Source of the DNA: Qipengyuania flavescens
GTDB taxonomy: Bacteria; Pseudomonadota; Alphaproteobacteria; Sphingomonadales; Sphingomonadaceae
NCBI RefSeq assembly: GCF_029688735.1
Contig: NZ_JARULD010000001.1
Coordinates: forward strand, 1-64,000
Length of the DNA: 64,000 nucleotides
Direction: 5' to 3'
Positions 1 through 64,000 of the stretch are shown piece after piece. The position numbers and the translations under genes are program-made. Every line of letters begins with the position of its first letter. Position 1 is the stretch's first letter. Under the pieces are notes generated by a model. The model was not told the origin of the DNA. It ran no database searches and saw only the letters and a list, made by a program, of their open reading frames with translations.

Positions 1-76
1 GGCCCCTTCGTCTAGCGGTCTAGGACGCGGCCCTTTCACGGCTGAAACACGGGTTCGAGTCCCGTAGGGGTCACCA
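1..76 (+). tRNA. tRNA-Glu (TTC), copy 1
   Basis: A complete cloverleaf can be folded. The acceptor stem GGCCCCT pairs with AGGGGTC (one G-U pair), the anticodon stem CGGCC/GGCTG closes the loop CTTTCAC, and the anticodon is TTC, which reads GAA/GAG. The T arm carries GGTTCGAGTCC and the CCA tail is encoded. An identical copy follows 125 bases downstream. Confidence 0.96.
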
Positions 77-125
77 CGGTGGCGTTTTGCATTCCGGCGA
101 TCCGAATTGTGTCGCTCCGGTATGT

Positions 126-201
126 GGCCCCTTCGTCTAGCGGTCTAGGACGCGGCCCTTTCACGGCTGAAACACGGGTTCGAGTCCCGTAGGGGTCACC
201 A
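126..201 (+). tRNA. tRNA-Glu (TTC), copy 2
   Basis: Identical over all 76 bases to the copy at 1-76, with the same TTC anticodon and encoded CCA. The 49-base spacer between the two is unique sequence, so this is a tandem duplication of the gene rather than of a longer block. The two are probably transcribed together. Confidence 0.96.
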
Positions 202-274
202 CCACTCCCTTACATGTGACAACTTTGCGAATGTGGTTGGCACGCGTGTGGTTGCGCCGCTAAGCGGCCTGTCG

Positions 275-1462
275 ATGGTTGCGCCCCGCCTTCCACTTCC
301 GGGACTTTTGCTTGCGCTCGCGACGTGCATCATACTCGCCTTCGCCGGTGTGGACCTGCTGTACGTGGTCACGATCCTTCTCGTGTGGGCCGGGTCGCTC
401 TGGCTGGCGCATTCCGAGCCCCCTGCCCCTCAGCCCGAAACGAATGGCAAAGGCTTTTCCCGGGAATCCATGGGCGAGCTGTTCGAACATTCCGAGACGC
501 CCATCATCATCACCGAACGCGACCGCGTCACCATCGCCAATCTCGCAGCGCGAGGCCTGCTCGGTTCGCACATTCTTGGCCAGGATGCCCGAATGGCGCT
601 GCGCCAACCAGAGGCGGTGCGTTTGCTCGATCGCGATGCCGACGGCAGTGCGATTGTGCGCGGCCTGTCGCGCCGCAACGACATCTGGCGGATCAATCGC
701 AAGAAGCTCGACGATCAGCTGGCAGTCGTGGAATTTGTCAACAAGACCGCCGAGGCCGACATCTCCCGCGCACACACGGACTTCGTCGCGAATGCCAGCC
801 ATGAACTTCGCACGCCCCTCGCGGCCATCATCGGTTACGTCGAAACCCTGAGCGAGGATGCGGGCAATCTGGACACGAAGACCGCCGACCGATTCCTCGA
901 TACGATCCAGCGCGAGGCGAAGCGTCTGCAAAATCTAGTCAGCGATCTAATGTCCCTGTCACGGATCGAGGCGGAAAAGCACGATCTGCCAAGCGCGCGC
1001 ATCGAGCTTTCGGGTCTGGTGGAATCGGCCGCGCGGGACGGTGCCGGTAACGAACGCCTCGATCGCCTCGACGTCGCGACAAGTGGCCAGTTCTTCATCC
1101 GCGGCGATGCCCAGCAGCTCGAGCAGCTCGTCCGCAACCTCGTCGACAACGCGCTTAAATATGGCCACGCCGACCAGCCTGTGACGATCCGCTTGCATCC
1201 GCGCGGCGACAATCGGGTGCGACTGACGGTCACGGACAGGGGTGATGGCATCGCTGCCGAGCATATTCCGCACCTCACGCGGCGCTTCTATCGCACCGAT
1301 CCCGGTCGTAGCCGCGCTTCGGGCGGAACCGGCCTCGGCCTCGCCATCGTCAAGCATATCGTCGAGCGCCACCGCGGACGGCTCGATGTGGAAAGCACTG
1401 TTGGCGAAGGCACCCGCGTCACGGTTACGCTGCCGTTGGACAACGAAGAGTCGGGCAACTGA
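275..1462 (+). CDS. phoR: Phosphate regulon sensor histidine kinase PhoR
   Basis: Membrane histidine kinase that senses phosphate status through the Pst/PhoU complex and phosphorylates PhoB. The protein begins with two closely spaced hydrophobic segments (about residues 8-45), followed by a short PAS-like region and a HisKA box with motif ASHELRTP, phosphoacceptor His176. It ends in an HATPase domain with N box NLVDNALKYG, G1 box DRGDGIA and G2 box GGTGLGLAIVKH. Start ATG 275 is preferred because it leads straight into the first membrane helix; an in-frame GTG at 233 would add 14 residues, and neither has a strong ribosome binding site. The gene heads the pst cluster, while its partner phoB lies at the other end. 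Family assignment is firm, helped by the Pst context; the start is uncertain. Confidence 0.92.
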   Translation: MVAPRLPLPGLLLALATCIILAFAGVDLLYVVTILLVWAGSLWLAHSEPPAPQPETNGKGFSRESMGELFEHSETPIIITERDRVTIANLAARGLLGSHILGQDARMALRQPEAVRLLDRDADGSAIVRGLSRRNDIWRINRKKLDDQLAVVEFVNKTAEADISRAHTDFVANASHELRTPLAAIIGYVETLSEDAGNLDTKTADRFLDTIQREAKRLQNLVSDLMSLSRIEAEKHDLPSARIELSGLVESAARDGAGNERLDRLDVATSGQFFIRGDAQQLEQLVRNLVDNALKYGHADQPVTIRLHPRGDNRVRLTVTDRGDGIAAEHIPHLTRRFYRTDPGRSRASGGTGLGLAIVKHIVERHRGRLDVESTVGEGTRVTVTLPLDNEESGN

Positions 1463-1535
1463 CGCTTCTCAACGAGCGAAAGTTCACCGATGGTCCACAG
1501 CTTGTCCCTCTGTCGAGTACGACCGCGTCCATGGG

Positions 1536-1553
1536 CTGTCACAATAGTGTAAT
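1536..1553 (+). promoter_or_regulatory. Predicted PHO box upstream of the porin gene
   Basis: The sequence CTGTCACAATAGTGTAAT has two 7-base half-sites (CTGTCAC and GTGTAAT) at the 11-base period expected for a PhoB dimer. It ends 54 bases before the porin start codon and resembles the boxes at 2970 and 8204. The second half-site is the weakest of the set. Confidence 0.75.
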
Positions 1554-1607
1554 TTGCCGGTCATAGGGGCGTCGCCGGATCGAAACATTCCCGTCCAAGG
1601 AACTCCA

Positions 1608-2954
1608 ATGAACCGCATGATTCGCCTCTCCGTGGCAGCGGCAGCGCTCAGCTGCACGATGGCCACCCCCGTACTCGCGCAGGATGTCACGGTGTCTTCC
1701 GACGAGCTGGCAGCCATGCGCGCGCAGCTCCAGGCGATGAACGCCCGCATCGACCAGCTCGAAAGCGAGCTCGCGGCGGCGAAACAGGTCAACACGGCGC
1801 AGGACGAGGTCATCGCTGCCACTTCTGCAGCTGCCGAGTCGGCGGCCGATCCGGTCGTCGAGGAACTCGCCAAGAACGATGGCTGGAGCTTCAAGCCGCG
1901 CGGTCGCCTGATGTACGACGCTGGTTTCACCAATGCACCGAATTCCACGGGTGCGGTCGACGGCTTCGGCAACGAAGTCCGCCGGGCGCGCCTCGGGGCC
2001 TCGGGCGATATCCCGGGCGGCTTCGGCTACAAGTTCGAGGTAGACTTCGCGGGCAACGAAATCGACGTTGCGGATGCGATCCTCACTTACGGGGACGGAC
2101 CCCTCGAAATCGCAATCGGCCACCAAAATAATTTTCAGTCGCTCGAAGAGCTGACCAGCAGTCTGCACACGACCTTCATCGAACGCGCCGCCTTTACCGA
2201 CGCCTTCGGCTTCGAGCGCCGCATCGGTGCCTCGGTAGCCTACGAAGCCGGTATCGTCCTCGCCCAGGCCGGTGTCTTCACCGACAATTTCGACGACACT
2301 GAAACCAAGAACCGCGGTGTCGACGGTCGTCTCGTGATTATGCCCGCGATGGGCGATGCCCAGCTGCACTTGGGCGGCTCGGTCCATTACAACGACATCG
2401 ACGAAGTGGGCGCGACCGTCCGTTACCGCCAGCGCCCGCTGGTGCATTTTACCTCGGAGCGTTTCGTCAACACCGGCAATCTCGGTGCCGATAGCGAGTT
2501 CGGACTGGGCCTAGAAGCCGCCGCGATCGCCGGTCCGTTTCATGCCGCCGCCGAAGGCTTCTGGCAGACCGTCAACATGCCCGGCGCGACGGAGGATCCG
2601 ACCTTCTTCGGCGGCTATGCCGAACTTGGCTACTACCTGACGGCAGGCGATACGCGCGGCTATAAGGGCGGCAAGTTCGATCGGACCAAGCCGTCCAATC
2701 CCGTCGGCAAGGGGGGCATCGGATCGGTGCAGTTCAACCTGCGCTACGATTATCTCGATCTCAACGACGCGGGCGTCCTCGGTGGGACGCAGAACGGCTA
2801 CCTCGCCTCGCTGATCTGGAAGCCGACCGCCTACGTCCTTTTCGGCGTCAACTACGGCCTGCTGGAATATGACAACGCCGTCATCCCGACCGCCGACGGT
2901 GACACATCCTATTCCGTGGACGCCTTCGGCGTGCGTGCCCAAGTGGACTTCTGA
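1608..2954 (+). CDS. Phosphate-selective porin, OprO/OprP family
   Basis: Outer-membrane beta-barrel channel of the Porin_O_P family, likely carrying phosphate or other anions into the periplasm during phosphate starvation. The 448-residue protein starts with a signal peptide (residues 1-22, ending AAAALSCTMATPVLAQ). A coiled-coil stretch follows (about 28-60, MRAQLQAMNARIDQLESEL), as in trimeric porins with an N-terminal stalk. The rest is a long series of alternating-pattern strands ending in the typical aromatic terminus VRAQVDF. Start ATG 1608 has AAGGA six bases upstream; an earlier in-frame GTG/ATG-like start at 1554 would abut the PHO box and precede the signal peptide. Position between phoR and pstS, with its own PHO box, supports phosphate uptake. 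Confidence 0.9.
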   Translation: MNRMIRLSVAAAALSCTMATPVLAQDVTVSSDELAAMRAQLQAMNARIDQLESELAAAKQVNTAQDEVIAATSAAAESAADPVVEELAKNDGWSFKPRGRLMYDAGFTNAPNSTGAVDGFGNEVRRARLGASGDIPGGFGYKFEVDFAGNEIDVADAILTYGDGPLEIAIGHQNNFQSLEELTSSLHTTFIERAAFTDAFGFERRIGASVAYEAGIVLAQAGVFTDNFDDTETKNRGVDGRLVIMPAMGDAQLHLGGSVHYNDIDEVGATVRYRQRPLVHFTSERFVNTGNLGADSEFGLGLEAAAIAGPFHAAAEGFWQTVNMPGATEDPTFFGGYAELGYYLTAGDTRGYKGGKFDRTKPSNPVGKGGIGSVQFNLRYDYLDLNDAGVLGGTQNGYLASLIWKPTAYVLFGVNYGLLEYDNAVIPTADGDTSYSVDAFGVRAQVDF

Positions 2955-2969
2955 TCCGCGGTCAGACTT

Positions 2970-2987
2970 CTGTCGCAACCCTGTAAC
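2970..2987 (+). promoter_or_regulatory. Predicted PHO box upstream of pstS
   Basis: CTGTCGCAACCCTGTAAC consists of two good half-sites (CTGTCGC, CTGTAAC) separated by four bases, the standard PhoB direct repeat. It lies 45 bases upstream of the pstS start, in a 78-base gap after the porin gene, and probably drives the whole pstSCAB-phoU run. Confidence 0.85.
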
Positions 2988-3032
2988 ATCGAAGCGCTTA
3001 TGCGCCGCTAGTTAACACGTAAGGGATCTATC

Positions 3033-4079
3033 ATGACCAAGACCAAATCCTTCATTTTCGCTGCAGTCTCGGCTGCCGCTCTCGCCGCTTGCGGCGGCGG
3101 TGCGGGCGATTCCGCTTCGCGCGATTCGATCCGTGCGGTCGGCTCCTCGACGGTGTTCCCCTTCGCCAAGGCCGTCTCCGAAGCCTTCGCGCGCTCGAAC
3201 CCCGACTACAAGAGCCCGATCATCGAATCGACCGGCACCGGCGGCGGCATGAACCTGTTCTGCTCGGGCGTCGGCGCAGATACGCCGGACATGACCCATG
3301 CCTCGCGCCGCATGAAGGCCAGCGAATTTGCCGACTGCCAGGCCAATGGCGTCAACGAAATCACGGAAATCCAGGTCGGCCTCGACGGTATCGCCTTCGC
3401 ATCGGCGCAGGGCGGAATCATGATGAATTTGACCCCGCAGCATGTGTACGAAGCGCTTGCTGCAAATCCCTATGGCGAAGAGCAGACCAACGAAACCTGG
3501 TCCGACGTCGATCCGTCGCTCCCCAACGAGCCGATCCTCGTTTACGGGCCACCCAGCACGTCGGGCACGCGCGATGCACTGAAGGAACTGGTCCTCGAAG
3601 TAGGCTGCGACACCAATGCCGAAATGAAGGCGCTCAAGGACAGCGACGAAGATCGTCACGCACAGCTGTGCACCGAAGTGCGATCGGACGGGGCCTATGT
3701 CGACCAGGGCGAGCAGGACAACCTCATTGTCCAGAAAATCGAAGGCAATCCCAAGGCCGTCGGCGTCTTCGGCTACAGCTATCTCGAAGAGAATGCGGAC
3801 AAGGTCCAAGGCTTGCCGATGAACGGCGTCGAGCCGACCTACGAGAACATCGCCAACTTCGACTATCCCGGTGCCCGTCCGCTCTACGTCTATGTGAAGA
3901 AGGCCCACCTCGATGCCATTCCGGGCCTGCGCGAATACCTTGCCCAGTGGACCACCATGTGGGGCAAAGGCGGGGAACTCTCGAAGATCGGGCTTGTCGC
4001 ATCGCCTGACGACGTTATGGCGGCCAACACCAAGGCGGCGACCGAGTACACCACGCTCGACGGCGCGCAGCTGAAGTAA
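3033..4079 (+). CDS. pstS: Phosphate ABC transporter substrate-binding protein PstS
   Basis: Periplasmic, probably lipid-anchored phosphate receptor of the high-affinity Pst transporter. The 348-residue protein has a lipoprotein signal peptide with lipobox LAAC (Cys19) followed by a Gly-rich linker. The mature domain opens with IRAVGSSTVFPFAKAVSEAF, the phosphate-binding GSSTV signature of PstS. A second ligand loop appears as PPSTSGTRDALKEL, where SGTRD is the usual phosphate-contacting segment. ATG 3033 is preceded by AAGGGA. It is the first gene of pstS-pstC-pstA-pstB-phoU-phoB, with 17 bases to pstC, and a PHO box lies upstream. Assignment is secure. Confidence 0.97.
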   Translation: MTKTKSFIFAAVSAAALAACGGGAGDSASRDSIRAVGSSTVFPFAKAVSEAFARSNPDYKSPIIESTGTGGGMNLFCSGVGADTPDMTHASRRMKASEFADCQANGVNEITEIQVGLDGIAFASAQGGIMMNLTPQHVYEALAANPYGEEQTNETWSDVDPSLPNEPILVYGPPSTSGTRDALKELVLEVGCDTNAEMKALKDSDEDRHAQLCTEVRSDGAYVDQGEQDNLIVQKIEGNPKAVGVFGYSYLEENADKVQGLPMNGVEPTYENIANFDYPGARPLYVYVKKAHLDAIPGLREYLAQWTTMWGKGGELSKIGLVASPDDVMAANTKAATEYTTLDGAQLK

Positions 4080-4096
4080 GGCAAGCACACTAGCGT

Positions 4097-5482
4097 ATGT
4101 CACCGACCATCCTGCTTCTCCTGGCCCTCGGCCTCGGGCTCGCCGGATGGTTGGCGGCCCGCGCGCGCGCCTGGACGCTCCGCCGCGAAAGCGCTGACGG
4201 GCGGCTGTCGAGCCTGCCGACCTACCATGCGTGGTATGTCGCGCTCTGGATCGTGCTGCCCCTCCTCGCCTTCGTCGCATTGTGGAGCGCGATCGCGCCC
4301 GGTCTCATCAGCCAGGCTGTGCTCTCCAGCCCGGCGGCCGCCGATCTTCCCGCATTCGGGTTCCAGCGCCAGACGATTCTCAACGAAGCCCGCGCGGTCG
4401 CGACAGGAGCGGCGCCTGCCGTTTTCAATCCGCAGGCGCGGGATCTGGTCGAGCCGTTCAGGGATGCGCTGTCCTATTACAACACGATCGGCATAGTGGT
4501 TACCTTGCTGATCGCATTCCTTGCGGGCACGTGGGCATTCTTGCGTCTCAAGCCGGACTTTGCCGCGCGTACGCGGGTGGAGCGGATTGTGATGGCGATC
4601 CTGCTGGCCGCATCGCTGGTCGCCATCCTGACGACCATCGGTATCCTCGCCAGCCTCATTTTCGAAACCGTGCGCTTCTTCGGCATGGTTTCGCCGATCG
4701 ATTTCCTGTTCGGTACCCATTGGGGGCCGGACCCCATGGCCAATCCAGACAATCCGGATGCATCCCGCTACGGCGCGATTCCGCTGTTCTGGGGTACGCT
4801 ATTCATCGGTGCGATCATCGCCATGATCGTTGCGATCCCGCTTGGATTGATGAGCGCGATCTATCTCACGCAATATGCGAATCCGAGGGTCCGTTCGTGG
4901 GTGAAGCCTGCCCTCGAGATCCTCGCTGGCGTGCCGACCGTGGTCTATGGCTATTTCGCGGCACTCACCATCGCGCCTGCGATCCGCGACCTTGCCATCG
5001 ATCTCGGCGCTTCCAACCCCTCCAGCGAAAGCGCGCTGGCGGCAGGCCTGGTCATGGGCGTGATGATCATTCCCTTCGTCAGCTCGATGGCCGACGACAG
5101 CATCGCGGCGGTCCCGCAATCCATGCGCGACGGCAGCCTGGCGATGGGCGCGACCACCAATGAAACCATCCGCCGTGTATTAGTGCCGGCAGCACTGCCC
5201 GGCATCGTGGCAGGCGTCATGCTGGCCATCAGCCGCGCGATCGGCGAGACGATGATCGTGGTGATGGCAGCCTCGACCGCCGCAAACCTCAGCGGTAATC
5301 CGCTCGAATCGATGACCACGGTGACCGTGCAGATCGTCGCCATGCTTACGGGTGAAGGCAGCTTCGATCATCCGGCCACGCTGAGCGCCTTCGCGCTGGG
5401 TTTCGTGCTCTTCATGGTCACCCTCGGCCTCAATTTTGTCGCCCTGCGCGTCGTCAAACGGTATCGCGAAGCTTATGAGTGA
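4097..5482 (+). CDS. pstC: Phosphate ABC transporter permease PstC
   Basis: Inner-membrane permease subunit of the Pst complex. At 461 residues it is longer than the enteric form, because the N-terminal half (about 1-160) holds extra membrane segments and a periplasmic insert, as is common in alphaproteobacteria. The C-terminal half is a BinPD-type permease domain with several helices. Its coupling loop has the PstC-like motif DGSLAMGATTNETIRRVLVP, followed by ALPGIVAGVMLAISRAIGET. It follows pstS by 17 bases and its last codons overlap pstA by 8 bases, which suggests translational coupling. Confidence 0.95.
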   Translation: MSPTILLLLALGLGLAGWLAARARAWTLRRESADGRLSSLPTYHAWYVALWIVLPLLAFVALWSAIAPGLISQAVLSSPAAADLPAFGFQRQTILNEARAVATGAAPAVFNPQARDLVEPFRDALSYYNTIGIVVTLLIAFLAGTWAFLRLKPDFAARTRVERIVMAILLAASLVAILTTIGILASLIFETVRFFGMVSPIDFLFGTHWGPDPMANPDNPDASRYGAIPLFWGTLFIGAIIAMIVAIPLGLMSAIYLTQYANPRVRSWVKPALEILAGVPTVVYGYFAALTIAPAIRDLAIDLGASNPSSESALAAGLVMGVMIIPFVSSMADDSIAAVPQSMRDGSLAMGATTNETIRRVLVPAALPGIVAGVMLAISRAIGETMIVVMAASTAANLSGNPLESMTTVTVQIVAMLTGEGSFDHPATLSAFALGFVLFMVTLGLNFVALRVVKRYREAYE

Positions 5483-6737
5483 AGAGGCCGCCACCATGCG
5501 CGCCCCGACGCGCACCGCCGCCTTCGAAGCGCGGCTAAAGAAGCGCTACGCCGCCGAACGCCGTTTCAAGGCAATCGGCCTCGGCGCGATCCTGTTCTCG
5601 GTCGCAGTGCTGGTGTTCCTGCTCGGCACGATGACGATCAACGGCATCGGCGGCTTCCAGCGCGTCGAAGTGGAAGTGCCGATCGATTTTACGCAGGCCG
5701 GCATATCCGCCGATGCCTCGACCATGGCGCAGTCGGGAGCAGTCCAGTCTCTCGAAGCGCAAGGACTGCCCGATGTCGTGCAGTATTTCGCCACCGAGGC
5801 ACTCGGCGACGAGGCAGCCGAGCAGCTCGGCGGTCAGGCGTGGCGCGATGTAGCGGCGGCAATTGCAGCCGATCCAGGCATCCTGCGCGAACAAGTGACC
5901 TTCTCGCTGCCAGCCTCGGCCGACCTGGCTTCCGGGTACGAAGGCGAAGGCTCGCCGGAGATGCAGGCGCTGGCGAACTCGCTCTACGAGCAGGGCCGGA
6001 TCGGCAAGAATTTCGACCCGGGGTTCCTCTCCCGCGCCGACGCCACCAATCCGCAGCAAGTCGGCATCTGGGGCGCGCTCAAGGGCTCGATGCTGACAAT
6101 GGTGGTCACGCTGTTGTTAGCTTTCCCGATCGGCGTGCTGGCGGCGCTCTATCTCGAGGAATACGCGCCGAAGAACAAATGGACCGACATCATCGAGCTG
6201 TCGATCAACAACCTCGCCGCGGTCCCGTCAATCATCTTCGGACTGCTCGGGCTCGCCGTATTCCTGACGATCTTCCCGAACCTGCGCTCCGCGCCGGTGA
6301 TCGGCGGCATGACGCTGGCCCTAATGACCATGCCGGTGATCGTCATCGCGGGCCGGAATGCGATCAAGGCCGTCCCGCCGAGCATCCGCGACGGCGCGCT
6401 GGCCGTCGGCGCCTCGCCGGTACAAGTCGTGTTCCATCACGTCCTGCCTCTCGCCCTTCCCGGTATCCTTACCGGCACGATTATCGGCATGGCTCGCGCC
6501 CTCGGTGAGACCGCTCCGCTGCTGATGATCGGCATGCGCGCTTTCGTGGCGACACCGCCAGACGGCTTTACGTCTCCGGCCACAGTCCTGCCGATGCAGA
6601 TCTTCTTGTGGTCCGATGAAATCGACCGCGGCTTTGTGGAACGCACCAGCGCGGCGATTATCGTGCTATTGCTGTTCCTGCTCCTGATGAACGGACTCGC
6701 AATCTACCTGCGCAACAAATTCGAGAAAAGCTGGTGA
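5475..6737 (+). CDS. pstA: Phosphate ABC transporter permease PstA
   Basis: Second membrane permease of the Pst transporter, 420 residues from ATG 5475. The N-terminal extension (about residues 45-190) contains one helix and then a soluble periplasmic insert of the DUF3333 type found in alphaproteobacterial PstA. The permease domain carries the coupling-loop motif [20 protein letters not shown] and the helix [20 protein letters not shown]. Start 5475 was chosen because it begins a basic cytoplasmic leader and overlaps the pstC stop by 8 bases; an upstream in-frame ATG-like start at 5436 lies wholly inside pstC. The stop overlaps the pstB GTG start (GTGA). Confidence 0.94.
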
Positions 6738-7522
6738 CCGTAGTACACGAAAACCTTGAAGCGACCGACGCCAAGATGAGCGCGCGCGACGTCTCCGTGT
6801 TCTACGGCGACAAGAAGGCGATCGACGAGGTGTCGATCGAAATTCCGACCAAGTATGTGACGGCCTTTATCGGCCCGTCGGGCTGCGGCAAGTCGACCTT
6901 CCTCCGCACGCTGAACCGGATGAACGACACCATTCCCTCGGCGCGGGTCGAGGGCGAGATCACTTTGGACGGCGAAGACATCTACCGTTCCAAGATGGAT
7001 GTGGTGCAACTTCGCGCCCGGGTCGGGATGGTGTTCCAGAAGCCCAATCCCTTCCCCAAATCGATCTACGAAAACATCGCTTACGGGCCCAAGATCCACG
7101 GTCTTGCCGAGGGCAAGGACGAACTCGATGCCATCGTCGAACGCTCGCTGAAGCGTGCGGGTCTGTGGGAAGAAGTAAAAGACCGTCTGCAAGACAGCGG
7201 CACAGCGCTTTCCGGCGGCCAGCAGCAGCGCCTGTGCATTGCGCGCGCCATCGCGGTCGATCCGGAAGTCATCCTGATGGACGAGCCGTGTTCGGCACTC
7301 GACCCGATTGCGACGGCGAAAATCGAAGAGCTGATTGCGGAACTCAACGGCCGCTATGCCATCGTGATCGTGACCCACTCGATGCAACAGGCTGCCCGCG
7401 TCAGCCAGCGCACGGCTTTCTTCCACTTGGGAAAGATGGTGGAATACGGTCGTACTTCTGACATATTCACCAATCCGCTGGAGCAGCGCACCCAGGATTA
7501 CATCACTGGACGGTACGGATAA
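6734..7522 (+). CDS. pstB: Phosphate ABC transporter ATP-binding protein PstB
   Basis: Cytoplasmic ATPase that powers phosphate import and contributes to PhoR signalling. The 262-residue protein has all nucleotide-binding motifs: Walker [10 protein letters not shown] (residues 47-55), Q loop in [22 protein letters not shown] signature [14 protein letters not shown], Walker [14 protein letters not shown] and the switch His in [12 protein letters not shown]. The FQKPNPFP string is characteristic of PstB. It begins at GTG 6734, overlapping the pstA stop by four bases, and phoU starts four bases after its stop, so the genes are one operon. Confidence 0.97.
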
Positions 7523-7526
7523 GACC

Positions 7527-8207
7527 ATGGATTCCATTCAAGAACATACCGTCAAGGCCTTCGACGAAGACATCACGCGCCTGCGCGGCCTGATCGCCGA
7601 GATGGGCGGCCTCGCCGAGGCGGCCATCCAGCAGGCGATCGATGCGCTGGTGAAAGGCGACGACGAGCTTTCCGATCGGATCGTCAAGGCCGACAAGAAG
7701 ATCGACGTGCTCGAAAGCGAAGTCGACAAATTGGCTGTGCGCATCATCGCATTGCGCGCACCCATGGCGGACGACCTTCGCGAAGTCATCGCCGCCCTGA
7801 AGATCGCCGGCGTGGTCGAGCGGATCGGCGACTATTCCAAGAACATCGCCAAGGCGAGCAAGGAAATCGGCTCCAACCGCAAGCAGTTCGAGCCGCTCAC
7901 CCTCCTGCCCGCAATGGCCGAAGTTGCAAGCGAGATGGTGCACGATGTGCTCACCGCCTATGCCGCACGCGATGCCGAATTGGCGCGCGAGGTCATTGCC
8001 GCGGACGAGAAGGTGGACGCCTTCTACAACTCGATTTTCCGCAATCTCGTCAGCCACATGGTCGAAAATCCTTCAACAATTTCGAGCGCGGCGCAGCTAC
8101 TGTTCGTGGCGCGCAACCTCGAACGCATCGGCGACCATGCGACCAATGTCGCGGAGATGGTCCACTTCGCCGCCGTCGGAACATATCCGCCCGACGAAGA
8201 CGACTGA
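7527..8207 (+). CDS. phoU: Phosphate signalling complex protein PhoU
   Basis: Cytoplasmic all-helical regulator that links PstB to PhoR and keeps the Pho regulon off when phosphate is plentiful. The 226-residue protein shows the two repeated three-helix bundles of the family. The metal-binding ExxxD-type helices are visible in VESEVDKLAVRIIALRAPMA-like form, and the second repeat has FVARNLERIGDHATNVAEMV, a strong PhoU signature. It lies between pstB and phoB, the usual place. Its TGA stop falls inside the PHO box that precedes phoB. Confidence 0.96.
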   Translation: MDSIQEHTVKAFDEDITRLRGLIAEMGGLAEAAIQQAIDALVKGDDELSDRIVKADKKIDVLESEVDKLAVRIIALRAPMADDLREVIAALKIAGVVERIGDYSKNIAKASKEIGSNRKQFEPLTLLPAMAEVASEMVHDVLTAYAARDAELAREVIAADEKVDAFYNSIFRNLVSHMVENPSTISSAAQLLFVARNLERIGDHATNVAEMVHFAAVGTYPPDEDD

Positions 8208-8221
8208 CACAATTCTGTAGC
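8204..8221 (+). promoter_or_regulatory. Predicted PHO box upstream of phoB
   Basis: CTGACACAATTCTGTAGC gives two half-sites with the 11-base period. The first overlaps the phoU stop codon. The box ends only 17 bases before ATG 8239, so it could allow PhoB to amplify its own expression independently of the pst operon promoter. Confidence 0.72.
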
Positions 8222-8238
8222 GCGAAGGTCATACTGCC

Positions 8239-8961
8239 ATGCCCGACAAGGAATCATCGCGGGAAGGCAAGGATTTGAACGCGGCCAAGCTATTGCTGGT
8301 AGAGGACGATCCGGCCCTCTCCGAACTGCTCGAATATCGTTTCGCCAATGAAGGCTACGACGTGCGCACTACCGCCGATGGCGATGAGGCGCTGCTGATG
8401 GCATCAGAGGAAACCCCCGATCTCGTCATCCTCGACTGGATGATCGAAGGCACCAGCGGGATCGAAGTCTGCCGTCGCCTGCGGCGTGACAAGGAAACGG
8501 CGCATGTGCCGATCATCATGCTCACAGCGCGCGAGACCGAAGACGACCGGGTCCGTGGCCTCGATACCGGAGCCGACGACTACCTCACCAAGCCGTTCAG
8601 CCCGCGCGAGCTTCTGGCGCGCGTCGCAGCCGTGATGCGGCGTATTCGGCCCGTGCTCGCCGGTGAGACGATCGCGGTGGGCGACATCGTGCTCGACCCG
8701 GTCGCGCATAAGGTCACTCGCCGCGGCCAGGGCGTGCAACTGGGCCCGACCGAGTACCGGCTGCTCAAGTTCTTCATGGAGAGCCCGGGCCGGGTATTCA
8801 GCCGCGGTCAGTTGCTCGACGGCGTCTGGGGTACCGAAAGCGAAATCGAGCTGCGGACCGTCGACGTCCACATCCGCCGCCTGCGCAAGGCCATCGAGAT
8901 CGACGGTGCTAAGGATCCGGTACGAACGGTCCGCAGTGCGGGATATTCCCTCGAAGCCTGA
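8239..8961 (+). CDS. phoB: Phosphate regulon response regulator PhoB
   Basis: OmpR-family transcription factor that binds PHO boxes when phosphorylated by PhoR. Residues about 13-130 form a receiver domain with acidic pocket VEDD, phosphoacceptor Asp66 in VILDWMIEG, the conserved Thr in IIMLTAR and the Lys in DDYLTKPFSP. Residues about 140-235 form a winged helix with GPTEYRLLKFFMESPGRVFS and RTVDVHIRRLRKAI, typical of PhoB. ATG 8239 is used here. An in-frame TTG at 8275 with GGAAGG seven bases upstream is a real alternative, since a transcript driven from the adjacent PHO box would begin close to ATG 8239. Confidence 0.96.
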   Translation: MPDKESSREGKDLNAAKLLLVEDDPALSELLEYRFANEGYDVRTTADGDEALLMASEETPDLVILDWMIEGTSGIEVCRRLRRDKETAHVPIIMLTARETEDDRVRGLDTGADDYLTKPFSPRELLARVAAVMRRIRPVLAGETIAVGDIVLDPVAHKVTRRGQGVQLGPTEYRLLKFFMESPGRVFSRGQLLDGVWGTESEIELRTVDVHIRRLRKAIEIDGAKDPVRTVRSAGYSLEA

Positions 8962-9003
8962 CCGTTCAGCCTGCGACAAGGCTAAGCGTGCAAACTCCAG
9001 AGG

Positions 9004-9999
9004 ATGCAACAATCCTCGCCGATCGAGCGCCTGATCTGCGCGCTTGGTGCCACCTGCGCCACCGCGACACTTTTCGCGTGCGTGCCTGCCGTGCAGCAGA
9101 TGGGAGAGCCTGCGCCGCTGACGACTACCCCGGTCGACCCAAGCCGCACCACTGTGGAAGTCGAACCGGTCGCCAGTAGCCAGGATATTCTCGGCGAGTG
9201 GGACATCGTCAATTTCGACGGCCATGAGCCGCGCCGCCTGTCGGGTTCGACCCGTGCCGCTTTCGCCGATTTCGGTGATAAGAGCGTAAGCTTGCAGATC
9301 GAATGCAACTACTCGGGCGCATCGGGAACCGTGCACGACGGGCGCTTCTTGTCGTCGCCCGGCCAACGCTTTCAGACCGAGATCGGCTGCGGACCCGAGA
9401 GGGAGGAACGGGATCGACAGCTTTTCACCTTCTTCGACCGCAATCCGACAGTAGAGCGGTTGCCGGACGGCCGACTGCTGCTCACTGCCGGGGACACGCA
9501 GTTGCTACTTGAGCGGCCTGCTCAGCGACGACTTGCCTATTTGCTGCCGCCGCAGGATTTGCTCGGCGAGTGGCGCATTGTCGGAATCACGCATTACATC
9601 GAGCAGGGTGGCCATGCCGGGATCGGCTTGTCCGATGTGCCCGGACGGATTGTCTTCGACGGGATCGAGGCGGAATACTCACGCTGCTCGCAATTCAACC
9701 TTGCCTATCGGTACACAGAAGCTGGAGTCGTCGAAAAAATTGATGGTCCGGCGCTGCCGCCCAGCGCAACCGACTGCGAGCCACTGACGGAAAAGCCGTT
9801 CAACCCCGACTTGCCGGCGAGGTGGGACGTAATGAAGGTGCTCCATTCCAATCCGCGTTTGGAGAAGGTCGATGACGATACGATCCTCATGTCGACCGAT
9901 CGCTACGGCGTTTTGCTGACCAAGGCGCCTTGCGAAAGCCTCGAACAAAGCGACAACCATTCGGAATCGCGCATGATCGACTGCGCCTCGCCGCGCTGA
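9004..9999 (+). CDS. Putative lipoprotein with two META-like domains
   Basis: Function unknown. The 331-residue protein starts with a lipoprotein-type signal (hydrophobic LICALGATCATATLFAC, lipobox Cys26), so it is probably anchored in the envelope. It contains two related halves: DILGEWDIVNFDGH near residue 60 and DLLGEWRIVGITHY near residue 185. Each is followed by a Cys in a fold-like stretch (LQIECNYSG; YSRCSQFNLAY), as in META/HslJ-type beta domains. The start ATG has AGAGG just upstream. It follows phoB by 42 bases and may be co-transcribed, but nothing ties it to phosphate. Its stop codon is directly adjacent to the stop of the convergent extensin-like gene. Confidence 0.75.
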   Translation: MQQSSPIERLICALGATCATATLFACVPAVQQMGEPAPLTTTPVDPSRTTVEVEPVASSQDILGEWDIVNFDGHEPRRLSGSTRAAFADFGDKSVSLQIECNYSGASGTVHDGRFLSSPGQRFQTEIGCGPEREERDRQLFTFFDRNPTVERLPDGRLLLTAGDTQLLLERPAQRRLAYLLPPQDLLGEWRIVGITHYIEQGGHAGIGLSDVPGRIVFDGIEAEYSRCSQFNLAYRYTEAGVVEKIDGPALPPSATDCEPLTEKPFNPDLPARWDVMKVLHSNPRLEKVDDDTILMSTDRYGVLLTKAPCESLEQSDNHSESRMIDCASPR

Positions 10000-10725
10000 T
10001 CATCGGCATACGCCCCGCCAGCGGGCGCTCATATCGAGATGGAAATGGTCGGCATGGGCGGCGTTGTAGTCGGGGCTCAGGACGGTTGCGAAACTGTCGC
10101 AGGCTCCGTCGCGGGCGCGGCGCAGGAATTCCGCTTTCGGGCCGTCCACATCCCAATCCCGGAGCACGCTGATTTGCGTCCCGTCGGTTAACCGGATGCC
10201 GGCAATATCGATGGCATTGGCCGTCGCATGCTCGCTCCAAGGCCCCTCGTCTCGACCGTATAGGCGGCGGCAGGAATATGCTCCAAGGTGCTCAAGTTGT
10301 TCGATTTTGCTATCGAAGAGCTCCAGCGCCAATGGCTCGAGCACATCGCGTTCCCACAGATAGAGTGCTACCGTCGTCGGACACGTCATGGCGGGCGTCG
10401 AGGGCGACAGAGGGTACCCGTCGAGCCGCGTCCGGTCCTCGCGCCTGCAGGCTCCCTCTCCTGCGGGATCGAGCGCGGTGAAAGCAATCTCGCTCCGCTC
10501 CAGCGCGGCGCGACATTGTGCGGGATCGTCTCGCAGTGCGAGGAGCTTCGCTTCCGTCGCCCACCCCACGGGGTCACGCAGGTCGAGCGGTGCCCAGGGG
10601 TTATGCTCGGGATGCTCGGCCAGCCACACCCGGCCGGCAAGCCCCAAGCCGATTAGCACCAACAGGATTGCTACGCGACGGTCGGCACGAAAGCGGCCGA
10701 TGTGGCGGGATATGTCAATTTTCAT
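10000..10725 (-). CDS. Extensin-like family protein
   Basis: A 241-residue membrane-anchored protein with one N-terminal helix (about residues 17-35, RVAILLVLIGLGLAGRVWL) and an extensin-like C-terminal domain of the bacterial PF06904 type. Features of that family include cysteines in MTCPTTVALYLWERDV and YSCRRLYGRDEG, the EHATANAIDIAGI block (a His/Asp pair resembling a D-Ala-D-Ala carboxypeptidase/VanY zinc site), and AHADHFHLDMS near the end. The layout suggests a periplasmic cell-wall-associated zinc protein, though activity is not established. Its stop codon touches that of the META-like gene. dnaE2 ends 61 bases upstream on the same strand. Confidence 0.85.
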   Translation of the reverse strand: MKIDISRHIGRFRADRRVAILLVLIGLGLAGRVWLAEHPEHNPWAPLDLRDPVGWATEAKLLALRDDPAQCRAALERSEIAFTALDPAGEGACRREDRTRLDGYPLSPSTPAMTCPTTVALYLWERDVLEPLALELFDSKIEQLEHLGAYSCRRLYGRDEGPWSEHATANAIDIAGIRLTDGTQISVLRDWDVDGPKAEFLRRARDGACDSFATVLSPDYNAAHADHFHLDMSARWRGVCR

Positions 10726-10786
10726 CGATTAGTGCTGCCGACCTGCATACCGGACCAAACCGCTTGCGGCGCGGTTCGCTCCCGCA

Positions 10787-13700
10787 TCAATGGAAGTCGC
10801 GCGATTTCGGGATCACGCGCACATCGCGCGGATGCCGCCCCCCCCAACCGCATTCGCGATTTCCCGGCGGCGGGTCTTGCCAGTCGTCCTTCGGCGGCGG
10901 CTTCGCCGTGGTTTCGGAAGCCGGAGCATCGGCACTCCCGGCCGGGTTTTCCCATCCCGCCTTGCACTGCGACGGGAGCGGGCTGTTCACATGATCCGCC
11001 CGCGCGATCGGCGCGACCAGCAGATCGTCCGACAAGCGGTGGAGATCCTGCGTCGCATCGGTCATGTGCTGGGCGATGACGTGTACGACCTCGTCGTCAT
11101 ATTCCACGCGCCCCCGCACTTCCATCAGCCGCGCACCCATTACCACCTTGCGCTGGCGGGCCTTGAGATCAGGCCAGATGACGAGGTTCACGACGCCGGT
11201 CTCGTCCTCCAGCGTGATGAAGCATACTCCCTTGGCGCTGCCCGGCTGCTGGCGGATCAGCACCACGCCCGCCACGTTGACGGTGGAGCGGAACTTGCGC
11301 TCGCGCAGGTCGCAGGCACGCACGAAGCCGCGCGCATCCAGATCCTCGCGCAGGAACGACATCGGATGCGCCTTCAGGCTGAGCCGCGTGGTCTGGTAAT
11401 CCGCCACGACTTCCTCGCTCAGCGGCATGTAAGGCAGCTGCGTGGCCGACGTTTCGGCACCTTCCTCCCGCTCCGCCGCGGCGGCGAACAGCGGCAGGTC
11501 GGGCTCGGGAATCAGGCTGCGCGCATCCCACAGCGCCTGACGTCGCGACAGCGCGATCGAACCGAAGCAATCGGCGCTGGCAAGCCGCTCGACATGCGAA
11601 GGGCCGATGCGGGCACGGTCCCGCAGCGCCGTGACGTCGGCATAGGGCCCCCGTTCCTCGCGCTCCCCGATCAGCCGTGCCGCCACGGCCTCGCGCAAGC
11701 CGTCGACCTGCCTGAGGCCGAGGCGCAAGGCGATCTCGCCCTCGCACTCTTCCAGCGTGCAGTCCCAGTCGGACAGATTGACGTCGGCGGGCAGCACCGT
11801 GACGTCATGTTCGCGCGCATCGCGCACGATCTGCGCCGGGGCATAAAAGCCCATCGGCTGCGAATTGAGCAGCGCGCAGGCGAAGGCCGCCGGATAATGG
11901 CACTTCATCCAGCTCGACACATAGACGAGGTGCGCAAAACTGGCGGCGTGGCTTTCCGGGAAGCCGTATTCGCCGAAACCCTTGATCTGCTCGAAGCAGC
12001 GTGCGGAGAATTCGGCATCGTAACCGCGTTCGATCATGCGGCCGACCATCATGTCCTGATGCTCGTTCACCATGCCGCGGCTGCGGAAGGTCGCCATGGC
12101 CTTGCGTAAGCGGTTCGCCTCCTTCGAGCTGAATTTCGCAGCGTCGATGGCGATCTTCATCGCCTGTTCCTGGAAGATCGGGACGCCATAGGTCCGCTCG
12201 AGGATCGACGAGAGCTCGTCGGGCGGACCGTGCTCCGGCGCGGGCGACGGCAGGTAGAAATCGGTCTTGCCCTCGCGCGCCCGGCGGCGCTGCTTGAGAT
12301 AGGGGTGAACCATGTCGCCCTGGATCGGCCCGGGCCGCACGATGGCGACCTGCACGACGAGATCGTAGAATTCGCGCGGCCGGAGCCTCGGGAGCATGTT
12401 CATCTGCGCTCGGCTTTCGACCTGGAACACGCCGAGCGAATCGCCCGTGCACAGCATGTCGTAGACCGCCGGATCCTCGCGCGGGATGGTCGCGAGCTGG
12501 TAGCTCTCGCAATGATGATCTTCGAGCAGTTTCAGACCCTTGCGGATGCAAGTTAACATGCCGAGGGCAAGCACGTCGACCTTGAGGATGCCGAGATCGT
12601 CGATGTCGTCCTTGTCCCACTCGATGAAGCTGCGGTCGGGCATGGCACCGTTGCCGATCGGGACCATCTCGGTCAGCGGGCCGTCGGTGAGGATGAAGCC
12701 GCCGACATGCTGGCTGAGATGGCGCGGCATGCCGATCATCTGCTCGGTCAGCTTGAGCACGCGGCGCAAATGCGGGTCGGTGAGGTCGAGGCCGGTTTCG
12801 TTCTCGACATGGCCTTCGTCGATCGTGCGGCCCCACCCGCCCCAGACGGTGCGTGCCAGCACGGCGGTGACATCCTCGGACAGGCCCATCGCCTTGCCCA
12901 CCTCGCGAATTGCCATGCGCGGTCGGTAGTGAATCACCGTGGCGCACAGCCCGGCCCGATGGCGGCCGTATTTTCTGTAGAGATACTGGATCACCTCCTC
13001 GCGGCGCTCATGCTCGAAATCGACATCGATATCGGGCGGCTCCTTGCGGTCTTCGGAGATGAAGCGGTCGAACAGGAGCTGGTGCTTTTCCGGATCGACG
13101 CTGGTGATGCCGAGGCAGTAGCAGACCGCCGAATTGGCCGCGCTCCCCCGCCCCTGGCACAGGATCGGCGGATCGACCTTGTTGCGCGCGAAATCGACGA
13201 TATCCTTGATGGTCAGGAAATAACGCGCAAGCTGCATCTTTCCGATCAGCGCGAGTTCCTTGTTCAGCGTTTCCCGCAAGCTGTCGGGAATGCCTTGCGG
13301 ATAGCGCCAGGCGGCCCCCTTCCAGGTTTCGCTTTCGAGATAGCCCTGCGGATCGACGCCGCCGGGATAGAGCTCTTCGGGATATTCGTATTTCAGCGTG
13401 TCGAGGCTGAAATCGCAGGCATCGGCCACTTCGCGCGTGGCGGCGATGGCATGTGGCCAGCGGGCGAACATGCGGACCATGGCGGCAGGCGACTTGAGGT
13501 ACCGCTCGGCATTGCCGAACAGCAGGTGCCCGGCCTCGGCCACCGTAGTCTTGTGGCGGATGGCGGTCATCACGTCCTGCAGGGGCCGCTTGTCGGGCGT
13601 GGCGTAATGCACGTCGTTGGTGGCGAGGATGCACAGATCGTTGGCCTGTGCGAAATGATCGAGCCGCTCGATCCGTTCGATATCGCTGGCCGTGTAAAGG

Positions 13701-14344
13701 TAGCTCGCGGCGATATAGCGCAATGTTGGCAGCTGGCGGGTTACGTGCGGAAGAAGGTCGGCCAGGTCACCCTCGACCTGCGTCCACTGGGTTTTGACTT
13801 CCTCCCCTGTATCCGCCTGGCGAAACGGCACGACATTGCTCGGGATCGCAATCGTGAAACGCTGCCCAAGATCGCGCGGCGGCACGAGGATCAGCTGCAC
13901 ATCCTCGCTCTGCGCAGCGAGCATGGCCAGCGAGATGTGGCACTCACCCTTGGCCTGCCACTCACCCTCCAGCGTGGCCATGCGTCCCTGCGAAATCAGC
14001 TGGCACAGACGCCCGTAAGCGGCGCGATCCCTGGGATAGGCGAGGAAGGCGAAACCTTCGACCGTTTCTATCCTGCAGCCGATAAGCGGTTTCAACTTAA
14101 GAGTTTTCGCCTCGCTATGGATGCGCACAACACCGGCCATGGTGTTGGCATCCGCAATCCCGATTGCATCGTAACCGAGCATATAGGCCCGCTCGACCAG
14201 ATCGACCGCATCGGACGCGCCGCGCAGGAAGCTGAAGCAGGAAACGAGGCCAAGCTCGACGAAAGGCGCGCGCTGCGGCGTCCTTACGAGGTCGGGATCG
14301 ACATCGATCCTGCGCTTCGGGATCTGGTGGTCGTTCTCCGGCAT
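10787..14344 (-). CDS. dnaE2: Error-prone DNA polymerase DnaE2 (ImuC)
   Basis: C-family translesion polymerase that works with ImuA and ImuB in SOS mutagenesis. The 1185-residue protein has an N-terminal PHP domain whose usual metal-binding HxH is replaced (VSCFSFLRGASDAVDL), as is common in DnaE2. The palm domain carries the catalytic acidic motif PPDIDVDFEHERREE (about residue 440). A fingers/HhH region and an OB fold follow (VNVAGVVLIRQQPGSAKG, ITLEDETGVVNLVIWP). The C-terminus ends in a proline-rich tail. It starts four bases after the UdgX stop and so is the third gene of the radical SAM-UdgX-dnaE2 operon, which has a LexA box in front. Large open frames on the opposite strand here are GC-driven shadows. 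Confidence 0.96.
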   Translation of the reverse strand: MPENDHQIPKRRIDVDPDLVRTPQRAPFVELGLVSCFSFLRGASDAVDLVERAYMLGYDAIGIADANTMAGVVRIHSEAKTLKLKPLIGCRIETVEGFAFLAYPRDRAAYGRLCQLISQGRMATLEGEWQAKGECHISLAMLAAQSEDVQLILVPPRDLGQRFTIAIPSNVVPFRQADTGEEVKTQWTQVEGDLADLLPHVTRQLPTLRYIAASYLYTASDIERIERLDHFAQANDLCILATNDVHYATPDKRPLQDVMTAIRHKTTVAEAGHLLFGNAERYLKSPAAMVRMFARWPHAIAATREVADACDFSLDTLKYEYPEELYPGGVDPQGYLESETWKGAAWRYPQGIPDSLRETLNKELALIGKMQLARYFLTIKDIVDFARNKVDPPILCQGRGSAANSAVCYCLGITSVDPEKHQLLFDRFISEDRKEPPDIDVDFEHERREEVIQYLYRKYGRHRAGLCATVIHYRPRMAIREVGKAMGLSEDVTAVLARTVWGGWGRTIDEGHVENETGLDLTDPHLRRVLKLTEQMIGMPRHLSQHVGGFILTDGPLTEMVPIGNGAMPDRSFIEWDKDDIDDLGILKVDVLALGMLTCIRKGLKLLEDHHCESYQLATIPREDPAVYDMLCTGDSLGVFQVESRAQMNMLPRLRPREFYDLVVQVAIVRPGPIQGDMVHPYLKQRRRAREGKTDFYLPSPAPEHGPPDELSSILERTYGVPIFQEQAMKIAIDAAKFSSKEANRLRKAMATFRSRGMVNEHQDMMVGRMIERGYDAEFSARCFEQIKGFGEYGFPESHAASFAHLVYVSSWMKCHYPAAFACALLNSQPMGFYAPAQIVRDAREHDVTVLPADVNLSDWDCTLEECEGEIALRLGLRQVDGLREAVAARLIGEREERGPYADVTALRDRARIGPSHVERLASADCFGSIALSRRQALWDARSLIPEPDLPLFAAAAEREEGAETSATQLPYMPLSEEVVADYQTTRLSLKAHPMSFLREDLDARGFVRACDLRERKFRSTVNVAGVVLIRQQPGSAKGVCFITLEDETGVVNLVIWPDLKARQRKVVMGARLMEVRGRVEYDDEVVHVIAQHMTDATQDLHRLSDDLLVAPIARADHVNSPLPSQCKAGWENPAGSADAPASETTAKPPPKDDWQDPPPGNRECGWGGRHPRDVRVIPKSRDFH

Positions 14345-14348
14345 ACCA

Positions 14349-15791
14349 TCACCCGGCCAGTTCCTCGAGCCGCTCCTTCACTGCAGCAAGATCGGCATCG
14401 AACAGGCGCGCCTGCTCTTCGCGCGCAGGTCCGTCGAGCCGCAGGAGGTAGGATGGATGCGCCATCACCCACAGCTCACTGCCGTCTTCGAGCGCAATCG
14501 GTTCGCCGCGGACCTTGGTGATGCTGACAGTCTTGCCTAGCATGCCGCGCGCCGCGCTCGCGCCCATGGCGAGGATCAGTTTCGGTTGCACGATCGCGCG
14601 CTCGCTTTCGATCCACCAGCGGCAGGTGTCGATCTCCTTCGCGCCGGGCGACTGGTGGATTCGCCGCTTGCCGCGTTGGACATATTTGAAATGCTTGACC
14701 GTATTGGTGACGTAAGCCGTACGCCGGTCGATCCCGACCTTCTCCAGATGCGCGTCGAGCAGCTGGCCCGCCGGCCCCACGAAGGGCCGCCCCTGCTGAT
14801 CCTCCTGATCGCCCGGCTGTTCGCCAACGATCATCAGCGCGGCATCCTGCGGCCCCTCGCCCATCACCGCGTGGTTGTCGAGCTGGCCGATCGGGCACTT
14901 GCGGCAGGCATGGATCGCCTTGTCGATCGCTGCGAGCGTTTCGGGCCGCTCCTCGAATTCCAGCGTTCCCTTCTCGACCATCGCACTTTCCCGCTTCTGC
15001 GCACCCGCCACCAGCTCGGGAATGAGCGCGGCTTCGGGCATGTTCTTCCAATATTTCTTGGGCATTTCCTTCAGCATCGCCCCGATCTTCAAACGCGCAG
15101 GGTTGAAGATCGACGCATAATAGCTGCGCCACAGATCCTCGGTCGGATCGCCGCTCGGCGCATCGCTGCGGTCGGCAGGCGGGCCTTCCGCCATCGTCTC
15201 GCCATCCCAATGCAGCGAGCCGCGCGGCGTCAGGATCGACCAGCGCATATTGGAAAAACGCCGCATGAAGAAGCCAGCATTGGCGCGCAGGATGTGGTGG
15301 TCGGGCTCGAACCAGGCGACGTAATGCTCACCGCCCTCTTCATCTTCGACCAGACGAAAGCGGACGAAGGCGTGCATCTTGTGACTGTCGCGGCGCACGT
15401 TCTTGTCGAGCTCTTCCAGCTTGCGGATATCGAGGTCCGCCTTGTCCTCCATGATCCGCGGATTGGCCTGCAATCGCCAGAGCAGGCGGTAGAGGAGAGC
15501 GAAACGCTCTGGATCGGAGTGAAGTGCGGCATTGCGCGCCAAGCTGACGAAGCGGCGGTTGGCGCGCACCGGCGGGGCATCCTTCGGCGGCACCGGCATG
15601 CGGCGCTTCCCATGCGCGAACAGGTCGCCGCTACCGCCCGGTTCGACCCAGGCGATCCGGTCGGGCGGGACATCGCACTGGATCAGCCCGCGCGCCCGCT
15701 CCCGCCAGAAGTCGAAATCGTCCGGCTCCGGCATGTGCACCACGTAATAAGTGCCGAGCTTCACGCCTGAGAGGCTGCTTGAGGACCTCAT
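14349..15791 (-). CDS. udgX: UdgX-family uracil-DNA binding protein fused to DUF4130
   Basis: A 480-residue two-domain protein. Residues about 1-260 match the DUF4130 / SAM-linked DNA metabolism domain (TIGR03915-like), starting GTYYVVHMPEPDDFDFWRER, with no known activity. Residues about 285-480 form a family-4-like uracil-DNA glycosylase domain with iron-sulfur cysteines in ACRKCPIGQ, the GEQPGDQEDQQGRPFVGPAG active-site block and the loop KRRIHQSPG. The KRRIH insertion, with His379, is the hallmark of UdgX, which in Mycobacterium forms a covalent bond with uracil-derived abasic DNA. ATG 15791 overlaps the radical SAM stop (ATGA); a longer in-frame extension upstream lies in the other gene and is unlikely. 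dnaE2 follows after four bases. Confidence 0.93.
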   Translation of the reverse strand: MRSSSSLSGVKLGTYYVVHMPEPDDFDFWRERARGLIQCDVPPDRIAWVEPGGSGDLFAHGKRRMPVPPKDAPPVRANRRFVSLARNAALHSDPERFALLYRLLWRLQANPRIMEDKADLDIRKLEELDKNVRRDSHKMHAFVRFRLVEDEEGGEHYVAWFEPDHHILRANAGFFMRRFSNMRWSILTPRGSLHWDGETMAEGPPADRSDAPSGDPTEDLWRSYYASIFNPARLKIGAMLKEMPKKYWKNMPEAALIPELVAGAQKRESAMVEKGTLEFEERPETLAAIDKAIHACRKCPIGQLDNHAVMGEGPQDAALMIVGEQPGDQEDQQGRPFVGPAGQLLDAHLEKVGIDRRTAYVTNTVKHFKYVQRGKRRIHQSPGAKEIDTCRWWIESERAIVQPKLILAMGASAARGMLGKTVSITKVRGEPIALEDGSELWVMAHPSYLLRLDGPAREEQARLFDADLAAVKERLEELAG

Positions 15792-17032
15792 GCCGCGAAC
15801 AGTTCCAGCTGCTCGGACTTCGGCGCGAGCAGGCTGCGCAGGTCCGCGCGGTCGGTCAGCGTGATCGGGCGCCAGTCCACGGTGCAGATGAACGGCCGCA
15901 CTTTGGTGATCGATTGCGTCAGAAGCGCCACATCGTCGAGCCGCAGATTGCGATGGCGACGACTGGCGATAATCTTGTTCACCGCCTTTACGCCGAGGCC
16001 CGGCACGCGCAGCAATTGCTCGCGACTGGCACGGTTCACATCGAGCGGGAACTGCTCGCGAAACTTGAGCGCCCACGCGAGCTTGGGATCGATGTCGAGT
16101 GGCAAATTCCCGTCCGCCTCGGTCGCCTGCATCACCTCGGTCGGCTTGTAGCCATAGAAACGCATCAGCCAGTCCGACTGGTAGAGCCGATGCTCGCGGA
16201 TCAGCGGCGGGCGCTTCAGCGGCAACACCGCGCTGGCGTCGGGGATCGGCGAGAAAGCGCTGTAATAGACCCGGCGCAGACGGAAATTATCGTAGAGCCG
16301 GCTCGCCTTGCCCACGATATCGGCATCGCTCGCCGCATCGGCGCCGACGATCATTTGCGTGGACTGGCCCGCAGGCGCGAAGCGCGGCGCATGGCGGAAG
16401 CGTTTGCGCGCATCCTTCGCCTCGACGAGGTCGGCCTTCACCTTGCCCATCGCGCCTTCGATCTGGCGCGCATCCTTGTCGGGCGCGAGGCGGGTGAGGC
16501 CACTGTCGGTCGGCAGCTCGACATTGATCGACACACGGTCGGCATAGAGCCCCGCCTGATGGACGATCTCGGCATCGGCTTCGGGAATGGTCTTGAGGTG
16601 GATGTAGCCGCGAAAATCGTGTTCTTCCCGTAGGATGCGGGCGACTTCCACGATCTGCTCCATCGTGTGGTTCGAGCTCTTCACGATGCCCGACGACAGG
16701 AACAGCCCTTCGATATAATTGCGCCGGTAGAAGGCGAGCGTCAGGTCGACCACTTCCTGCGGCGTGAAGCGCGCACGCGCCACGTTCGAGCTCTTGCGAT
16801 TGACGCAGTAATGGCAGTCGAACACGCAGTGATTGGTCAGCAGGATCTTGAGCAGGCTGATGCAGCGGCCATCGGGCGCATAAGCGTGACAGATGCCCAT
16901 TCCCTCGGTCGAACCGATCCCCTTGCCGCCCAGACTGTTCTTCTTCGCCGTACCTGACGACGCGCAGGACGCATCGTATTTCGCCGCATCGGCGAGGATC
17001 TCGAGCTTCTGGAGGATGGTTTGCGACGCCAT
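15788..17032 (-). CDS. Putative DNA modification/repair radical SAM protein
   Basis: A 414-residue radical SAM enzyme of the type linked to UDG-family genes (TIGR03916-like); its substrate is unknown. The 4Fe-4S ligating motif CVFDCHYC (CX3CX2C) is near residue 80. Extra cysteines occur at the N-terminus (DASCASSG, GICHAYAPDGRC). The C-terminal region VNRASREQLLRVPGLGVKAV is a helix-hairpin-helix, suggesting DNA binding. Start ATG 17032 is chosen because MASQTILQKLEIL begins the conserved part and the LexA box ends just upstream; longer forms would run through that box. It is the first gene of the operon and overlaps udgX by four bases. Confidence 0.9.
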   Translation of the reverse strand: MASQTILQKLEILADAAKYDASCASSGTAKKNSLGGKGIGSTEGMGICHAYAPDGRCISLLKILLTNHCVFDCHYCVNRKSSNVARARFTPQEVVDLTLAFYRRNYIEGLFLSSGIVKSSNHTMEQIVEVARILREEHDFRGYIHLKTIPEADAEIVHQAGLYADRVSINVELPTDSGLTRLAPDKDARQIEGAMGKVKADLVEAKDARKRFRHAPRFAPAGQSTQMIVGADAASDADIVGKASRLYDNFRLRRVYYSAFSPIPDASAVLPLKRPPLIREHRLYQSDWLMRFYGYKPTEVMQATEADGNLPLDIDPKLAWALKFREQFPLDVNRASREQLLRVPGLGVKAVNKIIASRRHRNLRLDDVALLTQSITKVRPFICTVDWRPITLTDRADLRSLLAPKSEQLELFAA

Positions 17033-17034
17033 AT

Positions 17035-17049
17035 GTTCTTTATATGTTC
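17035..17049 (-). promoter_or_regulatory. LexA (SOS) box, radical SAM-udgX-dnaE2 operon
   Basis: On the plus strand the site reads GTTCTTTATATGTTC, an exact GTTC-N7-GTTC direct repeat (GAAC-N7-GAAC on the gene strand), the alphaproteobacterial LexA operator. It ends two bases before the start codon of the radical SAM gene, so LexA binding would block transcription and probably overlaps the ribosome binding region. The same geometry occurs at imuA. Confidence 0.88.
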
Positions 17050-17245
17050 TCTCGCACGTTTTTCCAACAGCAAAATGCTGCGACCGCGGGAACTCCCACG
17101 CCAGAACAGCGTAAAAATTGCACGGACCGGGCCCCTCTGGCGAGCGCGATGTGCTCGTGATGTCGGACGTTGAGCGATCGCCCCTGGCGATAAAGCAAAC
17201 CAGCGCCCGACCCACTCTGACTTCGGGCGCCAAAGGAGAGTGGTT

Positions 17246-17968
17246 ATGATATCTCGTCGATCCATGCTTGGTGCAACGGGGGCCGCCAGCGCCGCCGCCT
17301 TGCTGGGCGGTAATTCTGCCCTGGCGCAGGATAATCCGGCAATGCCCGAACCTGCGCCGCCGGCTTCCGACCTCACCCCCGACCAGGCACTCGAACTATT
17401 GAGACGAGGCAACGAACAGTTCCTTACCGGCGGCCGTACGAGCGTCTTGACCAGTTCCCAACGGCGGCTCGATCTCGCCGCCGGGCAACAGCCTTTCGCT
17501 GCCTATGTAACATGCTCCGATAGCCGGGTGCCGCCCGAACTCCTGTTCGGTCGCGGACTGGGGGAGCTTTTCATCATTCGCAATGCCGGGAATACTGTGG
17601 ACACGGTCGCCCTCGGGTCGATCGAATATGCCGTGGCGGTGCTGAATGTCCCCCTCGTGGTCGTGATGGGACACGAGAGTTGCGGTGCCGTCAAAGCGGC
17701 GACCGAAGTCGTGACGGACAATGCGACATTCCCGGGTTCCATCGGCCCCATGATCGAACCGATCATCCCCGCGGTCCTCTCTGTCCGTGACAAGGACGGC
17801 GATCTGCTCGACAATTCGGTGCGCGCCAACGTTAGCCGTGTCGTACGGCAGCTTCGACAGCATACCGACCCCATCTTGCTCGAGCCGCAGCGAGCCGGGA
17901 AACTGAAAGTCGTCGGTGCTTATTACGATCTCGACGATGGGCGTGTGGACTTCTTCGATCGCCCCTGA
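17246..17968 (+). CDS. Beta-carbonic anhydrase with Tat signal
   Basis: Zinc enzyme for reversible CO2 hydration, likely exported. The 240-residue protein begins ISRRSMLGATGAASAAALLG, a twin-arginine signal, with cleavage probably after ALAQ. Catalytic residues of the beta class are present: Cys-Asp-Ser-Arg in VTCSDSRVPPE, and His and Cys in GHESCGAV. Helix motifs LFIIRNAGNTVD and ALGSIEYAVAVL fit the family. ATG 17246 has AGGAG seven bases upstream; an in-frame GTG at 17240 is less well placed. Gene orientation is opposite to the flanking SOS operons, and there is no sign of SOS control. The gene is followed by a strong hairpin. Confidence 0.93.
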   Translation: MISRRSMLGATGAASAAALLGGNSALAQDNPAMPEPAPPASDLTPDQALELLRRGNEQFLTGGRTSVLTSSQRRLDLAAGQQPFAAYVTCSDSRVPPELLFGRGLGELFIIRNAGNTVDTVALGSIEYAVAVLNVPLVVVMGHESCGAVKAATEVVTDNATFPGSIGPMIEPIIPAVLSVRDKDGDLLDNSVRANVSRVVRQLRQHTDPILLEPQRAGKLKVVGAYYDLDDGRVDFFDRP

Positions 17969-17972
17969 ATGC

Positions 17973-18016
17973 GATACCCGTCCGGCAAGGTGCCGGGCGG
18001 GTATCCCTAAAGTTTA
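17973..18016 (+). terminator. Hairpin terminator after carbonic anhydrase
   Basis: A 15-base stem (17973-17987 pairing with 17991-18005, one G-U pair) with a three-base loop follows the stop codon by four bases. The downstream stretch is only moderately T-rich (CCTAAAGTTTATTT), so it may act as a weak intrinsic terminator or a transcript-stabilising hairpin. Confidence 0.65.
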
Positions 18017-18082
18017 TTTACCGTGTCGGAAAAGGTCGCAGTAACCAGAACCCCGCGATGACGTCCGGTAAGGGGGCACCGC

Positions 18083-18481
18083 ATGGCGCTATTCCAGAGA
18101 AAACAGGTCGCGTGCCAATCCGAACGACGCACCAGTCGGCGGCATTCCGTCGACTGCCCCGCGTCGCTTCGCTTGCTTGGCGGCGAACGATGCGGTCGGT
18201 TGCGCGATCTGTCGCTCGACGGCGCATGTTTTGAGGCAGAGGACTTGCCGGCCAGCGGCATTTCCGGGCTGCTCGCCTGGGGTGATCAGGAACACTGGTG
18301 CAAGGTGGTATGGAGCCGCGACGGTAGCTGCGGGCTGGTGTTCGAGCGCAGCATTCCGCAAGCAGCAGTGGACGCCACGGTCCAGACGGTCGAAGTCGAG
18401 ACCGGCCCGGTGGCGAATTTCAGCAACATACCCCTCGGCCAGAAGCGCTCGCGCCGCGCGTTCCTGGTGTCCGAAAGCTAG
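18083..18481 (+). CDS. PilZ domain-containing protein
   Basis: A 132-residue cytoplasmic protein consisting mostly of a PilZ domain, the common receptor for cyclic di-GMP. The N-terminal arginine cluster SERRTSRRHSVDCPASL supplies the RxxxR element (residues about 14-22), and DLSLDGACFEA is the matching D/NxSxxG motif. Start ATG 18083 has AAGGGGG seven bases upstream. No output domain is attached, so it probably acts by binding another protein. Its TAG stop overlaps the imuB TAG stop on the other strand by two bases (the genes share four bases), a tight convergent arrangement. Confidence 0.85.
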   Translation: MALFQRKQVACQSERRTSRRHSVDCPASLRLLGGERCGRLRDLSLDGACFEAEDLPASGISGLLAWGDQEHWCKVVWSRDGSCGLVFERSIPQAAVDATVQTVEVETGPVANFSNIPLGQKRSRRAFLVSES

Positions 18482-20046
18482 GCGCAGAGCCCCTGCAGGA
18501 ACCAGTCCGGCGGGCCGCCCCGTCCGTCTCCGGCGATGCCCTGGCGATAGATCCAGTAGCGCCGCCCTCGCTCGTCCTCGATCCGGTAGTAATCGCGTAG
18601 GCGGACCGAACCGCGCTCGCGCCACCATTCGGGTGCGATCCGCTCCGGCCCTTCGACCCGCGCGACTTCGTGCACGCCGCCGCGCCAGCGAAAGCGCTGA
18701 GGGTAGCCGTCGGGCGAAGCATAGAGCACGGCGATGCGCTCCGGCGTGTCGAGCATCTTCAGCGGGCGGGCGTGGAATTCCAGCACCCCTTGCGTCGGTG
18801 GCTCCCGCTCCAGCGGCGGCTTCCAGCGCTGCGCGCGCTCCGGGATGTGGCTGGCGAAAGGCACCGGGCGGCTGACCGCCTTGGGGCCGAGCCGCACCGT
18901 CAGCCGGTCGATACAGGTGGCGAGCGAGGTGCCGGGGCTTTCCGCCTGCGCCTCGATATCGCCCTGTGCCAGAGCGAGCGGCTCCGTCCAGCTGGCTCGC
19001 AGGCGCAGCAGTTCGATGCCGAAGCCCGCCTCGATATCGTCGAGCCGCGCGGCAAACAGGCGGCAGATATGCGCGGGATCGCGCGTGGCGGCGGACATCT
19101 CCAGCCTGCGCACTGCAACCTCGCCATCGACCCGCCACAACCCCAGTTCCAACCCCCGCGCGCCCAGCCCCTTGCTCTCGAGAAGCTGTGCCATGTCATC
19201 GGCAAGATCGTTCACCACCTGATCGAGCAGAGTGCGGTGACGGATCGGCTCCATCAGGCGCCGCTGGGTGAGCGGCGCGTGATGTTCTATTACCGGGAGG
19301 AGCGGTTCCGGAATCCGCCCGAGCAGCTGGTCGAGGCGCAGCAGCGGGTTGGCCTCGGGCACCTTGCGCTTGCGGAACCGGCGCTGGAGCGCGTCGCGCC
19401 CGATAGTTGTAATGTCGCCGATCCGCTTGAGGCCGAGGCGGCGCAGGACGGTGAGCACATCGCTGCCAAGCCGCAGCGCCGCGACGGGCAGGTCGGCCAG
19501 CATAGGCTCCAGCTCGCGATCCACGATCGCCCCGGCCCAGCCGAAATGCGCCAGCGCCCAGGCTGCCCCTGCGGTGGGCGCAATGGCTGTACGGATGGCG
19601 AGATCGCGCCGGGCGAAACCCGCGCACACGTCCTCCAGCAGCGCCTCTTCCCCGCCGAACAGATGCGCGACGGCGGTCACGTCCACCAGCAGGCCGTCGG
19701 GTTCGTCCATCGCCGACCACGGGCCCCAGCGCTGCGCCCGGACGGCAAGCTGTTCGAGGAACGCCAGATCGCCCGTTGGGTCGCTGGGTGCGGTCGAGAT
19801 TTCCGGGCACAGCGTGCGGGCATCGGCCAGCATCATGCCCCGACGCGCGCCGGCATCCATGGCGAGGCGATTGGCGGCCTCGATCCGCGGGCCGTGCGCC
19901 GTGTCGGCAATCAGCACTAGCGGCCCGCTATCGAGTTCGCCTCCGGCCTCTCGCGTGACGATCCGCCAACGGTCGATCGCAAATGCAGGCAGCCAGATTG
20001 AGAGGATGCGGCGGGACGACCCGAGGTCGCCGGCAAGCGCGCTCAT
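18478..20046 (-). CDS. imuB: ImuB, Y-family polymerase-like mutasome scaffold
   Basis: A 522-residue Y-family polymerase homologue that acts as a non-catalytic hub between ImuA, DnaE2 and the sliding clamp. The N-terminus ILSIWLPAFAIDRWRI replaces the metal-binding aspartates of active Y polymerases, as expected for ImuB. Later blocks (GAWALAHFG, RRLGLKRIGDI, GRIPEPLLPV) follow the ImuB fold. The C-terminus YWIYRQGIAGDGRGGPPDWF and the LQGLCA end match the conserved ImuB tail. Its ATG overlaps the imuA stop (ATGA), so the two are translated together. Expression should follow the LexA box before imuA. Confidence 0.93.
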   Translation of the reverse strand: MSALAGDLGSSRRILSIWLPAFAIDRWRIVTREAGGELDSGPLVLIADTAHGPRIEAANRLAMDAGARRGMMLADARTLCPEISTAPSDPTGDLAFLEQLAVRAQRWGPWSAMDEPDGLLVDVTAVAHLFGGEEALLEDVCAGFARRDLAIRTAIAPTAGAAWALAHFGWAGAIVDRELEPMLADLPVAALRLGSDVLTVLRRLGLKRIGDITTIGRDALQRRFRKRKVPEANPLLRLDQLLGRIPEPLLPVIEHHAPLTQRRLMEPIRHRTLLDQVVNDLADDMAQLLESKGLGARGLELGLWRVDGEVAVRRLEMSAATRDPAHICRLFAARLDDIEAGFGIELLRLRASWTEPLALAQGDIEAQAESPGTSLATCIDRLTVRLGPKAVSRPVPFASHIPERAQRWKPPLEREPPTQGVLEFHARPLKMLDTPERIAVLYASPDGYPQRFRWRGGVHEVARVEGPERIAPEWWRERGSVRLRDYYRIEDERGRRYWIYRQGIAGDGRGGPPDWFLQGLCA

Positions 20047-20864
20047 GCCTGCTGCGACAGTCGCCGCCGCTGAAGCCCCGCAGTCCAGTTGAGCGCGCCG
20101 GTATCATTGTCCGCCTGCCGTTTGCGTCGGGCTTTCAGTGCCCCGCCCTGCTCCTGCAGCAGCCACTCGCCCGGCGCATGCCCGCGTGCCCGGAACAGCT
20201 CGGCCTGCCAGACCGGCGCACCGGGAGCCTGCGCATTCCACCGGGGCGCGTCGGAGGCGGCAGAGCTGACATCCCAGCGCATCCGGGCCGACGACAGGTC
20301 GCGCGCCGCATCGAGCCGGACGAGGAACAGCGGCACGCCGTATTTCTCGCTCGCCAGCGTGAGGCGGCGCGAGGCTGTGAAATCGAGCGCCTTCGGATTG
20401 CCCGCGATCTCGCCCATAACCCAGGCGATGTCCCGGCAGCGGACGCCTTCTTCCAAAGCGAAAAGCGCATCTTGCGCGGTATCGGCGAGCACGTGGATCA
20501 ACCGGTCGCGCACTTCCTTGGGCAGGCCTGCCCGGTAAGGACGCCCGGAAAGCCGCGCCGCATCGCGCGTCTGCACCCACAGGACTGGCCGGGTGTCGGA
20601 CTCGGCGGGAGTCACGGCGTGAGCATCGCCGCGACCTTCGCCGCGAGGCAGGTTTCGCCAATCGTCGAGCGCCAGGGCCAGCGCCGCTCCCGCTCCGGCC
20701 GCTTCATTCGGCGAGGCAAACACCTCGCTATGTAGCGCCGCCCTGCCCGCTGCCGCCAGGCCCGGCCGCCAACGCGAACTATTCCGCGCCGCGATGGTAC
20801 CGGCATCGACGAGCGAGGCCAGCGGCAGGGAGGCGGTGGCGGAAGGCATGACGGAACGACTCAT
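20043..20864 (-). CDS. imuA: ImuA, RecA-like mutasome protein
   Basis: A 273-residue protein of the ImuA family (distant RecA/SulA relative) that acts with ImuB and DnaE2 in SOS-induced mutagenesis. Recognisable stretches are EVFASPNEAAGAGAALALAL, PVLWVQTRDAARLSGRPY and RCRDIAWVMGEIAGNPKALD. No intact Walker A is present, which is normal in this group. The start at 20864 has AGGA five bases upstream, and that AGGA lies inside the LexA box. The gene overlaps imuB by four bases. Identification rests on sequence character plus the imuB neighbour. Confidence 0.9.
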   Translation of the reverse strand: MSRSVMPSATASLPLASLVDAGTIAARNSSRWRPGLAAAGRAALHSEVFASPNEAAGAGAALALALDDWRNLPRGEGRGDAHAVTPAESDTRPVLWVQTRDAARLSGRPYRAGLPKEVRDRLIHVLADTAQDALFALEEGVRCRDIAWVMGEIAGNPKALDFTASRRLTLASEKYGVPLFLVRLDAARDLSSARMRWDVSSAASDAPRWNAQAPGAPVWQAELFRARGHAPGEWLLQEQGGALKARRKRQADNDTGALNWTAGLQRRRLSQQA

Positions 20865-20866
20865 TT

Positions 20867-20881
20867 GTTCCTAATATGTTC
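20867..20881 (-). promoter_or_regulatory. LexA (SOS) box, imuA-imuB operon
   Basis: The plus strand reads GTTCCTAATATGTTC, an exact GTTC-N7-GTTC repeat. It ends two bases before the imuA start codon and covers its ribosome binding site, the same geometry as the box at 17035. This places both mutasome operons under LexA. Confidence 0.88.
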
Positions 20882-20986
20882 CAACACGGATCGATTCGCA
20901 ATCGGGTAGTTCCGCCTTGTCGCCATGCCCCGGAACGCATCGCCTTTGCCGCACGTTGCACAGGCAAACGACCGAAAGGACCCCAC

Positions 20987-21472
20987 ATGAAATATGCCGA
21001 AGGCAATGCCGACGAACTCAAGACCAAATTCTGGAAGGCGATGGCCGATTCGCCCTTCGTCTTCCTCGAACTCGACGGACAGCCCGACACTGCAGTGCCG
21101 ATGACCGCACAGCTCGACAAGGACGCGAACAGCTCGGTGTGGTTCTTCACGCACAAGCACAGCGATTTCGCAAAGCTCGGCAACGCCACCGCGACCTTCG
21201 CCGGCAAGGGCCACGAAATGTTTGCCCGCTTCGGCGGTACGCTTGCAGTCGAAACCAGCAAGGAGCGTTTCGACCACTTCTGGAACAACTTCGTCGAAGC
21301 CTGGTACGATGGCGGCAAGGACGATCCCGACATCCTGTTCCTGCGCATGGACCTCGGCACCGCAGAGATCTGGAACGGCGATCTCGGCATGCTCAACACT
21401 GCCAAGATGGCGCTCGGCATGACCGTCCACGACGAAGCCGAAGAACAGCATGCCAAGAAGGTCGACCTCTAA
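20987..21472 (+). CDS. Pyridoxamine 5'-phosphate oxidase family (general stress) protein
   Basis: A 161-residue protein with the split-barrel flavin-binding fold of the GSP26/PNPOx-like group. Supporting stretches are SPFVFLELDGQPDTAVPMTAQ, VWFFTHKHSDFAKLG and AWYDGGKDDPDILFLRMDL, which closely resemble general stress protein 26. Start ATG 20987 has AAGGA six bases upstream; an extension to 20876 would start beside the LexA box and lacks a conserved sequence. The gene faces away from imuA, so the 105-base gap holds two promoters. Physiological substrate is not known. A strong terminator follows. Confidence 0.85.
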   Translation: MKYAEGNADELKTKFWKAMADSPFVFLELDGQPDTAVPMTAQLDKDANSSVWFFTHKHSDFAKLGNATATFAGKGHEMFARFGGTLAVETSKERFDHFWNNFVEAWYDGGKDDPDILFLRMDLGTAEIWNGDLGMLNTAKMALGMTVHDEAEEQHAKKVDL

Positions 21473-21501
21473 GATCGACCAACAATAACAAAACGAGTCG
21501 C

Positions 21502-21540
21502 AAAGGGCCGCTCCTTACCGGGCGGCCCTTTTTAATTTTT
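21502..21540 (+). terminator. Intrinsic terminator
   Basis: A 10-base stem AAAGGGCCGC / GCGGCCCTTT (21502-21511 with 21522-21531) is followed by TTTTAATTTTT. It ends the stress-protein transcript. The A-rich left side could also serve the convergent permease gene, whose stop codon is at its edge. Confidence 0.9.
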
Positions 21541-23123
21541 CAGTCGCTCCGTGGGGCGGGATCGATCGGGATCATCGTCTCCTCGCCCGCGATATCGTCG
21601 ACAACCTCTACTATCCCCTGGGCCAGATGGCTCATCCTGCGGCTGTATCCGAAATAGACCAGCAGGCCTATCGCCGACCACAATGGCAATACGAGCATGG
21701 CTTCCAACGGCAGGTTGAGGAAGAGAAACGCACAACCGAAGATAGTGGCAGGGCCGACGAACCATAGCATGGGTGTCCGGAAGTCGCGCGGCCGATCCGG
21801 AGCCGTCCGCCGCAGAACCATCACTGCCACCGCGACCATCGCAAAGGCATACAACGTTCCGGCATTGGCAATATCGGCCAATTGCCCGACCGGAAAGAAA
21901 GCCGCACCCACGGCCACGATTGCACCGGTGAGAAGCGTGACAACGTAAGGCGTCTTCCACCGCGGATGCACTTTCGACAAGCCAGCCGGGAGCAACCCGT
22001 CGCGGCTCATCACGAAGAAAATGCGCGTCTGCGCAAACAGCAGCACGAGGATCACCGAAGGGAGCGCGAGAAAGGCTGCAATGCCGAGCAAATTGCCGAT
22101 ACCCGAAAATCCGATCTGCCGCAGCACATGCGCCAGCGCCTCGTCCGAGCAGACGAGAGCGCCCGAATAAGCGGGAAGCGCGCACTGCCGGGCCAGCTCT
22201 TCCGAGCCTGCGGGAAACGGAACGCCGCCCGGCCCCATGATCGGTTGACCGCCGATCGTCCCGATCGCCCCGGCCGCGACGAGAATGTAGAAGACCGTGC
22301 AGAAGACCAGCGAACCGACCAGCCCGATCGGAACGTTGCGCTGCGGGTTCTTCGTTTCCTCCGCAGCGGTCGAAACCGCGTCGAACCCGACATAGGCGAA
22401 GAAGATCGTCGCGGCTGCGCCGACCGCGCCCACACCCGTCCCGAAACCGCCGAAAACCCCCGCAGGCAGAAACGGATTGAACTTGTCCGGATCGAAATAG
22501 GCGCTCGTCAGGGTGAGGCCGATGAACGCAGTGAGCGCGGTGACCTTTATGGCCACCAGTGCCGCATTTACCTTGGCGCTCTCGCTTGTCCCGATCATCA
22601 AGAGCCACGTTACCAGCAGGGCAATTACCAGAGCAGGCAGGTTGATGAAGCCGCCCGGTTCCCCGCCCAATGCAAGCGGACCTGCGGAAAGCCATTGTGG
22701 AAGCGTAATGCCGAGGAACTCGTTGAGGATGGTGCCGGAGAAATACCCGGACCATCCGACCGACACTGCCGATGCGGCGATGGCGTATTCCAGGATCAGC
22801 GCCCAGCCCACCGTCCAGGCGAGCAGCTCACCCATCGTCGCATAGCTGTAGGTATAGGCCGATCCTGCGACCGGGATCATCGCGGCGATCTCGGCATAGC
22901 AAAGCGCCGCAACGATGCACACGGCACCGGCTATGACGAACGCCAGCATCAAGCCTGGCCCCGCCTTCTGCGCGCCGGCGGCGGTGAGCACGAATATCCC
23001 GGTCCCGATGATGCATCCGATGCCGAACAGCATCAATTGCCACGCACCGAGCGATCGATGCAGCGACTTCTTCTCAGCCGCCGCGAGTATCGCGTCGAGC
23101 GGCTTCACCCTGTCGAGGATCAT
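21540..23123 (-). CDS. APC-family amino acid permease
   Basis: A 527-residue inner-membrane transporter of the amino acid-polyamine-organocation superfamily, closest in pattern to cationic amino acid transporters (YfnA/CAT type). About 12-13 hydrophobic segments are visible. The first carries the substrate-binding glycine motif GIGCIIGTGIFVL, and the sixth has FFAYVGFDAVSTAAEETKNP, the classic CAT signature. A hydrophilic loop with two cysteines (RQCALPAYSGALVCSDEAL, near residue 330) is an extra periplasmic insert. The C-terminal tail is acidic. The substrate cannot be fixed from sequence. It is a single gene flanked by the shared terminator. Confidence 0.9.
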   Translation of the reverse strand: MILDRVKPLDAILAAAEKKSLHRSLGAWQLMLFGIGCIIGTGIFVLTAAGAQKAGPGLMLAFVIAGAVCIVAALCYAEIAAMIPVAGSAYTYSYATMGELLAWTVGWALILEYAIAASAVSVGWSGYFSGTILNEFLGITLPQWLSAGPLALGGEPGGFINLPALVIALLVTWLLMIGTSESAKVNAALVAIKVTALTAFIGLTLTSAYFDPDKFNPFLPAGVFGGFGTGVGAVGAAATIFFAYVGFDAVSTAAEETKNPQRNVPIGLVGSLVFCTVFYILVAAGAIGTIGGQPIMGPGGVPFPAGSEELARQCALPAYSGALVCSDEALAHVLRQIGFSGIGNLLGIAAFLALPSVILVLLFAQTRIFFVMSRDGLLPAGLSKVHPRWKTPYVVTLLTGAIVAVGAAFFPVGQLADIANAGTLYAFAMVAVAVMVLRRTAPDRPRDFRTPMLWFVGPATIFGCAFLFLNLPLEAMLVLPLWSAIGLLVYFGYSRRMSHLAQGIVEVVDDIAGEETMIPIDPAPRSD

Positions 23124-23227
23124 ATGTGGCCAGCTGGCTCCACCGGCCCGCCGCGGGACACCCCCGCTCCGCCAGCCGGAACGCCTCGATTACTCGCAAA
23201 TATCGCGCCCGAAAAGCGCAATTTTGA

Positions 23228-24658
23228 TCAGGCCCCCAAAATGCTGGGGAACAGCCCCGTCACCAGAATGATCGCCACCGCGATCGGGCAGAGCCAGGCA
23301 ATCAGGAGGCGCCAGATGCCGAATGCGAGGGGCGAAAGTCCCGTCGTAGTTCGCAGAAGGTTCGTGTCCGCTTTCCAGCCGATGAAGATCGAGGTCAGCA
23401 GCGCGCCGACCGGCAGCATCACCTTGCCGGTAAACCCGTCGACCGTGTCGAGGATGTCGGTTTCCGCGAACAGCGACCAGAAGCCGAGCGGGCGGACATC
23501 CGACCAGACGTTGTAGCCAAGCAGGCAGGCAATCCCGATCAGGAACGCGCCGCCGCCGAAGATCAGCGCCGACTTGTGGCGGCTCCAGCCGCGCTCTCCG
23601 ATGCCCCAGGCGGTCGGCACCTCGAGCAGCGAGATCGAGCTCGTCACCGCAGCAACAAGGATCAAGACGAAGAACAGGAAGCCGAACAGCGCCCCGGCAG
23701 GCATGGTCTGGAAAGCGAAGGGCAAGGTCTGAAAGACCAGCGTCGGGCCGGCCGCCGGGTCGAGGCCCACGGCAAAGACGATCGGGAAAATCATGAAGCC
23801 GGCGAGCAGCGCGACCGCGGTATCGGCCACTGCAATCAGGGCCGATGTCGAGCCGAGGCCGCTGCCCTCCTTGATGTATGAGCCATACGTAATCAGTCCC
23901 GCCACGCCGAGTGAAAGCGAAAACAGCGCCTGCCCGAGAGCCGAGTTCATTACCTGCGGAGTCAGCTTCGACCAGTCAGGCGTGAACAGGAACGCCGCGG
24001 TTTCGGCGATATCGCCCTCGATTGCGCCGTAAATGACCAACCCGACGAGCAGGACGAAGAACATCGGCATCAGATAGGTCGCTGCCTTCTCGATGCCCGA
24101 GCTGACCCCGCGCGCGACGATGAAAAGCGTCAGACCCATGAAGGCGAGGTGCATGGCAAGCAGCAGGCCCGGGCTGGCAAACATATCGCCCAGCCGCTGC
24201 TGGATCTGTGCCTGATCCTCTCCGGCCAGCGCACCGCGGAACGGCTCGCCAGCCATGATGGCATCGATCAGGTCGCCGCCCATCACGCCGGCGTAATACA
24301 GCACCCAGCCGGCGACGACCGAATAGAAGGAGACGATCAGGAACGCGGCAATTGCGCCGATTGCCCCGAATATCGCCCAGCTCGGTGACGATTGCGATTG
24401 CGCGGCGACCTTGCGGATGGATCCTACCGCATCGGTCTGCCCCACGCGCCCGATGAAGATTTCCGACAACACAAGCGGCAGGCCGAGCAGGAAGACGCAG
24501 GCGATGTAGAAAAACACGAAGGCCCCGCCGCCGCTTTCACCCGCAAGGGTCGGGAAGCGCCAGATATTCCCGAGACCGACTGCGGCCCCGACTGCGGCAA
24601 GGATGAAGGCTGTGCGCGAAGACCAGCCTTCGCCGGTCGAAGTGGTGGTGGCGACCAT
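23228..24658 (-). CDS. Sodium-dependent transporter, NSS/SNF family
   Basis: A 476-residue secondary transporter of the neurotransmitter:sodium symporter family, likely for an amino acid. Helix 1 contains AAVGAAVGLGNIWRFPTLAG, with the NIWRFP sodium/substrate motif, followed by ESGGGAFVFFYIACVFLLGL. Eleven or twelve membrane segments follow, including FFVLILVAAVTSSISLLEVP, the family's unwound helix 8 region. ATG 24658 was chosen because it leads directly into the conserved N-terminus, with AGAGGA upstream; a start at 24724 would add 22 charged residues. It is divergent from panB with about 130 bases between start codons. Confidence 0.93.
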   Translation of the reverse strand: MVATTTSTGEGWSSRTAFILAAVGAAVGLGNIWRFPTLAGESGGGAFVFFYIACVFLLGLPLVLSEIFIGRVGQTDAVGSIRKVAAQSQSSPSWAIFGAIGAIAAFLIVSFYSVVAGWVLYYAGVMGGDLIDAIMAGEPFRGALAGEDQAQIQQRLGDMFASPGLLLAMHLAFMGLTLFIVARGVSSGIEKAATYLMPMFFVLLVGLVIYGAIEGDIAETAAFLFTPDWSKLTPQVMNSALGQALFSLSLGVAGLITYGSYIKEGSGLGSTSALIAVADTAVALLAGFMIFPIVFAVGLDPAAGPTLVFQTLPFAFQTMPAGALFGFLFFVLILVAAVTSSISLLEVPTAWGIGERGWSRHKSALIFGGGAFLIGIACLLGYNVWSDVRPLGFWSLFAETDILDTVDGFTGKVMLPVGALLTSIFIGWKADTNLLRTTTGLSPLAFGIWRLLIAWLCPIAVAIILVTGLFPSILGA

Positions 24659-24787
24659 TGTCGTCGAATTCCTCTCTGAAGAGCGGCCCCTCAGCCGCAC
24701 TTTCCCGTCGGCGCCCTTAGACACGTTATCGCTACCGATTCCAAGCGCCGCTTTGCCTTCCTTTCACGGCTTGCTAGGGGCTGCAGC

Positions 24788-25660
24788 ATGTCCACGACTT
24801 TCCAGCTCGACACATCGACCAGCCGCGCCAATCCGACGCCCCAGCCGATGAAGCGCCTCACCGTGCCGAAGATCCGCGCGCACAAGCGCGATGGCAAGGT
24901 GGAGGAGCCGCTGGTCATGCTGACGGCGTACACCGCCCGGCAGGCACAATTGCTCGATGCGCATTGCGATATCCTGCTGGTCGGCGACTCGCTGGCTCAG
25001 GTGATTTACGGTCTGCCCTCGACGATTCCGGTAACGCTCGACATGATGGCAAACCACGCAGCCGCCGTCGTGCGTGGGAGCTATCACGCAGTGGTCGTGG
25101 TCGACATGCCCTTCGGTTCGTATGAAGCGTCGAAGGAACAGGCCTTCGAAAGTGCCGCCTACCTTCTCAAGCAATCCGGCGCGGCTGCAGTGAAGCTGGA
25201 GGGCGGTGAGCAGATGGCCGAGACTGTCGCCTTCCTCAATCAGCGCGGCATCCCGGTGATGGGGCATGTAGGCCTCACCCCACAGGCGGTGAACGTGCTC
25301 GGGGGCTATATGGCGCGCGGGCGCAGCGATGCGGAAGCCGACAAGATCGTGACCGACGCGAAAGCGCTGGACGAGGCTGGTGCCTTCGCCATCGTCATCG
25401 AAGGCGTCGTGGAACCCATCGCGATCGAGGCCACCAAGGCCGTCTCCTGCCCCACCATCGGCATCGGCGCTTCGGCCCAGTGCGACGGGCAGGTCCTCGT
25501 GACCGAAGACATGCTCGGCATGTTCGAGCGTGTGCCGCGCTTCGTAAAGAAATACGAAGCCATCGCCGACGTGATCGAAAAAACCGTGGCGCAATATGCC
25601 GAGGAAGTGCGCGAGCGCAGTTTCCCCGGTCCAGACCAGACATACCAGCCCAAGAGCTGA
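24788..25660 (+). CDS. panB: 3-methyl-2-oxobutanoate hydroxymethyltransferase
   Basis: First committed enzyme of pantothenate and coenzyme A synthesis; it transfers a hydroxymethyl group from 5,10-methylene-tetrahydrofolate to 2-oxoisovalerate. The 290-residue TIM-barrel protein carries family blocks [33 protein letters not shown] (metal-binding Asp), [35 protein letters not shown] and [15 protein letters not shown]. About 20 extra residues precede the usual start. It is followed after 15 bases by the DUF475 gene, so the two may share a transcript. No other pan gene is in the window. Confidence 0.96.
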
Positions 25661-25675
25661 TTACCGGAAACCTCG

Positions 25676-26743
25676 ATGGAAACCCTGCTTCGCTATTACG
25701 CGTTCTCGCTCGGCTTTACGGCTGTCTGCCTCGGATTGGGGGCGTGGTACGGCTATGCCAGCACCGGCACGATCACCGGCATGCTGTCGGTCCTGTGGAT
25801 CGTGATCGTCCTGTCGATCCTCGAAGTCTCGCTCAGCTTCGACAATGCCGTGGTGAACGCCACGGTCCTGCGCGAGATGGACCCGGTGTGGCAGCAGCGC
25901 TTCCTGACCATCGGTATTCTCATCGCGGTGTTCGGTATGCGCATCATCTTCCCCATCGCCATCGTGGCGATTGCGGCCAATGTCGGCCCGGTCGAAGCCG
26001 TCAGCCTCTCGCTGAACGATCCCGAGGAATACGAGCGGATCGTCGAGGGCGCCCATATCGGCATCGCCGGTTTCGGGGGCGCGTTCCTCGCGATGGTCGG
26101 CCTCGCCTTCTTCTTCGATCACGACAAGGACGTGCACTGGATCGGGGTGTTCGAGCGGGCGATCAACAAGTTCTCGAATGTGCCGGCGGTGGAGATCGGG
26201 CTGGTCCTGCTCCTCGTCTATTTCGTTTCCACGACCCTGCCCGCTGCCGACAAGATCACCTTCCTCACCGCCGGCATCCTCGGACTTGTGACCTATATCG
26301 CCGTTCATGCGCTGGGGGCGATCATCGAACAGCGGGAGGCGCGCAAGAAGGCTGCGGGCGAGATCGTGCGCTCGGGCCTCGGCGGATTTCTCTATCTCGA
26401 AGTGCTCGATGCGAGCTTCAGCTTCGACGGCGTGATCGGGGCCTTCGCGCTGTCGAATAACATGATCATTATCGCGCTGGGGCTTTCCGTGGGCGCGATG
26501 TTCGTCCGTTCTATGACCATCCACCTCGTGCGGCAGGGCACGCTGGCGCAGTATCGCTATCTTGAGCACGGTGCCTTCTGGGCGATCATCGTGCTCGGCA
26601 TCATCATGCTGCTGTCGGCGCGCTACCACATTCCCGAAACCATCACCGGCCTGATCGGCGCCTTGCTGATCGGCGTCAGCTTCTGGTGGTCGGTGCGCTA
26701 TAACCGGCGCCATCCGGAAGACGCGATGCACTCAGCCGACTAG
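25676..26743 (+). CDS. DUF475 (TerC-related) integral membrane protein
   Basis: A 355-residue multi-spanning protein of the DUF475 family, related to TerC. Two copies of an acidic intramembrane motif stand out: LEVSLSFDNAVVNATVLR near residue 50 and LEVLDASFSFDGVIGAFALS near residue 240. Such Asp-containing helices in TerC proteins are thought to bind or move metal ions. About nine hydrophobic segments are seen. It follows panB closely. Its last 68 bases overlap the 3' end of the convergent bile-acid-symporter-like gene, and the final residues (NRRHPEDAMHSAD) are hydrophilic. The transported ion is unknown. Confidence 0.88.
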   Translation: METLLRYYAFSLGFTAVCLGLGAWYGYASTGTITGMLSVLWIVIVLSILEVSLSFDNAVVNATVLREMDPVWQQRFLTIGILIAVFGMRIIFPIAIVAIAANVGPVEAVSLSLNDPEEYERIVEGAHIGIAGFGGAFLAMVGLAFFFDHDKDVHWIGVFERAINKFSNVPAVEIGLVLLLVYFVSTTLPAADKITFLTAGILGLVTYIAVHALGAIIEQREARKKAAGEIVRSGLGGFLYLEVLDASFSFDGVIGAFALSNNMIIIALGLSVGAMFVRSMTIHLVRQGTLAQYRYLEHGAFWAIIVLGIIMLLSARYHIPETITGLIGALLIGVSFWWSVRYNRRHPEDAMHSAD

Positions 26744-27677
26744 CGAGCGGCGCTGCCAGCACCAGCTGGAACAGGTGATAGAGCAGCAGAGGCAGGACGA
26801 TGAAGCCCGCCGCGTCGGGCGGGAACAGGATCGTGGCGAGCGGCGCGCCGACGGCGGCGCTTTTCTGTGCGCCGGAAAACAGGAAGGCGATCCGGTCCTC
26901 GCGCGCAAAGCCTGCCAGCTTGGCGACCGTGTATGCACCGCCATGGGCAAAGGCGAGAAATAGCGCGACGAACGCCAGCAGAATGAGCCAGCCCGCGCCA
27001 TCGACACGGCTCCAGATGCCCTGCTCGACCGCACCCGAGAAAGCGACATAGACAGCAATCGCAATCACGAAGCGATCGACCCAGGCGATCTTCCCTTTGA
27101 TGCTCTCGATCAACGGCGCCGCGGGTTTCTGGAATATCTGCCCCAAGGCAAACGGCAGCACGAGGATGCCGAGGATCTTGACCAGCACCTCGCTCCCCAC
27201 CGCCCCCTCACCGCTCCCGCCGAGAGCGAGAAAAAGGGGTACGGATACGAACACGCCGAGGATGTTCAGGAGAGCGGCGCTGACCACGGCCAAAGCCACC
27301 GCCCCGCCCGCAAGCGCGGTATAGGACGTCGCCGATTGTACGGTCGACGGCAGCACGCCAAGATAGAGGAAGCCGAGTGCGATCAAAGCGGGCAGGTAAG
27401 CCTCTCCGACAAGCGACAGAGCCAGCCCGCCCAGCGCCATCGCACCGAACACCCACACCACCAGCACCGCCTGATAGCGCCAGTGGGCGATGCCGCGCAC
27501 GATCTCGCTTCGCGCGATGCGCAGGCCGTTCAGCAGGAACAGCAGGAATACGGCGCAGTTGGCGACGATCTGCGCAATGTCCCTGCCGCCGCCGGTCACC
27601 GGAACGATCGCCGCAAGCGCGGTAGCAAGCGCCAGCATGCGCAACATCGGGTCGGTCAGGATCGTGCGCAGCGCCAT
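26676..27677 (-). CDS. Bile acid:sodium symporter family protein
   Basis: A 333-residue inner-membrane protein with nine or ten hydrophobic helices, resembling the SBF-like (PF13593, P7/YfeH) branch of bile acid:sodium symporters and arsenite exporters. Characteristic blocks are FLYLGVLPSTVQSATSYTAL, with the polar TVQS crossover, and FSGAQKSAAVGAPLATILFP, the matching second crossover motif. Bacterial members carry varied organic anions, so the substrate is open. The C-terminal 22 residues are encoded opposite the end of the DUF475 gene. It is 39 bases downstream of the TPR lipoprotein gene on the same strand. Confidence 0.88.
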   Translation of the reverse strand: MALRTILTDPMLRMLALATALAAIVPVTGGGRDIAQIVANCAVFLLFLLNGLRIARSEIVRGIAHWRYQAVLVVWVFGAMALGGLALSLVGEAYLPALIALGFLYLGVLPSTVQSATSYTALAGGAVALAVVSAALLNILGVFVSVPLFLALGGSGEGAVGSEVLVKILGILVLPFALGQIFQKPAAPLIESIKGKIAWVDRFVIAIAVYVAFSGAVEQGIWSRVDGAGWLILLAFVALFLAFAHGGAYTVAKLAGFAREDRIAFLFSGAQKSAAVGAPLATILFPPDAAGFIVLPLLLYHLFQLVLAAPLASRLSASRLPDGAGYSAPTTRS

Positions 27678-27716
27678 GCGCCGCCCCTGCCGCCACCGCT
27701 CCGTCTTGTCGAGGCC

Positions 27717-29477
27717 TCAGGACGCGAGGAGCGAGGTCAGCTTCGCCTGCAGATCGGCACGCGCTGCATTCTGCTCCGGCGGCAAGGTCGCGATCAGCGC
27801 GGCAATCGCGCGCGGATTGAGCGGTTGCAGTTCGTGGGCGCGAAACGCAAAGTCCAGCGCCGTGCCAGCATCGCCCAGCTGACCGGCGGCGATCCCTCTG
27901 GATGCTAGCACCCACGGCACGCGGGATTGGCCATGCGCGATCGCGTGGTCCAGCAGCGCCGCCGCCTGCTGCCACTTGCCCTGCGCAGCAGAAGCATCGG
28001 CCAGCAGCGCCGCCGCATGTCCGTTCATCGGATTGGCCTGCAGATATTCCCCCAGCAGCTCGGCAGCTGCCTCAGGCGTTGCCTGGCTTCCCGCCAGCCT
28101 GAGCGTCAGCGGCCAGGGCTGCCTGATATCGGCGGCGCGAACATAGGCGTCCCTCGCCGCGCGGCGGTCACCGCTGGCAAGCTCGGCATCGCCGAGGATC
28201 GCATAGCCATCGGCCGACCCCGGGAACCGCCTGACGAAATCTTCCGCACTCCCCACTGCCGATCCGCGTGCCTGACCGAACAATACCGACCGCACGAAAT
28301 CCCGCGTCTGCGCGCCACCGCCTCCGGTAGCGGTGAGCGTTTCGGTAGGCGTGTCGCTCGGGAGAGGCGCAAGTCCGTCCGGACCGAGTGCCGCAAGGTC
28401 GATGAACTGCGCCGCCTTTGCTCGCTGCTCGAGAGCCTCGTGAGCCCTTCCGACCAAAAGGCGCAAATGCGGCGACCCTGCGGGACCCAGCGCGCGGTCG
28501 GAAAACCGATAGACCAGTTCCCGCTCGCTCCCGCTTTGCGATAGCGCTGAAGCGAGCAATTCCACCGCGCGGACATTGTCGGGCTGGTCGAGCAACAGGC
28601 GATCGAGGGTCTGCGCCGCGCTTGCCGGATTGGCATTCTGCAAATCGACGATCGCCGACAGCATCAGCGATGCAGGCACACCCGCGGTCTCCAGGCCGGA
28701 GCGTTGCAGCAATTCGCGCGCCAAGAGGAACTTGCCGCCACGCGCCGCGATCACCGCCTGGAGGTAAAGCCCGGTTTCGGACAGGACAGCCCCCTCGCCG
28801 CCTTCGCGCAGAACGGCAAGCGCATCGGCTGCCCTGCCCGCATCGCCGAGAGTGGCAGAATATTCGAGACGCAGGTCGAGGTCGTCGGGGTGCAATTCGA
28901 GCGCGCGCTCGAACCATTCGATCGCGGGCACCATCCCCGATGCCTCCCGGATCAGCTGCCCGCGGAATAGCAGGGCGGCCTTGTTTTCGGGCGCAAGCGC
29001 TAAAGCCCTGTCGGCAGCTTGCACAGCCTCGACCTGCTCGCCGCCCAGAAAGCGCAAGCGACCGATATCTACCCAGAGCTCCGGGTTGTCCGGTGCGACC
29101 GCGTGGGATCGGTCGAACGCCTTCCCGGCCGCTGCTAGATCCCCTCGAGCCATCTCCAGCCTGCCGAGCATTCGCCACCCAAGCGCTGCCGTATCGTCAG
29201 AGAACGATCCGGGTTCTAGCCACCGCGCCGCGCTTTCCAGGTCTCCCGACTGGAGCGCAGCTTCGCCAAGCAATGCGGCGAGTTCCGCCCGATCGGTTCC
29301 CTCCGCCAGCTGGCGTTCGAGGATGATCCTCGCATCTTCGGGAAAGCCACGCGAAATCTCGTATCTGGCTTGCTCGACAGGGTCGAACCGGTCCGGACCA
29401 CCCTCGCATCCCGCCAAGCCGAGGGAACAGAACAAGACGGCGGCAACAGGCCGAAGGATGTCACGCCTGAAGATCAT
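27717..29477 (-). CDS. prsT: TPR lipoprotein, PrsT-like (PEP-CTERM/exopolysaccharide system)
   Basis: A 586-residue lipoprotein with signal peptide and lipobox LAGC (Cys24), then a chain of tetratricopeptide-like repeats to the C-terminus (for example ALGWRMLGRLEMARGDLAAA, ELWVDIGRLRFLGGEQVEAV and AIEWFERALELHPDDLDLRL). The family of TPR lipoproteins next to PrsK/PrsR (TIGR02917) is usually longer, near 900 residues, so this is a short form. A Gly/Thr-rich linker (LTATGGGGAQTRDF) near residue 385 divides two repeat blocks. It overlaps prsR by 17 bases and is the last gene of the operon. Likely role is in envelope export or polysaccharide assembly, inferred from context. Confidence 0.8.
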   Translation of the reverse strand: MIFRRDILRPVAAVLFCSLGLAGCEGGPDRFDPVEQARYEISRGFPEDARIILERQLAEGTDRAELAALLGEAALQSGDLESAARWLEPGSFSDDTAALGWRMLGRLEMARGDLAAAGKAFDRSHAVAPDNPELWVDIGRLRFLGGEQVEAVQAADRALALAPENKAALLFRGQLIREASGMVPAIEWFERALELHPDDLDLRLEYSATLGDAGRAADALAVLREGGEGAVLSETGLYLQAVIAARGGKFLLARELLQRSGLETAGVPASLMLSAIVDLQNANPASAAQTLDRLLLDQPDNVRAVELLASALSQSGSERELVYRFSDRALGPAGSPHLRLLVGRAHEALEQRAKAAQFIDLAALGPDGLAPLPSDTPTETLTATGGGGAQTRDFVRSVLFGQARGSAVGSAEDFVRRFPGSADGYAILGDAELASGDRRAARDAYVRAADIRQPWPLTLRLAGSQATPEAAAELLGEYLQANPMNGHAAALLADASAAQGKWQQAAALLDHAIAHGQSRVPWVLASRGIAAGQLGDAGTALDFAFRAHELQPLNPRAIAALIATLPPEQNAARADLQAKLTSLLAS

Positions 29478-30831
29478 ACTGCTTCAGGAGGTCGTACAGG
29501 GTCGGCCGGCTGATACCGAGCAATTTCGCCGTATTGGAGATATTGCCCTCGCTGCGCGCCAAAGCCTGACGGATCATCCGACGATCGGCCTGTTCGCGCG
29601 CCGATTTCAGGTTCAGCGCAAGATCGCTCTCGGTGTCATCGGTATTGCCGAGATCGAGATCTTCCGCACCAACGAGCTTGCCATCGGCCATGATGACGGC
29701 GCGTTTCACCCGATTTTCCAGTTCGCGGACGTTACCGGGCCAGTTCCAGCCATCGATTGCAGCCAACGCATCTGGCGCGAACCCCTTGACCTGCGGGTTC
29801 ATTTCCGCGGCGAACCGAGCAAGAAACGTCTTCGCCAGCAGCACGGCATCGCCCGGCCGCTCTGCCAAGGTCGGGACTTTGACGACGATTTCGGCGAGGC
29901 GGTAGAACAAATCCTCGCGGAAAGTCCCCTCCCCGATCATCGCCTCGAGATCCTGATGGGTTGCACACACAATCCGCGTATCGACCGGGATCGGCTTGCG
30001 ACCGCCGATACGCTCGATCGTGCGTTCCTGCAGGAAGCGCAGCAACTTCACCTGCAGAGGCAGCGGAATATCGCCGACCTCGTCGAGGAACAGCGTGCCG
30101 CCATCGGCGAGTTCGATCTTGCCCTCGGTCGTCTTGACTGCCCCGGTGAAGGCTCCTTTCTCGTGACCGAACAATTCGCTTTCGAGCAGGTTTTCGGGGA
30201 TTGCCGCACAGTTGATGGCAATGAATGCGCGCGACTTGCGATTGCTCGTCTCATGCACACCCTTGGCCAGTAGCTCTTTCCCCGTGCCGCTAGCGCCGAG
30301 CAGCATTACCGAGACATTCGTCGGCGCAACGCGCTCGATTGTACGCGCGACCTTAGCCATCTCCGGCGCAGCAGTCACCAGCGAGCCTAGCACGGTCCGG
30401 TCCTCGCCAATCTTCTCCGACAGGCGCCGGTTCTCCTGCTCGATCCGATGCAGGCGCAGCGCCCGATCGACGATCAGGCCGAGCTTATCGATATCGACCG
30501 GCTTCTGGTAGAAATCATAGGCCCCGCGCTCGATTGCCTGAAGCGCGCTTTCCCGAGCGCCATGACCGGAAGCGACGATCACCTTCGTGTCGGGCTTCAT
30601 CGCCATGATCGCATCGAGCACGGCGAAGCCTTCGCTGGTGCCGTCCGGATCGGGCGGGAGTCCCAGGTCCAGGGTGACGACTTCCGGCTCCTCCGCGCGC
30701 AGGGCGGCCAGCGCGGCTTCGCGATTCCCCGCGATCACGACCTCGTAGTCGTCATAAGCCCATTTGAGCTGGGCCTGCAGACCTTCGTCGTCCTCGACAA
30801 TCAGCAGCTTGGGCTTGGAGCCTGCCATCAT
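29461..30831 (-). CDS. prsR: PrsR, sigma-54-dependent response regulator
   Basis: A 456-residue NtrC-type activator. The receiver domain (1-125) has acidic residues EDD and phosphoacceptor Asp55 in VVTLDLGLPP. The AAA+ domain carries Walker A GASGTGKELLAKGVHE, the sigma-54 contact loop GAFTGA (ELFGHEKGAFTGAVK) and Walker B GGTLFLDEVGD. The C-terminal Fis-type helix-turn-helix reads SNTAKLLGISRPTLYDLLKQ. This arrangement matches PrsR (TIGR02915), which controls PEP-CTERM and exopolysaccharide genes in other bacteria. It overlaps the PrsK stop by four bases. Target promoters should be of -24/-12 type; I did not find a clear one within the operon. Confidence 0.92.
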   Translation of the reverse strand: MMAGSKPKLLIVEDDEGLQAQLKWAYDDYEVVIAGNREAALAALRAEEPEVVTLDLGLPPDPDGTSEGFAVLDAIMAMKPDTKVIVASGHGARESALQAIERGAYDFYQKPVDIDKLGLIVDRALRLHRIEQENRRLSEKIGEDRTVLGSLVTAAPEMAKVARTIERVAPTNVSVMLLGASGTGKELLAKGVHETSNRKSRAFIAINCAAIPENLLESELFGHEKGAFTGAVKTTEGKIELADGGTLFLDEVGDIPLPLQVKLLRFLQERTIERIGGRKPIPVDTRIVCATHQDLEAMIGEGTFREDLFYRLAEIVVKVPTLAERPGDAVLLAKTFLARFAAEMNPQVKGFAPDALAAIDGWNWPGNVRELENRVKRAVIMADGKLVGAEDLDLGNTDDTESDLALNLKSAREQADRRMIRQALARSEGNISNTAKLLGISRPTLYDLLKQYDLQA

Positions 30832-32936
30832 GCGTCCTCGTATTTCGGTTTGTCGGGTGCTTGCCCGACCAGATGTTTGGTAGCCTGCAACGGCAGTGTG
30901 ACGGTGAAACGCGAGCCGATGCCTTCGCGGGATTCTGCATCGAGCCGCCCGCCCATTCCGCGGATCGTCTCGCGCGCCTCGAATGCGCCGATGCCGAAAC
31001 CACCCTCCTTGGACGATACGAACGGCTTGAACAGGCCGTTGCGAAGGAATGTCGCAGACATGCCCTGTCCGTGGTCGATCAGGTGCAGCTTGCCGCTGAC
31101 CCCGTCGGTATAGACTTCGAGTACGACCGAACTCTCGGCGCTGCTGGCATCGATCGCGTTCTGGACGAGATGGACGAGTGCCTGTTCGAGCCCCTCTTCG
31201 TCACCCAGCACAAGTGCGCTTTCGCACCTTAGCAGGGAAACGGAGCGGATGGCCGAAAAGCGATCGACGACACGCCGCGCGGTGGAAGCAAGATCGAACG
31301 GCGAAAGCGCGCCTTTGTCCTTCGTCCCGTAACGCCCGAGCCGCGCGAGTAGCGTGTTCAGTTTGTCTGCGCTGTTGCGCAGCGTGACCAGCATGTCGGC
31401 ACGGAATTCCGGTTTGTCCGCGTGCTTTTCTGCATTGCGGAGGAGCAGCGACATCTGGCTCGACAGGTTCTTGATGTCATGCATCACGAAAGCCATGCGG
31501 CGGTTGAATTCGTCGAATCGCCCCGCCTCGATCAGCGCGGCCTGGCCGGCTTGCTCGGCCAGATAGCTAGCCAACTGCCGGCTCACCACGGTCAAGAGAT
31601 CGAAGTCTTCCCAGTCGAGCTTGCGGGTGACCAAGGGCCGCGCGAGGATGGCGAGCCCGACCAGGCGATCGAAGTGCAGCAGTGGCACCGCGGCCCAGGC
31701 CGTCTGGTCGTCACGCAGCCAGTCCGGGATAAGATCGCGCTCTCCATAGTGATCGACGCCTGCGCGCACCTCGTCGAAATCGACGATGAGTTCCCTTTGC
31801 TCCAGCATTCCTGCGAGCGCGGACGGGAGCGTCGGTGGTGGCATTTCGTCCTCGCGCCAGCGCCAGTCCGCTGCCAGCTCCAAAGCACCCTCATCATCGG
31901 TCAGGAACAGCATGCCGGAAGGGCTGTCGGTAATCTCGGCCAGCGCCTTGATCGCACGCTCCGGCAGGCTGGTCTCGTCGAACCCCGTGCGCCCGATCGT
32001 GTTCGTGAAGCGTATCCACTCGTTGCGGTAGTCGTAACGATGTTTGAAGAGGTGCTTGACTGCCGTCACGCGCAGCCATCCCCTGAGCTGTGCCGAGGGC
32101 AGCCAAATCAGCGCCAGCGCGCCCGCCGCAATCACAACGCCAACCTGGACGAGGCGGGCGAGGTCGCCGGTCAGCATGTCGAGCCAGCGGGCAAGGCCGA
32201 GCATAAGCATCAGATACGCGCCGATGACCAGCAAGGAGAGGAAGCGGAACGCCACTGCCCGCGACGGGCGGAATTCCAAGCCGGAAGCGGCGCGGGCGAA
32301 GCCCAGAGCAAACGGTATGGCGACAATCCCCGCCGCGAGGCCGCGCAAGGCGGAAAGTTCGACCGGCACCGACCCGAGAATATAGGCGATTGTGTAGTAG
32401 TTGAGATCGAAGGCCCAGAGTCCGGCTAGCGCGGCCGCATTCCACCGCAGCAATTGGCGGGACGCGGCGGCCGCGCCGACGTAGAGATTGTGAACCAGCA
32501 CCAACGCGCCCACCGCAACGAGGACGCGGAACATCGTGGCAGTCTCGAAGGTGAGTGAGACGAGCTGGGGTGTCACCGCATAGCGATGCGCGATCAGCAA
32601 AAGGACGAGTTGTGACGCCTCGACGAAGCATAGTGCAATCAGCGCTGGTCTGACGATACGCAGCGTCTCGTCGCGGCCGTCGTTTGCAAAATGGCGGAAC
32701 AACACGAAGAGCCATGTGAAATTGCGCGCGATCTCGGTCAGTTCGACGATCGCGCGCCCGGTCTCGAAGCTTGCTGCCGCGAAACACCAGTTCGCCGTCA
32801 GCGCCAAAGCCACGATGGCCGGCGTCCGGTCGTTGCGACTTGTGTCGCCTTTGGTGGCCACCCAAATGGCGCAGATCGCGCACACGATCGCGCCGATCGT
32901 GTAGGTAACGTAAGAAGCGGTGCTCGCCCAAGCCAT
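30828..32936 (-). CDS. prsK: PrsK, membrane histidine kinase
   Basis: A 702-residue sensor kinase. Residues about 1-290 contain eight or more membrane helices. A GAF-like domain follows (about 320-470, SPSGMLFLTDDEGALELAAD), then an H box in FVMHDIKNLSSQMSLLLRN with His486. An HATPase domain has LVHLVQNAIDASS, DHGQGMS and FGIGAFEARETIRGMGGR. The HDIKNL form of the H box and overall layout match PrsK (TIGR02916), the partner of PrsR. The ATG shares one base with the stop of the sugar transferase (TGATG), and the prsR start overlaps its end. Signal unknown. Confidence 0.92.
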   Translation of the reverse strand: MAWASTASYVTYTIGAIVCAICAIWVATKGDTSRNDRTPAIVALALTANWCFAAASFETGRAIVELTEIARNFTWLFVLFRHFANDGRDETLRIVRPALIALCFVEASQLVLLLIAHRYAVTPQLVSLTFETATMFRVLVAVGALVLVHNLYVGAAAASRQLLRWNAAALAGLWAFDLNYYTIAYILGSVPVELSALRGLAAGIVAIPFALGFARAASGLEFRPSRAVAFRFLSLLVIGAYLMLMLGLARWLDMLTGDLARLVQVGVVIAAGALALIWLPSAQLRGWLRVTAVKHLFKHRYDYRNEWIRFTNTIGRTGFDETSLPERAIKALAEITDSPSGMLFLTDDEGALELAADWRWREDEMPPPTLPSALAGMLEQRELIVDFDEVRAGVDHYGERDLIPDWLRDDQTAWAAVPLLHFDRLVGLAILARPLVTRKLDWEDFDLLTVVSRQLASYLAEQAGQAALIEAGRFDEFNRRMAFVMHDIKNLSSQMSLLLRNAEKHADKPEFRADMLVTLRNSADKLNTLLARLGRYGTKDKGALSPFDLASTARRVVDRFSAIRSVSLLRCESALVLGDEEGLEQALVHLVQNAIDASSAESSVVLEVYTDGVSGKLHLIDHGQGMSATFLRNGLFKPFVSSKEGGFGIGAFEARETIRGMGGRLDAESREGIGSRFTVTLPLQATKHLVGQAPDKPKYEDA

Positions 32937-34321
32937 CAGCGCGCGCCATGCGGCCAGAGGATCACCCGCGCCGTCTGCAACAGGATCAGCAGGTCGAGGA
33001 AGGGTGTGTAATTCTTGGCGTAATACAGATCATATTCCAGCTTTTGCCGGGCATCCTCGATGCTTGCACCATAAGGGAAGTTGATCTGCGCCCACCCCGT
33101 GATGCCGGGCTTCACCTCGTGCCGTTCCGCATAATATGGCAGTTCGCGTTCGAGCTGCGCTACGAATGCCGGCACTTCGGGGCGCGGGCCGACGAAGCTC
33201 ATGTGGCCTTTCAGGACCGACCAAAGCTGAGGCAGCTCGTCGATTCTCAGCTTGCGGATGATGCGGCCCACGCGGGTAATGCGAGGGTCGTCCTCTTCCG
33301 CCCATTTCGCGCCGCCCGCCTCCGCGTCCGTGCGCATCGAGCGCAGCTTCACCATCTGGAATTCCTGACCGTAAAGGCCTACACGGCGCTGGCGGAAGAA
33401 GATCGGACCCTTGCTGTCCAGTTTCACCGCCGCACCGAAAATCACGATCAGCGGCAGTCCGACGATCAGGATCAGCAAGCTGCTTATTATATCGAAGACG
33501 CGTTTGCCTGCGGCGGAGATGCGGCGCCCCGCCGAAAAACCGTCAGAGAAGATGAGCCAGCTCGGGTTAAGCGTGTCGAGATCGACGCGGCCGGTTTCGC
33601 GTTCCAGGAAGCTGGAAAAATCGTTAATCAGTACGCCCTTGGTCTTCACTCGAAGCAGGTCCTTGAGCGGGAGCGCGTTGCGTCGCTCCTGCAGCGCGAG
33701 AACTACTTCCCCCGCCCCGATCCGTTCGACGAAACGGCCTAAATCCCCGATGGCCGAACGCTCTACCGCCCCATCGACGACCGGTGGGCAATCGCCCATG
33801 TCGATGAATTTGAGGGGATTGAAGCCGGAACCCTCAGCTTTCGCAAGCCGCTGAAGGCGTGCGGCTCGTTCGCCCGCTCCCAGCACCAATATCCGACGGC
33901 GGAAGGTTTCGGAGCCGAGCATGCGGGTCGCGAGCAGCCGATTGCCTACAAGCGCGACCATTGCGATAGCCATCGCGTAGAGCAGGACCGAGCGCCAGAT
34001 AGCGGTGCCCGGAACGAAGAAATTGATAAGAGAAATACCCATTACGCCGACGCTCACCGCCACCAGCAGTCGCGCGGTGCCAAACCGGATGGAGCGCAGC
34101 GCTTCGGGGCTGTAGCCGCCCACGGCGATGATCGCGAGCCAGACCACCAAAGCGAAACCGCCCAGTTCCGGCAGCCTGTCCCACAGCGGACCGTTGCTCG
34201 ATCCGATCTGGCTTACGCGCAAGCGCCACGCAGATTCCCCCGCCGCCGCGAGCAGGAGCAGATCCACGAGGCACAGCAGCACCACGTTATAAGGAAAGTA
34301 ATGCTTGAAGACGCGGATCAT
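32936..34321 (-). CDS. Polyprenyl-phosphate sugar-1-phosphate transferase, EpsB-like
   Basis: A 461-residue bitopic/polytopic transferase that would start exopolysaccharide repeat synthesis by moving a sugar phosphate to undecaprenyl phosphate. The N-terminal half has four or five membrane helices and a Rossmann-like segment (RRILVLGAGERAARLQRLAK). The C-terminal half is the WbaP/PglC catalytic domain: KRVFDIISSLLILIVGLPLI, KGPIFFRQRRVGLYG, FQMVKLRSM, RKLRIDELPQLWSVLKGHMS, FVGPRPEVP and PGITGWAQIN. It resembles the PEP-CTERM-associated group (TIGR03013). ATG 34321 is preferred because MIRVFKHYFPYN opens the first helix region. It is the first gene of the operon; no exosortase is present nearby. 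Confidence 0.9.
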   Translation of the reverse strand: MIRVFKHYFPYNVVLLCLVDLLLLAAAGESAWRLRVSQIGSSNGPLWDRLPELGGFALVVWLAIIAVGGYSPEALRSIRFGTARLLVAVSVGVMGISLINFFVPGTAIWRSVLLYAMAIAMVALVGNRLLATRMLGSETFRRRILVLGAGERAARLQRLAKAEGSGFNPLKFIDMGDCPPVVDGAVERSAIGDLGRFVERIGAGEVVLALQERRNALPLKDLLRVKTKGVLINDFSSFLERETGRVDLDTLNPSWLIFSDGFSAGRRISAAGKRVFDIISSLLILIVGLPLIVIFGAAVKLDSKGPIFFRQRRVGLYGQEFQMVKLRSMRTDAEAGGAKWAEEDDPRITRVGRIIRKLRIDELPQLWSVLKGHMSFVGPRPEVPAFVAQLERELPYYAERHEVKPGITGWAQINFPYGASIEDARQKLEYDLYYAKNYTPFLDLLILLQTARVILWPHGAR

Positions 34322-34417
34322 CCGGTCGCGCTCGCGAAATTGCTGGTGTCGGAATATTTGACTAGCAGCGAGGAATGAACCGTCGGTAAACTTTACACAA
34401 TAGCGACGACGCACGAA

Positions 34418-34448
34418 AAAGGCGGCGCGAGCAAGCCGCGCCGCCTTT
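34418..34448 (-). terminator. Intrinsic terminator of the 98-residue membrane protein gene
   Basis: A 12-base perfect stem (34418-34429 with 34437-34448, GC core) with a seven-base loop. On the minus strand it is followed by TTTTTCG, so it terminates transcription arriving from the gene at 34467. Confidence 0.88.
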
Positions 34449-34466
34449 CGGGATATCGTCGATCAA

Positions 34467-34763
34467 TTACTGCTGTACGGCGTCCGAAACCGCGTCGCCT
34501 GCGTTCTGCGCCGCATCGCCAACCTTGCCCGCTGCCTCACCAACCTCGCCAGCTGCATCGGCAACCGCATTGTCCTTGGCAACTTCGGCGCCGCTCATCT
34601 GCGTAAAGATAATCACCCCAACGATGGCCACGACAGCCAGCAGGATCAGCAGGCCCCAGTTGGCACCGCCGCTTTTGCGAGGCTCATTGTCGGTGACGAC
34701 AGTGTGGGTCGTATGGGTATTGCCCGAGGGGGTCGTCGTCTCGGTGATACGTTCTTCGGTCAT
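34467..34763 (-). CDS. Small single-pass membrane protein with Ala-rich tail
   Basis: Unrecognised 98-residue protein. The first 33 residues are hydrophilic and Thr-rich (TETTTPSGNTHTTHTVV), followed by a basic anchor PRKSGG and one membrane helix (about 35-54, WGLLILLAVVAIVGVIIFTQ). The tail after the helix is Ala/Asp/Gly-rich with heptad-like repeats (AAGEVGEAAGKVGDAAQNAG), predicted to be an amphipathic helix in the periplasm, resembling YtxH- or LEA-like stress segments. It has its own terminator and stands alone between the prs operon and scfR. Function cannot be assigned. Confidence 0.8.
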   Translation of the reverse strand: MTEERITETTTPSGNTHTTHTVVTDNEPRKSGGANWGLLILLAVVAIVGVIIFTQMSGAEVAKDNAVADAAGEVGEAAGKVGDAAQNAGDAVSDAVQQ

Positions 34764-34847
34764 GAGCTTATGCTCCCTGATAGACTTTTATTGGCGACCG
34801 AACGCTCCATCGTGAAACCCGGTTCCGCAGGGGATGCAGTTTGATGG

Positions 34848-36230
34848 TTAATCGCTCGCAAACTCGAACGGGGTGACGCCGCGCCGGACCGTATCGAAGG
34901 AGAGCGCCCGGCCCCGGGGGGGCAGCGAGCGCTGCGTGCATTGCCGCCGGTGGCAGCCGGCACATCCCGGCCCAATCCGCTGGGCATCCTGCGAGCGAAG
35001 GGATATGCCGCGCGCCTGTGCGAGTTCCTCTGCGAGGACGGCCTCGACACCTAGCGCGACTACAAATTGCGCTTCGCCCGGTGCACCACTGCCTTCGACA
35101 GTGCGCGCAAAGGTAAGCCAGCCACCCTCCCGCTCGCCCGCCACGTCGAGCGCCACGAACTGGACCTGCAATTCGCCCGCCCGTTCGAAGGCCCGGTGGG
35201 CATGCCACAGCGGACAACTGGTGTCGGAATTGATGAACCGCGCGGTGCTAGCGCCGGTGAAAGTCTTCGAGAACTGCCCCGCCCGGTCGATCCGCACCAT
35301 GAAGAAGGGCAGGCCGCGCTGGCCGACGCGCTGTAACGTCGTCAGTCGATGCGCGAGCTGCTCGAAACTGACACCGAAACGCCGTTCCAGGACCGGCAGA
35401 TCGTAGCCTGTCGCTTCGCACGCCCGCAGGAAGCGGCTGTAAGGCATCAGCAGCGCTGCCGCGAAATAACCGGTCAGGTGCCGCGAGAAGAAAGCCCGCG
35501 CCGCGTCGTCATCGAATTTAGTGCCCTTGGCGATGGAGTCGATGATTTCCGAATACTCAAGCCGGGCTAGCTGCAGCGCGAGCTGGAAATTGCGCGATGC
35601 ATGGCTCAGCATCTCGGACAACTGAACCTGCCGCGCATGGAGATCGAGCCTGCGAAGGCTGTCGGGCATGACATCACGCGGAAGGATGCGCACCGACAGC
35701 TGATGCCGCTCGCGTAGCCGCTCGGTCAGGGCGAGGCCGATATCGCCGCGCGACAGGCGCATCTCGTCCGCAAGCTCTTCCGCAGCGAGGTCGAGATCAG
35801 CGAAATGATTGCGCCATTTCTCGATCTCGCGACGCGAAGCCTCGAGCGGACCATCCCCGATGGCGCTTGCCGAGCCCGCATTGTCGTACAGCCGGGCGAA
35901 GGCAGCGGCCGCCTGCGGGGCAGCAGAGAGAAATTCCTGCAACTCGTCACGGTCGATCCCGAGATCGGCAAATCGCTCGTCCGCGAAGCGGCGCGACAAG
36001 CCATCGAGACCGCCGATCGCCTCGTCCTCGCGCAAATTGCGCGGATCGAAATCGAACTGATCCACCAGCTGCATTACCACCCGCGCGCTGACCGGTCGCT
36101 GGTTGCGCTCGATGAGGTTCAGATAGCTCGGCGAGATGTCGAGCCGGGCCGCGGTGGCGGCTTGCGTGAGCCCTTCCCGCTTGCGGAGCCGGCGTATGGC
36201 AGGCCCTGCAAACAATGCCTCGTCGGTCAT
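34848..36230 (-). CDS. ScfR/RamB-like XRE-family transcriptional regulator
   Basis: A 460-residue short-chain fatty acid type regulator. Residues about 10-65 form an XRE helix-turn-helix (LTQAATAARLDISPSYLNLI and ERNQRPVSARVVMQLV). The central part resembles the ImmA/IrrE peptidase-like region, but the position where HEXXH would sit reads FFSRHLTGYFAAALLMPYSR, so metallopeptidase activity is doubtful. The C-terminal domain (DUF2083-like) ends with a cysteine cluster CAGCHRRQC. Members of this group control acetate and glyoxylate-shunt genes; here it is divergent from isocitrate lyase, with a 152-base shared control region. Confidence 0.88.
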   Translation of the reverse strand: MTDEALFAGPAIRRLRKREGLTQAATAARLDISPSYLNLIERNQRPVSARVVMQLVDQFDFDPRNLREDEAIGGLDGLSRRFADERFADLGIDRDELQEFLSAAPQAAAAFARLYDNAGSASAIGDGPLEASRREIEKWRNHFADLDLAAEELADEMRLSRGDIGLALTERLRERHQLSVRILPRDVMPDSLRRLDLHARQVQLSEMLSHASRNFQLALQLARLEYSEIIDSIAKGTKFDDDAARAFFSRHLTGYFAAALLMPYSRFLRACEATGYDLPVLERRFGVSFEQLAHRLTTLQRVGQRGLPFFMVRIDRAGQFSKTFTGASTARFINSDTSCPLWHAHRAFERAGELQVQFVALDVAGEREGGWLTFARTVEGSGAPGEAQFVVALGVEAVLAEELAQARGISLRSQDAQRIGPGCAGCHRRQCTQRSLPPRGRALSFDTVRRGVTPFEFASD

Positions 36231-36240
36231 GAGATGTCAC

Positions 36241-36310
36241 TTTCTTTACAGATTTACATGGATCCATGCTCTAAAAAGGCTCGTGAGACAAGAACGTTTG
36301 TAAATTTTCC
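36241..36310 (+). promoter_or_regulatory. Candidate operator region between scfR-like gene and aceA
   Basis: The divergent intergenic region has a perfect 12-base palindrome CATGGATCCATG at 36257-36268 and two inverted related half-sites, CTTTACAG near 36244 and TTTGTAAA at 36297-36304. TTTGYAAA-like sequences are bound by RamB in actinobacteria. A role for the adjacent regulator is inferred only. Confidence 0.4.
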
Positions 36311-36382
36311 TATCCCGGAACGTGTATCTCCCCCATCTTCCACTCAAGGCGATCCCGCCCAACGAATTTTTAGGAGGACCCC

Positions 36383-37981
36383 GTGACCTACCAGGCCCGG
36401 ATCAAGGAACTGAACGAAACCATCGCTGCCAACGGTGCACCCTGGGGCGCGATTGACGCCGAGAGCGCTGCGCGCATGGTCGTGCAGAACCGCTTCCGTA
36501 CCGGTCTCGACATCGCAAAATACACCGCGAAGATCATGCGCGAGGACATGGAAGCCTATGACCGCGATCCGGCGAATTACACGCAGTCGCTCGGCACCTG
36601 GCACGGTTTCATCGCCCAGCAGAAGATGATCTCGATCAAGAAGCATTTCGGCAGCACCAAGCGCCGTTATCTCTATCTCTCGGGCTGGATGGTTGCCGCG
36701 CTGCGCAGCGATTTCGGCCCGCTGCCCGACCAGTCGATGCACGAGAAGACCAGCGTGCCCGCGCTGATCGAAGAGATCTACACCTTCCTCAAGCAGGCCG
36801 ATGCCCGTGAACTCGGTGGCATGTTCCGCGATCTCGACACGGCTCGCGAGAACGGCGACGAGGTAGAAGCCCAGCGGCTGCAGAAGGCAGTCGACGATCA
36901 CGAAACCCATGTCGTGCCGATCATTGCCGACATCGATGCCGGTTTCGGCAATGCCGAGGCGACCTATCTGCTTGCCAAGAAGATGATCGAAGCCGGGGCT
37001 TGCGCCCTCCAGATCGAAAACCAGGTATCGGACGAAAAGCAGTGCGGCCACCAGGACGGCAAGGTTACCGTGCCGCATGAGGACTTCCTCCAGAAAATCC
37101 GCGCGATCCGCTACGCTTTCCTCGAACTCGGTGTCGAAGACGGCATCATTGTTGCCCGTACCGACTCGCTCGGCGCCGGCCTGACGAAGCAGATCGCCTA
37201 TTCGACCGAGCCAGGCGATCTGGGCGACCAGTATAACAGCTTCCTCGATTGCGACGAAGTCGACCCGGCCGACATCACCAATGGCCAAGTCTTCATCAGC
37301 CGTGACGGCAAGCTGCTTGCTCCGAAGCGCCTGCCGAGCAACCTCTACCAGTTCCGCCCGGGCACCGGCGAGGATCGCTGCGTTCTCGACTGCATCACCG
37401 CGCTTCAGCATGGCGCCGACCTGCTGTGGATCGAGACCGAAAAGCCGCATGTCGAGCAGATCGCCGGCATGGTGGATCGGGTACGTGAGGTGATCCCGAA
37501 CGCCAAGCTGGTCTACAACAACTCGCCCAGCTTCAACTGGACACTGAACTTCCGCCAGCAAGTTTATGATGCATGGGTAGAAGCCGGCAAGGACGTGAGC
37601 GCGTTCGACCGCGACAAGCTGATGAGCGTCGATTACGACGGCACCGAACTGGCCGCCGAAGCCGACGAGAAGATCCGCACCTTCCAAGCCGATGCTGCGA
37701 AGCGCGCAGGCATCTTCCACCACCTCATCACGCTTCCGACCTACCACACGGCGGCGCTGAGCACCGACAACCTCGCGAAGGAATACTTCGGGGAACAGGC
37801 GATGCTCGGATACGTCAAGAATGTGCAGCGCGAGGAAATCCGCCAGGGCATCGCCTGCGTCAAGCACCAGAACATGGCCGGATCCGACATCGGGGACGAC
37901 CACAAGGAATACTTTGCCGGCGAGGCAGCCCTGAAGGCCGGCGGCAAGGACAACACGATGAACCAGTTTGCCGCTGCCTGA
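36383..37981 (+). CDS. aceA: Isocitrate lyase
   Basis: Glyoxylate-shunt enzyme that splits isocitrate to glyoxylate and succinate, allowing growth on acetate or fatty acids. The 532-residue protein belongs to the long bacterial/eukaryote-like class. The active-site motif is present in DEKQCGHQDGKV with catalytic Cys221, preceded by VPIIADIDAGFGNAEATYLL for Mg2+ binding. The start is GTG at 36383 with AGGAGG (36372-36377) at a good distance. A short gene follows after 11 bases, and no malate synthase gene is in the window. The regulator at 34848 is divergent. Confidence 0.96.
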   Translation: MTYQARIKELNETIAANGAPWGAIDAESAARMVVQNRFRTGLDIAKYTAKIMREDMEAYDRDPANYTQSLGTWHGFIAQQKMISIKKHFGSTKRRYLYLSGWMVAALRSDFGPLPDQSMHEKTSVPALIEEIYTFLKQADARELGGMFRDLDTARENGDEVEAQRLQKAVDDHETHVVPIIADIDAGFGNAEATYLLAKKMIEAGACALQIENQVSDEKQCGHQDGKVTVPHEDFLQKIRAIRYAFLELGVEDGIIVARTDSLGAGLTKQIAYSTEPGDLGDQYNSFLDCDEVDPADITNGQVFISRDGKLLAPKRLPSNLYQFRPGTGEDRCVLDCITALQHGADLLWIETEKPHVEQIAGMVDRVREVIPNAKLVYNNSPSFNWTLNFRQQVYDAWVEAGKDVSAFDRDKLMSVDYDGTELAAEADEKIRTFQADAAKRAGIFHHLITLPTYHTAALSTDNLAKEYFGEQAMLGYVKNVQREEIRQGIACVKHQNMAGSDIGDDHKEYFAGEAALKAGGKDNTMNQFAAA

Positions 37982-37992
37982 GGAGTGAGAGG

Positions 37993-38184
37993 ATGACGAC
38001 CATGACCGAAGACACCCCCAAAACCGAACCCGGCCGGGCCCGCGCCCTGTTCTCGACCGCCGACTTCCGCCTGCTGCGCACCGCGCTCACGGCCTATGCC
38101 CGGCAGATCGAGGATCGCGAGGAACTGGCGAAGATCAATGCGCTGCACCACCGGCTCGGCACCTATGTGCCGTCGGATGGCTGA
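37993..38184 (+). CDS. Small protein downstream of isocitrate lyase
   Basis: A 63-residue hydrophilic protein not recognised by function. It begins MTTMTEDTPKTEPGRARALF and has a helical, charged body (LRTALTAYARQIEDREELAK) ending in VPSDG. The start ATG 37993 has GAGAGG upstream and is 11 bases after the aceA stop, so it is very likely co-translated with isocitrate lyase. No membrane segment or cysteine is present. It could modulate or stabilise the enzyme, but that is speculation from position only. Confidence 0.7.
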   Translation: MTTMTEDTPKTEPGRARALFSTADFRLLRTALTAYARQIEDREELAKINALHHRLGTYVPSDG

Positions 38185-38227
38185 CAGCCACTAACCTGAC
38201 AATCGATTCTCCTGGGGAGGAGAATAC

Positions 38228-38268
38228 GGCCGTCGGAGCGACCCCAAACGCTCCGGCGGCCACACTTT
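38228..38268 (+). terminator. Terminator of the aceA operon
   Basis: A 13-base stem (38228-38240 with 38249-38261, one mismatch) and eight-base loop are followed by ACACTTTTG. A second small hairpin ATTCTCCT-GGGG-AGGAGAAT lies just upstream at 38206-38225. Together they close the aceA transcript and separate it from the convergent peptidase gene. Confidence 0.75.
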
Positions 38269-38283
38269 TGTGTAGCTGTCGAT

Positions 38284-39615
38284 TCAGCCGCCGTTGCGCG
38301 GCATCAGGTCCAGAGCCGCACTCGCCAGCGCTTCGGCGCCGGTAGCGATCACCTTCTCGGCATCCGGCGCCCAGAAAGGCGAATGCAGCGAAGGCAGCGG
38401 CGTGCCGTCTTTTTCAAGCGCCTCGAGCATCGGTTGCGGGGTGCCGCTGATCCAGAAGATCATGCTGTCGACATTCTCCGGATCGGCGCGGCGGAACTGG
38501 CTGAAATCCTCGCCGCCCATCACCGGCGGCCATTCCATCACCCGCTCCTCGCCGAAACGCGCCTTGAAGGCAGCCGCCATCTCGTTGCTGAAATCGACAT
38601 CGTTGAAGGTCGAGGGCGTATAGGTTTCCTCGACCGCGATGTCGGGCATCAGATTTTCCGGCAGCCCGGCGGTGATCGCTTCGCCGCGAGCCACGCGACG
38701 AATGCCGTCGAGCAGCAGCTTGCGGCTCTCGTCCGAATAGCTGCGAACGGTGAGCTGCAGCTTGGCCTCGTCCGAAATGATGTTGTGCTTCGCGCCTGCG
38801 TGGAAGCTGCCCACCGTGATGACGGCTGGATCGAGCGGCGAGGAATTGCGGCTCACCACTGTCTGCAGCTTCATCACGATCGCGCTGGCGAGCACCACCG
38901 GATCGACCGTCGTGTGCGGATAGGCACCGTGGCCGCCGATGCCTTTCACCGTGATGTCGACGCTGTCGACATTGGCGAGGGCGAAGCCGGGCGTGTAGCC
39001 GATCGTCCCGGCAGGCGCGGGCGCGGCGGCATCGTGGAAAGCCAGTGCATAGTCCGGCTTGGGAAAACGGGTGTAGAGCCCGTCCTCGATCATCGCCAGC
39101 GCACCCAGCCCGAGCTCTTCCGCGGGTTGCAGGATCATCACCAGCGTGCCCTGCCACTCGTCCTTGCGCTCGGCCAATAGCTGTGCCGCACCGATAAAGC
39201 CGGCCATATGCGTGTCGTGGCCGCAGGCGTGCATCACGCCGGTGGTAACGCCGCTTGCAGGGGTCGCGGTGACGGTGCTCGCGTACGGCAGTCCGGTCTG
39301 TTCGACCACGGGCAACCCGTCCATGTCGGCGCGCAGCATCACGGTCGGACCCTCGCCGTTCCGCATGACCGAAACCACGCCGGTCCGGCCTACGCCTTCG
39401 GTGACTTCGAAGCCGAGCGCTTTCATGCGCTTCGCCAGTTTCGCCGCCGTCTCGTGCTCCTCGAAGCTGAGTTCGGGATTGGCGTGAAGGTCGCGGTAAA
39501 GCTCCATCAGCTCCGGCATATCGGCCTGCAAATCGGCACGAAGATCGTCGGCCTGCGCCGGGCTTGCGACGGCGATAGTCAACGCCGCCATCGATACTGA
39601 AGTGAATTTGCGCAC
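38284..39615 (-). CDS. M20 family amidohydrolase, exported
   Basis: A 443-residue zinc peptidase/amidohydrolase of the M20D (hippurate hydrolase, IAA-amino acid hydrolase) type. A signal peptide ending ASPAQA precedes the catalytic domain, so it is probably periplasmic. Metal ligands lie in VMLRADMDGLPV, GVMHACGHDTHMAGF (bridging Cys/His) and ILQPAEELGLGA. The dimerisation domain (IGGHGAYPHTTVDPVVLASA) and a final PPVMGGEDFSQF with the last ligand are intact. GTG 39615 is chosen because GAGGGAGA sits six bases upstream; a TTG at 39630 would overlap that site. Substrate is unknown. Confidence 0.9.
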   Translation of the reverse strand: MRKFTSVSMAALTIAVASPAQADDLRADLQADMPELMELYRDLHANPELSFEEHETAAKLAKRMKALGFEVTEGVGRTGVVSVMRNGEGPTVMLRADMDGLPVVEQTGLPYASTVTATPASGVTTGVMHACGHDTHMAGFIGAAQLLAERKDEWQGTLVMILQPAEELGLGALAMIEDGLYTRFPKPDYALAFHDAAAPAPAGTIGYTPGFALANVDSVDITVKGIGGHGAYPHTTVDPVVLASAIVMKLQTVVSRNSSPLDPAVITVGSFHAGAKHNIISDEAKLQLTVRSYSDESRKLLLDGIRRVARGEAITAGLPENLMPDIAVEETYTPSTFNDVDFSNEMAAAFKARFGEERVMEWPPVMGGEDFSQFRRADPENVDSMIFWISGTPQPMLEALEKDGTPLPSLHSPFWAPDAEKVIATGAEALASAALDLMPRNGG

Positions 39616-39669
39616 GTTTTTCTCCCTCAACTCAAATGTCGGCAGCCGGCGTGAGCGGCCGCAGTCAGC

Positions 39670-41469
39670 CTACAGACCGTATGTCATGACCAGTAGTATC
39701 GACAAGGCGGCGACCATGATCAGGACCAGGGGAACGCCAGTGCGGACGTAGTCCTTAAACTCGTAAGATCCCTCGGCCATGATGAGCATGTTGGTCTGAT
39801 AGGCAATCGGCGTTGCGTAACACAGGTTGCAGCCGAACAGCACGGCGAGGACCAGCGGCTCTGCTGGAAGACCCAGCTTGTTCGCAATGGCGAACGCGAT
39901 GGGCGTGCCGACCGTGGCGGCCGTGGCATTGGACGCAAAATTCGTGAGGAAGGTCATCGCCAGCATGATTGCCGCCAGCGCCGCAGCGGGCGAGAGGTAG
40001 TCGAGCCCCACTGCCATGACGGTGCCGATCCAGTCGGCCGCCCCGCTGTCGAGGATGATCCGGCCCAAGGCGATACTGGCGGCGATCAGCACGATGACGC
40101 TGCCCGAAAGGCCCCGCCCGACGCGGTCGAACTTCACGCAGCCGGTGACGAACATGAGAATCGCGCCGGCAAGTGCGGCGATCGCGATCGGAATGAGGCC
40201 GACCGACGCCAGCGCCAGCGAGCCGCCCATGATCGCCGCGGCGAGGGTCGCCTTCGAACGCCGCGGCAATTCGCGCATTCCCTCGAGCTGCAGCAGGCTG
40301 TCCGACCGGGCGAAGTGCTCCATGTCGTCGGGCAGACCCATGACCAGCAGCACGTCGCCTTCAGCGAAGCGATGATCGCCACCCTCGGAAAACTGTTCCT
40401 TCTCGCCGACGATGCGGTCCGGCCGGTGGGTGCCGATAACTGCGACGCCGTAGAGGTCGGCGATGCCCGAACTCGGCAAAGTTCGTCCGATCAGGCGCGA
40501 ATCCGCCGTCACGATCATTTCGACGACGGCGATGTCGATCCCGGTTTCGTTCGAACGGCGCCGGATGCGGTCGATCACCCAGCTGGGGGCGGCATCGCCG
40601 CGCAAGGTGGCCATCGCTTCCTCGATCGCCTCATGCGTGCCGGTCATCCGCAAACGATGTTGCGGGCGTAGCAAGCCTACCGGGACATCGTGAAACTCGA
40701 TGCCGGCAGGTAGGCGCGAGGACACTTCGGACAGTTCGCGACCATTCAGGACGGAGTCTTCCGTCACCCGTAACCGGGTCTCGAACAAGCGATGCGAATG
40801 GACTGATTCCACGCGGTTGTCACCCAGCAAGCGAGGCATCACGATCCACACAAAGGGCAGCGCGACCAGTGAGGCAATCAGCACGATCGGCGTGAAGTGG
40901 AAGACGCCCATCTCCGGCATGCCGAGATCGACTGCGATCGACACCACCAGGATGTTCGTCGAGGTCCCGATTGTCGTTGCCATACCGCCCATGAGCGAGG
41001 CGGCGTTGAGCGGGATCAGGGTCTTCGATGCCGCCATTGCGCCGCGCATGGCGAGCTGCACGAAGATCGGCATCAGCAGCACGAGGACCGGCGTGTTGTT
41101 GACGCCCATCGACAGCAGGAAAGTAACAACCAGCGAGAACAGCAGGCCGAGCTGGAGATTTACCTTGAACAATCGCTCGAGGAAGCGAGCCGCTGGCTCC
41201 AGGGCGCCGGTCACCACCAGTCCGCGCCCCATGATCATGAGGGCGCAGATCGTGATCAATGCGTAGTGGCCAAAGCCCGAAAACGCGAGCGCCAGACCGT
41301 CGGTCGGCTGGGTCTCGGGGAGCGGGAAGAAGTACAGGCCGACTGCGATTACCGCGATGGTCAGGAGCGAGATGATCTCGACCGACATCCGCCCGCGGGC
41401 GAAAGCGACGAACATCCAGAGCGTGACGACCATGGCCGCGATCGCATGGTATGAAGGCATCCCGATCAT
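39670..41469 (-). CDS. SLC13/DASS-type permease with two RCK_C domains
   Basis: A 599-residue inner-membrane transporter. Hydrophobic helices flank a central soluble part (about 205-380) with two TrkA-C/RCK_C-like domains (VTEDSVLNGRELSEVSSRLP; VTADSRLIGRTLPSSGIADL), typical of the SLC13 anion permeases sometimes linked to sulfate or dicarboxylate uptake. The helix SMGVNNTPVLVLLMPIFVQL carries the family Asn-Thr-Pro signature, repeated in the second half as FLTNFASNATAATVGTPIAF. The order helices-RCK-RCK-helices is intact. The gene lies 54 bases upstream of the M20 peptidase on the same strand, so co-expression is possible. Confidence 0.88.
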   Translation of the reverse strand: MIGMPSYHAIAAMVVTLWMFVAFARGRMSVEIISLLTIAVIAVGLYFFPLPETQPTDGLALAFSGFGHYALITICALMIMGRGLVVTGALEPAARFLERLFKVNLQLGLLFSLVVTFLLSMGVNNTPVLVLLMPIFVQLAMRGAMAASKTLIPLNAASLMGGMATTIGTSTNILVVSIAVDLGMPEMGVFHFTPIVLIASLVALPFVWIVMPRLLGDNRVESVHSHRLFETRLRVTEDSVLNGRELSEVSSRLPAGIEFHDVPVGLLRPQHRLRMTGTHEAIEEAMATLRGDAAPSWVIDRIRRRSNETGIDIAVVEMIVTADSRLIGRTLPSSGIADLYGVAVIGTHRPDRIVGEKEQFSEGGDHRFAEGDVLLVMGLPDDMEHFARSDSLLQLEGMRELPRRSKATLAAAIMGGSLALASVGLIPIAIAALAGAILMFVTGCVKFDRVGRGLSGSVIVLIAASIALGRIILDSGAADWIGTVMAVGLDYLSPAAALAAIMLAMTFLTNFASNATAATVGTPIAFAIANKLGLPAEPLVLAVLFGCNLCYATPIAYQTNMLIMAEGSYEFKDYVRTGVPLVLIMVAALSILLVMTYGL

Positions 41470-41721
41470 CCGGCCAAGGCAATCCCACCCCTAAGCCCGG
41501 ATGACAAGGATTTTCACGAAGTCAGACGCTTGCCTCGTCCGCGCCCGACAGGTTTTCGACGACAAGCAGGACAATGCTCACCAAACGGATTGGTGCGCGA
41601 ACGGTATCGACCATGGGATCAGGTCTTTCGGAGGTCCGCGGCGCGATGCCGCCCTGACTGCTATTCGCTGAAAGGATGCGAAAGGATGTGTGAAAGGTTA
41701 CACCGCTTTACACGGAAAGGC

Positions 41722-41805
41722 TGGTACCCCTGGCCGGACTCGAACCGGCACTTCAAAGAAACTCGATTTTGAGTCGAGCGCGTCTACCAATTCCGCCACA
41801 GGGGC
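41722..41805 (-). tRNA. tRNA-Leu (CAA)
   Basis: On the minus strand the acceptor stem GCCCCTG pairs with CAGGGGT (one G-U pair). The anticodon stem CTCGA/TCGAG encloses the loop CTCAAAA with anticodon CAA (reads UUG). A long variable arm, T loop GGTTCGAGTCC and encoded CCA are present, as expected for a class II leucine tRNA. The 250 bases between it and the SLC13 gene hold nothing I can support. Confidence 0.96.
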
Positions 41806-41873
41806 ACTGTGCGGGTAAGAGCGCGGCGGATAGCTTGGGGGCGCGGGCGATACAAGCGTCGAAATCGCTTGAT

Positions 41874-42206
41874 TCAGAAATCCCAGCCTATCGCGACATG
41901 GGCTAGTCCCGGCAATCCCTTGCGGGGTTTTCCGAAAGCGCCTGCAGTCAGGACCGGGCCGTCTTTCGCCAGAGGCAAGGTCACAACCGGCGGATCCCAG
42001 GCGATGACGCGGGTGTCGGTACCTCGAGGGAGAAGCGGTTCGTCCTGCATAACACGCCTGGTGTCCACGCGATCAGGTGCGGCGAGATCGAACATCGACT
42101 CCAGCGGAAGATTTTCGGCCTTGAGCTGCGCGGACTCTCTTGGATCGGCGGCGGCCGGAATTGCAAATGCCGCGCACGAAAATGCAATTCCGATAGCGAG
42201 TTTCAC
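41874..42206 (-). CDS. Small exported protein of unknown function
   Basis: An unrecognised 110-residue protein with a clear signal peptide (KLAIGIAFSCAAFAIPAAAD, cleavage after AAA). The mature part has about 90 residues and no cysteines, with motifs such as DTRVIAWDPPVVTLPL and ends in a hydrophobic strand HVAIGWDF. The start is GTG 42206 with GGAAAGG upstream. It lies alone between tRNA-Leu and the suhB operon on the same strand. A periplasmic or outer-membrane location is likely; function unknown. Confidence 0.72.
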   Translation of the reverse strand: MKLAIGIAFSCAAFAIPAAADPRESAQLKAENLPLESMFDLAAPDRVDTRRVMQDEPLLPRGTDTRVIAWDPPVVTLPLAKDGPVLTAGAFGKPRKGLPGLAHVAIGWDF

Positions 42207-42316
42207 CTGCGACCAACCTTTCCTTACGCAGAAAGGACGCTCGGCAGGTTTGGTTAGTTCCCGATCTGAAAGTGATGCAAAGCGCTCGCTTGCCCAGAAC
42301 CGGCGCTGGCTGGAAG

Positions 42317-43135
42317 CTACTTGAGCGCCGAGACAAGCAGTTTGTGCAGCTTCGAATGCAGCGCATCGTTCGCTGCGAGGATCTGCTCGTCATGTACCGG
42401 TTTGGAGCGACCGCGATAGTCGGTCATGAACCCACCAGCCTCACGTACCAGCAAGCCGCCGGCAGCGGTGTCCCACGGGCTCAGGCTGCTTTCCCAAAAG
42501 CCGTCGAAACGGCCGGCAGCGACCCAGGCGAGGTCCAACGACGCGGCGCCGAAGCGCCGGATGCCAGCTACGTTCGGCCCGATTGCGCCATAGATGCGCG
42601 ACCATTCGTCGAAATTGCCGACGCCCTGGAACGGCATACCCGTCGCGATCAGCGCGTCGGACAGGTTCCGCCGGGAGGATACCCGCAAGCGGCCATCGTG
42701 CAGCCACGCACCGCGCGATTTCTCCGCCCAAAAGGTCTCGTCCGTGATCGGCTGGTAGACGACGGCTGCAGTGACATCGCCCCAGCCTCCACCGCCGAGC
42801 TTGGGCTCCTGTGCCGCGATCGAAATGGCAAAATGCGGGATACCGTGGAGGAAGTTGCTGGTGCCGTCGAGCGGATCGATGATCCAGCGCGGCTGGTCGG
42901 GCGCGCCTTCGATGGTGCCGGCTTCCTCCAGCACGAAGCCCCAATCGGGCCGCGCCTGCTTTAGTTCGTCGTACAACGTGCGTTCGGCGCGAATATCGGC
43001 TTTGGACACGAAATCTGCAGGCCCTTTGCGGCTCACCTGCAAATGTTCGATCTCGCCGAAGTCGCGGCGCAGGCGGCCACCCGCCTTGCGCGCGGCCTTT
43101 TCCATCACGCGGATCAGTCCCGACAATGCGGCCAT
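42317..43135 (-). CDS. suhB: Inositol monophosphatase family protein
   Basis: A 272-residue Mg2+-dependent sugar phosphatase of the SuhB family. Metal-site motifs are present: DFVSKADIRAERTLY, the EE pair in VLEEAG, and WIIDPLDGTSNFLHGIPHFA, followed by the C-terminal WDTAAGGLLVREAGGFMTD. Start ATG 43135 was chosen because MAALSGLIRVMEKAARKAG is the normal N-terminus; the extension to 43267 runs into the neighbouring gene. It is the third gene of efp-43146-suhB, with ten bases to its upstream neighbour. Substrate could be inositol phosphate or 3'-phosphoadenosine-type compounds; the SuhB label is by similarity. Confidence 0.9.
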   Translation of the reverse strand: MAALSGLIRVMEKAARKAGGRLRRDFGEIEHLQVSRKGPADFVSKADIRAERTLYDELKQARPDWGFVLEEAGTIEGAPDQPRWIIDPLDGTSNFLHGIPHFAISIAAQEPKLGGGGWGDVTAAVVYQPITDETFWAEKSRGAWLHDGRLRVSSRRNLSDALIATGMPFQGVGNFDEWSRIYGAIGPNVAGIRRFGAASLDLAWVAAGRFDGFWESSLSPWDTAAGGLLVREAGGFMTDYRGRSKPVHDEQILAANDALHSKLHKLLVSALK

Positions 43136-43145
43136 GGTAACTCTC

Positions 43146-43496
43146 TTATTCGGTAAGGACGCGGATCGAGCGCGCCTGAAGATGGATGTCGCCCCATTCG
43201 GAGCGCATGTCGAAGCGCGAGCCTTCGATGCTGAACTCGGTGATATCGAAGCGTTTCTTGCCGTCAACTCCGCCTTCGGGACGATCGAGCGTCAGCTTGG
43301 AAATCCCCGCGAATTTCAGCATTCCGGGATGGAAACAGCAGTCTTCGCCCTCGCCAGGCTGTTCGTAGTCGGCATGGGCGGGATCGAGGCAGAAATCCAT
43401 CTCCAGCACCAGTTCGTCGTCATTGATGATTACGCCCAAAAGGACGCTTTTCTCGATGTCGATATTCTCGAACCGGCTGGCGATGGATTTGCCCAT
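43146..43496 (-). CDS. Conserved small hypothetical protein between efp and suhB
   Basis: Unrecognised 116-residue soluble acidic protein. It contains a cysteine-bearing segment GEGEDCCFHPGMLKFAGI near the middle (Cys-Cys-x-His) and strand-like repeats (LVLEMDFCLDPAHADYEQ, FDITEFSIEGSRFDMRSEW). The C-terminus IHLQARSIRVLTE is amphipathic. It sits 12 bases after efp and ten before suhB, so all three form one operon. No signal peptide or membrane segment is present. The two-Cys-His cluster might bind a metal, an inference only. Confidence 0.82.
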   Translation of the reverse strand: MGKSIASRFENIDIEKSVLLGVIINDDELVLEMDFCLDPAHADYEQPGEGEDCCFHPGMLKFAGISKLTLDRPEGGVDGKKRFDITEFSIEGSRFDMRSEWGDIHLQARSIRVLTE

Positions 43497-43508
43497 GATG
43501 CGCGTTTC

Positions 43509-44072
43509 CTAGCTGGCCTTGCCCACGTAGCTCTGTTCGTAAACGTCGACCACGATGCGCGTCCCGCTCTCGATATGTGGCGGCACCATGATGCGAACGC
43601 CGTTGTCGAGCACGGCGGGTTTGTAGCTGGACGAAGCGGTTTGCCCCTTCACCACGGCATCGGCCTCGACGATCTCGGCTTCGATCTGCGCGGGCAGTTC
43701 GACCGAGATCGGCTTTTCTTCCCACAGTTCCAGCTTCACCTGCATACCGTCCTGCAGGAACGGACGAGCATCGCCCAGCAAGTCGCTTGGCAGGTTGATC
43801 TGTTCGTAAGTGTTCTGGTCCATGAACACGAGCATGTCGCCGTCTTCGTAAAGGAACTGATAGTCCTGCGTGTCGAGCCGCACTTTTTCGACCGTGTCGG
43901 CGCTGCGGAAGCGGACATTGGTCTTGCGGCCGTCCTGCAGGTTCTTCATTTCGACCTGCATGTAGGCGCCGCCCTTGCCGGGCTGGGTGTGCTGGATCTT
44001 GGCGACCTTCCAGATGCCGCCTTCGTATTCGATGATATTGCCCGGACGGATGTCCACGCCGCTGATCTTCAT
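43509..44072 (-). CDS. efp: Elongation factor P
   Basis: Translation factor that rescues ribosomes stalled at polyproline stretches. The 187-residue protein has the three OB-like domains. The modified loop of domain I is PGKGGAY with Lys33, the residue usually post-translationally modified; no modifying enzyme (epmA/epmB) is seen in the window. Domain blocks [60 protein letters not shown] and the C-terminal VMVPPH-like [20 protein letters not shown] are typical. It leads the efp-43146-suhB operon. Confidence 0.97.
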
Positions 44073-44218
44073 GGGGAAGCTACCTTTGACTTGTAAAAGA
44101 GCTGGCCACCATTGCTGCGATGACCTCGTGCGCCGCGCGCCTTAGCCGAGTGGAGGCACGCGGGCAAGGCGAGTGGAATTTCGGGCGACATCTGCTATGT
44201 AGAGTGTGGACGGATATT

Positions 44219-44584
44219 ATGAGACTCAACGCACTCAGCATCGCGCTCGCATGCATTGCAGGCCTTCTCTCTTCACCCCTCGACGCGCAGGGTCGGCTGA
44301 CGCTGCTCGAACGCGGGACATATGTCTGCGCCCTCCCCGGCGACGCGACCGGCAGCGCCTGGGTCGAACAGGCGGGTCGCGAGTTTACGATCGAAGGCGG
44401 ATCGAGTTACGACACGCCGCGCGGCGGCGGCACCTACCTAATGGAGGGCCGGCAGGTCATCTTCACCCGCGGCCCGATGCGCGGCATGAAGTTGATGTTG
44501 TTGAGCTCGGGCCTGCTCCAGGAGATAGGGCGCGACGGAAAGCTCGGTCGCCTGCGCTGCCACCGGACCGGAGCCCGGGACTAG
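44219..44584 (+). CDS. Small exported hypothetical protein
   Basis: Unrecognised 121-residue protein with a signal peptide (MRLNALSIALACIAGLLSSP, cleavage about residue 23). The mature part has two cysteines (TYVCALPGD and LRCHRTGARD) that may form a disulfide, and Gly-rich segments such as EGGSSYDTPRGGGTYLMEGR. It reads like a small periplasmic beta-sandwich. ATG 44219 is used because the signal peptide begins there; an extension to 44120 lacks coding character. It is convergent with the M23 gene, stops four bases apart. Confidence 0.75.
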   Translation: MRLNALSIALACIAGLLSSPLDAQGRLTLLERGTYVCALPGDATGSAWVEQAGREFTIEGGSSYDTPRGGGTYLMEGRQVIFTRGPMRGMKLMLLSSGLLQEIGRDGKLGRLRCHRTGARD

Positions 44585-44587
44585 CGT

Positions 44588-45283
44588 TTAGCGCTGTGTC
44601 AACAGGGTATATGGGTTGAGGGCGTTGGCCGGCTCCCACCATTCCGCATCCTTCGTCGTCTGCATGATCGCGAAATGGAGATGCGGCGCATCTTCGCTCG
44701 CATTGCCGCTGCTGCCGACCGTGCCGAGACGCTGACCGCGGCGGACGCGCTGGCCTTCCTTCAATCCTTCCGCGTATTCGTCGAGATGGGCGTAGTAATA
44801 GATCGTCTCGCCGTCGGTCGAGCGGACGTAGACCGTGTTGCCGCCTGCTTCGGACTTGAACAGGCGCTCGATCTGGCCCGGCGCGGCGGCGACCACGCTG
44901 GTGCCGGTCGGTGCCATTATGTCGATGGCTTCGTGCAGACGATCGCCACCACTTCTCGAATCGCTGAAAGTATCGGTCAGATCATCGGGCCGGATATTCA
45001 GCACCGGGATCTGCAAGGTTCCGGGTGCCGACGACGCCGGTGCGCGAACCACATTCGTGTCGAGTGGATCGGCAACGGGGCCCGGCGTTTCCGGAGCCGG
45101 CATCGTGCCGCCGGGCACAGTGTCGGTAGCCTCGGGGCTCGGTGCGGCCTCTGCCGGCCGCGTGCTGTCGCGCTGGCCTTCACTCGTCGCGTTTTCGATC
45201 AGGCTGCCACCCACGATGATCCATACCGCGCTGGTCAGCGTGGCCGTGATGACGATGGTGAGGATGCGGTCGACGAGCTTCAT
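44588..45283 (-). CDS. M23 family metallopeptidase (LytM domain)
   Basis: A 231-residue peptidoglycan endopeptidase-like protein. One N-terminal helix (about 8-28) anchors it to the membrane, followed by a Pro/Ala-rich linker (about 35-95). The LytM domain (115-225) carries zinc-ligand motifs HEAIDI (HxxxD) and HLHFAI, and the intermediate block YYYAHLDEYAEGLKEGQRVR is typical. An ASEDAPHLH segment precedes the last His. It follows the L,D-transpeptidase by 17 bases, so the two cell-wall enzymes are co-expressed. Whether it cleaves peptidoglycan itself or only activates another enzyme cannot be told. Confidence 0.9.
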   Translation of the reverse strand: MKLVDRILTIVITATLTSAVWIIVGGSLIENATSEGQRDSTRPAEAAPSPEATDTVPGGTMPAPETPGPVADPLDTNVVRAPASSAPGTLQIPVLNIRPDDLTDTFSDSRSGGDRLHEAIDIMAPTGTSVVAAAPGQIERLFKSEAGGNTVYVRSTDGETIYYYAHLDEYAEGLKEGQRVRRGQRLGTVGSSGNASEDAPHLHFAIMQTTKDAEWWEPANALNPYTLLTQR

Positions 45284-45300
45284 GAGAGCTCTCTAGCGCC

Positions 45301-46599
45301 TCACGCCTCGAAAATCACCTCTGTCGATTGCGAAACCATCCCGGCGAGCCGTGCCGCGTCCCAGTTGGTAAGGCGCACACAGCCATGGCTTTGCGCCCTG
45401 CCGATGGTTTCCGGGTCGGGCGTTCCGTGGATACCGTAGTGCTCTTTCGACAGGTCGATCCAGACCACGCCAACCGGGCCATTCGGCCCCGGCGGGAGGG
45501 TGAACTCCTCGCCCTCCGCGCTTTCGTCGCCTTGCAGGACTTTTGGATCGTAATCGAACGGCGGGTTGTATGCTTCGCCCACGATGTCCCATTCGCCTAT
45601 CGGGAGCGGGAATTCGCGGGAACCGGAGCTGACCGTGAACAGCGCAACGAGCTTTTCACCCTGATAGGCCTTCAGCGTCTTGCCGGCCTTGCTGACGACG
45701 ATGCGGTCGACCTCGGGCTGGTCGCTGCCGACGCCGAGCGAAGCGAGCGTTTGCTGCCAGCTCGTGTCGTCGATCGAACCGGGTGCAATACGGTCGTTCC
45801 CGATATTAGGCACGCGGATCTGCTGGCCGGGGGTGAAGTAGCTTTCGGTGGAAGATGTGTCGTTCGAAGCCGTGCGCGTCGAACTTGCGCTCGGGGTCGG
45901 TGTCGGCGTCGTAGTTCCAGTCGCAGAGGGCGATCCGCTAGCCGTTCCGCTGGCCGAGCCGCTCGCGCCAGCAGGCCGACCGTTCGGATTGAGCTGCTTG
46001 AGAACATCGACAGTCGTATGGAAACGCTCTGCAAGCCGCTCGTCGAGCGATTTGTAGCCCATGCGTTCGAGCTCGGCCTGGGCCTCCGTTTCCTCGGGAA
46101 TGTCCGTGTATTCGGCATCGCTCCAGCTGGCAGGGATGGTCACGACGCGCGTCGCCGGGATGCGCTCCCACTCGGCCAGTGCTTCCTTCGTTGCATCATC
46201 TAGCTCGCCCGTGACGTCGAGGTCGTTGGCTTCCTGAAAGCCATTTAGCGCATTCTCGGTGCTCATCCCCATCTTGCCGTCGATTACGCCCGGCCCGAAG
46301 CCGATGCGATCCAGCACGACCTGCGCCTGCATGATCGGGCGATCTTCGGGGTCTGGGATGTCGGCGGACTGCGTGCCATCGGCAGAATCCGTGGCGGACG
46401 CATTCATATAGCGTTCGTCGTTCGAGGCCATTGTATCGGCGAGATTGTCGTCGCCATAGGTCTCGTAACCATAATCGTTCTGAGCAGTGCTGGTCGCGTC
46501 GGTCTGCGGCTGATCGGCACTGTCGGCCCCGCCCGATCCGCAGGCGGAAAGCGCCAGGAGCGATGCGGCGAGTGCGAGAGTACGGGGCTTGAACGACAT
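45301..46599 (-). CDS. L,D-transpeptidase (YkuD) lipoprotein
   Basis: A 432-residue envelope protein. It has a lipoprotein signal with lipobox LSACG (Cys20), and an acidic low-complexity linker. A peptidoglycan-binding-like helical segment follows (about 90-140, VVLDRIGFGPGVIDGKMGMS). A Ser/Thr/Pro-rich spacer (SGSASGTASGSPSATG) precedes the YkuD domain. The catalytic block is HGTPDPETIGRAQSHGCVRL, with the Cys of the SHGCVRL motif. It likely forms 3-3 peptide crosslinks or attaches proteins to peptidoglycan. thiE lies 46 bases upstream on the same strand and the M23 peptidase 17 bases downstream. Confidence 0.92.
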   Translation of the reverse strand: MSFKPRTLALAASLLALSACGSGGADSADQPQTDATSTAQNDYGYETYGDDNLADTMASNDERYMNASATDSADGTQSADIPDPEDRPIMQAQVVLDRIGFGPGVIDGKMGMSTENALNGFQEANDLDVTGELDDATKEALAEWERIPATRVVTIPASWSDAEYTDIPEETEAQAELERMGYKSLDERLAERFHTTVDVLKQLNPNGRPAGASGSASGTASGSPSATGTTTPTPTPSASSTRTASNDTSSTESYFTPGQQIRVPNIGNDRIAPGSIDDTSWQQTLASLGVGSDQPEVDRIVVSKAGKTLKAYQGEKLVALFTVSSGSREFPLPIGEWDIVGEAYNPPFDYDPKVLQGDESAEGEEFTLPPGPNGPVGVVWIDLSKEHYGIHGTPDPETIGRAQSHGCVRLTNWDAARLAGMVSQSTEVIFEA

Positions 46600-46644
46600 T
46601 GTGCGATCTCCTGAAATCGGGACGCATCCGGTCCCTTCAGGATG

Positions 46645-47274
46645 TCAAACTCGCGCCTCGCCGATTTGCTCCACAAAGGCTTTGACAACAGCCACTTCGT
46701 CGCCGGACCAGATTGCGCCCGACACGGCGAGAAAGTCGGCTCCAGCCTTGATCAGGGGTGCGCAATTTTCCGGCGTGATGCCGCCGATGGCGACCGAGGG
46801 CAGCTCGACCATTTCGCTCCACCACTGGAGGAGTTCAAGATCGGCGCGGTGCTCGGTATCTTTGGTCGTACTCGGAAAGAATGCGCCGAACGCGACATAA
46901 TCCGCCCCGGCCTCGCCCGCTTCCAGCGCGAGATGGCGCGAATCGTGACAAGTCACTCCGATCTGCGCTTCCCGGCCCAGGTCTTCGCGAGCCTCGCGCG
47001 GATCGCCGTCGCCCTGGCCTAGGTGCACGCCATCGGCCCCGAGACGCTTGGCGAGGGCGACGTCGTCATTGACGATAAAGGCGACCTCGTTCGCGGCGCA
47101 GATCGCCTGCAGGGGCTCGGCAAGTCGCGCTGCCTCGTGCTGGTCCACCCCCTTCACCCGAAACTGGAAAGCGGTAGCGACACCCTTCCCCGCATCGAGT
47201 GCGCGCTCGAGGCGCTCGGGAAAGGTGCCCGACACGTCGAGCGGCGAGATCAGGTAAAGCTGGCAATCGGTCAT
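46645..47274 (-). CDS. thiE: Thiamine phosphate synthase
   Basis: Joins the thiazole and pyrimidine moieties to make thiamine phosphate. The 209-residue TIM-barrel protein has the phosphate-binding and Mg2+ motifs of ThiE: FQFRVKGVDQHEAARLAEPL, FIVNDDVALAKRLGADGVHL, GQGDGDPREARE, IGVTCHDSRHLALEAGEAGA, YVAFGAFFPSTTKD and VAIGGITPENCAPLIKAGAD. The usual Lys-dependent K in QxRxK is present as QFRVKG. No TPP riboswitch was seen in the 80-base upstream gap. It is followed by the L,D-transpeptidase gene. Confidence 0.94.
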   Translation of the reverse strand: MTDCQLYLISPLDVSGTFPERLERALDAGKGVATAFQFRVKGVDQHEAARLAEPLQAICAANEVAFIVNDDVALAKRLGADGVHLGQGDGDPREAREDLGREAQIGVTCHDSRHLALEAGEAGADYVAFGAFFPSTTKDTEHRADLELLQWWSEMVELPSVAIGGITPENCAPLIKAGADFLAVSGAIWSGDEVAVVKAFVEQIGEARV

Positions 47275-47354
47275 CGGCCGCGTTCTCTAATGCGCTCGCC
47301 GCAATTCGTCACCCGTTCAGATGAGCGACAGCGTCGCTGGCCGCTAATGCGCAG

Positions 47355-47744
47355 ATGAAGACTGCCTTTGCCGCCGCCCTCGCCCTGCCGCTGACCGCCT
47401 GCGCGATTATTTCCGACACGCCACGCGTTAACGGCGATGCCGCGACGCAAGGCATGCCGGTTGCGCTCGGCGAAGCGGTATGGACGGGCGACACCATCCT
47501 CAAGCCGCTGGCGGTGACCGAAGACAGCCGCTGCCCTACCGACGTTCAATGCGCCTGGGCAGGCAGGCTGACCGTCTCCACGCGGATCACCGCGACAAGC
47601 TGGGCGCAGACTGCCCCTCTGACGCTTGGCGAGCCTTACGAAGTTCTTGGGCGAACCTACGTCCTGACAGAAGCGACGCCCGAGAAGACTGCGAACGAAG
47701 AAATCTCCGTTCGTGAATACCGCTTCACCTTCGAACGGCGCTGA
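47355..47744 (+). CDS. Small putative lipoprotein
   Basis: Unrecognised 129-residue protein with lipoprotein signal MKTAFAAALALPLTAC (lipobox LTAC, Cys16). The mature part contains two further cysteines in DSRCPTDVQCAWAGRLTV, a CPxxVxCxWAG motif often seen in small beta-barrel-like lipoproteins of Sphingomonadales, and strand-rich C-terminus. The ATG is the first codon after a short divergent gap with thiE. The stop of the convergent aldolase gene lies three bases away. Location is presumably the envelope; function unknown. Confidence 0.8.
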   Translation: MKTAFAAALALPLTACAIISDTPRVNGDAATQGMPVALGEAVWTGDTILKPLAVTEDSRCPTDVQCAWAGRLTVSTRITATSWAQTAPLTLGEPYEVLGRTYVLTEATPEKTANEEISVREYRFTFERR

Positions 47745-47747
47745 GCG

Positions 47748-48635
47748 TCAGGTAACACTCGCAGCGTGAATCTGGTCGATCGCGCCCGAAAGCGTGCCGT
47801 CGAAATCCTCGTCGCTCTGATTGTGCCGCAGATCCTGCAGCAAGCCGCGGCTGAAGCTGGCGATCATGCCAGGATTCTTGGCAAGTTCGGCGCAAGCCTC
47901 GTCAGTCGAATAACCACCCGACAGCGCGACGACGCGCAGCACTTTGGGGTGGTTTGTCAGCCCTGAATAGAGGCCCGCCGTCTTCGGGATGGAGAGCTTC
48001 AGCATGACCTGCTGACCGTCCGGCAGCGCATCGAGGCCCTCTTCGATCGCTTCAAGCAGGATGGCTTCGCCTTCCGCGCGGTCGGTGGCGGTGATGTCGT
48101 ATTCCGGCTCGAGCATGGGCACGAGACCGGTCGACAGGATCCGCGCACCTTCGGCGAATTGCTGGCGCACGGCTTCTTTGATGCCGACCGGATTGGCCGA
48201 CTTCACGACCGAACGCATCTTGGTGCCGAAAACGCCGAGGTCCTTGGCGCGGCGGCACATGTCTTCGAGGCCCGGATTGGGCTTCATCAGCTGGGCCCCG
48301 TCACGCTCGTCTTCCAAGCCCTTGTCGACTTTGAGGAAGGGGACGATGCCGCGCTCTTTCAGACGCGCCGGAACGCTTTTACCGCCGCTCTCGCCGTCCA
48401 TGGTTTTCTCGAACAGGATGGCGCCGATGACCTTGCCGTTACCGAAGCACGGTGCCTCGATAATGCGCTGGCGCATTTCATGGATGAGGCTGAACATTTC
48501 GTCTTCTGTAGTCCAGGCGCTGTCTTCGACGCCATAACCCTTCAGCGCCTTGGGTGTGGAGCCACCCGACTGATCGAGCGCCGCGATAAAGCCCTGGCCG
48601 GTGGCGACGCGCGCCTTCATGTCGTCGAAAGTCAT
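47748..48635 (-). CDS. fda: Fructose-bisphosphate aldolase, class I
   Basis: Glycolytic/gluconeogenic enzyme that interconverts fructose 1,6-bisphosphate and triose phosphates through a Schiff base. The 295-residue protein matches the short bacterial class I aldolases: FIAALDQSGGSTPKALKGYG, GKVIGAILFEKTMDGE, FLKVDKGLEDE, ILSTGLVPMLEPEYDI and VMLKLSIPK with the probable Schiff-base Lys. Start 48635 is preferred: GAGGA sits seven bases upstream and MTFDDMKARV is the normal N-terminus, while an earlier in-frame ATG at 48659 adds eight residues. It is divergent from the flavodoxin-like gene and not in the tkt-gap-pgk operon. Confidence 0.93.
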   Translation of the reverse strand: MTFDDMKARVATGQGFIAALDQSGGSTPKALKGYGVEDSAWTTEDEMFSLIHEMRQRIIEAPCFGNGKVIGAILFEKTMDGESGGKSVPARLKERGIVPFLKVDKGLEDERDGAQLMKPNPGLEDMCRRAKDLGVFGTKMRSVVKSANPVGIKEAVRQQFAEGARILSTGLVPMLEPEYDITATDRAEGEAILLEAIEEGLDALPDGQQVMLKLSIPKTAGLYSGLTNHPKVLRVVALSGGYSTDEACAELAKNPGMIASFSRGLLQDLRHNQSDEDFDGTLSGAIDQIHAASVT

Positions 48636-48761
48636 CGGGAAATCCTCGTGCCTGTGCATTCGTATGCGCGCCCTTTAGCCAAGCGGTTTCGCACCTGCAA
48701 CAGCGCGCGGGTAACTTATGCCGTGCCGGGACGTATTGGTTGGAGAGAAGAGGAGAAACGG

Positions 48762-49520
48762 ATGCTGGACGATACGCAAGAGCAGCTTTGCAAAGACAAC
48801 AGGACCGACTTTTCCGATCTGAAGGCACTGACGATCAATTGCACGCTGAAGCCCCCGCCGCAGGGGTCACATACCGACAAGCTGCTGGGCGTTGCCGAAG
48901 CTATCCTCGTGAAGAACAATGTCGGTCTCGAGACGGTCCGGCTGGTCGATCATGCCATCGCGCCGGGTGTCTACCCGGACATGACCGAGCACGGCGCAGA
49001 ACAGGACGATTGGCCCACCATCTGGGAGAAGGTGCAGGCCGCCGACATCCTCATCGTCGGAACTCCGATCTGGCTGGGAGAGAAATCTTCCGTGTGCCAG
49101 CGGCTGATCGAGCGGCTCTATGCGCATTCCGGCCAGACCAACGACAAAGGGCAATACACCTTTTACGGCAAAGTCGGCGGCTGCATCGTCACCGGCAACG
49201 AGGACGGCATCAAGCATGTCGGCATGGGCGTGCTCTACTCGCTCCAGCACGTCGGCTACACCATACCACCGCAAGCCGACGCGGGGTGGATCGGCGAAGC
49301 GGGGCCCGGCCCCAGCTACGGCGACGCAAAGGAAGATGGCAGCGGCTATGTCGGCTTCGACAACGACTTTACCCGCCGGAACACGACTTTCATGACGTGG
49401 AACCTGATGCATTTCGCGCGCATGCTGAAAGATGCTGGCGGCATACCGGCATGGGGTAATACGGTTGATCTGTGGAAGGAAGGCTACCGCTTCGACGCGC
49501 CCAATCCGGACTATCGTTGA
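48762..49520 (+). CDS. Flavodoxin-like NADPH-dependent FMN reductase family protein
   Basis: A 252-residue protein with a flavodoxin-fold core. The N-terminal 30 residues are hydrophilic, then the flavin-binding strand-loop LKALTINCTLKPPPQGSHTD begins. The core carries ILIVGTPIWLGEKSSVCQRL (P-W region binding the isoalloxazine ring), and KVGGCIVTGNEDGIKHVGMG. ATG 48762 has AGGAGA at 48751-48756; longer in-frame reading upstream runs through the antisense region of the aldolase gene and is not convincing. Proteins of this kind act as quinone or metal reductases, but the substrate is unknown. Its stop abuts the stop of the convergent thioesterase gene. Confidence 0.87.
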   Translation: MLDDTQEQLCKDNRTDFSDLKALTINCTLKPPPQGSHTDKLLGVAEAILVKNNVGLETVRLVDHAIAPGVYPDMTEHGAEQDDWPTIWEKVQAADILIVGTPIWLGEKSSVCQRLIERLYAHSGQTNDKGQYTFYGKVGGCIVTGNEDGIKHVGMGVLYSLQHVGYTIPPQADAGWIGEAGPGPSYGDAKEDGSGYVGFDNDFTRRNTTFMTWNLMHFARMLKDAGGIPAWGNTVDLWKEGYRFDAPNPDYR

Positions 49521-49979
49521 TCAGTCCCTGCGGGTGATCTTGCGGATGATCCCGTTGAAGCTGAGCACCGGAGTGCCATCGGCGGTGATCTTGCCGACGA
49601 CGTAGATCGTCTTGCCGCCAGCCCGCACGACTTCGCCGCGTGCTTCGATCAGCTGGCCGACACGCGCAGGATCGAGAAAGTCGCCCGCAAGATGCATCGT
49701 CACGCCATGCGACTCCGCCAGAGCTTCGGTGGCGATGGTGAACAGTGCGCTATCGGCAAAAGTCATCAGGCAACCGCCATGCATGAAGCCGGCACCATTC
49801 ATGTGCCGTTCTTCTGCGCGGAAGGCGGATACGTAATCGCCATTCTCGTCGCGGCGCTCGTAGAACGGACCAGCGCGCTGCTCGAAAGCATCGCTGTTCC
49901 AGGTGGACCAGCCTGCGAATTCGCCTTCGGTGACCGGGATCAACCCGCCGCCCGATCCGACAGCTTCGTTCTCGCTCAT
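49521..49979 (-). CDS. PaaI-family thioesterase
   Basis: A 152-residue hotdog-fold acyl-CoA thioesterase. The signature HGGCLMTFADSALFTIATEA (about residue 66-85) is the PaaI-type HGG motif on the central helix, preceded by MNGAGF. A further strand, VTMHLAGDFLDPARVGQLIE, and the C-terminal VVGKITADGTPVLSFNGI fit the fold. The ATG overlaps the pgk stop (ATGA), so its translation is coupled to phosphoglycerate kinase, an unusual partner. Substrate unknown; the start avoids an extra 15 residues that would run into pgk. Confidence 0.88.
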   Translation of the reverse strand: MSENEAVGSGGGLIPVTEGEFAGWSTWNSDAFEQRAGPFYERRDENGDYVSAFRAEERHMNGAGFMHGGCLMTFADSALFTIATEALAESHGVTMHLAGDFLDPARVGQLIEARGEVVRAGGKTIYVVGKITADGTPVLSFNGIIRKITRRD

Positions 49980-51175
49980 GCGGCCAACGCGGCAACGCCC
50001 GGCAGGTCCTTGCCTTCCATCCATTCGAGGAAGGCGCCCCCAGCGGTCGAAACGAAAGTGAAGTCATCCTTCACACCTGCGTGAGCTAGCGCGGCGACGG
50101 TATCGCCCCCGCCAGCCACGGAGATCAGGGAGCCGTCCTGCGTCAAAGCGGCGGCCGTCTTAGCCAAGGCGACCGTGGCGGCGTCGAAAGGCTCGGTCTC
50201 GAAGGCACCCATCGGACCGTTCCACACAAGCGTGCGGCAGGTCTTGAGCACGTCGCCCAGCGCTTCGGTCGCGAGCGGGCCGACGTCGAGGATCATCTCG
50301 TCATCGGCTACCTCGTGGACGTTGCAGGTGCGTAGCGACGCGGGATTGGCGGCGAATTCCTTCGCGACTACGACGTCATACGGCAGATGCACCGTGCAAC
50401 CGGCGTGGTCCGCCTCGTCCATGATGCGGCTGGCCGTATCGGTGAGGTCGTGCTCGCACAGCGATTTGCCGACATCGACACCCTTCGCGGCGAGAAAGGT
50501 ATTTGCCATCCCGCCGCCGATGATCAGGTGCTGGACCTTGCCGACGAGGTTTTCGAGCACGTCCAGCTTGGTCGAGACCTTCGCCCCGCCGACCACTGCC
50601 GCCACCGGCTGTTCCGGGTTGCCGAGCGCGGCATCGAGCGCCTTCAATTCCGCTTCCATCGCGCGACCGGCATAGGATGGCAGATGGTGCGCCAGCCCCT
50701 CGGTCGAGGCGTGCGCGCGGTGCGAGGCAGAGAAGGCGTCGTTGACGTAGAAATCGCCATGAGCGGCGATGCCCTTGGCGAAGTCCGGATCGTTGGCTTC
50801 CTCGCCGGGCCAGAAGCGGACGTTATCGAGCAGGCCGATATCGCCATTGCCGAGAATGCCGATCGACTGTTCGACCACCGGGCCCATGACCTCGGGGATG
50901 AACATGATCTCCTTGCCGAGCACCTTTTCGACATCGCCCTGCACGAAGCTGGTCGACATGGTCGAGTGGCGCTGTCCTTTGGGACGGCCGTAATGTGCGA
51001 GCAACAGGACCTTGGCACCCTTGTCGGCGAGTTCGAGGATCGTGGGTTTCACCGCCTCGACCCGCGTGACATCGGTTGCCGATCCGTCCTTCATCGGAAG
51101 GTTCAGATCGACGCGCACCAGCGCGACCTTGCCGGTAATATCGTCAAGGTCGTCCAGGGTCCTGAAATTGCTCAT
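49976..51175 (-). CDS. pgk: Phosphoglycerate kinase
   Basis: Glycolytic enzyme transferring phosphate from 1,3-bisphosphoglycerate to ADP. The 399-residue protein has N-domain motifs VALVRVDLNLPMKDG and LLLAHYGRPKGQRHS, and C-domain nucleotide-binding segments PVAAVVGGAKVSTKLDVLEN and LISVAGGGDTVAALAHAG with the final GGAFLEWMEGKDLPGVAAL. It is third in tkt-gap-pgk-thioesterase, ten bases after gap, and overlaps the thioesterase start by four bases. Confidence 0.97.
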   Translation of the reverse strand: MSNFRTLDDLDDITGKVALVRVDLNLPMKDGSATDVTRVEAVKPTILELADKGAKVLLLAHYGRPKGQRHSTMSTSFVQGDVEKVLGKEIMFIPEVMGPVVEQSIGILGNGDIGLLDNVRFWPGEEANDPDFAKGIAAHGDFYVNDAFSASHRAHASTEGLAHHLPSYAGRAMEAELKALDAALGNPEQPVAAVVGGAKVSTKLDVLENLVGKVQHLIIGGGMANTFLAAKGVDVGKSLCEHDLTDTASRIMDEADHAGCTVHLPYDVVVAKEFAANPASLRTCNVHEVADDEMILDVGPLATEALGDVLKTCRTLVWNGPMGAFETEPFDAATVALAKTAAALTQDGSLISVAGGGDTVAALAHAGVKDDFTFVSTAGGAFLEWMEGKDLPGVAALAA

Positions 51176-51185
51176 CGAATAGTCC

Positions 51186-52193
51186 TTACAGGAACTTCGC
51201 CATCACGCCGGCGGTGTCGAGCATGCGGTTCGAGAAGCCCCATTCATTGTCGTACCAGCTGACGACACGGGCGAGCTTGCCTTCCATCACGCTGGTCTCG
51301 AGGCTGTCGATGGTCGAGCTGGCGGGATAGTGGTTGAAGTCCGAGCTGACGAGCGGCTGGTCGGTATAGTCGAGCACGCCCTTCATCTTGCCTTCTGCCG
51401 CTTCCTTCAGCGCCGCATTCAGCTCCTCGGCGCTGGTGTCGCGACCGGGGGTGAAGACGAGATCGACGAGGCTGACATTCGGCGTCGGTACGCGGACCGA
51501 GCTGCCGTCTAGCTTGCCGGCCAGTTCGGGCAGGACGAGGCCGACCGCGCGGGCAGCGCCGGTGGTGGTCGGGATCATGTTCTGCGCACCGCCGCGGGCA
51601 CGGCGCATGTCGCCATGCATCTGGTCGAGCATGCGCTGGTCGTTGGTGTAGCTGTGGATCGTGGTCATGAAGCCGCGCTCGATACCGACCGTGTCGTGCA
51701 GCACCTTGGCCATCGGCGAGAGGCAGTTGGTGGTGCAGCTGGCGTTGGAAACGATCACGTCTTCGGCGGTCAGCGTCTCATGGTTCACGCCGTAAACGAT
51801 GGTCGCGGAAACGTTCTTGGCCGGGGCCGAGATCAACACGCGCTTGGCACCCGCATCGAGATGCGGACGGCAGGCTTCGTCGGACTGGAAGAAGCCCGTG
51901 CATTCCAAGACGATGTCGACCCCTTGCTCGCCATGCGGAAGCTTGCCGGGCTCACGCTCGCTGGTGACCGCGATGCTCTTGCCGTTGACGATGATGGCGT
52001 TGTCGCCGGTCTCTACCGTGCCGGGGAAGCGGCCATGCGTGCTGTCGTACTGAAACAGCAGCGCATTCGCCTTGGTATCGGCCAGGTCGTTGATGCTGAC
52101 CAGGTCGAGATCGTGATCGTCACGCTCCAGAATGGCGCGCGCCACGAGGCGGCCGATACGTCCGAAACCGTTGATTGCAACCTTCGTCGCCAT
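51186..52193 (-). CDS. gap: Glyceraldehyde-3-phosphate dehydrogenase, type I
   Basis: Oxidises glyceraldehyde 3-phosphate with NAD(P)+ in glycolysis. The 335-residue protein begins with the Rossmann motif [17 protein letters not shown]. The catalytic cysteine is in [15 protein letters not shown] (about residue 153), with NAGITxx-type substrate region [20 protein letters not shown] and the end [20 protein letters not shown]. It sits between tkt (15 bases upstream) and pgk (10 bases downstream), giving a carbon-metabolism operon. No second gap gene is in the window. Confidence 0.97.
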
Positions 52194-52208
52194 GGAAGAA
52201 ACTCCTGC

Positions 52209-54200
52209 TTAGCCGTTCAATTTGTTCATGATTTGCGGGACGATCGCGTCCGCGGTGATGCCGAATTTTTCGAACAGGTCGGGCGCTGGCGCACTGGCGC
52301 CGAAGCGGTCGATGCCGATGTTGAGGCCATTGGCCATGGTGTAGCGCTCCCACCCGAAGGTCGTGCCCGCTTCGATGCTGACCCGCAGTATCTTGCCGGG
52401 ATCGACATTCGGCAGAAGGTCGGCCTTGTAGCTTTCGTCCTGCTGGTCGAACAGTTGGGTGCAGACCATCGAAACGACATCCGCGCCAATGCCCTGCTGT
52501 TCCAGCAGTTCGGCGCATTCCAGTGCGATATGCACTTCGGAACCGGTCGCGATCAGGATGACGCGCCGCTCTGCGCTTGCCTGCTTGAGGCGGTAGGCTC
52601 CCCTCGAGCACATACCGGTTTCGACCGGCGTGTTGCGAACCTGCGGCAGGTTCTGGCGGCTGAGCGCCAGCACGGTCGGCCGATCCTTCTCGCGCAGGGC
52701 GATGTCCCAACACTCGGCTGTCTCCACCGCGTCGGCGGGTCGCATTACAAGGAGGTTCGGGATCATTCGCAGCGACTGGACATGCTCGATCGGCTGGTGG
52801 GTCGGACCATCCTCGCCAAGGCCTATGCTGTCGTGCGTCATCACGTAGATCACGCGCGCTTCCTGAAGAGCCGAGAGCCGGATCGCCCCGCGACAATAGT
52901 CGGTGAACACGAGGAAGGTGCCGCCATAGGGGATGACACCGCCATGCAGCGCCATGCCGTTCATCGCGGCGGCCATGCCGAATTCGCGGATGCCGTAATA
53001 GATATAGCGACCCGAATAATCGTCCGCGGTGAAAGGGCCAATGCCCCCCGCCTTGGTGTTGTTCGAGCCGGTCAGGTCGGCACTGCCGCCGATGGTCTCG
53101 GTCAACTGGCCGTTGATCTGGGCCAGCGCCATTTCGCTGGCCTTCCGCGTCGCGACCTTCTGCGGTTCGGCGATGAGCTTGCCGATATAGTCGTCGAGAC
53201 TGAAGCTTTCGGGCAGGTCGCCCGCCATGCGCCGCTCGAAGTCGGCGCGCCGACCGTCGTTTGATAGGCGGTCAAGCCAAGTACGATAAGCGTTCTGCCC
53301 GTTTTCGGCCGTGCCGCGCCAGTCGGCTAGCACCTGTTCGGGGATTTCGAAGGGCTTCACGTCCCAGCCGAGCAAGTCGCGAGCTGCGGCGATCTCGTCA
53401 TCGCCCAGCGGTGCACCGTGGGTTGCGCTGGTGCCCTGCTTGTTCGGCGAGCCTTTGCCGATGACAGTGCTGCAAGCGATGAGCGAGGGGCGTTCGTCCG
53501 CCACTGCCTCGTCCAGCGCACGGCGGATGTCTTCGAAATCGTGCCCGTTGCAGCTTACGACGTGCCAGCCGGTCGCTTCGTAGCGCGCCTTGATGTTTTC
53601 GCTGGTCGAAAGGTCGGTCGAACCGTCGATGGTGATATTGTTATCGTCCCACAGCACGTTCATCCGGCCGAGCTTGAGATGCCCCGCCAGCCCGATCGCC
53701 TCGTGGTTGATACCCTCCATCAGGCAGCCGTCGCCCGCGATCACCCAGGTGCGGTGATCGACGAGGTCGTCGCCGAAATCGGCGTTCAGCTTGCGCTCGG
53801 CAATCGCCATTCCGACTGCCATCGCGAGGCCCTGCCCCAGCGGGCCGGTGGTGCATTCCACTCCGGCCAGGAGGAAGTTTTCCGGGTGCCCTGCACAAGG
53901 GCTGCCGAGCTGGCGGAAATTGCGGATGTCTTCGATTGTCGGCGCATCGTAGCCCGAGAGGTGTAGCAGCGCGTAGATCAGCATGGACCCGTGACCGGCG
54001 GACAGCACGAAGCGGTCGCGATCGGCCCAGTCGGGCGTCTTGGGATCGTGCTTCAGATATTCGCCCCACAATACCGTGGCGACGTCGGCCATACCCATCG
54101 GCATGCCGGGATGTCCCGAATTCGCCGCCTGTACCGCATCCATCGAAAGTGCCCGGATGGCGTTGGCCATCTGGACCATGCGGGACGTTTCAAGGCTCAT
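52209..54200 (-). CDS. tkt: Transketolase
   Basis: Thiamine-diphosphate enzyme of the pentose phosphate pathway, linking it to glycolysis. The 663-residue protein has the full transketolase architecture. The N-terminal part contains ANSGHPGMPMGMADVATVLW, FVLSAGHGSMLIYALLHLSG and the ThDP/Mg2+ motif VIAGDGCLMEGINHEAIGLA. The middle pyrimidine domain has FVFTDYCRGAIRLSALQEAR-like FLVFTDYCRGAIRL and THDSIGLGEDGPTHQPIEHV. Start ATG 54200 has GGAGAG upstream and begins MSLETSRMVQMANAIRAL; earlier in-frame sequence lacks conserved residues. It is the first gene of tkt-gap-pgk-thioesterase. Confidence 0.96.
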   Translation of the reverse strand: MSLETSRMVQMANAIRALSMDAVQAANSGHPGMPMGMADVATVLWGEYLKHDPKTPDWADRDRFVLSAGHGSMLIYALLHLSGYDAPTIEDIRNFRQLGSPCAGHPENFLLAGVECTTGPLGQGLAMAVGMAIAERKLNADFGDDLVDHRTWVIAGDGCLMEGINHEAIGLAGHLKLGRMNVLWDDNNITIDGSTDLSTSENIKARYEATGWHVVSCNGHDFEDIRRALDEAVADERPSLIACSTVIGKGSPNKQGTSATHGAPLGDDEIAAARDLLGWDVKPFEIPEQVLADWRGTAENGQNAYRTWLDRLSNDGRRADFERRMAGDLPESFSLDDYIGKLIAEPQKVATRKASEMALAQINGQLTETIGGSADLTGSNNTKAGGIGPFTADDYSGRYIYYGIREFGMAAAMNGMALHGGVIPYGGTFLVFTDYCRGAIRLSALQEARVIYVMTHDSIGLGEDGPTHQPIEHVQSLRMIPNLLVMRPADAVETAECWDIALREKDRPTVLALSRQNLPQVRNTPVETGMCSRGAYRLKQASAERRVILIATGSEVHIALECAELLEQQGIGADVVSMVCTQLFDQQDESYKADLLPNVDPGKILRVSIEAGTTFGWERYTMANGLNIGIDRFGASAPAPDLFEKFGITADAIVPQIMNKLNG

Positions 54201-54374
54201 GCTGATGCTCTCCGGAAAAGGGCTGATTCGACGCGCGGAAGCCATCGCGGAGGGGAGGCGGCAGGTCAAGGCGGCTACCGGGCCATGCACAGGCGGCCCC
54301 GGGCTGACCCAACTTATCAACAGGACGTTGCAAGGCTTTGCCTATAATCGGCAATCTTGGTAATTCGGGACATC

Positions 54375-54593
54375 ATGTCGGCAGAACGCATCACCCAGGC
54401 AATGGACCGGATCGACCGTGCGCTGAGCCGGATCGAAACACAGGCGGCGCTCGCGCGCCATTCCAGCAACGCCGCGCCCGAGAACGACGATGCTGGCAAT
54501 TGCGATCTCGCGCAGCGGCACGAGGCCCTGCGCAAACAGGTCCAAAGCAGCCTTGCCGAACTCGATACGCTGATCGAAAGCCTCGAGAAATGA
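54375..54593 (+). CDS. Small coiled-coil protein upstream of zapA
   Basis: A 72-residue hydrophilic helical protein, not recognised by function. It shows heptad-like segments (ERITQAMDRIDRALSRIETQ and HEALRKQVQSSLAELDTLIE), with a central polar region that contains one cysteine. The ATG at 54375 begins MSAERITQAM; a longer form from 54357 adds six residues. Its stop codon overlaps the zapA start (ATGA-like, ATG at 54590), so it is coupled to zapA. A short coiled-coil partner for division proteins is plausible but unproven. A TATAAT hexamer at 54343-54348 may be its -10 box. Confidence 0.78.
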   Translation: MSAERITQAMDRIDRALSRIETQAALARHSSNAAPENDDAGNCDLAQRHEALRKQVQSSLAELDTLIESLEK

Positions 54594-54907
54594 GCGATGT
54601 CAGGCTGAAAGTCGGCGGGCGTAATTACACCGTCGCCTGCCAAGATGGTCAGGAAGCGCATATCGAGCGTCTTGCCGGGGTGATCGACAACAAGCTGAGC
54701 ACGATGGGTGCCAATCTTTCCAATCAGGAAGCGAAAAACCTCCTGTTTGCGGCCCTTCTTTTGGCCGACGAGCTGGACGAGGCGCAAAGCGCCCCTCCGC
54801 CGCCTCCCCCGCAAGCAGCTCCGGATTTCGACAGCGCCCGGCTCGCTACCCAGCTCGAACGCATAGCCGGCGCATTGGAGAATGCGGCAACTACCCTTGA
54901 GAGCTGA
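54590..54907 (+). CDS. zapA: Cell division protein ZapA
   Basis: Cytoplasmic FtsZ-ring stabiliser. The 105-residue protein starts DVRLKVGGRNYTVACQDGQE, the ZapA beta-hairpin, followed by a helix AHIERLAGVIDNKLSTMGAN and the C-terminal coiled coil. A polyproline stretch (APPPPPPQAAPDF) lies before the last helix, which might make it a client of the EF-P encoded in this window. The ATG overlaps the stop of the upstream coiled-coil gene. It precedes the 6S RNA and 5-formyltetrahydrofolate cyclo-ligase gene, the classic conserved order. Confidence 0.92.
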   Translation: MSDVRLKVGGRNYTVACQDGQEAHIERLAGVIDNKLSTMGANLSNQEAKNLLFAALLLADELDEAQSAPPPPPPQAAPDFDSARLATQLERIAGALENAATTLES

Positions 54908-54954
54908 CGGCGCGCATCCTAAATAGCGTCATGGCGGGGCTGCCCGGCACGAGC

Positions 54955-55100
54955 CGCATGAATATCCCTGAGGCTATAAGCAATCCTAGGGAGCTGTCCC
55001 TGCCCTGGAACACGGGCCACTGCGTTCTTCGGAACGGAACCCGGGGACCGGGGTATACGGCGCCCACCTGACGTTTTAGGCGTCAGAGGATTTCAAGGTA
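54955..55100 (+). ncRNA. ssrS: 6S RNA (ssrS)
   Basis: The 244-base gap between zapA and fthC is where 6S RNA is encoded in most proteobacteria. The sequence AATATCCCTGAGGC near 54961 can pair with GCGTCAGAGGATTT near 55080 to form the closing stem. A GC-rich internal region with the CTGTCCCTGCCCTGGAAC segment and a hairpin around CGTTCTTCGGAACG makes up the central bubble. This fits the promoter-mimic layout that sequesters sigma-70 RNA polymerase. Exact ends are estimated by eye. Confidence 0.78.
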
Positions 55101-55151
55101 ACGACCCATGGTGGTCCCGCCACACCATCGCAGACAGGAAGCCTCCAGAGC

Positions 55152-55733
55152 GTGACACTCCAAACCAAGGAAGACCTGCGCCAAGATCTCCGCGCCACGC
55201 GCAAAGCGCATGTCGAGGCATTGCCGGACAGCATGCGCGCGCTCGTCTTCCACCGCCCGCCGGCTCCACTGCTGGAGCTTGTACCTAGCGGCGCGGTGAT
55301 CGGCCTGTACCGCGAGAATGCGTATGAGGCGCCTGCTACGTCCTACGCGAAATTTTTTCTCGAGCACGGTCACGAGCTCGCCCTGCCCCGCTTTGCCGGT
55401 GGCGGCGCACCGATGGAGTTCACGCGCTTTGCCGATCCCTTCGAGGGGGAGGACTTGGAAGAAGGCCCTTTCGGGCTGATGCAGCCTTCGCCAGAGGCAC
55501 CATCAATGCAGCCTGATATTTTGCTGGTTCCGCTCGTCGGTTTTACCGATAGCGGCGAGCGGCTCGGACAAGGTGGCGGGCATTACGATCGCTGGCTGGA
55601 AGCCCATCCGGAAACGGTCGCGATCGGCATGGCATGGGATTGCCAGAAGTGCGACTGGCTGCCGGTAGAAGCACATGACAGGCGTCTGCAAGCCGTGGTC
55701 ACTCCCACTCGCTTTTACGGACCATTCGCATGA
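55152..55733 (+). CDS. fthC: 5-formyltetrahydrofolate cyclo-ligase
   Basis: Converts 5-formyl-THF to 5,10-methenyl-THF using ATP. The 193-residue protein has family motifs LVPSGAVIGLYRENAYEAPA (substrate pocket), ALPRFAGGGAPMEFTRFADP, and the ATP/Mg2+ loop ILLVPLVGFTDSGERLGQGG and GHYDRWL. It begins with GTG 55152. Its position right after 6S RNA is the conserved bacterial arrangement (ygfA downstream of ssrS), and the two are probably co-transcribed. The 71-residue DUF2842 gene follows after ten bases. Confidence 0.94.
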   Translation: MTLQTKEDLRQDLRATRKAHVEALPDSMRALVFHRPPAPLLELVPSGAVIGLYRENAYEAPATSYAKFFLEHGHELALPRFAGGGAPMEFTRFADPFEGEDLEEGPFGLMQPSPEAPSMQPDILLVPLVGFTDSGERLGQGGGHYDRWLEAHPETVAIGMAWDCQKCDWLPVEAHDRRLQAVVTPTRFYGPFA

Positions 55734-55743
55734 GGGCTCATCG

Positions 55744-55959
55744 ATGAGAGACGAACCGACCTGGCGGATACCCGTCGGCCTGCTGGGCCTGCTCGCCGCG
55801 CTGCTGGTCTACGGCATTGTCATTGCACGCTATGTGCCCGAGCTGATCGGCGGTTGGCACGCGCTGGCCCAAACCGTGGTATATCTCGTCCTCGGCCTCG
55901 TCTGGCTGCTGCCGTTGCGGCGCTTCCTGATCTGGATGGAAACCGGGCGCTGGGGCTGA
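55744..55959 (+). CDS. DUF2842-like small membrane protein
   Basis: A 71-residue protein with two membrane helices (about 9-28, IPVGLLGLLAALLVYGIVIA, and about 40-58, LAQTVVYLVLGLVWLLPLRR) and a short C-terminus RRFLIWMETGRWG. This length and sequence are typical of the DUF2842 family, common in alphaproteobacteria and of unknown function. ATG 55744 is ten bases after fthC, indicating one transcript. Topology suggests both ends in the cytoplasm. Confidence 0.85.
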   Translation: MRDEPTWRIPVGLLGLLAALLVYGIVIARYVPELIGGWHALAQTVVYLVLGLVWLLPLRRFLIWMETGRWG

Positions 55960-56006
55960 TTGCCAAGCAGGGATGCCTGCCCTAGCCTCCCTTGCGGGAG
56001 AGAAAC

Positions 56007-57443
56007 ATGGCAACACACAGCGGCGGCGCAGGCCTGCCCGTAGGCGATAAACCGTCGGTCGGGCTGAAGCTCGCGCATGGGTTCGGGGCGGCGGCTTTCG
56101 GCATTAAGAACAACGGTTTCGATTATTTCCTGTTGCTGTTCTACGGCACGGTAATCGGGTTGGAGCCGGGACTGGTCGGCCTTGCCATCCTGATCGCACT
56201 GGTCTTCGATGCCCTGTCGGATCCTCTGGTCGGCTATTGGTCGGACAATTTCCGCAGCCGCTGGGGCCGCCGCCACCCCTTCATGTACGCTGCTGCCGTT
56301 CCAGTGGCGCTCAGTTACTTCCTGCTCTGGAATCCACCCGACTGGGGACAGACCGGATTATTCCTCTACCTCACGGTCATCGCGATCCTGATCCGCACCT
56401 TCATCACATTCTACGAGACGCCCAGCACCTCGCTGATTCCCGAGCTCGCAGCCGATTACGACGAGCGCACCAGCCTCCAGTCCTATCGCCTGTTCTTCGG
56501 CTGGGCGGGCGGCAATATCATGAGCGTGATCATGTTCGGCGTCCTGCTCGCCGGTCCGCTTGGGATGCGCGATCCGGAAGCCTTTGCAACCTATGGCATC
56601 ATCGGCAGCGTCACGATCTTCCTCGCCATCATGGTCTCCGCTCTCGGAACCCACCAACGCATTCCCCACCTTCACCGCCCGGTGGCCACCGGCGAGCGCT
56701 ACAGCGTCCGCCGCATCTTCCGCGAAATGATCGAAACGCTCAGCGAACGCAGCTTCATCGCGCTTTTCCTGGCGATGGTGTTTTTCTCCGTGGCGACCGG
56801 CCTGGCCGCCTCGCTGTCCTTCCTGATCCTCAATTATTTCTGGGGTTTTAGCGAGTTCCAGATCTTCATCTGGACCTGCTCGGTATTTTTCTCCGCGCTG
56901 TTCGGCTTTCTTCTCGCCCCGTGGTCGACCCGACGGCTTGGTAAGAAGAAGGCTACGATCGTTCTCGGCCTGCTGGCCTTTACGATCCAGCCCGCGCCGG
57001 TCTTGCTGCGACTGATCGGTGCGATGCCCGAGAACGGCGATCCCCTGCTCTTCCCGCTGGTGCTGGCGGTGAATGTAATCGACCTTGCGCTGATCATCGC
57101 GGTTTCGGCCGTCGCCTATTCGTTGATCGCCGATCTCGTAGAGGCGAACCAGCTAAAGACCGGCCGGCGCAGCGAGGGCGTCTATTACGCGGCGATCACT
57201 TTCACCCGGAAGACCACGCAGGGCCTAGGCGTGTTAGCCGCCGGCGTTATCCTGTCCGCCATCGCCTTCCCGGAAGGCGCCGAACCGAGCAGTGTGTCCG
57301 AGGATACTTTGTGGGCGCTAGGCGCGGGCTACGCTCCTTCGCTGCTCGTCCTGTGGCTGGCGGGGCTGTATTGTATCTCACGCTACAAGATCGACCGCGC
57401 CGAACATGAGGCCAACCTGCGCCAGCTCGCTGAGCGCGGCTGA
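56007..57443 (+). CDS. MFS/GPH-type sugar:cation symporter
   Basis: A 478-residue secondary transporter with about 12 membrane helices of the glycoside-pentoside-hexuronide:cation family. N-terminal helix KLAHGFGAAAFGIKNNGFDY and the cytoplasmic loop DPLVGYWSDNFRSRWGRRHP (the DxxxGxxSD...RWGRRxP motif) are diagnostic. A later loop, WSTRRLGKKKATIVLGLLAF, marks the second half. ATG 56007 has GGGAGAG upstream; an earlier TTG at 55992 is less likely. It stands alone between the DUF2842 gene and the glycosylase gene. Substrate cannot be predicted. Confidence 0.9.
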   Translation: MATHSGGAGLPVGDKPSVGLKLAHGFGAAAFGIKNNGFDYFLLLFYGTVIGLEPGLVGLAILIALVFDALSDPLVGYWSDNFRSRWGRRHPFMYAAAVPVALSYFLLWNPPDWGQTGLFLYLTVIAILIRTFITFYETPSTSLIPELAADYDERTSLQSYRLFFGWAGGNIMSVIMFGVLLAGPLGMRDPEAFATYGIIGSVTIFLAIMVSALGTHQRIPHLHRPVATGERYSVRRIFREMIETLSERSFIALFLAMVFFSVATGLAASLSFLILNYFWGFSEFQIFIWTCSVFFSALFGFLLAPWSTRRLGKKKATIVLGLLAFTIQPAPVLLRLIGAMPENGDPLLFPLVLAVNVIDLALIIAVSAVAYSLIADLVEANQLKTGRRSEGVYYAAITFTRKTTQGLGVLAAGVILSAIAFPEGAEPSSVSEDTLWALGAGYAPSLLVLWLAGLYCISRYKIDRAEHEANLRQLAERG

Positions 57444-57476
57444 GGAACAGCGCCCCCCGGCCTTCGTTCGATTGCC

Positions 57477-58259
57477 ATGCCCGAGCTACCCGAGAACGAG
57501 GCGCAGCGCCTGACACTTGAACGCGAGTGTCTCAATCGCACGATCGAAGCGGTCGAGCTGGGCAGCGATACCGACTACATCGAACTTCCCGGCGACAACA
57601 CGCGCCAGCGACTGATCGGCTACCAGTTCACGCAGACCCGGCGTCATGGGAAGAACATTTTCGCCGGATCGAAGAGCGGTCCCTGGATCGCGGTGCATCT
57701 GGGCATGACCGGCAAGCTCGTGCCGTTCGATGCACCCGATGAGGCGCCCGAACATACGAAGCTGCTCATATCCTTCGAGGGCGATCGCCGCCTCGCCTTT
57801 CGCTGCCCGCGCAAGCTCGGCCATGTCCGGATTGTCGACGACATGGACAGCTATATCGAGAGCCAGAAGCTCGGCCCCGATGCGCTCGATATCGCCAAGG
57901 CCGATTTCGTCGAAGCGCTCGGCAGCACGCGCAGCGCGATCAAGTCGGCGCTGATGAAGCAGGAGCGGATGGCCGGGATCGGAAATCTCTGGTCCGACGA
58001 GATCCTGTTCCAGACCGAGATCAATCCTGAGACCAGCGCCAATTCCCTCGATGATGCGACGTTAGGCTCGATGCACACGGCAATGCGTCGCATCTTGCAA
58101 GGCGTTGTCGATACCGAAGCGCATTATTCGCAGCTGCCGCGCAAATGGCTGATCCGGCATCGCGACAAGGGTGCGGAGTGCCGACGCTGCGGGGGCGAGA
58201 TCGCGACGGCCAAGGTAGGCGGGCGAACCGCCTACTATTGCAAGAGCCATCAATCGTAA
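57477..58259 (+). CDS. Fpg/Nei-family DNA glycosylase with atypical residues
   Basis: A 260-residue base-excision enzyme of the formamidopyrimidine/endonuclease VIII family. The catalytic N-terminus PELPE (Pro2, Glu3) is kept, but the next residue is Asn (PELPENE) where Val is usual. The conserved Lys is present as RRHGK (Lys59), and HLGMTGKLV supplies the intercalating Met. The loop that normally reads RRFG is PRKLG, so the Phe wedge is Leu. The C-terminal zinc finger is CRRCGG...YYCKSH: Cys-x2-Cys-x16-Cys-x2-His rather than four cysteines. It follows the MFS gene by 33 bases. Substrate preference (8-oxoG, FapyG or oxidised pyrimidines) is open; Fpg versus Nei-like class is uncertain. Confidence 0.9.
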   Translation: MPELPENEAQRLTLERECLNRTIEAVELGSDTDYIELPGDNTRQRLIGYQFTQTRRHGKNIFAGSKSGPWIAVHLGMTGKLVPFDAPDEAPEHTKLLISFEGDRRLAFRCPRKLGHVRIVDDMDSYIESQKLGPDALDIAKADFVEALGSTRSAIKSALMKQERMAGIGNLWSDEILFQTEINPETSANSLDDATLGSMHTAMRRILQGVVDTEAHYSQLPRKWLIRHRDKGAECRRCGGEIATAKVGGRTAYYCKSHQS

Positions 58260-58272
58260 GGAAATCCCCAAG

Positions 58273-58349
58273 TGGCGCGAGTGACGGGACTCGAACCCGC
58301 GACCTTCGGCGTGACAGGCCGACACTCTAACCAACTGAGCTACACCCGC
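58273..58349 (-). tRNA. tRNA-Asp (GTC)
   Basis: On the minus strand the acceptor stem GCGGGTG pairs with CACTCGC (one G-U pair), the discriminator is G as required for Asp, and the anticodon loop CTGTCAC gives GTC. The D and T arms are complete and CCA is encoded. It stands between the glycosylase and bkd genes. Confidence 0.96.
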
Positions 58350-58527
58350 GTAGCCACTTGGGAGCCGCGCAGTTAGGGCAGGCTCCGATTCCTGTCAATG
58401 CAGATCGCCACGCTTTTTTGTCCTTTTTTCGCAGCTGCCGAAGACGACCGGTTTTTGCCGGAAATTTACTCGTCCCAGCGACCATCGCCCCCGTCCTAAT
58501 CCGCGTGGGGAACGGAGGGGCGTAAAA

Positions 58528-58641
58528 CTGAGAACAGCTTTCCTGGTCGTGTCGCTCACCATACTCGCAGGCGGGGTGCTGGCAGCACAACCGGCGCTGG
58601 AGGTCCAGACGCAGGCCTATCCGCCCGTTGCAACGCCGTGA
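58528..58641 (+). CDS. Possible small exported peptide with non-ATG start
   Basis: A 37-residue reading frame that begins at CTG 58528, with GGAGGGG (58514-58520) eight bases upstream. Its product looks like a signal peptide (RTAFLVVSLTILAGGVLAAQ) followed by 17 residues ending YPPVATP. No ATG is available in frame; GTG at 58549 would remove much of the signal. It lies in an otherwise empty 300-base gap before the convergent bkdB gene. A start at CTG is rare, so the call is weak. Confidence 0.3.
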   Translation: MRTAFLVVSLTILAGGVLAAQPALEVQTQAYPPVATP

Positions 58642-58653
58642 GGCTCAGCGCGC

Positions 58654-59967
58654 CTAGCTGACGAGGATCAGGGCCGGAGCTTCGAGCAGTTTCTTCAACG
58701 CCTGGACGAAGCTCGCCGCATCCCAACCATCGACGACGCGGTGGTCGCAACTGATCGAGATATTCATCAGCTTGCGCTTCTCGATCCGCTCCACACCATC
58801 GCTGCCGGTGACGTACATCGGCCGCTCGATGATCCGGTTCGGCCCGATGATCGCCACTTCCGGGCGGTTGATGACCGGCGTCGTCGCGACACCGCCGAGC
58901 GGACCGAGCGAGGTGACGGTCAGCGTGCCGCCCTGCATCTCTTCCGACTTGGCAGTTCCGCTCCGCGCTGCGTCTGCGAGGCGCGAAATCTCGTTTGCGA
59001 GCTGCCACAGGTTCTGCGCCTGCGCATTCTTGATGACCGGCACCATCAGGCCCGCGTCAGTCTGGGCCGCCATGCCCATGTGTACGGCGCCGTAACGCGT
59101 GACCACGCCGGCCTCGTCGTCATACCGCGCATTGATCATCGGAAAGTCGGGCAGCGTCTTGCAGATCGCGGTGATCAGCATCGGCAGGATCGTCAGCTTC
59201 GGCTTATCGCCGCGATTGGCGTTGAGCTGGGCGCGCAATTCCTCGAGGTCCGTAACGTCCACCTCCTCCACATAGGAGAAGTGCGGGATGTTGCGCTTCG
59301 ATGCGGCCATGTTCTCGGCGATGCGGCGACGCATGCCGATGACCTTCTTTTCCTCGTCCTCTCGGGTGGGCGCAGCCGAGCCATAGCCCGAATTGTAAGA
59401 CAGGAACTGGTCGAGATCGCCATGGCGAATGCGGCCATCATCGGCAGGCTTCACCTGCGCCAGATCGACGCCGAGATCCTTGGCGCGCTTGCGCACGGCG
59501 GGAGTTGCGAGGACCTTCGTATCCGCTTGGGCCTTCGGCTTCGGAGCAGGCGTCGGCGACGGAGCAGGCGGCGGACTGGGATCGGCCGCCATAGCATCAT
59601 CTGCATCGGACGGGTCCGGATTCTCAACCTCGATCCGCTCTTCGACGCCCTCGTCCTTAGGCGCCGGGGCCGGCGTGGACTCAACTGCTGCCTCGTTTTC
59701 CTCAACGACCTCGTCGGGCACTTCGCCTTCGACCTCGATCACGACCAGCATGGAGCCGATCGAGACCATGTCGCCTTCGCCGCCGGCGATCTCCAGGATC
59801 TTGCCGTTGACCGGGCTTTCCATCGGCACGGTCGCCTTGTCGGTCATCATGTCGACGAATTCTTCGTCTTCCTGGACCGTGTCGCCGACTTGCTTGTGCC
59901 ATTGCACGATTTCCGCTTCGGCGATGCCTTCGCCGATGTCGGGCATATTGAATGTGAACTTCGCCAT
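58654..59967 (-). CDS. bkdB: Branched-chain 2-oxoacid dehydrogenase E2 (dihydrolipoamide acyltransferase)
   Basis: Core acyltransferase of the branched-chain 2-oxoacid dehydrogenase complex. The 437-residue protein has one lipoyl domain (1-78) with the lipoylation Lys in MMTDKATVPMESPV, an acidic and proline-rich linker (80-170), a peripheral-subunit binding domain (LATPAVRKRAKDLGVDLAQV), a second linker, and a catalytic domain ending SCDHRVVDGWDAASFVQALK with the catalytic His-Asp. Start ATG 59967 begins MAKFTFNMPDIGEGIAEAEI; an extension to 60108 overlaps the E1-beta gene. It is the last gene of bkdA1-bkdA2-bkdB, five bases after E1-beta. No lpd (E3) gene is nearby. Confidence 0.93.
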   Translation of the reverse strand: MAKFTFNMPDIGEGIAEAEIVQWHKQVGDTVQEDEEFVDMMTDKATVPMESPVNGKILEIAGGEGDMVSIGSMLVVIEVEGEVPDEVVEENEAAVESTPAPAPKDEGVEERIEVENPDPSDADDAMAADPSPPPAPSPTPAPKPKAQADTKVLATPAVRKRAKDLGVDLAQVKPADDGRIRHGDLDQFLSYNSGYGSAAPTREDEEKKVIGMRRRIAENMAASKRNIPHFSYVEEVDVTDLEELRAQLNANRGDKPKLTILPMLITAICKTLPDFPMINARYDDEAGVVTRYGAVHMGMAAQTDAGLMVPVIKNAQAQNLWQLANEISRLADAARSGTAKSEEMQGGTLTVTSLGPLGGVATTPVINRPEVAIIGPNRIIERPMYVTGSDGVERIEKRKLMNISISCDHRVVDGWDAASFVQALKKLLEAPALILVS

Positions 59968-59972
59968 TGCGG

Positions 59973-61034
59973 TTACTCCGCCAGAATCTTGTCGAGGGCC
60001 TCGCCGATACGGATCGGACCCGGGAAATACGCCCATTCGAGGCTGTGGGGATAAGGTGTGTCGAAACCGGTCACACGCTCGACCGGCGCCTCGAGGTGGT
60101 AGAAACACCGTTCGGTAACCAGCGCCGAAAGTTCCGCACCGAACCCGCTGGTGCGCGTCGCCTCATGGACGATCAGGCAGCGCCCGGTGCGCTCGACCGA
60201 AGCTTCGATCGCCTCGATGTCGAGCGGGACAAGCGTGCGCAGGTCGAGGATGTCGGCTTCGACACCTTTCTGCTTACATACCTCTTCGACCACATGAACC
60301 ATGGTGCCATAGGCGAGGATCGTGACGCGATCGCCTTCTGTCACGCGCCGCGCCTTGCCGAGCGGGATGCTGTAATGCCCCTCCGGCACGACGCTTTCAT
60401 CGAACCGCTTCCACGGCTGCGCGGGCTTGTCGTAATAGCCGGAGAACGGCCCGTTATAGATGCGCTTTGGCTCGAAGAAGATGACTGGGTCGTTGTCTTC
60501 GATCGCGCTAATCAGCAGGCCTTTGGCGTCATAGGGCGTTGACGGGATCACCGTCTTGAGGCCCGAAACATGGGTGAAGATCGCCTCTGGGCTCTGGCTA
60601 TGCGTCTGCCCACCGAAAATACCTCCGCCGAACGGCGAGCGAACGGTCATCGGCGCAATATATTCGCCCGCCGAGCGATAGCGCAGCCGCGCCGCCTCGG
60701 AGATCAGTTGGTCGAGGCCGGGATAGATATAGTCGGCAAACTGGATTTCCGGCACCGGTCGCAAGCCATAGGCACCCATGCCCACCGCCACTGCAATGAT
60801 GCCGCATTCGGAGATCGGCGTGTCGAAGACGCGGGTCTTGCCATATTTGTCCTGCAGGCCCGCGGTGCAGCGGAAAACACCGCCGAAGTAGCCGACGTCT
60901 TCCCCCATCACGACGACGTCGGGATTCTTTGCCATCGACACATCGAGCGCATCGTTGATCGCCTCGATCATGTTGAGGCGGCGTTCTTCGTCCTGCTCGG
61001 TCGCGGGCGCGGCCTTGGTCTGTGTGTCGCTCAT
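59973..61034 (-). CDS. bkdA2: Branched-chain 2-oxoacid dehydrogenase E1 subunit beta
   Basis: A 353-residue thiamine-diphosphate E1-beta subunit. Typical motifs are VVVMGEDVGYFGGVFRCTAG, DTPISECGIIAVAVGMGAYG (ThDP/beta-subunit contact), PEIQFADYIYPGLDQLISEA, APMTVRSPFGGGIFGGQTHS and a transketolase C-domain ending YPHSLEWAYFPGPIRIGEAL. Start 61034 overlaps the E1-alpha stop (ATGA). Longer reading upstream is the other gene. The leading 20 residues are polar. It works with the E1-alpha chain at 61031 to decarboxylate branched-chain 2-oxoacids. Confidence 0.95.
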   Translation of the reverse strand: MSDTQTKAAPATEQDEERRLNMIEAINDALDVSMAKNPDVVVMGEDVGYFGGVFRCTAGLQDKYGKTRVFDTPISECGIIAVAVGMGAYGLRPVPEIQFADYIYPGLDQLISEAARLRYRSAGEYIAPMTVRSPFGGGIFGGQTHSQSPEAIFTHVSGLKTVIPSTPYDAKGLLISAIEDNDPVIFFEPKRIYNGPFSGYYDKPAQPWKRFDESVVPEGHYSIPLGKARRVTEGDRVTILAYGTMVHVVEEVCKQKGVEADILDLRTLVPLDIEAIEASVERTGRCLIVHEATRTSGFGAELSALVTERCFYHLEAPVERVTGFDTPYPHSLEWAYFPGPIRIGEALDKILAE

Positions 61035-62344
61035 GCGCCCTTCCCTCCGTTCGGGAGTCCTTCGGGGAACTTGGTCTCGCGCTCGTGGATCGCCTGTTCG
61101 GCCTGCTCCTTGAGATGCCAGGGCAGCTCTTCGAATACATCCTCGAACATGGTCCGGAACGGGTGGTGGAGCCCGTGGCCGAGAATGCCGTTGGCTTCGG
61201 CTTCCTTGGTCGTCTTCTTGACGTGCTCGGCTGCCTCGAGGTCCATCTTCTCCTGCCGCTCCTCGTCCCATTCGCCGAGAGCGATGAGGTGGTCCTTGAG
61301 ACGCGTCACGGGATCGCCGAGCGGCCATTCGGTCCGCTCCTGTGCGCTGCGATAGCCGGTCGGATCGTCGGAGGTAGAATGGCCTTCCGCGCGGTAGGTG
61401 AAGAACTCGATCAGCGTTGGTCCGGCATTGGCACGGGCGCGGTTGGCGGCCCATTGCTCGGCGGCATAACAAGCCAGCGCATCGTTTCCGTCGACACGCA
61501 GTCCGGCCAAGCCATAGCCCAATGCGCGCGCTGCGAATGTAGTGCGCTCGGCTCCGGCAAAGCCGCTGAAGCTGCTGATCGCCCACTGGTTGTTGATGAC
61601 GTTAAGAATGACCGGGGCGTTATAGACGGTCGCGAAGGTGCAGGCCGAATGGAAGTCGCCTTCCGCCGTACTGCCCTCGCCCACCCACGTTGCGGCGATC
61701 CGGCTGTCGCCCTTGATCGCGCTTGCCATCGCCCAGCCCACGGCCTGTGGGGTCTGCGTCGCGAGATTGCCGCTGATCGTGAAGAAGCTATGCTCGCGGC
61801 TCGAATACATGATGGGCAATTGCCGACCCTTCAGCTTGTCGCCCTTGTTCGAGTAGATCTGGTTGATCATCTCGATCATCGGATAGCCGCGCTGGATCAG
61901 GATGCCCTGCTGGCGATAACTAGGGAAGACCATGTCGTCCGCCGCGAGCGCCATGGACGCCGACACGCTGGTCGCTTCCTCGCCGGTGCATTTCATGTAG
62001 AAGCTGGTCTTGCCCTGACGCTGCCCGCGGAACATGCGTTCGTCGAAGGCACGGGTCATGGCCATGTGGCCCAGCATCTTGCGCAGGGTTTCGGGATCGA
62101 GCTTCGGATCCCAGGCACCGTGTGCCTTGTTATCCTCGCCCAGCACGCGCACGAGACCATAGGCGAGTTCGTGCATGTCCTTAGGATCGCACGTTTCGTC
62201 GGGACGCATTGCGGTGCCTGCCTCGGGAACCTGCAAATGCGAGAAATCGACCGCGTCGCCGGGCCGAAACTTGGGTTCAGGTACGTGGAGCGACAGCTTG
62301 GGGCGATTATCGCCCTGTACGGCTCCGGTGGGCCTGTCGGCCAT
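61031..62344 (-). CDS. bkdA1: Branched-chain 2-oxoacid dehydrogenase E1 subunit alpha
   Basis: A 437-residue E1-alpha subunit that binds thiamine diphosphate and initiates branched-chain 2-oxoacid oxidation. The N-terminal 75 residues are a specific extension seen in bacterial bkdA1. The ThDP motif is present: TWVGEGSTAEGDFHSACTFA (GEG...DF), with VINNQWAISSFSGFAGAERT and the phosphorylation-loop-like AEGHSTSDDPTGYR. SFYMKCTGEEATSVSASMAL is the branched-chain subfamily block. Start 62344 is supported by GGGAGAG eight bases upstream. It heads the bkd operon and is followed by E1-beta. Confidence 0.95.
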   Translation of the reverse strand: MADRPTGAVQGDNRPKLSLHVPEPKFRPGDAVDFSHLQVPEAGTAMRPDETCDPKDMHELAYGLVRVLGEDNKAHGAWDPKLDPETLRKMLGHMAMTRAFDERMFRGQRQGKTSFYMKCTGEEATSVSASMALAADDMVFPSYRQQGILIQRGYPMIEMINQIYSNKGDKLKGRQLPIMYSSREHSFFTISGNLATQTPQAVGWAMASAIKGDSRIAATWVGEGSTAEGDFHSACTFATVYNAPVILNVINNQWAISSFSGFAGAERTTFAARALGYGLAGLRVDGNDALACYAAEQWAANRARANAGPTLIEFFTYRAEGHSTSDDPTGYRSAQERTEWPLGDPVTRLKDHLIALGEWDEERQEKMDLEAAEHVKKTTKEAEANGILGHGLHHPFRTMFEDVFEELPWHLKEQAEQAIHERETKFPEGLPNGGKGA

Positions 62345-62435
62345 AGAAAACTCTCCCAGACGCAATCTTACGCGCAGGCGTTATATTATTTCACGCGCGC
62401 GAAACGGTCAAGGGATGCAGATCGCTCGGTCCAGA

Positions 62436-63362
62436 TCACACGGCGACGGGCGCTTTAATCCGCCCGTGCGGCATGTAGTCGCGAACCTCGAAATCCTCAA
62501 TGCGATAGTCGAAGATCGTTGGCGGACGCCGCAATATGGCAAGCGTCGGATGCCCGCGAGGTTCCCGCGAAAGCTGCTCTTCGATCAAGTGCTCGTGGTT
62601 GAGATAGAGGTGCGTATCGCCGCCCATCCACACCAGCTCGCCCGGCTCTAGATCGACCTGCTGGGCAATCATCCGCGCCAGCAGAGCGGCCGACCAAAGG
62701 TTGAACGGCAGGCCGAGCGCTACATCGCAGCTACGCTGGTAGAGCAAGCAGTTCAGCCGGTCGCCCGCGACGTGGAACTGGTAGGTCTTGTGGCAAGGTG
62801 GCAGCGCCATCCGGTCGAGCTCGGCGACATTCCAGCCCTCGATGATGTGACGCCTGCTACCGGGATTGCTGCGGAGCGATTCGACCACTTCGGCAATTTG
62901 GTTGATGCCCTCACCCGGCTCGAACAGCCCATCCTTGCGATAGCGATAGGTCGGCCAGTCGACCCATTGCTTGCCATAAACGGGGCCGAGGTCGCCCCAG
63001 CGCTGCGCGAAAACCTCGTCGTCGGCGATCCGCTGCACGAAATCGTCGAGTGAGATGTGTTCGCCTGTCTCCTTGACGTAGCGCGCATGCGGCCACTCGT
63101 TCCAGATCTTGACGCCTTGCAGCACCAGCGGGCGGATATTGGTGTCGCCTGTCAGGAACCACAGCATCTCGCGAGTGGCCGTCTTCCAGTAGACCCGCTT
63201 GGTGGTCAGCAGCGGCATCGCGCCGTCCGCCATGTCGAATCGCAGGCTTGCGCCAAAAACCGATCGCGTGCCGATACCGGTGCGATCGCGCCGCTCGTCG
63301 CCTTCGCGCCAGATGCGCTGCATCAAGTTGAGATATTGCTGTTCGTAATGCGCGTTTTCCAC
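62436..63362 (-). CDS. thyA: Thymidylate synthase
   Basis: Makes dTMP from dUMP using 5,10-methylene-tetrahydrofolate. The 308-residue protein has RTGIGTRSVFGASLRFDMAD, the catalytic Cys in LPPCHKTYQFHV, the dUMP-binding QRSCDVALGLPFNLWSAALL, and GDTHLYLNHEHL near the end. GTG 63362 is chosen because YEQQYLNLMQRIWREGDERR begins close to it, but its ribosome binding site is weak, and a longer form to 63422 is possible. It is a single gene divergent from tRNA-Pro. A DNA repair theme with uracil (UdgX) is elsewhere in the window but not linked here. Confidence 0.94.
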   Translation of the reverse strand: MENAHYEQQYLNLMQRIWREGDERRDRTGIGTRSVFGASLRFDMADGAMPLLTTKRVYWKTATREMLWFLTGDTNIRPLVLQGVKIWNEWPHARYVKETGEHISLDDFVQRIADDEVFAQRWGDLGPVYGKQWVDWPTYRYRKDGLFEPGEGINQIAEVVESLRSNPGSRRHIIEGWNVAELDRMALPPCHKTYQFHVAGDRLNCLLYQRSCDVALGLPFNLWSAALLARMIAQQVDLEPGELVWMGGDTHLYLNHEHLIEEQLSREPRGHPTLAILRRPPTIFDYRIEDFEVRDYMPHGRIKAPVAV

Positions 63363-63473
63363 GCCACCGGCTCTATCCCGAAAATCGGCCAAATGCCCGC
63401 TTGCGCGTGCGGCAATCCACACCTATAGGGCCGCCTCTGCCTCGCGGGGGTCCGCCTTCGCAACGCATCCGGT

Positions 63474-63550
63474 CGGGGAGTAGCTCAGCCTGGTAGAGCA
63501 CTGTCTTCGGGAGGCAGGGGCCGGAGGTTCGAATCCTCTCTCCCCGACCA
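63474..63550 (+). tRNA. tRNA-Pro (CGG)
   Basis: Acceptor stem CGGGGAG pairs with CTCCCCG, the anticodon stem CTGTC/GGCAG encloses TTCGGGA, giving anticodon CGG for CCG codons. The discriminator is A and CCA is encoded. Directly downstream lies an integrase gene, so the 3' end is probably the attachment site of an integrated element. Confidence 0.95.
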
Positions 63551-63710
63551 ATTTTCGTCGTTTCCGACAATAAGCCGCAGAATTCCGCCGTTTTCCTTCA
63601 ACCGAGGAAATCGGTCGGGAATCTATTGCGCCGAATGTGCCACAAATTGTGCCACAGATTGTGCCCGCATCGTGCCCCGCCCGGCTCCTCGCAGCCAGGA
63701 ATTCAATGGC
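63551..63710 (+). other. Probable left attachment end of an integrated element
   Basis: The 160 bases between tRNA-Pro and the integrase start carry 12-base tandem units at 63634-63681: AATGTGCCACAA, ATTGTGCCACAG, ATTGTGCCCGCA and TCGTGCCCCGCC. Such phased repeats of GTGCCACA are commonly integrase arm-binding sites beside tRNA-located att sites. The crossover core is probably within the tRNA 3' half. The second att copy lies outside the window. Confidence 0.5.
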
Positions 63711-64000
63711 ATGGCACTCTATCGTCGCGGCCCCGTGTTCTGGTGGAAATCCCGCCTGCGTTTCTCATCTGTTCCATCTCATCATACAATGGTGAGGATA
63801 TCGCTGCGCACTGCGAGCCCCCAGCAGGCCCGTTCGCGTGCAGCCGAACTCGATCTGGCGAAGGACGCAATGATGGAACAGATGCCGATACTGCGGCGCA
63901 ACGTGAAGGCGGAGGACATGCCCGGCCTCTACAAGCGCGCGTTCGAGCGCGAGCTCGACCGTGTGATCATGGCGCAGTTCCAGGAACCGGGCCGGGTCGA
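63711..64000 (+). CDS. Tyrosine-type site-specific integrase, N-terminal part (cut by window edge)
   Basis: Partial gene; 96 codons are present before the sequence ends. The product starts MALYRRGPVFWWKSRLRFSS, and continues with VRISLRTASPQQARSRAAEL and a helical stretch DLAKDAMMEQMPILRRNVKA. This matches the N-terminal arm-binding DUF6538-like domain of tyrosine recombinases found in integrative elements (a W-rich strand, then SLRT..PxxA). The catalytic domain lies beyond the window. Start ATG 63711 is preferred; another ATG lies at 63706 in a different frame. Location right behind tRNA-Pro supports an element integrated at the tRNA. Confidence 0.75.
   Translation, partial: MALYRRGPVFWWKSRLRFSSVPSHHTMVRISLRTASPQQARSRAAELDLAKDAMMEQMPILRRNVKAEDMPGLYKRAFERELDRVIMAQFQEPGRV

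Follow-up and report, generated by a model that had tools for sequence, protein, structure and literature searches.

A predicted SOS-regulated radical SAM and DUF4130–UdgX unit with a conserved clamp-like tail adjoins dnaE2 in one alphaproteobacterial lineage

The one paper found to name DUF4130, Aravind 2013 (PMC3765255), does so once: the legend to its Figure 1 predicts a mutagenesis-related enzyme and associates it with SplB-like radical SAM proteins and with uracil DNA glycosylases. A passage of PMC8565304 predicts SOS control of the COG1573–COG4277 pair in Bacteroidetes, cites reports of the same control in Verrucomicrobia and Alphaproteobacteria (Caulobacter), and names GTTC-N7-GTTC as an alphaproteobacterial motif. 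SOS control of the radical SAM/UdgX pair is thus already in print (PMC8565304) and is not original here. The roles of the UdgX motifs are described in PMC10359453.

The locus lies in a window of 64,000 nucleotides, the whole stretch of DNA that was analysed, and by its layout comprises two transcription units, imuA–imuB and radical SAM–udgX–dnaE2. As the earlier note had said, the radical SAM and DUF4130–UdgX genes do overlap (ATGA), and dnaE2 follows after a 4-base gap according to the ORF coordinates. Its figure of 3 kb between the units was wrong: the distance from the imuB stop to the radical SAM start is 1.4 kb. The features are as follows.

20881-20867, minus strand: LexA-type box GAACATATTAGGAAC, exact pattern, 2 nt before the imuA ATG
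20864-20043, minus strand: imuA, named from its position and its relatives
20046-18478, minus strand: imuB (IMS, IMS_C, DUF6504; relatives)
18083-18481, strand opposite to imuB and radical SAM: PilZ-domain protein, between imuB and radical SAM
17240-17968, strand opposite to imuB and radical SAM: carbonic anhydrase, between imuB and radical SAM
17062..17067, minus strand: -35-like TTGGAA, read from the sequence, 17 nt before the -10-like hexamer
17049-17035, minus strand: LexA-type box GAACATATAAAGAAC, exact pattern, 2 nt before the radical SAM ATG
17044-17039, minus strand: -10-like TATAAA, inside LexA-type box GAACATATAAAGAAC
17032-15788, minus strand: radical SAM gene, TIGR03916, 414 aa, ATG start (NCBIfam and Pfam)
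15797..15811, minus strand: QLELF, candidate beta-clamp-binding pentapeptide, residues 408-412 of 414
15791-14349, minus strand: DUF4130–UdgX fusion gene, 480 aa (NCBIfam and Pfam)
15030..15725, minus strand: DUF4130 domain, TIGR03915 (NCBIfam profile)
14379..15026, minus strand: UdgX domain, TIGR03914 (NCBIfam profile), with GEQPG, KRRIH and HPSYLLR
14344-10787, minus strand: dnaE2, error-prone polymerase III alpha, 1185 aa (PRK05672 and Pfam)

The radical SAM protein scores 572.6 bits against TIGR03916 (cut-off 343.5), the sole NCBIfam model to match it at E 1e-5; no SplB-named model did, and the Pfam matches are to general radical SAM, Fer4_12 and HhH models. It carries the motif CX3CX2C, the cysteines of which (C69, C73 and C76) are invariant in 63 aligned rows, together with a helix–hairpin–helix. 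Its AlphaFold model has a mean pLDDT of 86, and the Foldseek matches are radical SAM enzymes. Three more cysteines, C23, C48 and C57, are invariant, and a second iron–sulphur cluster might be guessed at. The low-confidence stretches 23-34 and 41-55 of the model contain C23 and C48, with C57 just outside.

Both domains of the fusion protein exceed their cut-offs: DUF4130 scores 222.4 bits against TIGR03915 (cut-off 112.25) and UdgX 318.1 bits against TIGR03914 (cut-off 189.95). The fusion model has a mean pLDDT of 93, and nearly all of its 50 listed structure matches are of the UDG type. The DUF4130 residues H137, R144, E162, R178, D215 and W248 are conserved in 75/75 rows. The UdgX domain combines its profile match with GEQPG, an R-loop KRRIH that includes the reactive histidine, and the HPS motif; motif A and the reactive histidine are kept in 74 of the 75 rows. 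Some Sphingomonas-like loci have small ORFs, hemerythrin-like by eye, between radical SAM and udgX, and udgX was not found in the examined stretch in 5 of the 81 loci of the family. Among the mutasome genes, dnaE2 encodes a DnaE2-type polymerase (1378.3 bits against the PRK05672 error-prone polymerase model, cut-off 939), and the IMS, IMS_C and C-terminal DUF6504 matches of ImuB, all over cut-off, are those of a Y-family-like ImuB. ImuA, a RecA-like protein in known mutasomes, has no Pfam or NCBIfam match here; its relatives occupy the same place before imuB.

The window contains five GTTC-N7-GTTC boxes against 1.68 expected. Since 8 of 100 shuffles reach five as well, this count was dropped as proof of SOS control, and the claim rests instead on the placement and conservation of the boxes. 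The genome has 84 boxes; among 30 examined, just GAACATATAAAGAAC and GAACATATTAGGAAC sit 2 nt before an ORF of at least 100 aa. Within the family, 75 of 81 loci have a box at most 60 nt upstream of the radical SAM gene (1/81 for a reversed control pattern); with start codons taken mechanically, the distance from box to ATG is exactly 2 nt in 61 of the 81, and three more show this spacing before a GTG. Two of these loci, L076 and L085, have no box at all. All 21 linked genomes with a located imuA have a box before that gene. Near the radical SAM start, a box occurs in 26/26 loci of the same class outside the family and in 0/14 loci of other classes; among named loci, 77 of 80 have one. The lexA match of the genome also has a box of this pattern, some 40 nt beyond it. 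The pattern expected of an alphaproteobacterial LexA regulon, GTTC-N7-GTTC at the promoter, conserved in relatives of a genome with lexA, is therefore found here, and the LexA-type control of both units proposed earlier is well supported, LexA binding being predicted from the boxes.

The -35-like TTGGAA finds support when 75 family loci are aligned on the box: T (91%) is found at position -18 and G (87%) at position -16. A simple promoter scan did not return the proposed radical SAM promoter. Because the box spans the -10 element and stops 2 nt short of the start codon, the sequence suggests a leaderless radical SAM message. A LexA box over the -10 element and 2 nt from the ATG is a precise, testable design for an SOS promoter.

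Client proteins of the beta sliding clamp carry a peptide with a consensus of the Q-L-x-L-F type, of which a six-residue variant exists. A peptide of this type, QLELF, lies in the predicted free tail of the radical SAM protein: Q408 is invariant in 63/63 aligned proteins, and residues 409-411 have pLDDT below 50 in the AlphaFold model, as fits a free tail. Of the 79 family proteins of usable length, 78 carry a clamp-like tail, against a mean of 0.5 and a maximum of 3 when the tails are shuffled; for radical SAM proteins elsewhere in the phylum the count is 35 of 40, with a shuffled mean of 0.4 and a maximum of 3. Outside the phylum, where ten plasmid and phage sequence records were covered, related forms occur in the few Bacillota and Bacteroidota radical SAM sequences seen. 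The usual forms are QLSLF, QLELF, QMELF and QLALF; the odd forms QLGFGF, QLILPF, QLRFDF and QLILQF resemble the six-residue variant. Exceptions are QLGFGF in four loci of family f7 and RQGSLF in one other locus, and in L305 and L312 the motif is internal, some 40 residues short of the C-terminus. QLELF is thus a candidate clamp-binding peptide, although the motif is short and its conservation is not proof of binding. A literature search without most subscription journals found no description of such a tail on the radical SAM protein; the conserved clamp-like tail is the new part of this work. ImuB was considered as a carrier of the clamp peptide and rejected: the pattern is absent from 61 of 62 ImuB rows, the remaining one having an internal QLGLW, and no clamp-type motif was seen in the stretch of ImuB that was aligned. 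In DnaE2, an internal LPLF lies behind the helix–hairpin–helix in 57 of 62 rows, as counted by eye.

The adjacency of udgX and dnaE2, which the earlier note wished to see in relatives, does recur: the order radical SAM–udgX–dnaE2 is kept in 23 of the 81 radical-SAM-bearing genomes of the family, belonging to many genera and including Qipengyuania polymorpha (L197), with a udgX–dnaE2 gap of 91-137 nt in four of the 23. The other 58 genomes are without it, the pair and imuA–imuB–dnaE2 being separate SOS units. On the DnaE2 and ImuB trees (22 of the 23 linked rows usable on each), the linked rows form one group, with two changes on the DnaE2 tree and one on the ImuB tree. After these trees, the 23 genomes were no longer taken as independent support; the linkage to dnaE2 is real but derived, and it fits one origin in the family. 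The pair was probably inserted between imuB and dnaE2: in L034, L044 and L046 the end of imuB is separated from the radical SAM gene by 94, 62 and 50 bp, a spacing that such an insertion would leave.

Linkage to the mutasome is also seen in two further lineages: the pair is head to head with imuA–imuB in four of five genomes of family f7, and with imuA–imuB–dnaE2 in Henriciella pelagia. The radical SAM gene persists in genomes carrying another mutasome lineage, and two nearly complete genomes have it with no dnaE2 over cut-off; one (G032) retains radical SAM and DUF4130–UdgX, the other (G108) radical SAM and at least a DUF4130 match. In a sample of 299 genomes from the phylum, 53 have TIGR03916. 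It is also present in the Caulobacter genome used as a control, and imuAB–dnaE2 of Caulobacter are described in PMC1839093. Across 119 genomes, presence of the radical SAM gene goes with presence of dnaE2 (Fisher p = 1.9e-4, kinship uncorrected); 27 of them have dnaE2 without the radical SAM gene. Records from Parabacteroides and Pusillibacter contain radical SAM and DUF4130, with neither UdgX annotated beside them nor dnaE2 annotated within 3 kb. A phage origin was rejected: only one of 38 pattern-matching viral stretches encodes a relative, and eight of ten ‘phage’ records are ‘Bacteriophage sp.’ from human faeces. The shared operon had been held to make the functional link stronger than mere proximity would. 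This argument loses its force with a linkage that fits one origin and is lacking in 58 of 81 genomes, and further with the radical SAM genes kept in genomes of another mutasome lineage or, in G032 and G108, without dnaE2. Because the units are separate elsewhere, adjacency alone does not imply a role for the pair in DnaE2 synthesis.

Starting from the computed gene order, domains, catalytic residues, boxes, tree clustering and tail conservation, we favour, with some reserve, a module that is induced by SOS, docks on the clamp and processes a base lesion, and that in one lineage became part of the mutasome operon. LexA would repress two units, each from a box over the -10 element ending 2 nt before the start codon: imuA–imuB, which with dnaE2 makes the mutasome, and radical SAM with DUF4130–UdgX. 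In one lineage the latter, with its own promoter, would have landed between imuB and dnaE2 and would now drive dnaE2. The C-terminal QLELF may tether the radical SAM protein to the beta sliding clamp, and its helix–hairpin–helix may hold it on DNA. The UdgX domain would grip uracil, or the leftover abasic sugar, with the histidine of its R-loop; DUF4130 and the radical SAM centre would act chemically on this base lesion or one related to it, and DnaE2 from the same message would bypass or fill the remainder. DnaE2 and the pair would presumably share the clamp at the same sites.

It is also quite possible, though we rate it below the clamp-docked module, that the pair is a self-standing SOS repair unit and that the linkage is regulatory hitch-hiking, merely giving dnaE2 a second LexA promoter. 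The separation of the units in 58 of 81 genomes, the dnaE2-less genomes G032 and G108, the persistence of the radical SAM gene despite differing mutasome lineages and the Parabacteroides and Pusillibacter records all favour such independence, but f7, H. pelagia and the kinship-uncorrected association in 119 genomes speak against it. The same two lineages, and an operon that 23 genomes from many genera retain, would suit the model of the earlier note, in which UdgX and the radical SAM protein act within the mutasome and tag or convert uracil-type lesions immediately ahead of DnaE2 synthesis or in its course. That reading is nevertheless doubtful, given a linkage that fits one origin in the family and a pair that also exists without DnaE2, and the records without annotated UdgX hint at a core activity other than uracil capture.

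Those records, where radical SAM adjoins DUF4130 even so, and the internal motifs of L305 and L312 would fit a radical SAM tail that binds DUF4130, or some other partner, and not the clamp; as the usual forms follow the clamp consensus and the odd ones resemble its six-residue variant, this appears distinctly unlikely. The NCBIfam name leaves ‘modification/repair’ open, but a DNA modification or anti-phage system in place of repair is very improbable: PADLOC has no match for the radical SAM, DUF4130–UdgX or ImuB protein, and nearly every alphaproteobacterial copy examined has a LexA-type box.

Extended to the TIGR03916 proteins overall, the clamp-docked module would make them beta-clamp-tethered repair enzymes that carry out radical SAM chemistry on the clamp, always accompanied by DUF4130 and in some cases by UdgX as an addition that grips uracil. 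In alphaproteobacteria they would form a core component of the SOS regulon, transcribed without a leader, and would have the clamp in common with the ImuAB–DnaE2 mutasome, next to which they lie in three lineages. We consider this generalization somewhat probable. For a common set without assigned function, the conserved tail suggests where it acts and makes this testable with a single peptide. The fused operon provides natural strains co-producing the pair and DnaE2, and because these are made together, epistasis should be measurable.

Compared with the known TIGR03916/TIGR03915/TIGR03914 set (COG4277–COG1573), the locus has all three families over cut-off, but differs in having dnaE2 directly next in the unit and in the clamp-like tail. 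The udgX–dnaE2 operon and the tail likewise set it apart from the SOS-linked DUF4130/SplB-like neighbourhoods as given in the legend of Aravind 2013 (PMC3765255). It shares with the ImuA–ImuB–DnaE2 mutasome the same three genes and a LexA-type box before imuA; here, however, radical SAM and DUF4130–UdgX, with their own LexA-type promoter, split imuB from dnaE2. The UdgX domain resembles Mycobacterium smegmatis UdgX in fold (TM-score 0.88 by target length on 6ajp, 41% identity) and in the motifs GEQPG, KRRIH and HPS-LLR, but unlike that protein, with solved chains of 205-229 residues, it follows DUF4130 in a fusion protein, and its gene is coupled to one for a radical SAM protein.

The locus is real, conserved and of SOS type. 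In the window it consists of two units on the minus strand, imuA-imuB and a pair of genes (radical SAM and DUF4130-UdgX) followed by dnaE2:

20864-20043, minus strand: imuA, named by position and relatives only
20046-18478, minus strand: imuB, three Pfam matches
18083-18481, strand opposite to imuA-imuB: PilZ-domain gene, between imuB and the radical SAM gene
17240-17968, strand opposite to imuA-imuB: carbonic anhydrase gene, between imuB and the radical SAM gene
17032-15788, minus strand: radical SAM gene, NCBIfam cut-off passed
15791-14349, minus strand: DUF4130-UdgX gene, NCBIfam cut-offs passed for both parts
14344-10787, minus strand: dnaE2, NCBIfam cut-off passed

Among the named loci, from which the window's own record may have been excluded, Qipengyuania polymorpha comes closest in radical SAM identity, at 96 per cent. 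An Rfam terC RNA (RF03067, 48.2 bits; gathering cut-off 39.9) at 17119-17175 (plus strand) precedes the carbonic anhydrase gene, within the divergent intergenic stretch that also holds the SOS promoter of the radical SAM gene. Elsewhere in the window, 27717-34414 (minus strand) encodes a TPR protein, a sigma-54 response regulator, a GAF/HATPase kinase and a bacterial sugar transferase. Several Sphingomonas-like loci (L065, L070, L089, L209 and L219) have a small same-strand ORF, hemerythrin-like by eye, between the radical SAM gene and udgX.

A LexA-type box, GAAC-N7-GAAC, lies 2 nt ahead of both unit starts (imuA and the radical SAM gene). The box count of the window does not stand out. The whole genome contains 84, against 50 for the reversed control pattern; among the first 30 of the 84 examined, only these two lie 2 nt ahead of an ORF of at least 100 aa. 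The genome encodes LexA (175.1 bits against a cut-off of 110.95), and a box lies some 40 nt past the upstream end of this match.

The family sample comprised 119 genomes, 81 of which carry the radical SAM gene above the cut-off. The box is found within 60 nt upstream of this gene in 75 of the 81 loci, and the reversed pattern in one. With starts chosen mechanically, it lies 2 nt before an ATG in 61 loci and before a GTG in three; the spacing is 3 nt in four loci and takes other values in seven. Four of the six loci with no box in this orientation have one in the opposite orientation 33-34 nt upstream, and two loci, L076 and L085, have none in either orientation ahead of the gene. No box was found within 60 nt upstream of udgX (0/76) or of linked dnaE2, that is, dnaE2 directly behind the pair (0/23). 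It precedes imuB in 1 of 22 cases and imuA in all 21 linked genomes where imuA could be located; unlinked imu cassettes have it within 1900 nt upstream in 36 of 39. Outside the family, a box in either orientation occurs within 400 nt in 26 of 26 loci of the same class versus 0 of 14 of other classes, as expected if it belongs to the alphaproteobacterial LexA. Among the named loci, 77 of 80 have a box within 300 nt.

Alignment of 75 loci shows that the spacer of the box opens with ATATA (A 92%, T 99%, A 99%, T 75%, A 81%), preceded by a T (91%) 18 nt and a G (87%) 16 nt ahead of the box. The window itself reads TTGGAA, 17 nt, TATAAA; seven bases further comes the A of the ATG. We infer a putative promoter whose -10 element would be covered by LexA and whose message would be leaderless; this reading rests on conservation, because a simple promoter scan did not list the promoter.

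The earlier note proposed a search of alphaproteobacterial genomes for udgX-dnaE2 adjacency. The linkage is present in 23 of the 81 radical SAM-bearing family genomes, where dnaE2 shares the strand of the radical SAM match and lies 1.5-1.8 kb away, and absent from the other 58, of which 55 have dnaE2 above the cut-off elsewhere. The udgX-dnaE2 gap is 1-15 nt in 19 linked genomes and 91-137 nt in four (dnaE2 starts are approximate). Of the 61 unlinked dnaE2 stretches listed, 40 were examined; 39 of them have a co-oriented imuB upstream and the other has a divergent imuB, and imuA was detected in 26. Within the stretch examined, udgX was not found in five of the 81 family loci. The dnaE2 operon is a lineage-specific arrangement. 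In the radical SAM tree all linked rows fall inside one 39-row group that also contains 16 unlinked rows, and they require 12 changes. Quick trees with SH-aLRT support only gave two changes for the 22 usable linked rows of DnaE2 and one change for those of ImuB (support 74). The simplest account is that the linkage arose once and was probably lost later in genomes that rely on a different mutasome lineage. In L034, L044 and L046 the radical SAM gene lies only 94, 62 and 50 bp from the end of imuB, which brings the five genes almost end to end, the second LexA-type promoter being kept mid-way; this layout fits a scenario in which the pair was inserted between imuB and dnaE2.

Two further lineages bring the pair beside imu genes, making three with the family. 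In another family, f7, four of five genomes have imuA-imuB and the radical SAM gene pointing away from each other across a single box, and in Henriciella pelagia (L234) an imuA-imuB-dnaE2 cassette is divergent from that gene with two boxes between; the head-to-head layout is common to these two. In L161-L164, as in L234, the imu genes stand head to head with radical SAM-udgX across LexA-type boxes. Across the 119 genomes, 78 have both the radical SAM gene and dnaE2, three the former only, 27 the latter only and 11 neither (Fisher p = 1.9e-4, uncorrected for kinship). Of the radical SAM-only genomes, G012 contains a dnaE2 fragment that scores below the cut-off, and G032 and G108 have only matches of replicative-enzyme level; the udgX match of G108 spans residues 16-267 only, i.e. 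DUF4130.

Of 75 UdgX rows, 74 retain motif A (GEQPG) and the R-loop His, and 68 retain the K of KRRIH; the roles of these motifs are those given in PMC10359453. H137, R144, E162, R178, D215 and W248 of DUF4130 are kept in 75 of 75. Parabacteroides and Pusillibacter records have radical SAM and DUF4130 with no UdgX annotated alongside, and we therefore read UdgX as an add-on to a radical SAM-DUF4130 core. Six cysteines of the radical SAM protein are kept in 63 of 63 sequences, and its Foldseek neighbours include HydE, biotin synthase and lipoyl synthase. C23, C48 and C57 (16862-16966, minus strand), invariant besides CX3CX2C and in or beside low-confidence stretches of the model, may ligate a second iron-sulphur cluster.

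The apparently clamp-like C-terminal tail of the radical SAM protein (QLELF in the window) is the most useful new fact of the locus. Q-[LMFA]-x-L-[FLWIA], which we take to be the bacterial clamp-binding consensus, occurs within the last 12 residues of 78 of 79 family proteins of usable length (shuffled tails: mean 0.5, maximum 3); in the sole exception, L070, QLDLF sits one position deeper in the chain. Q408 is invariant (63/63 aligned proteins) and L411 is kept in at least 90 per cent; residues 409-411 of the predicted model have pLDDT below 50. Outside the family the motif lies at most 16 residues from the end in 35 of 40 proteins, the misses being QLGFGF (four, f7) and RQGSLF (one); a looser form is present in 78 of 80 named loci (misses QLDMF and QPDLF). 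The few sequences from outside the phylum, picked by availability, carry QLSLF (Pusillibacter, Subdoligranulum), QLSIF (Acetoanaerobium), QLILPF (Parabacteroides) and QLSLW (Gemmatirosa; 35% identity, without the N-terminal cysteines). Five human-faeces scaffolds filed as phage have QLSFF, QLRFDF, QLSMF, QLSLF and QLILQF; in two of these sequences, L305 and L312, the motif is about 40 residues ahead of the protein end. DnaE2 (10787-14344) has an internal LPLF behind the helix-hairpin-helix in most aligned rows, possibly a clamp site of its own.

A literature search missing most subscription journals returned no description of a dnaE2 operon containing the pair, of UdgX together with dnaE2, or of a radical SAM protein with a clamp-binding motif; it yielded a single paper each for COG4277 and for DUF4130. 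The SOS regulation of the locus is already known in kind: PMC8565304 predicts SOS control of COG1573-COG4277 for Bacteroidetes and cites reports of it in Verrucomicrobia and Caulobacter. DUF4130 is named in the Figure 1 legend of PMC3765255.
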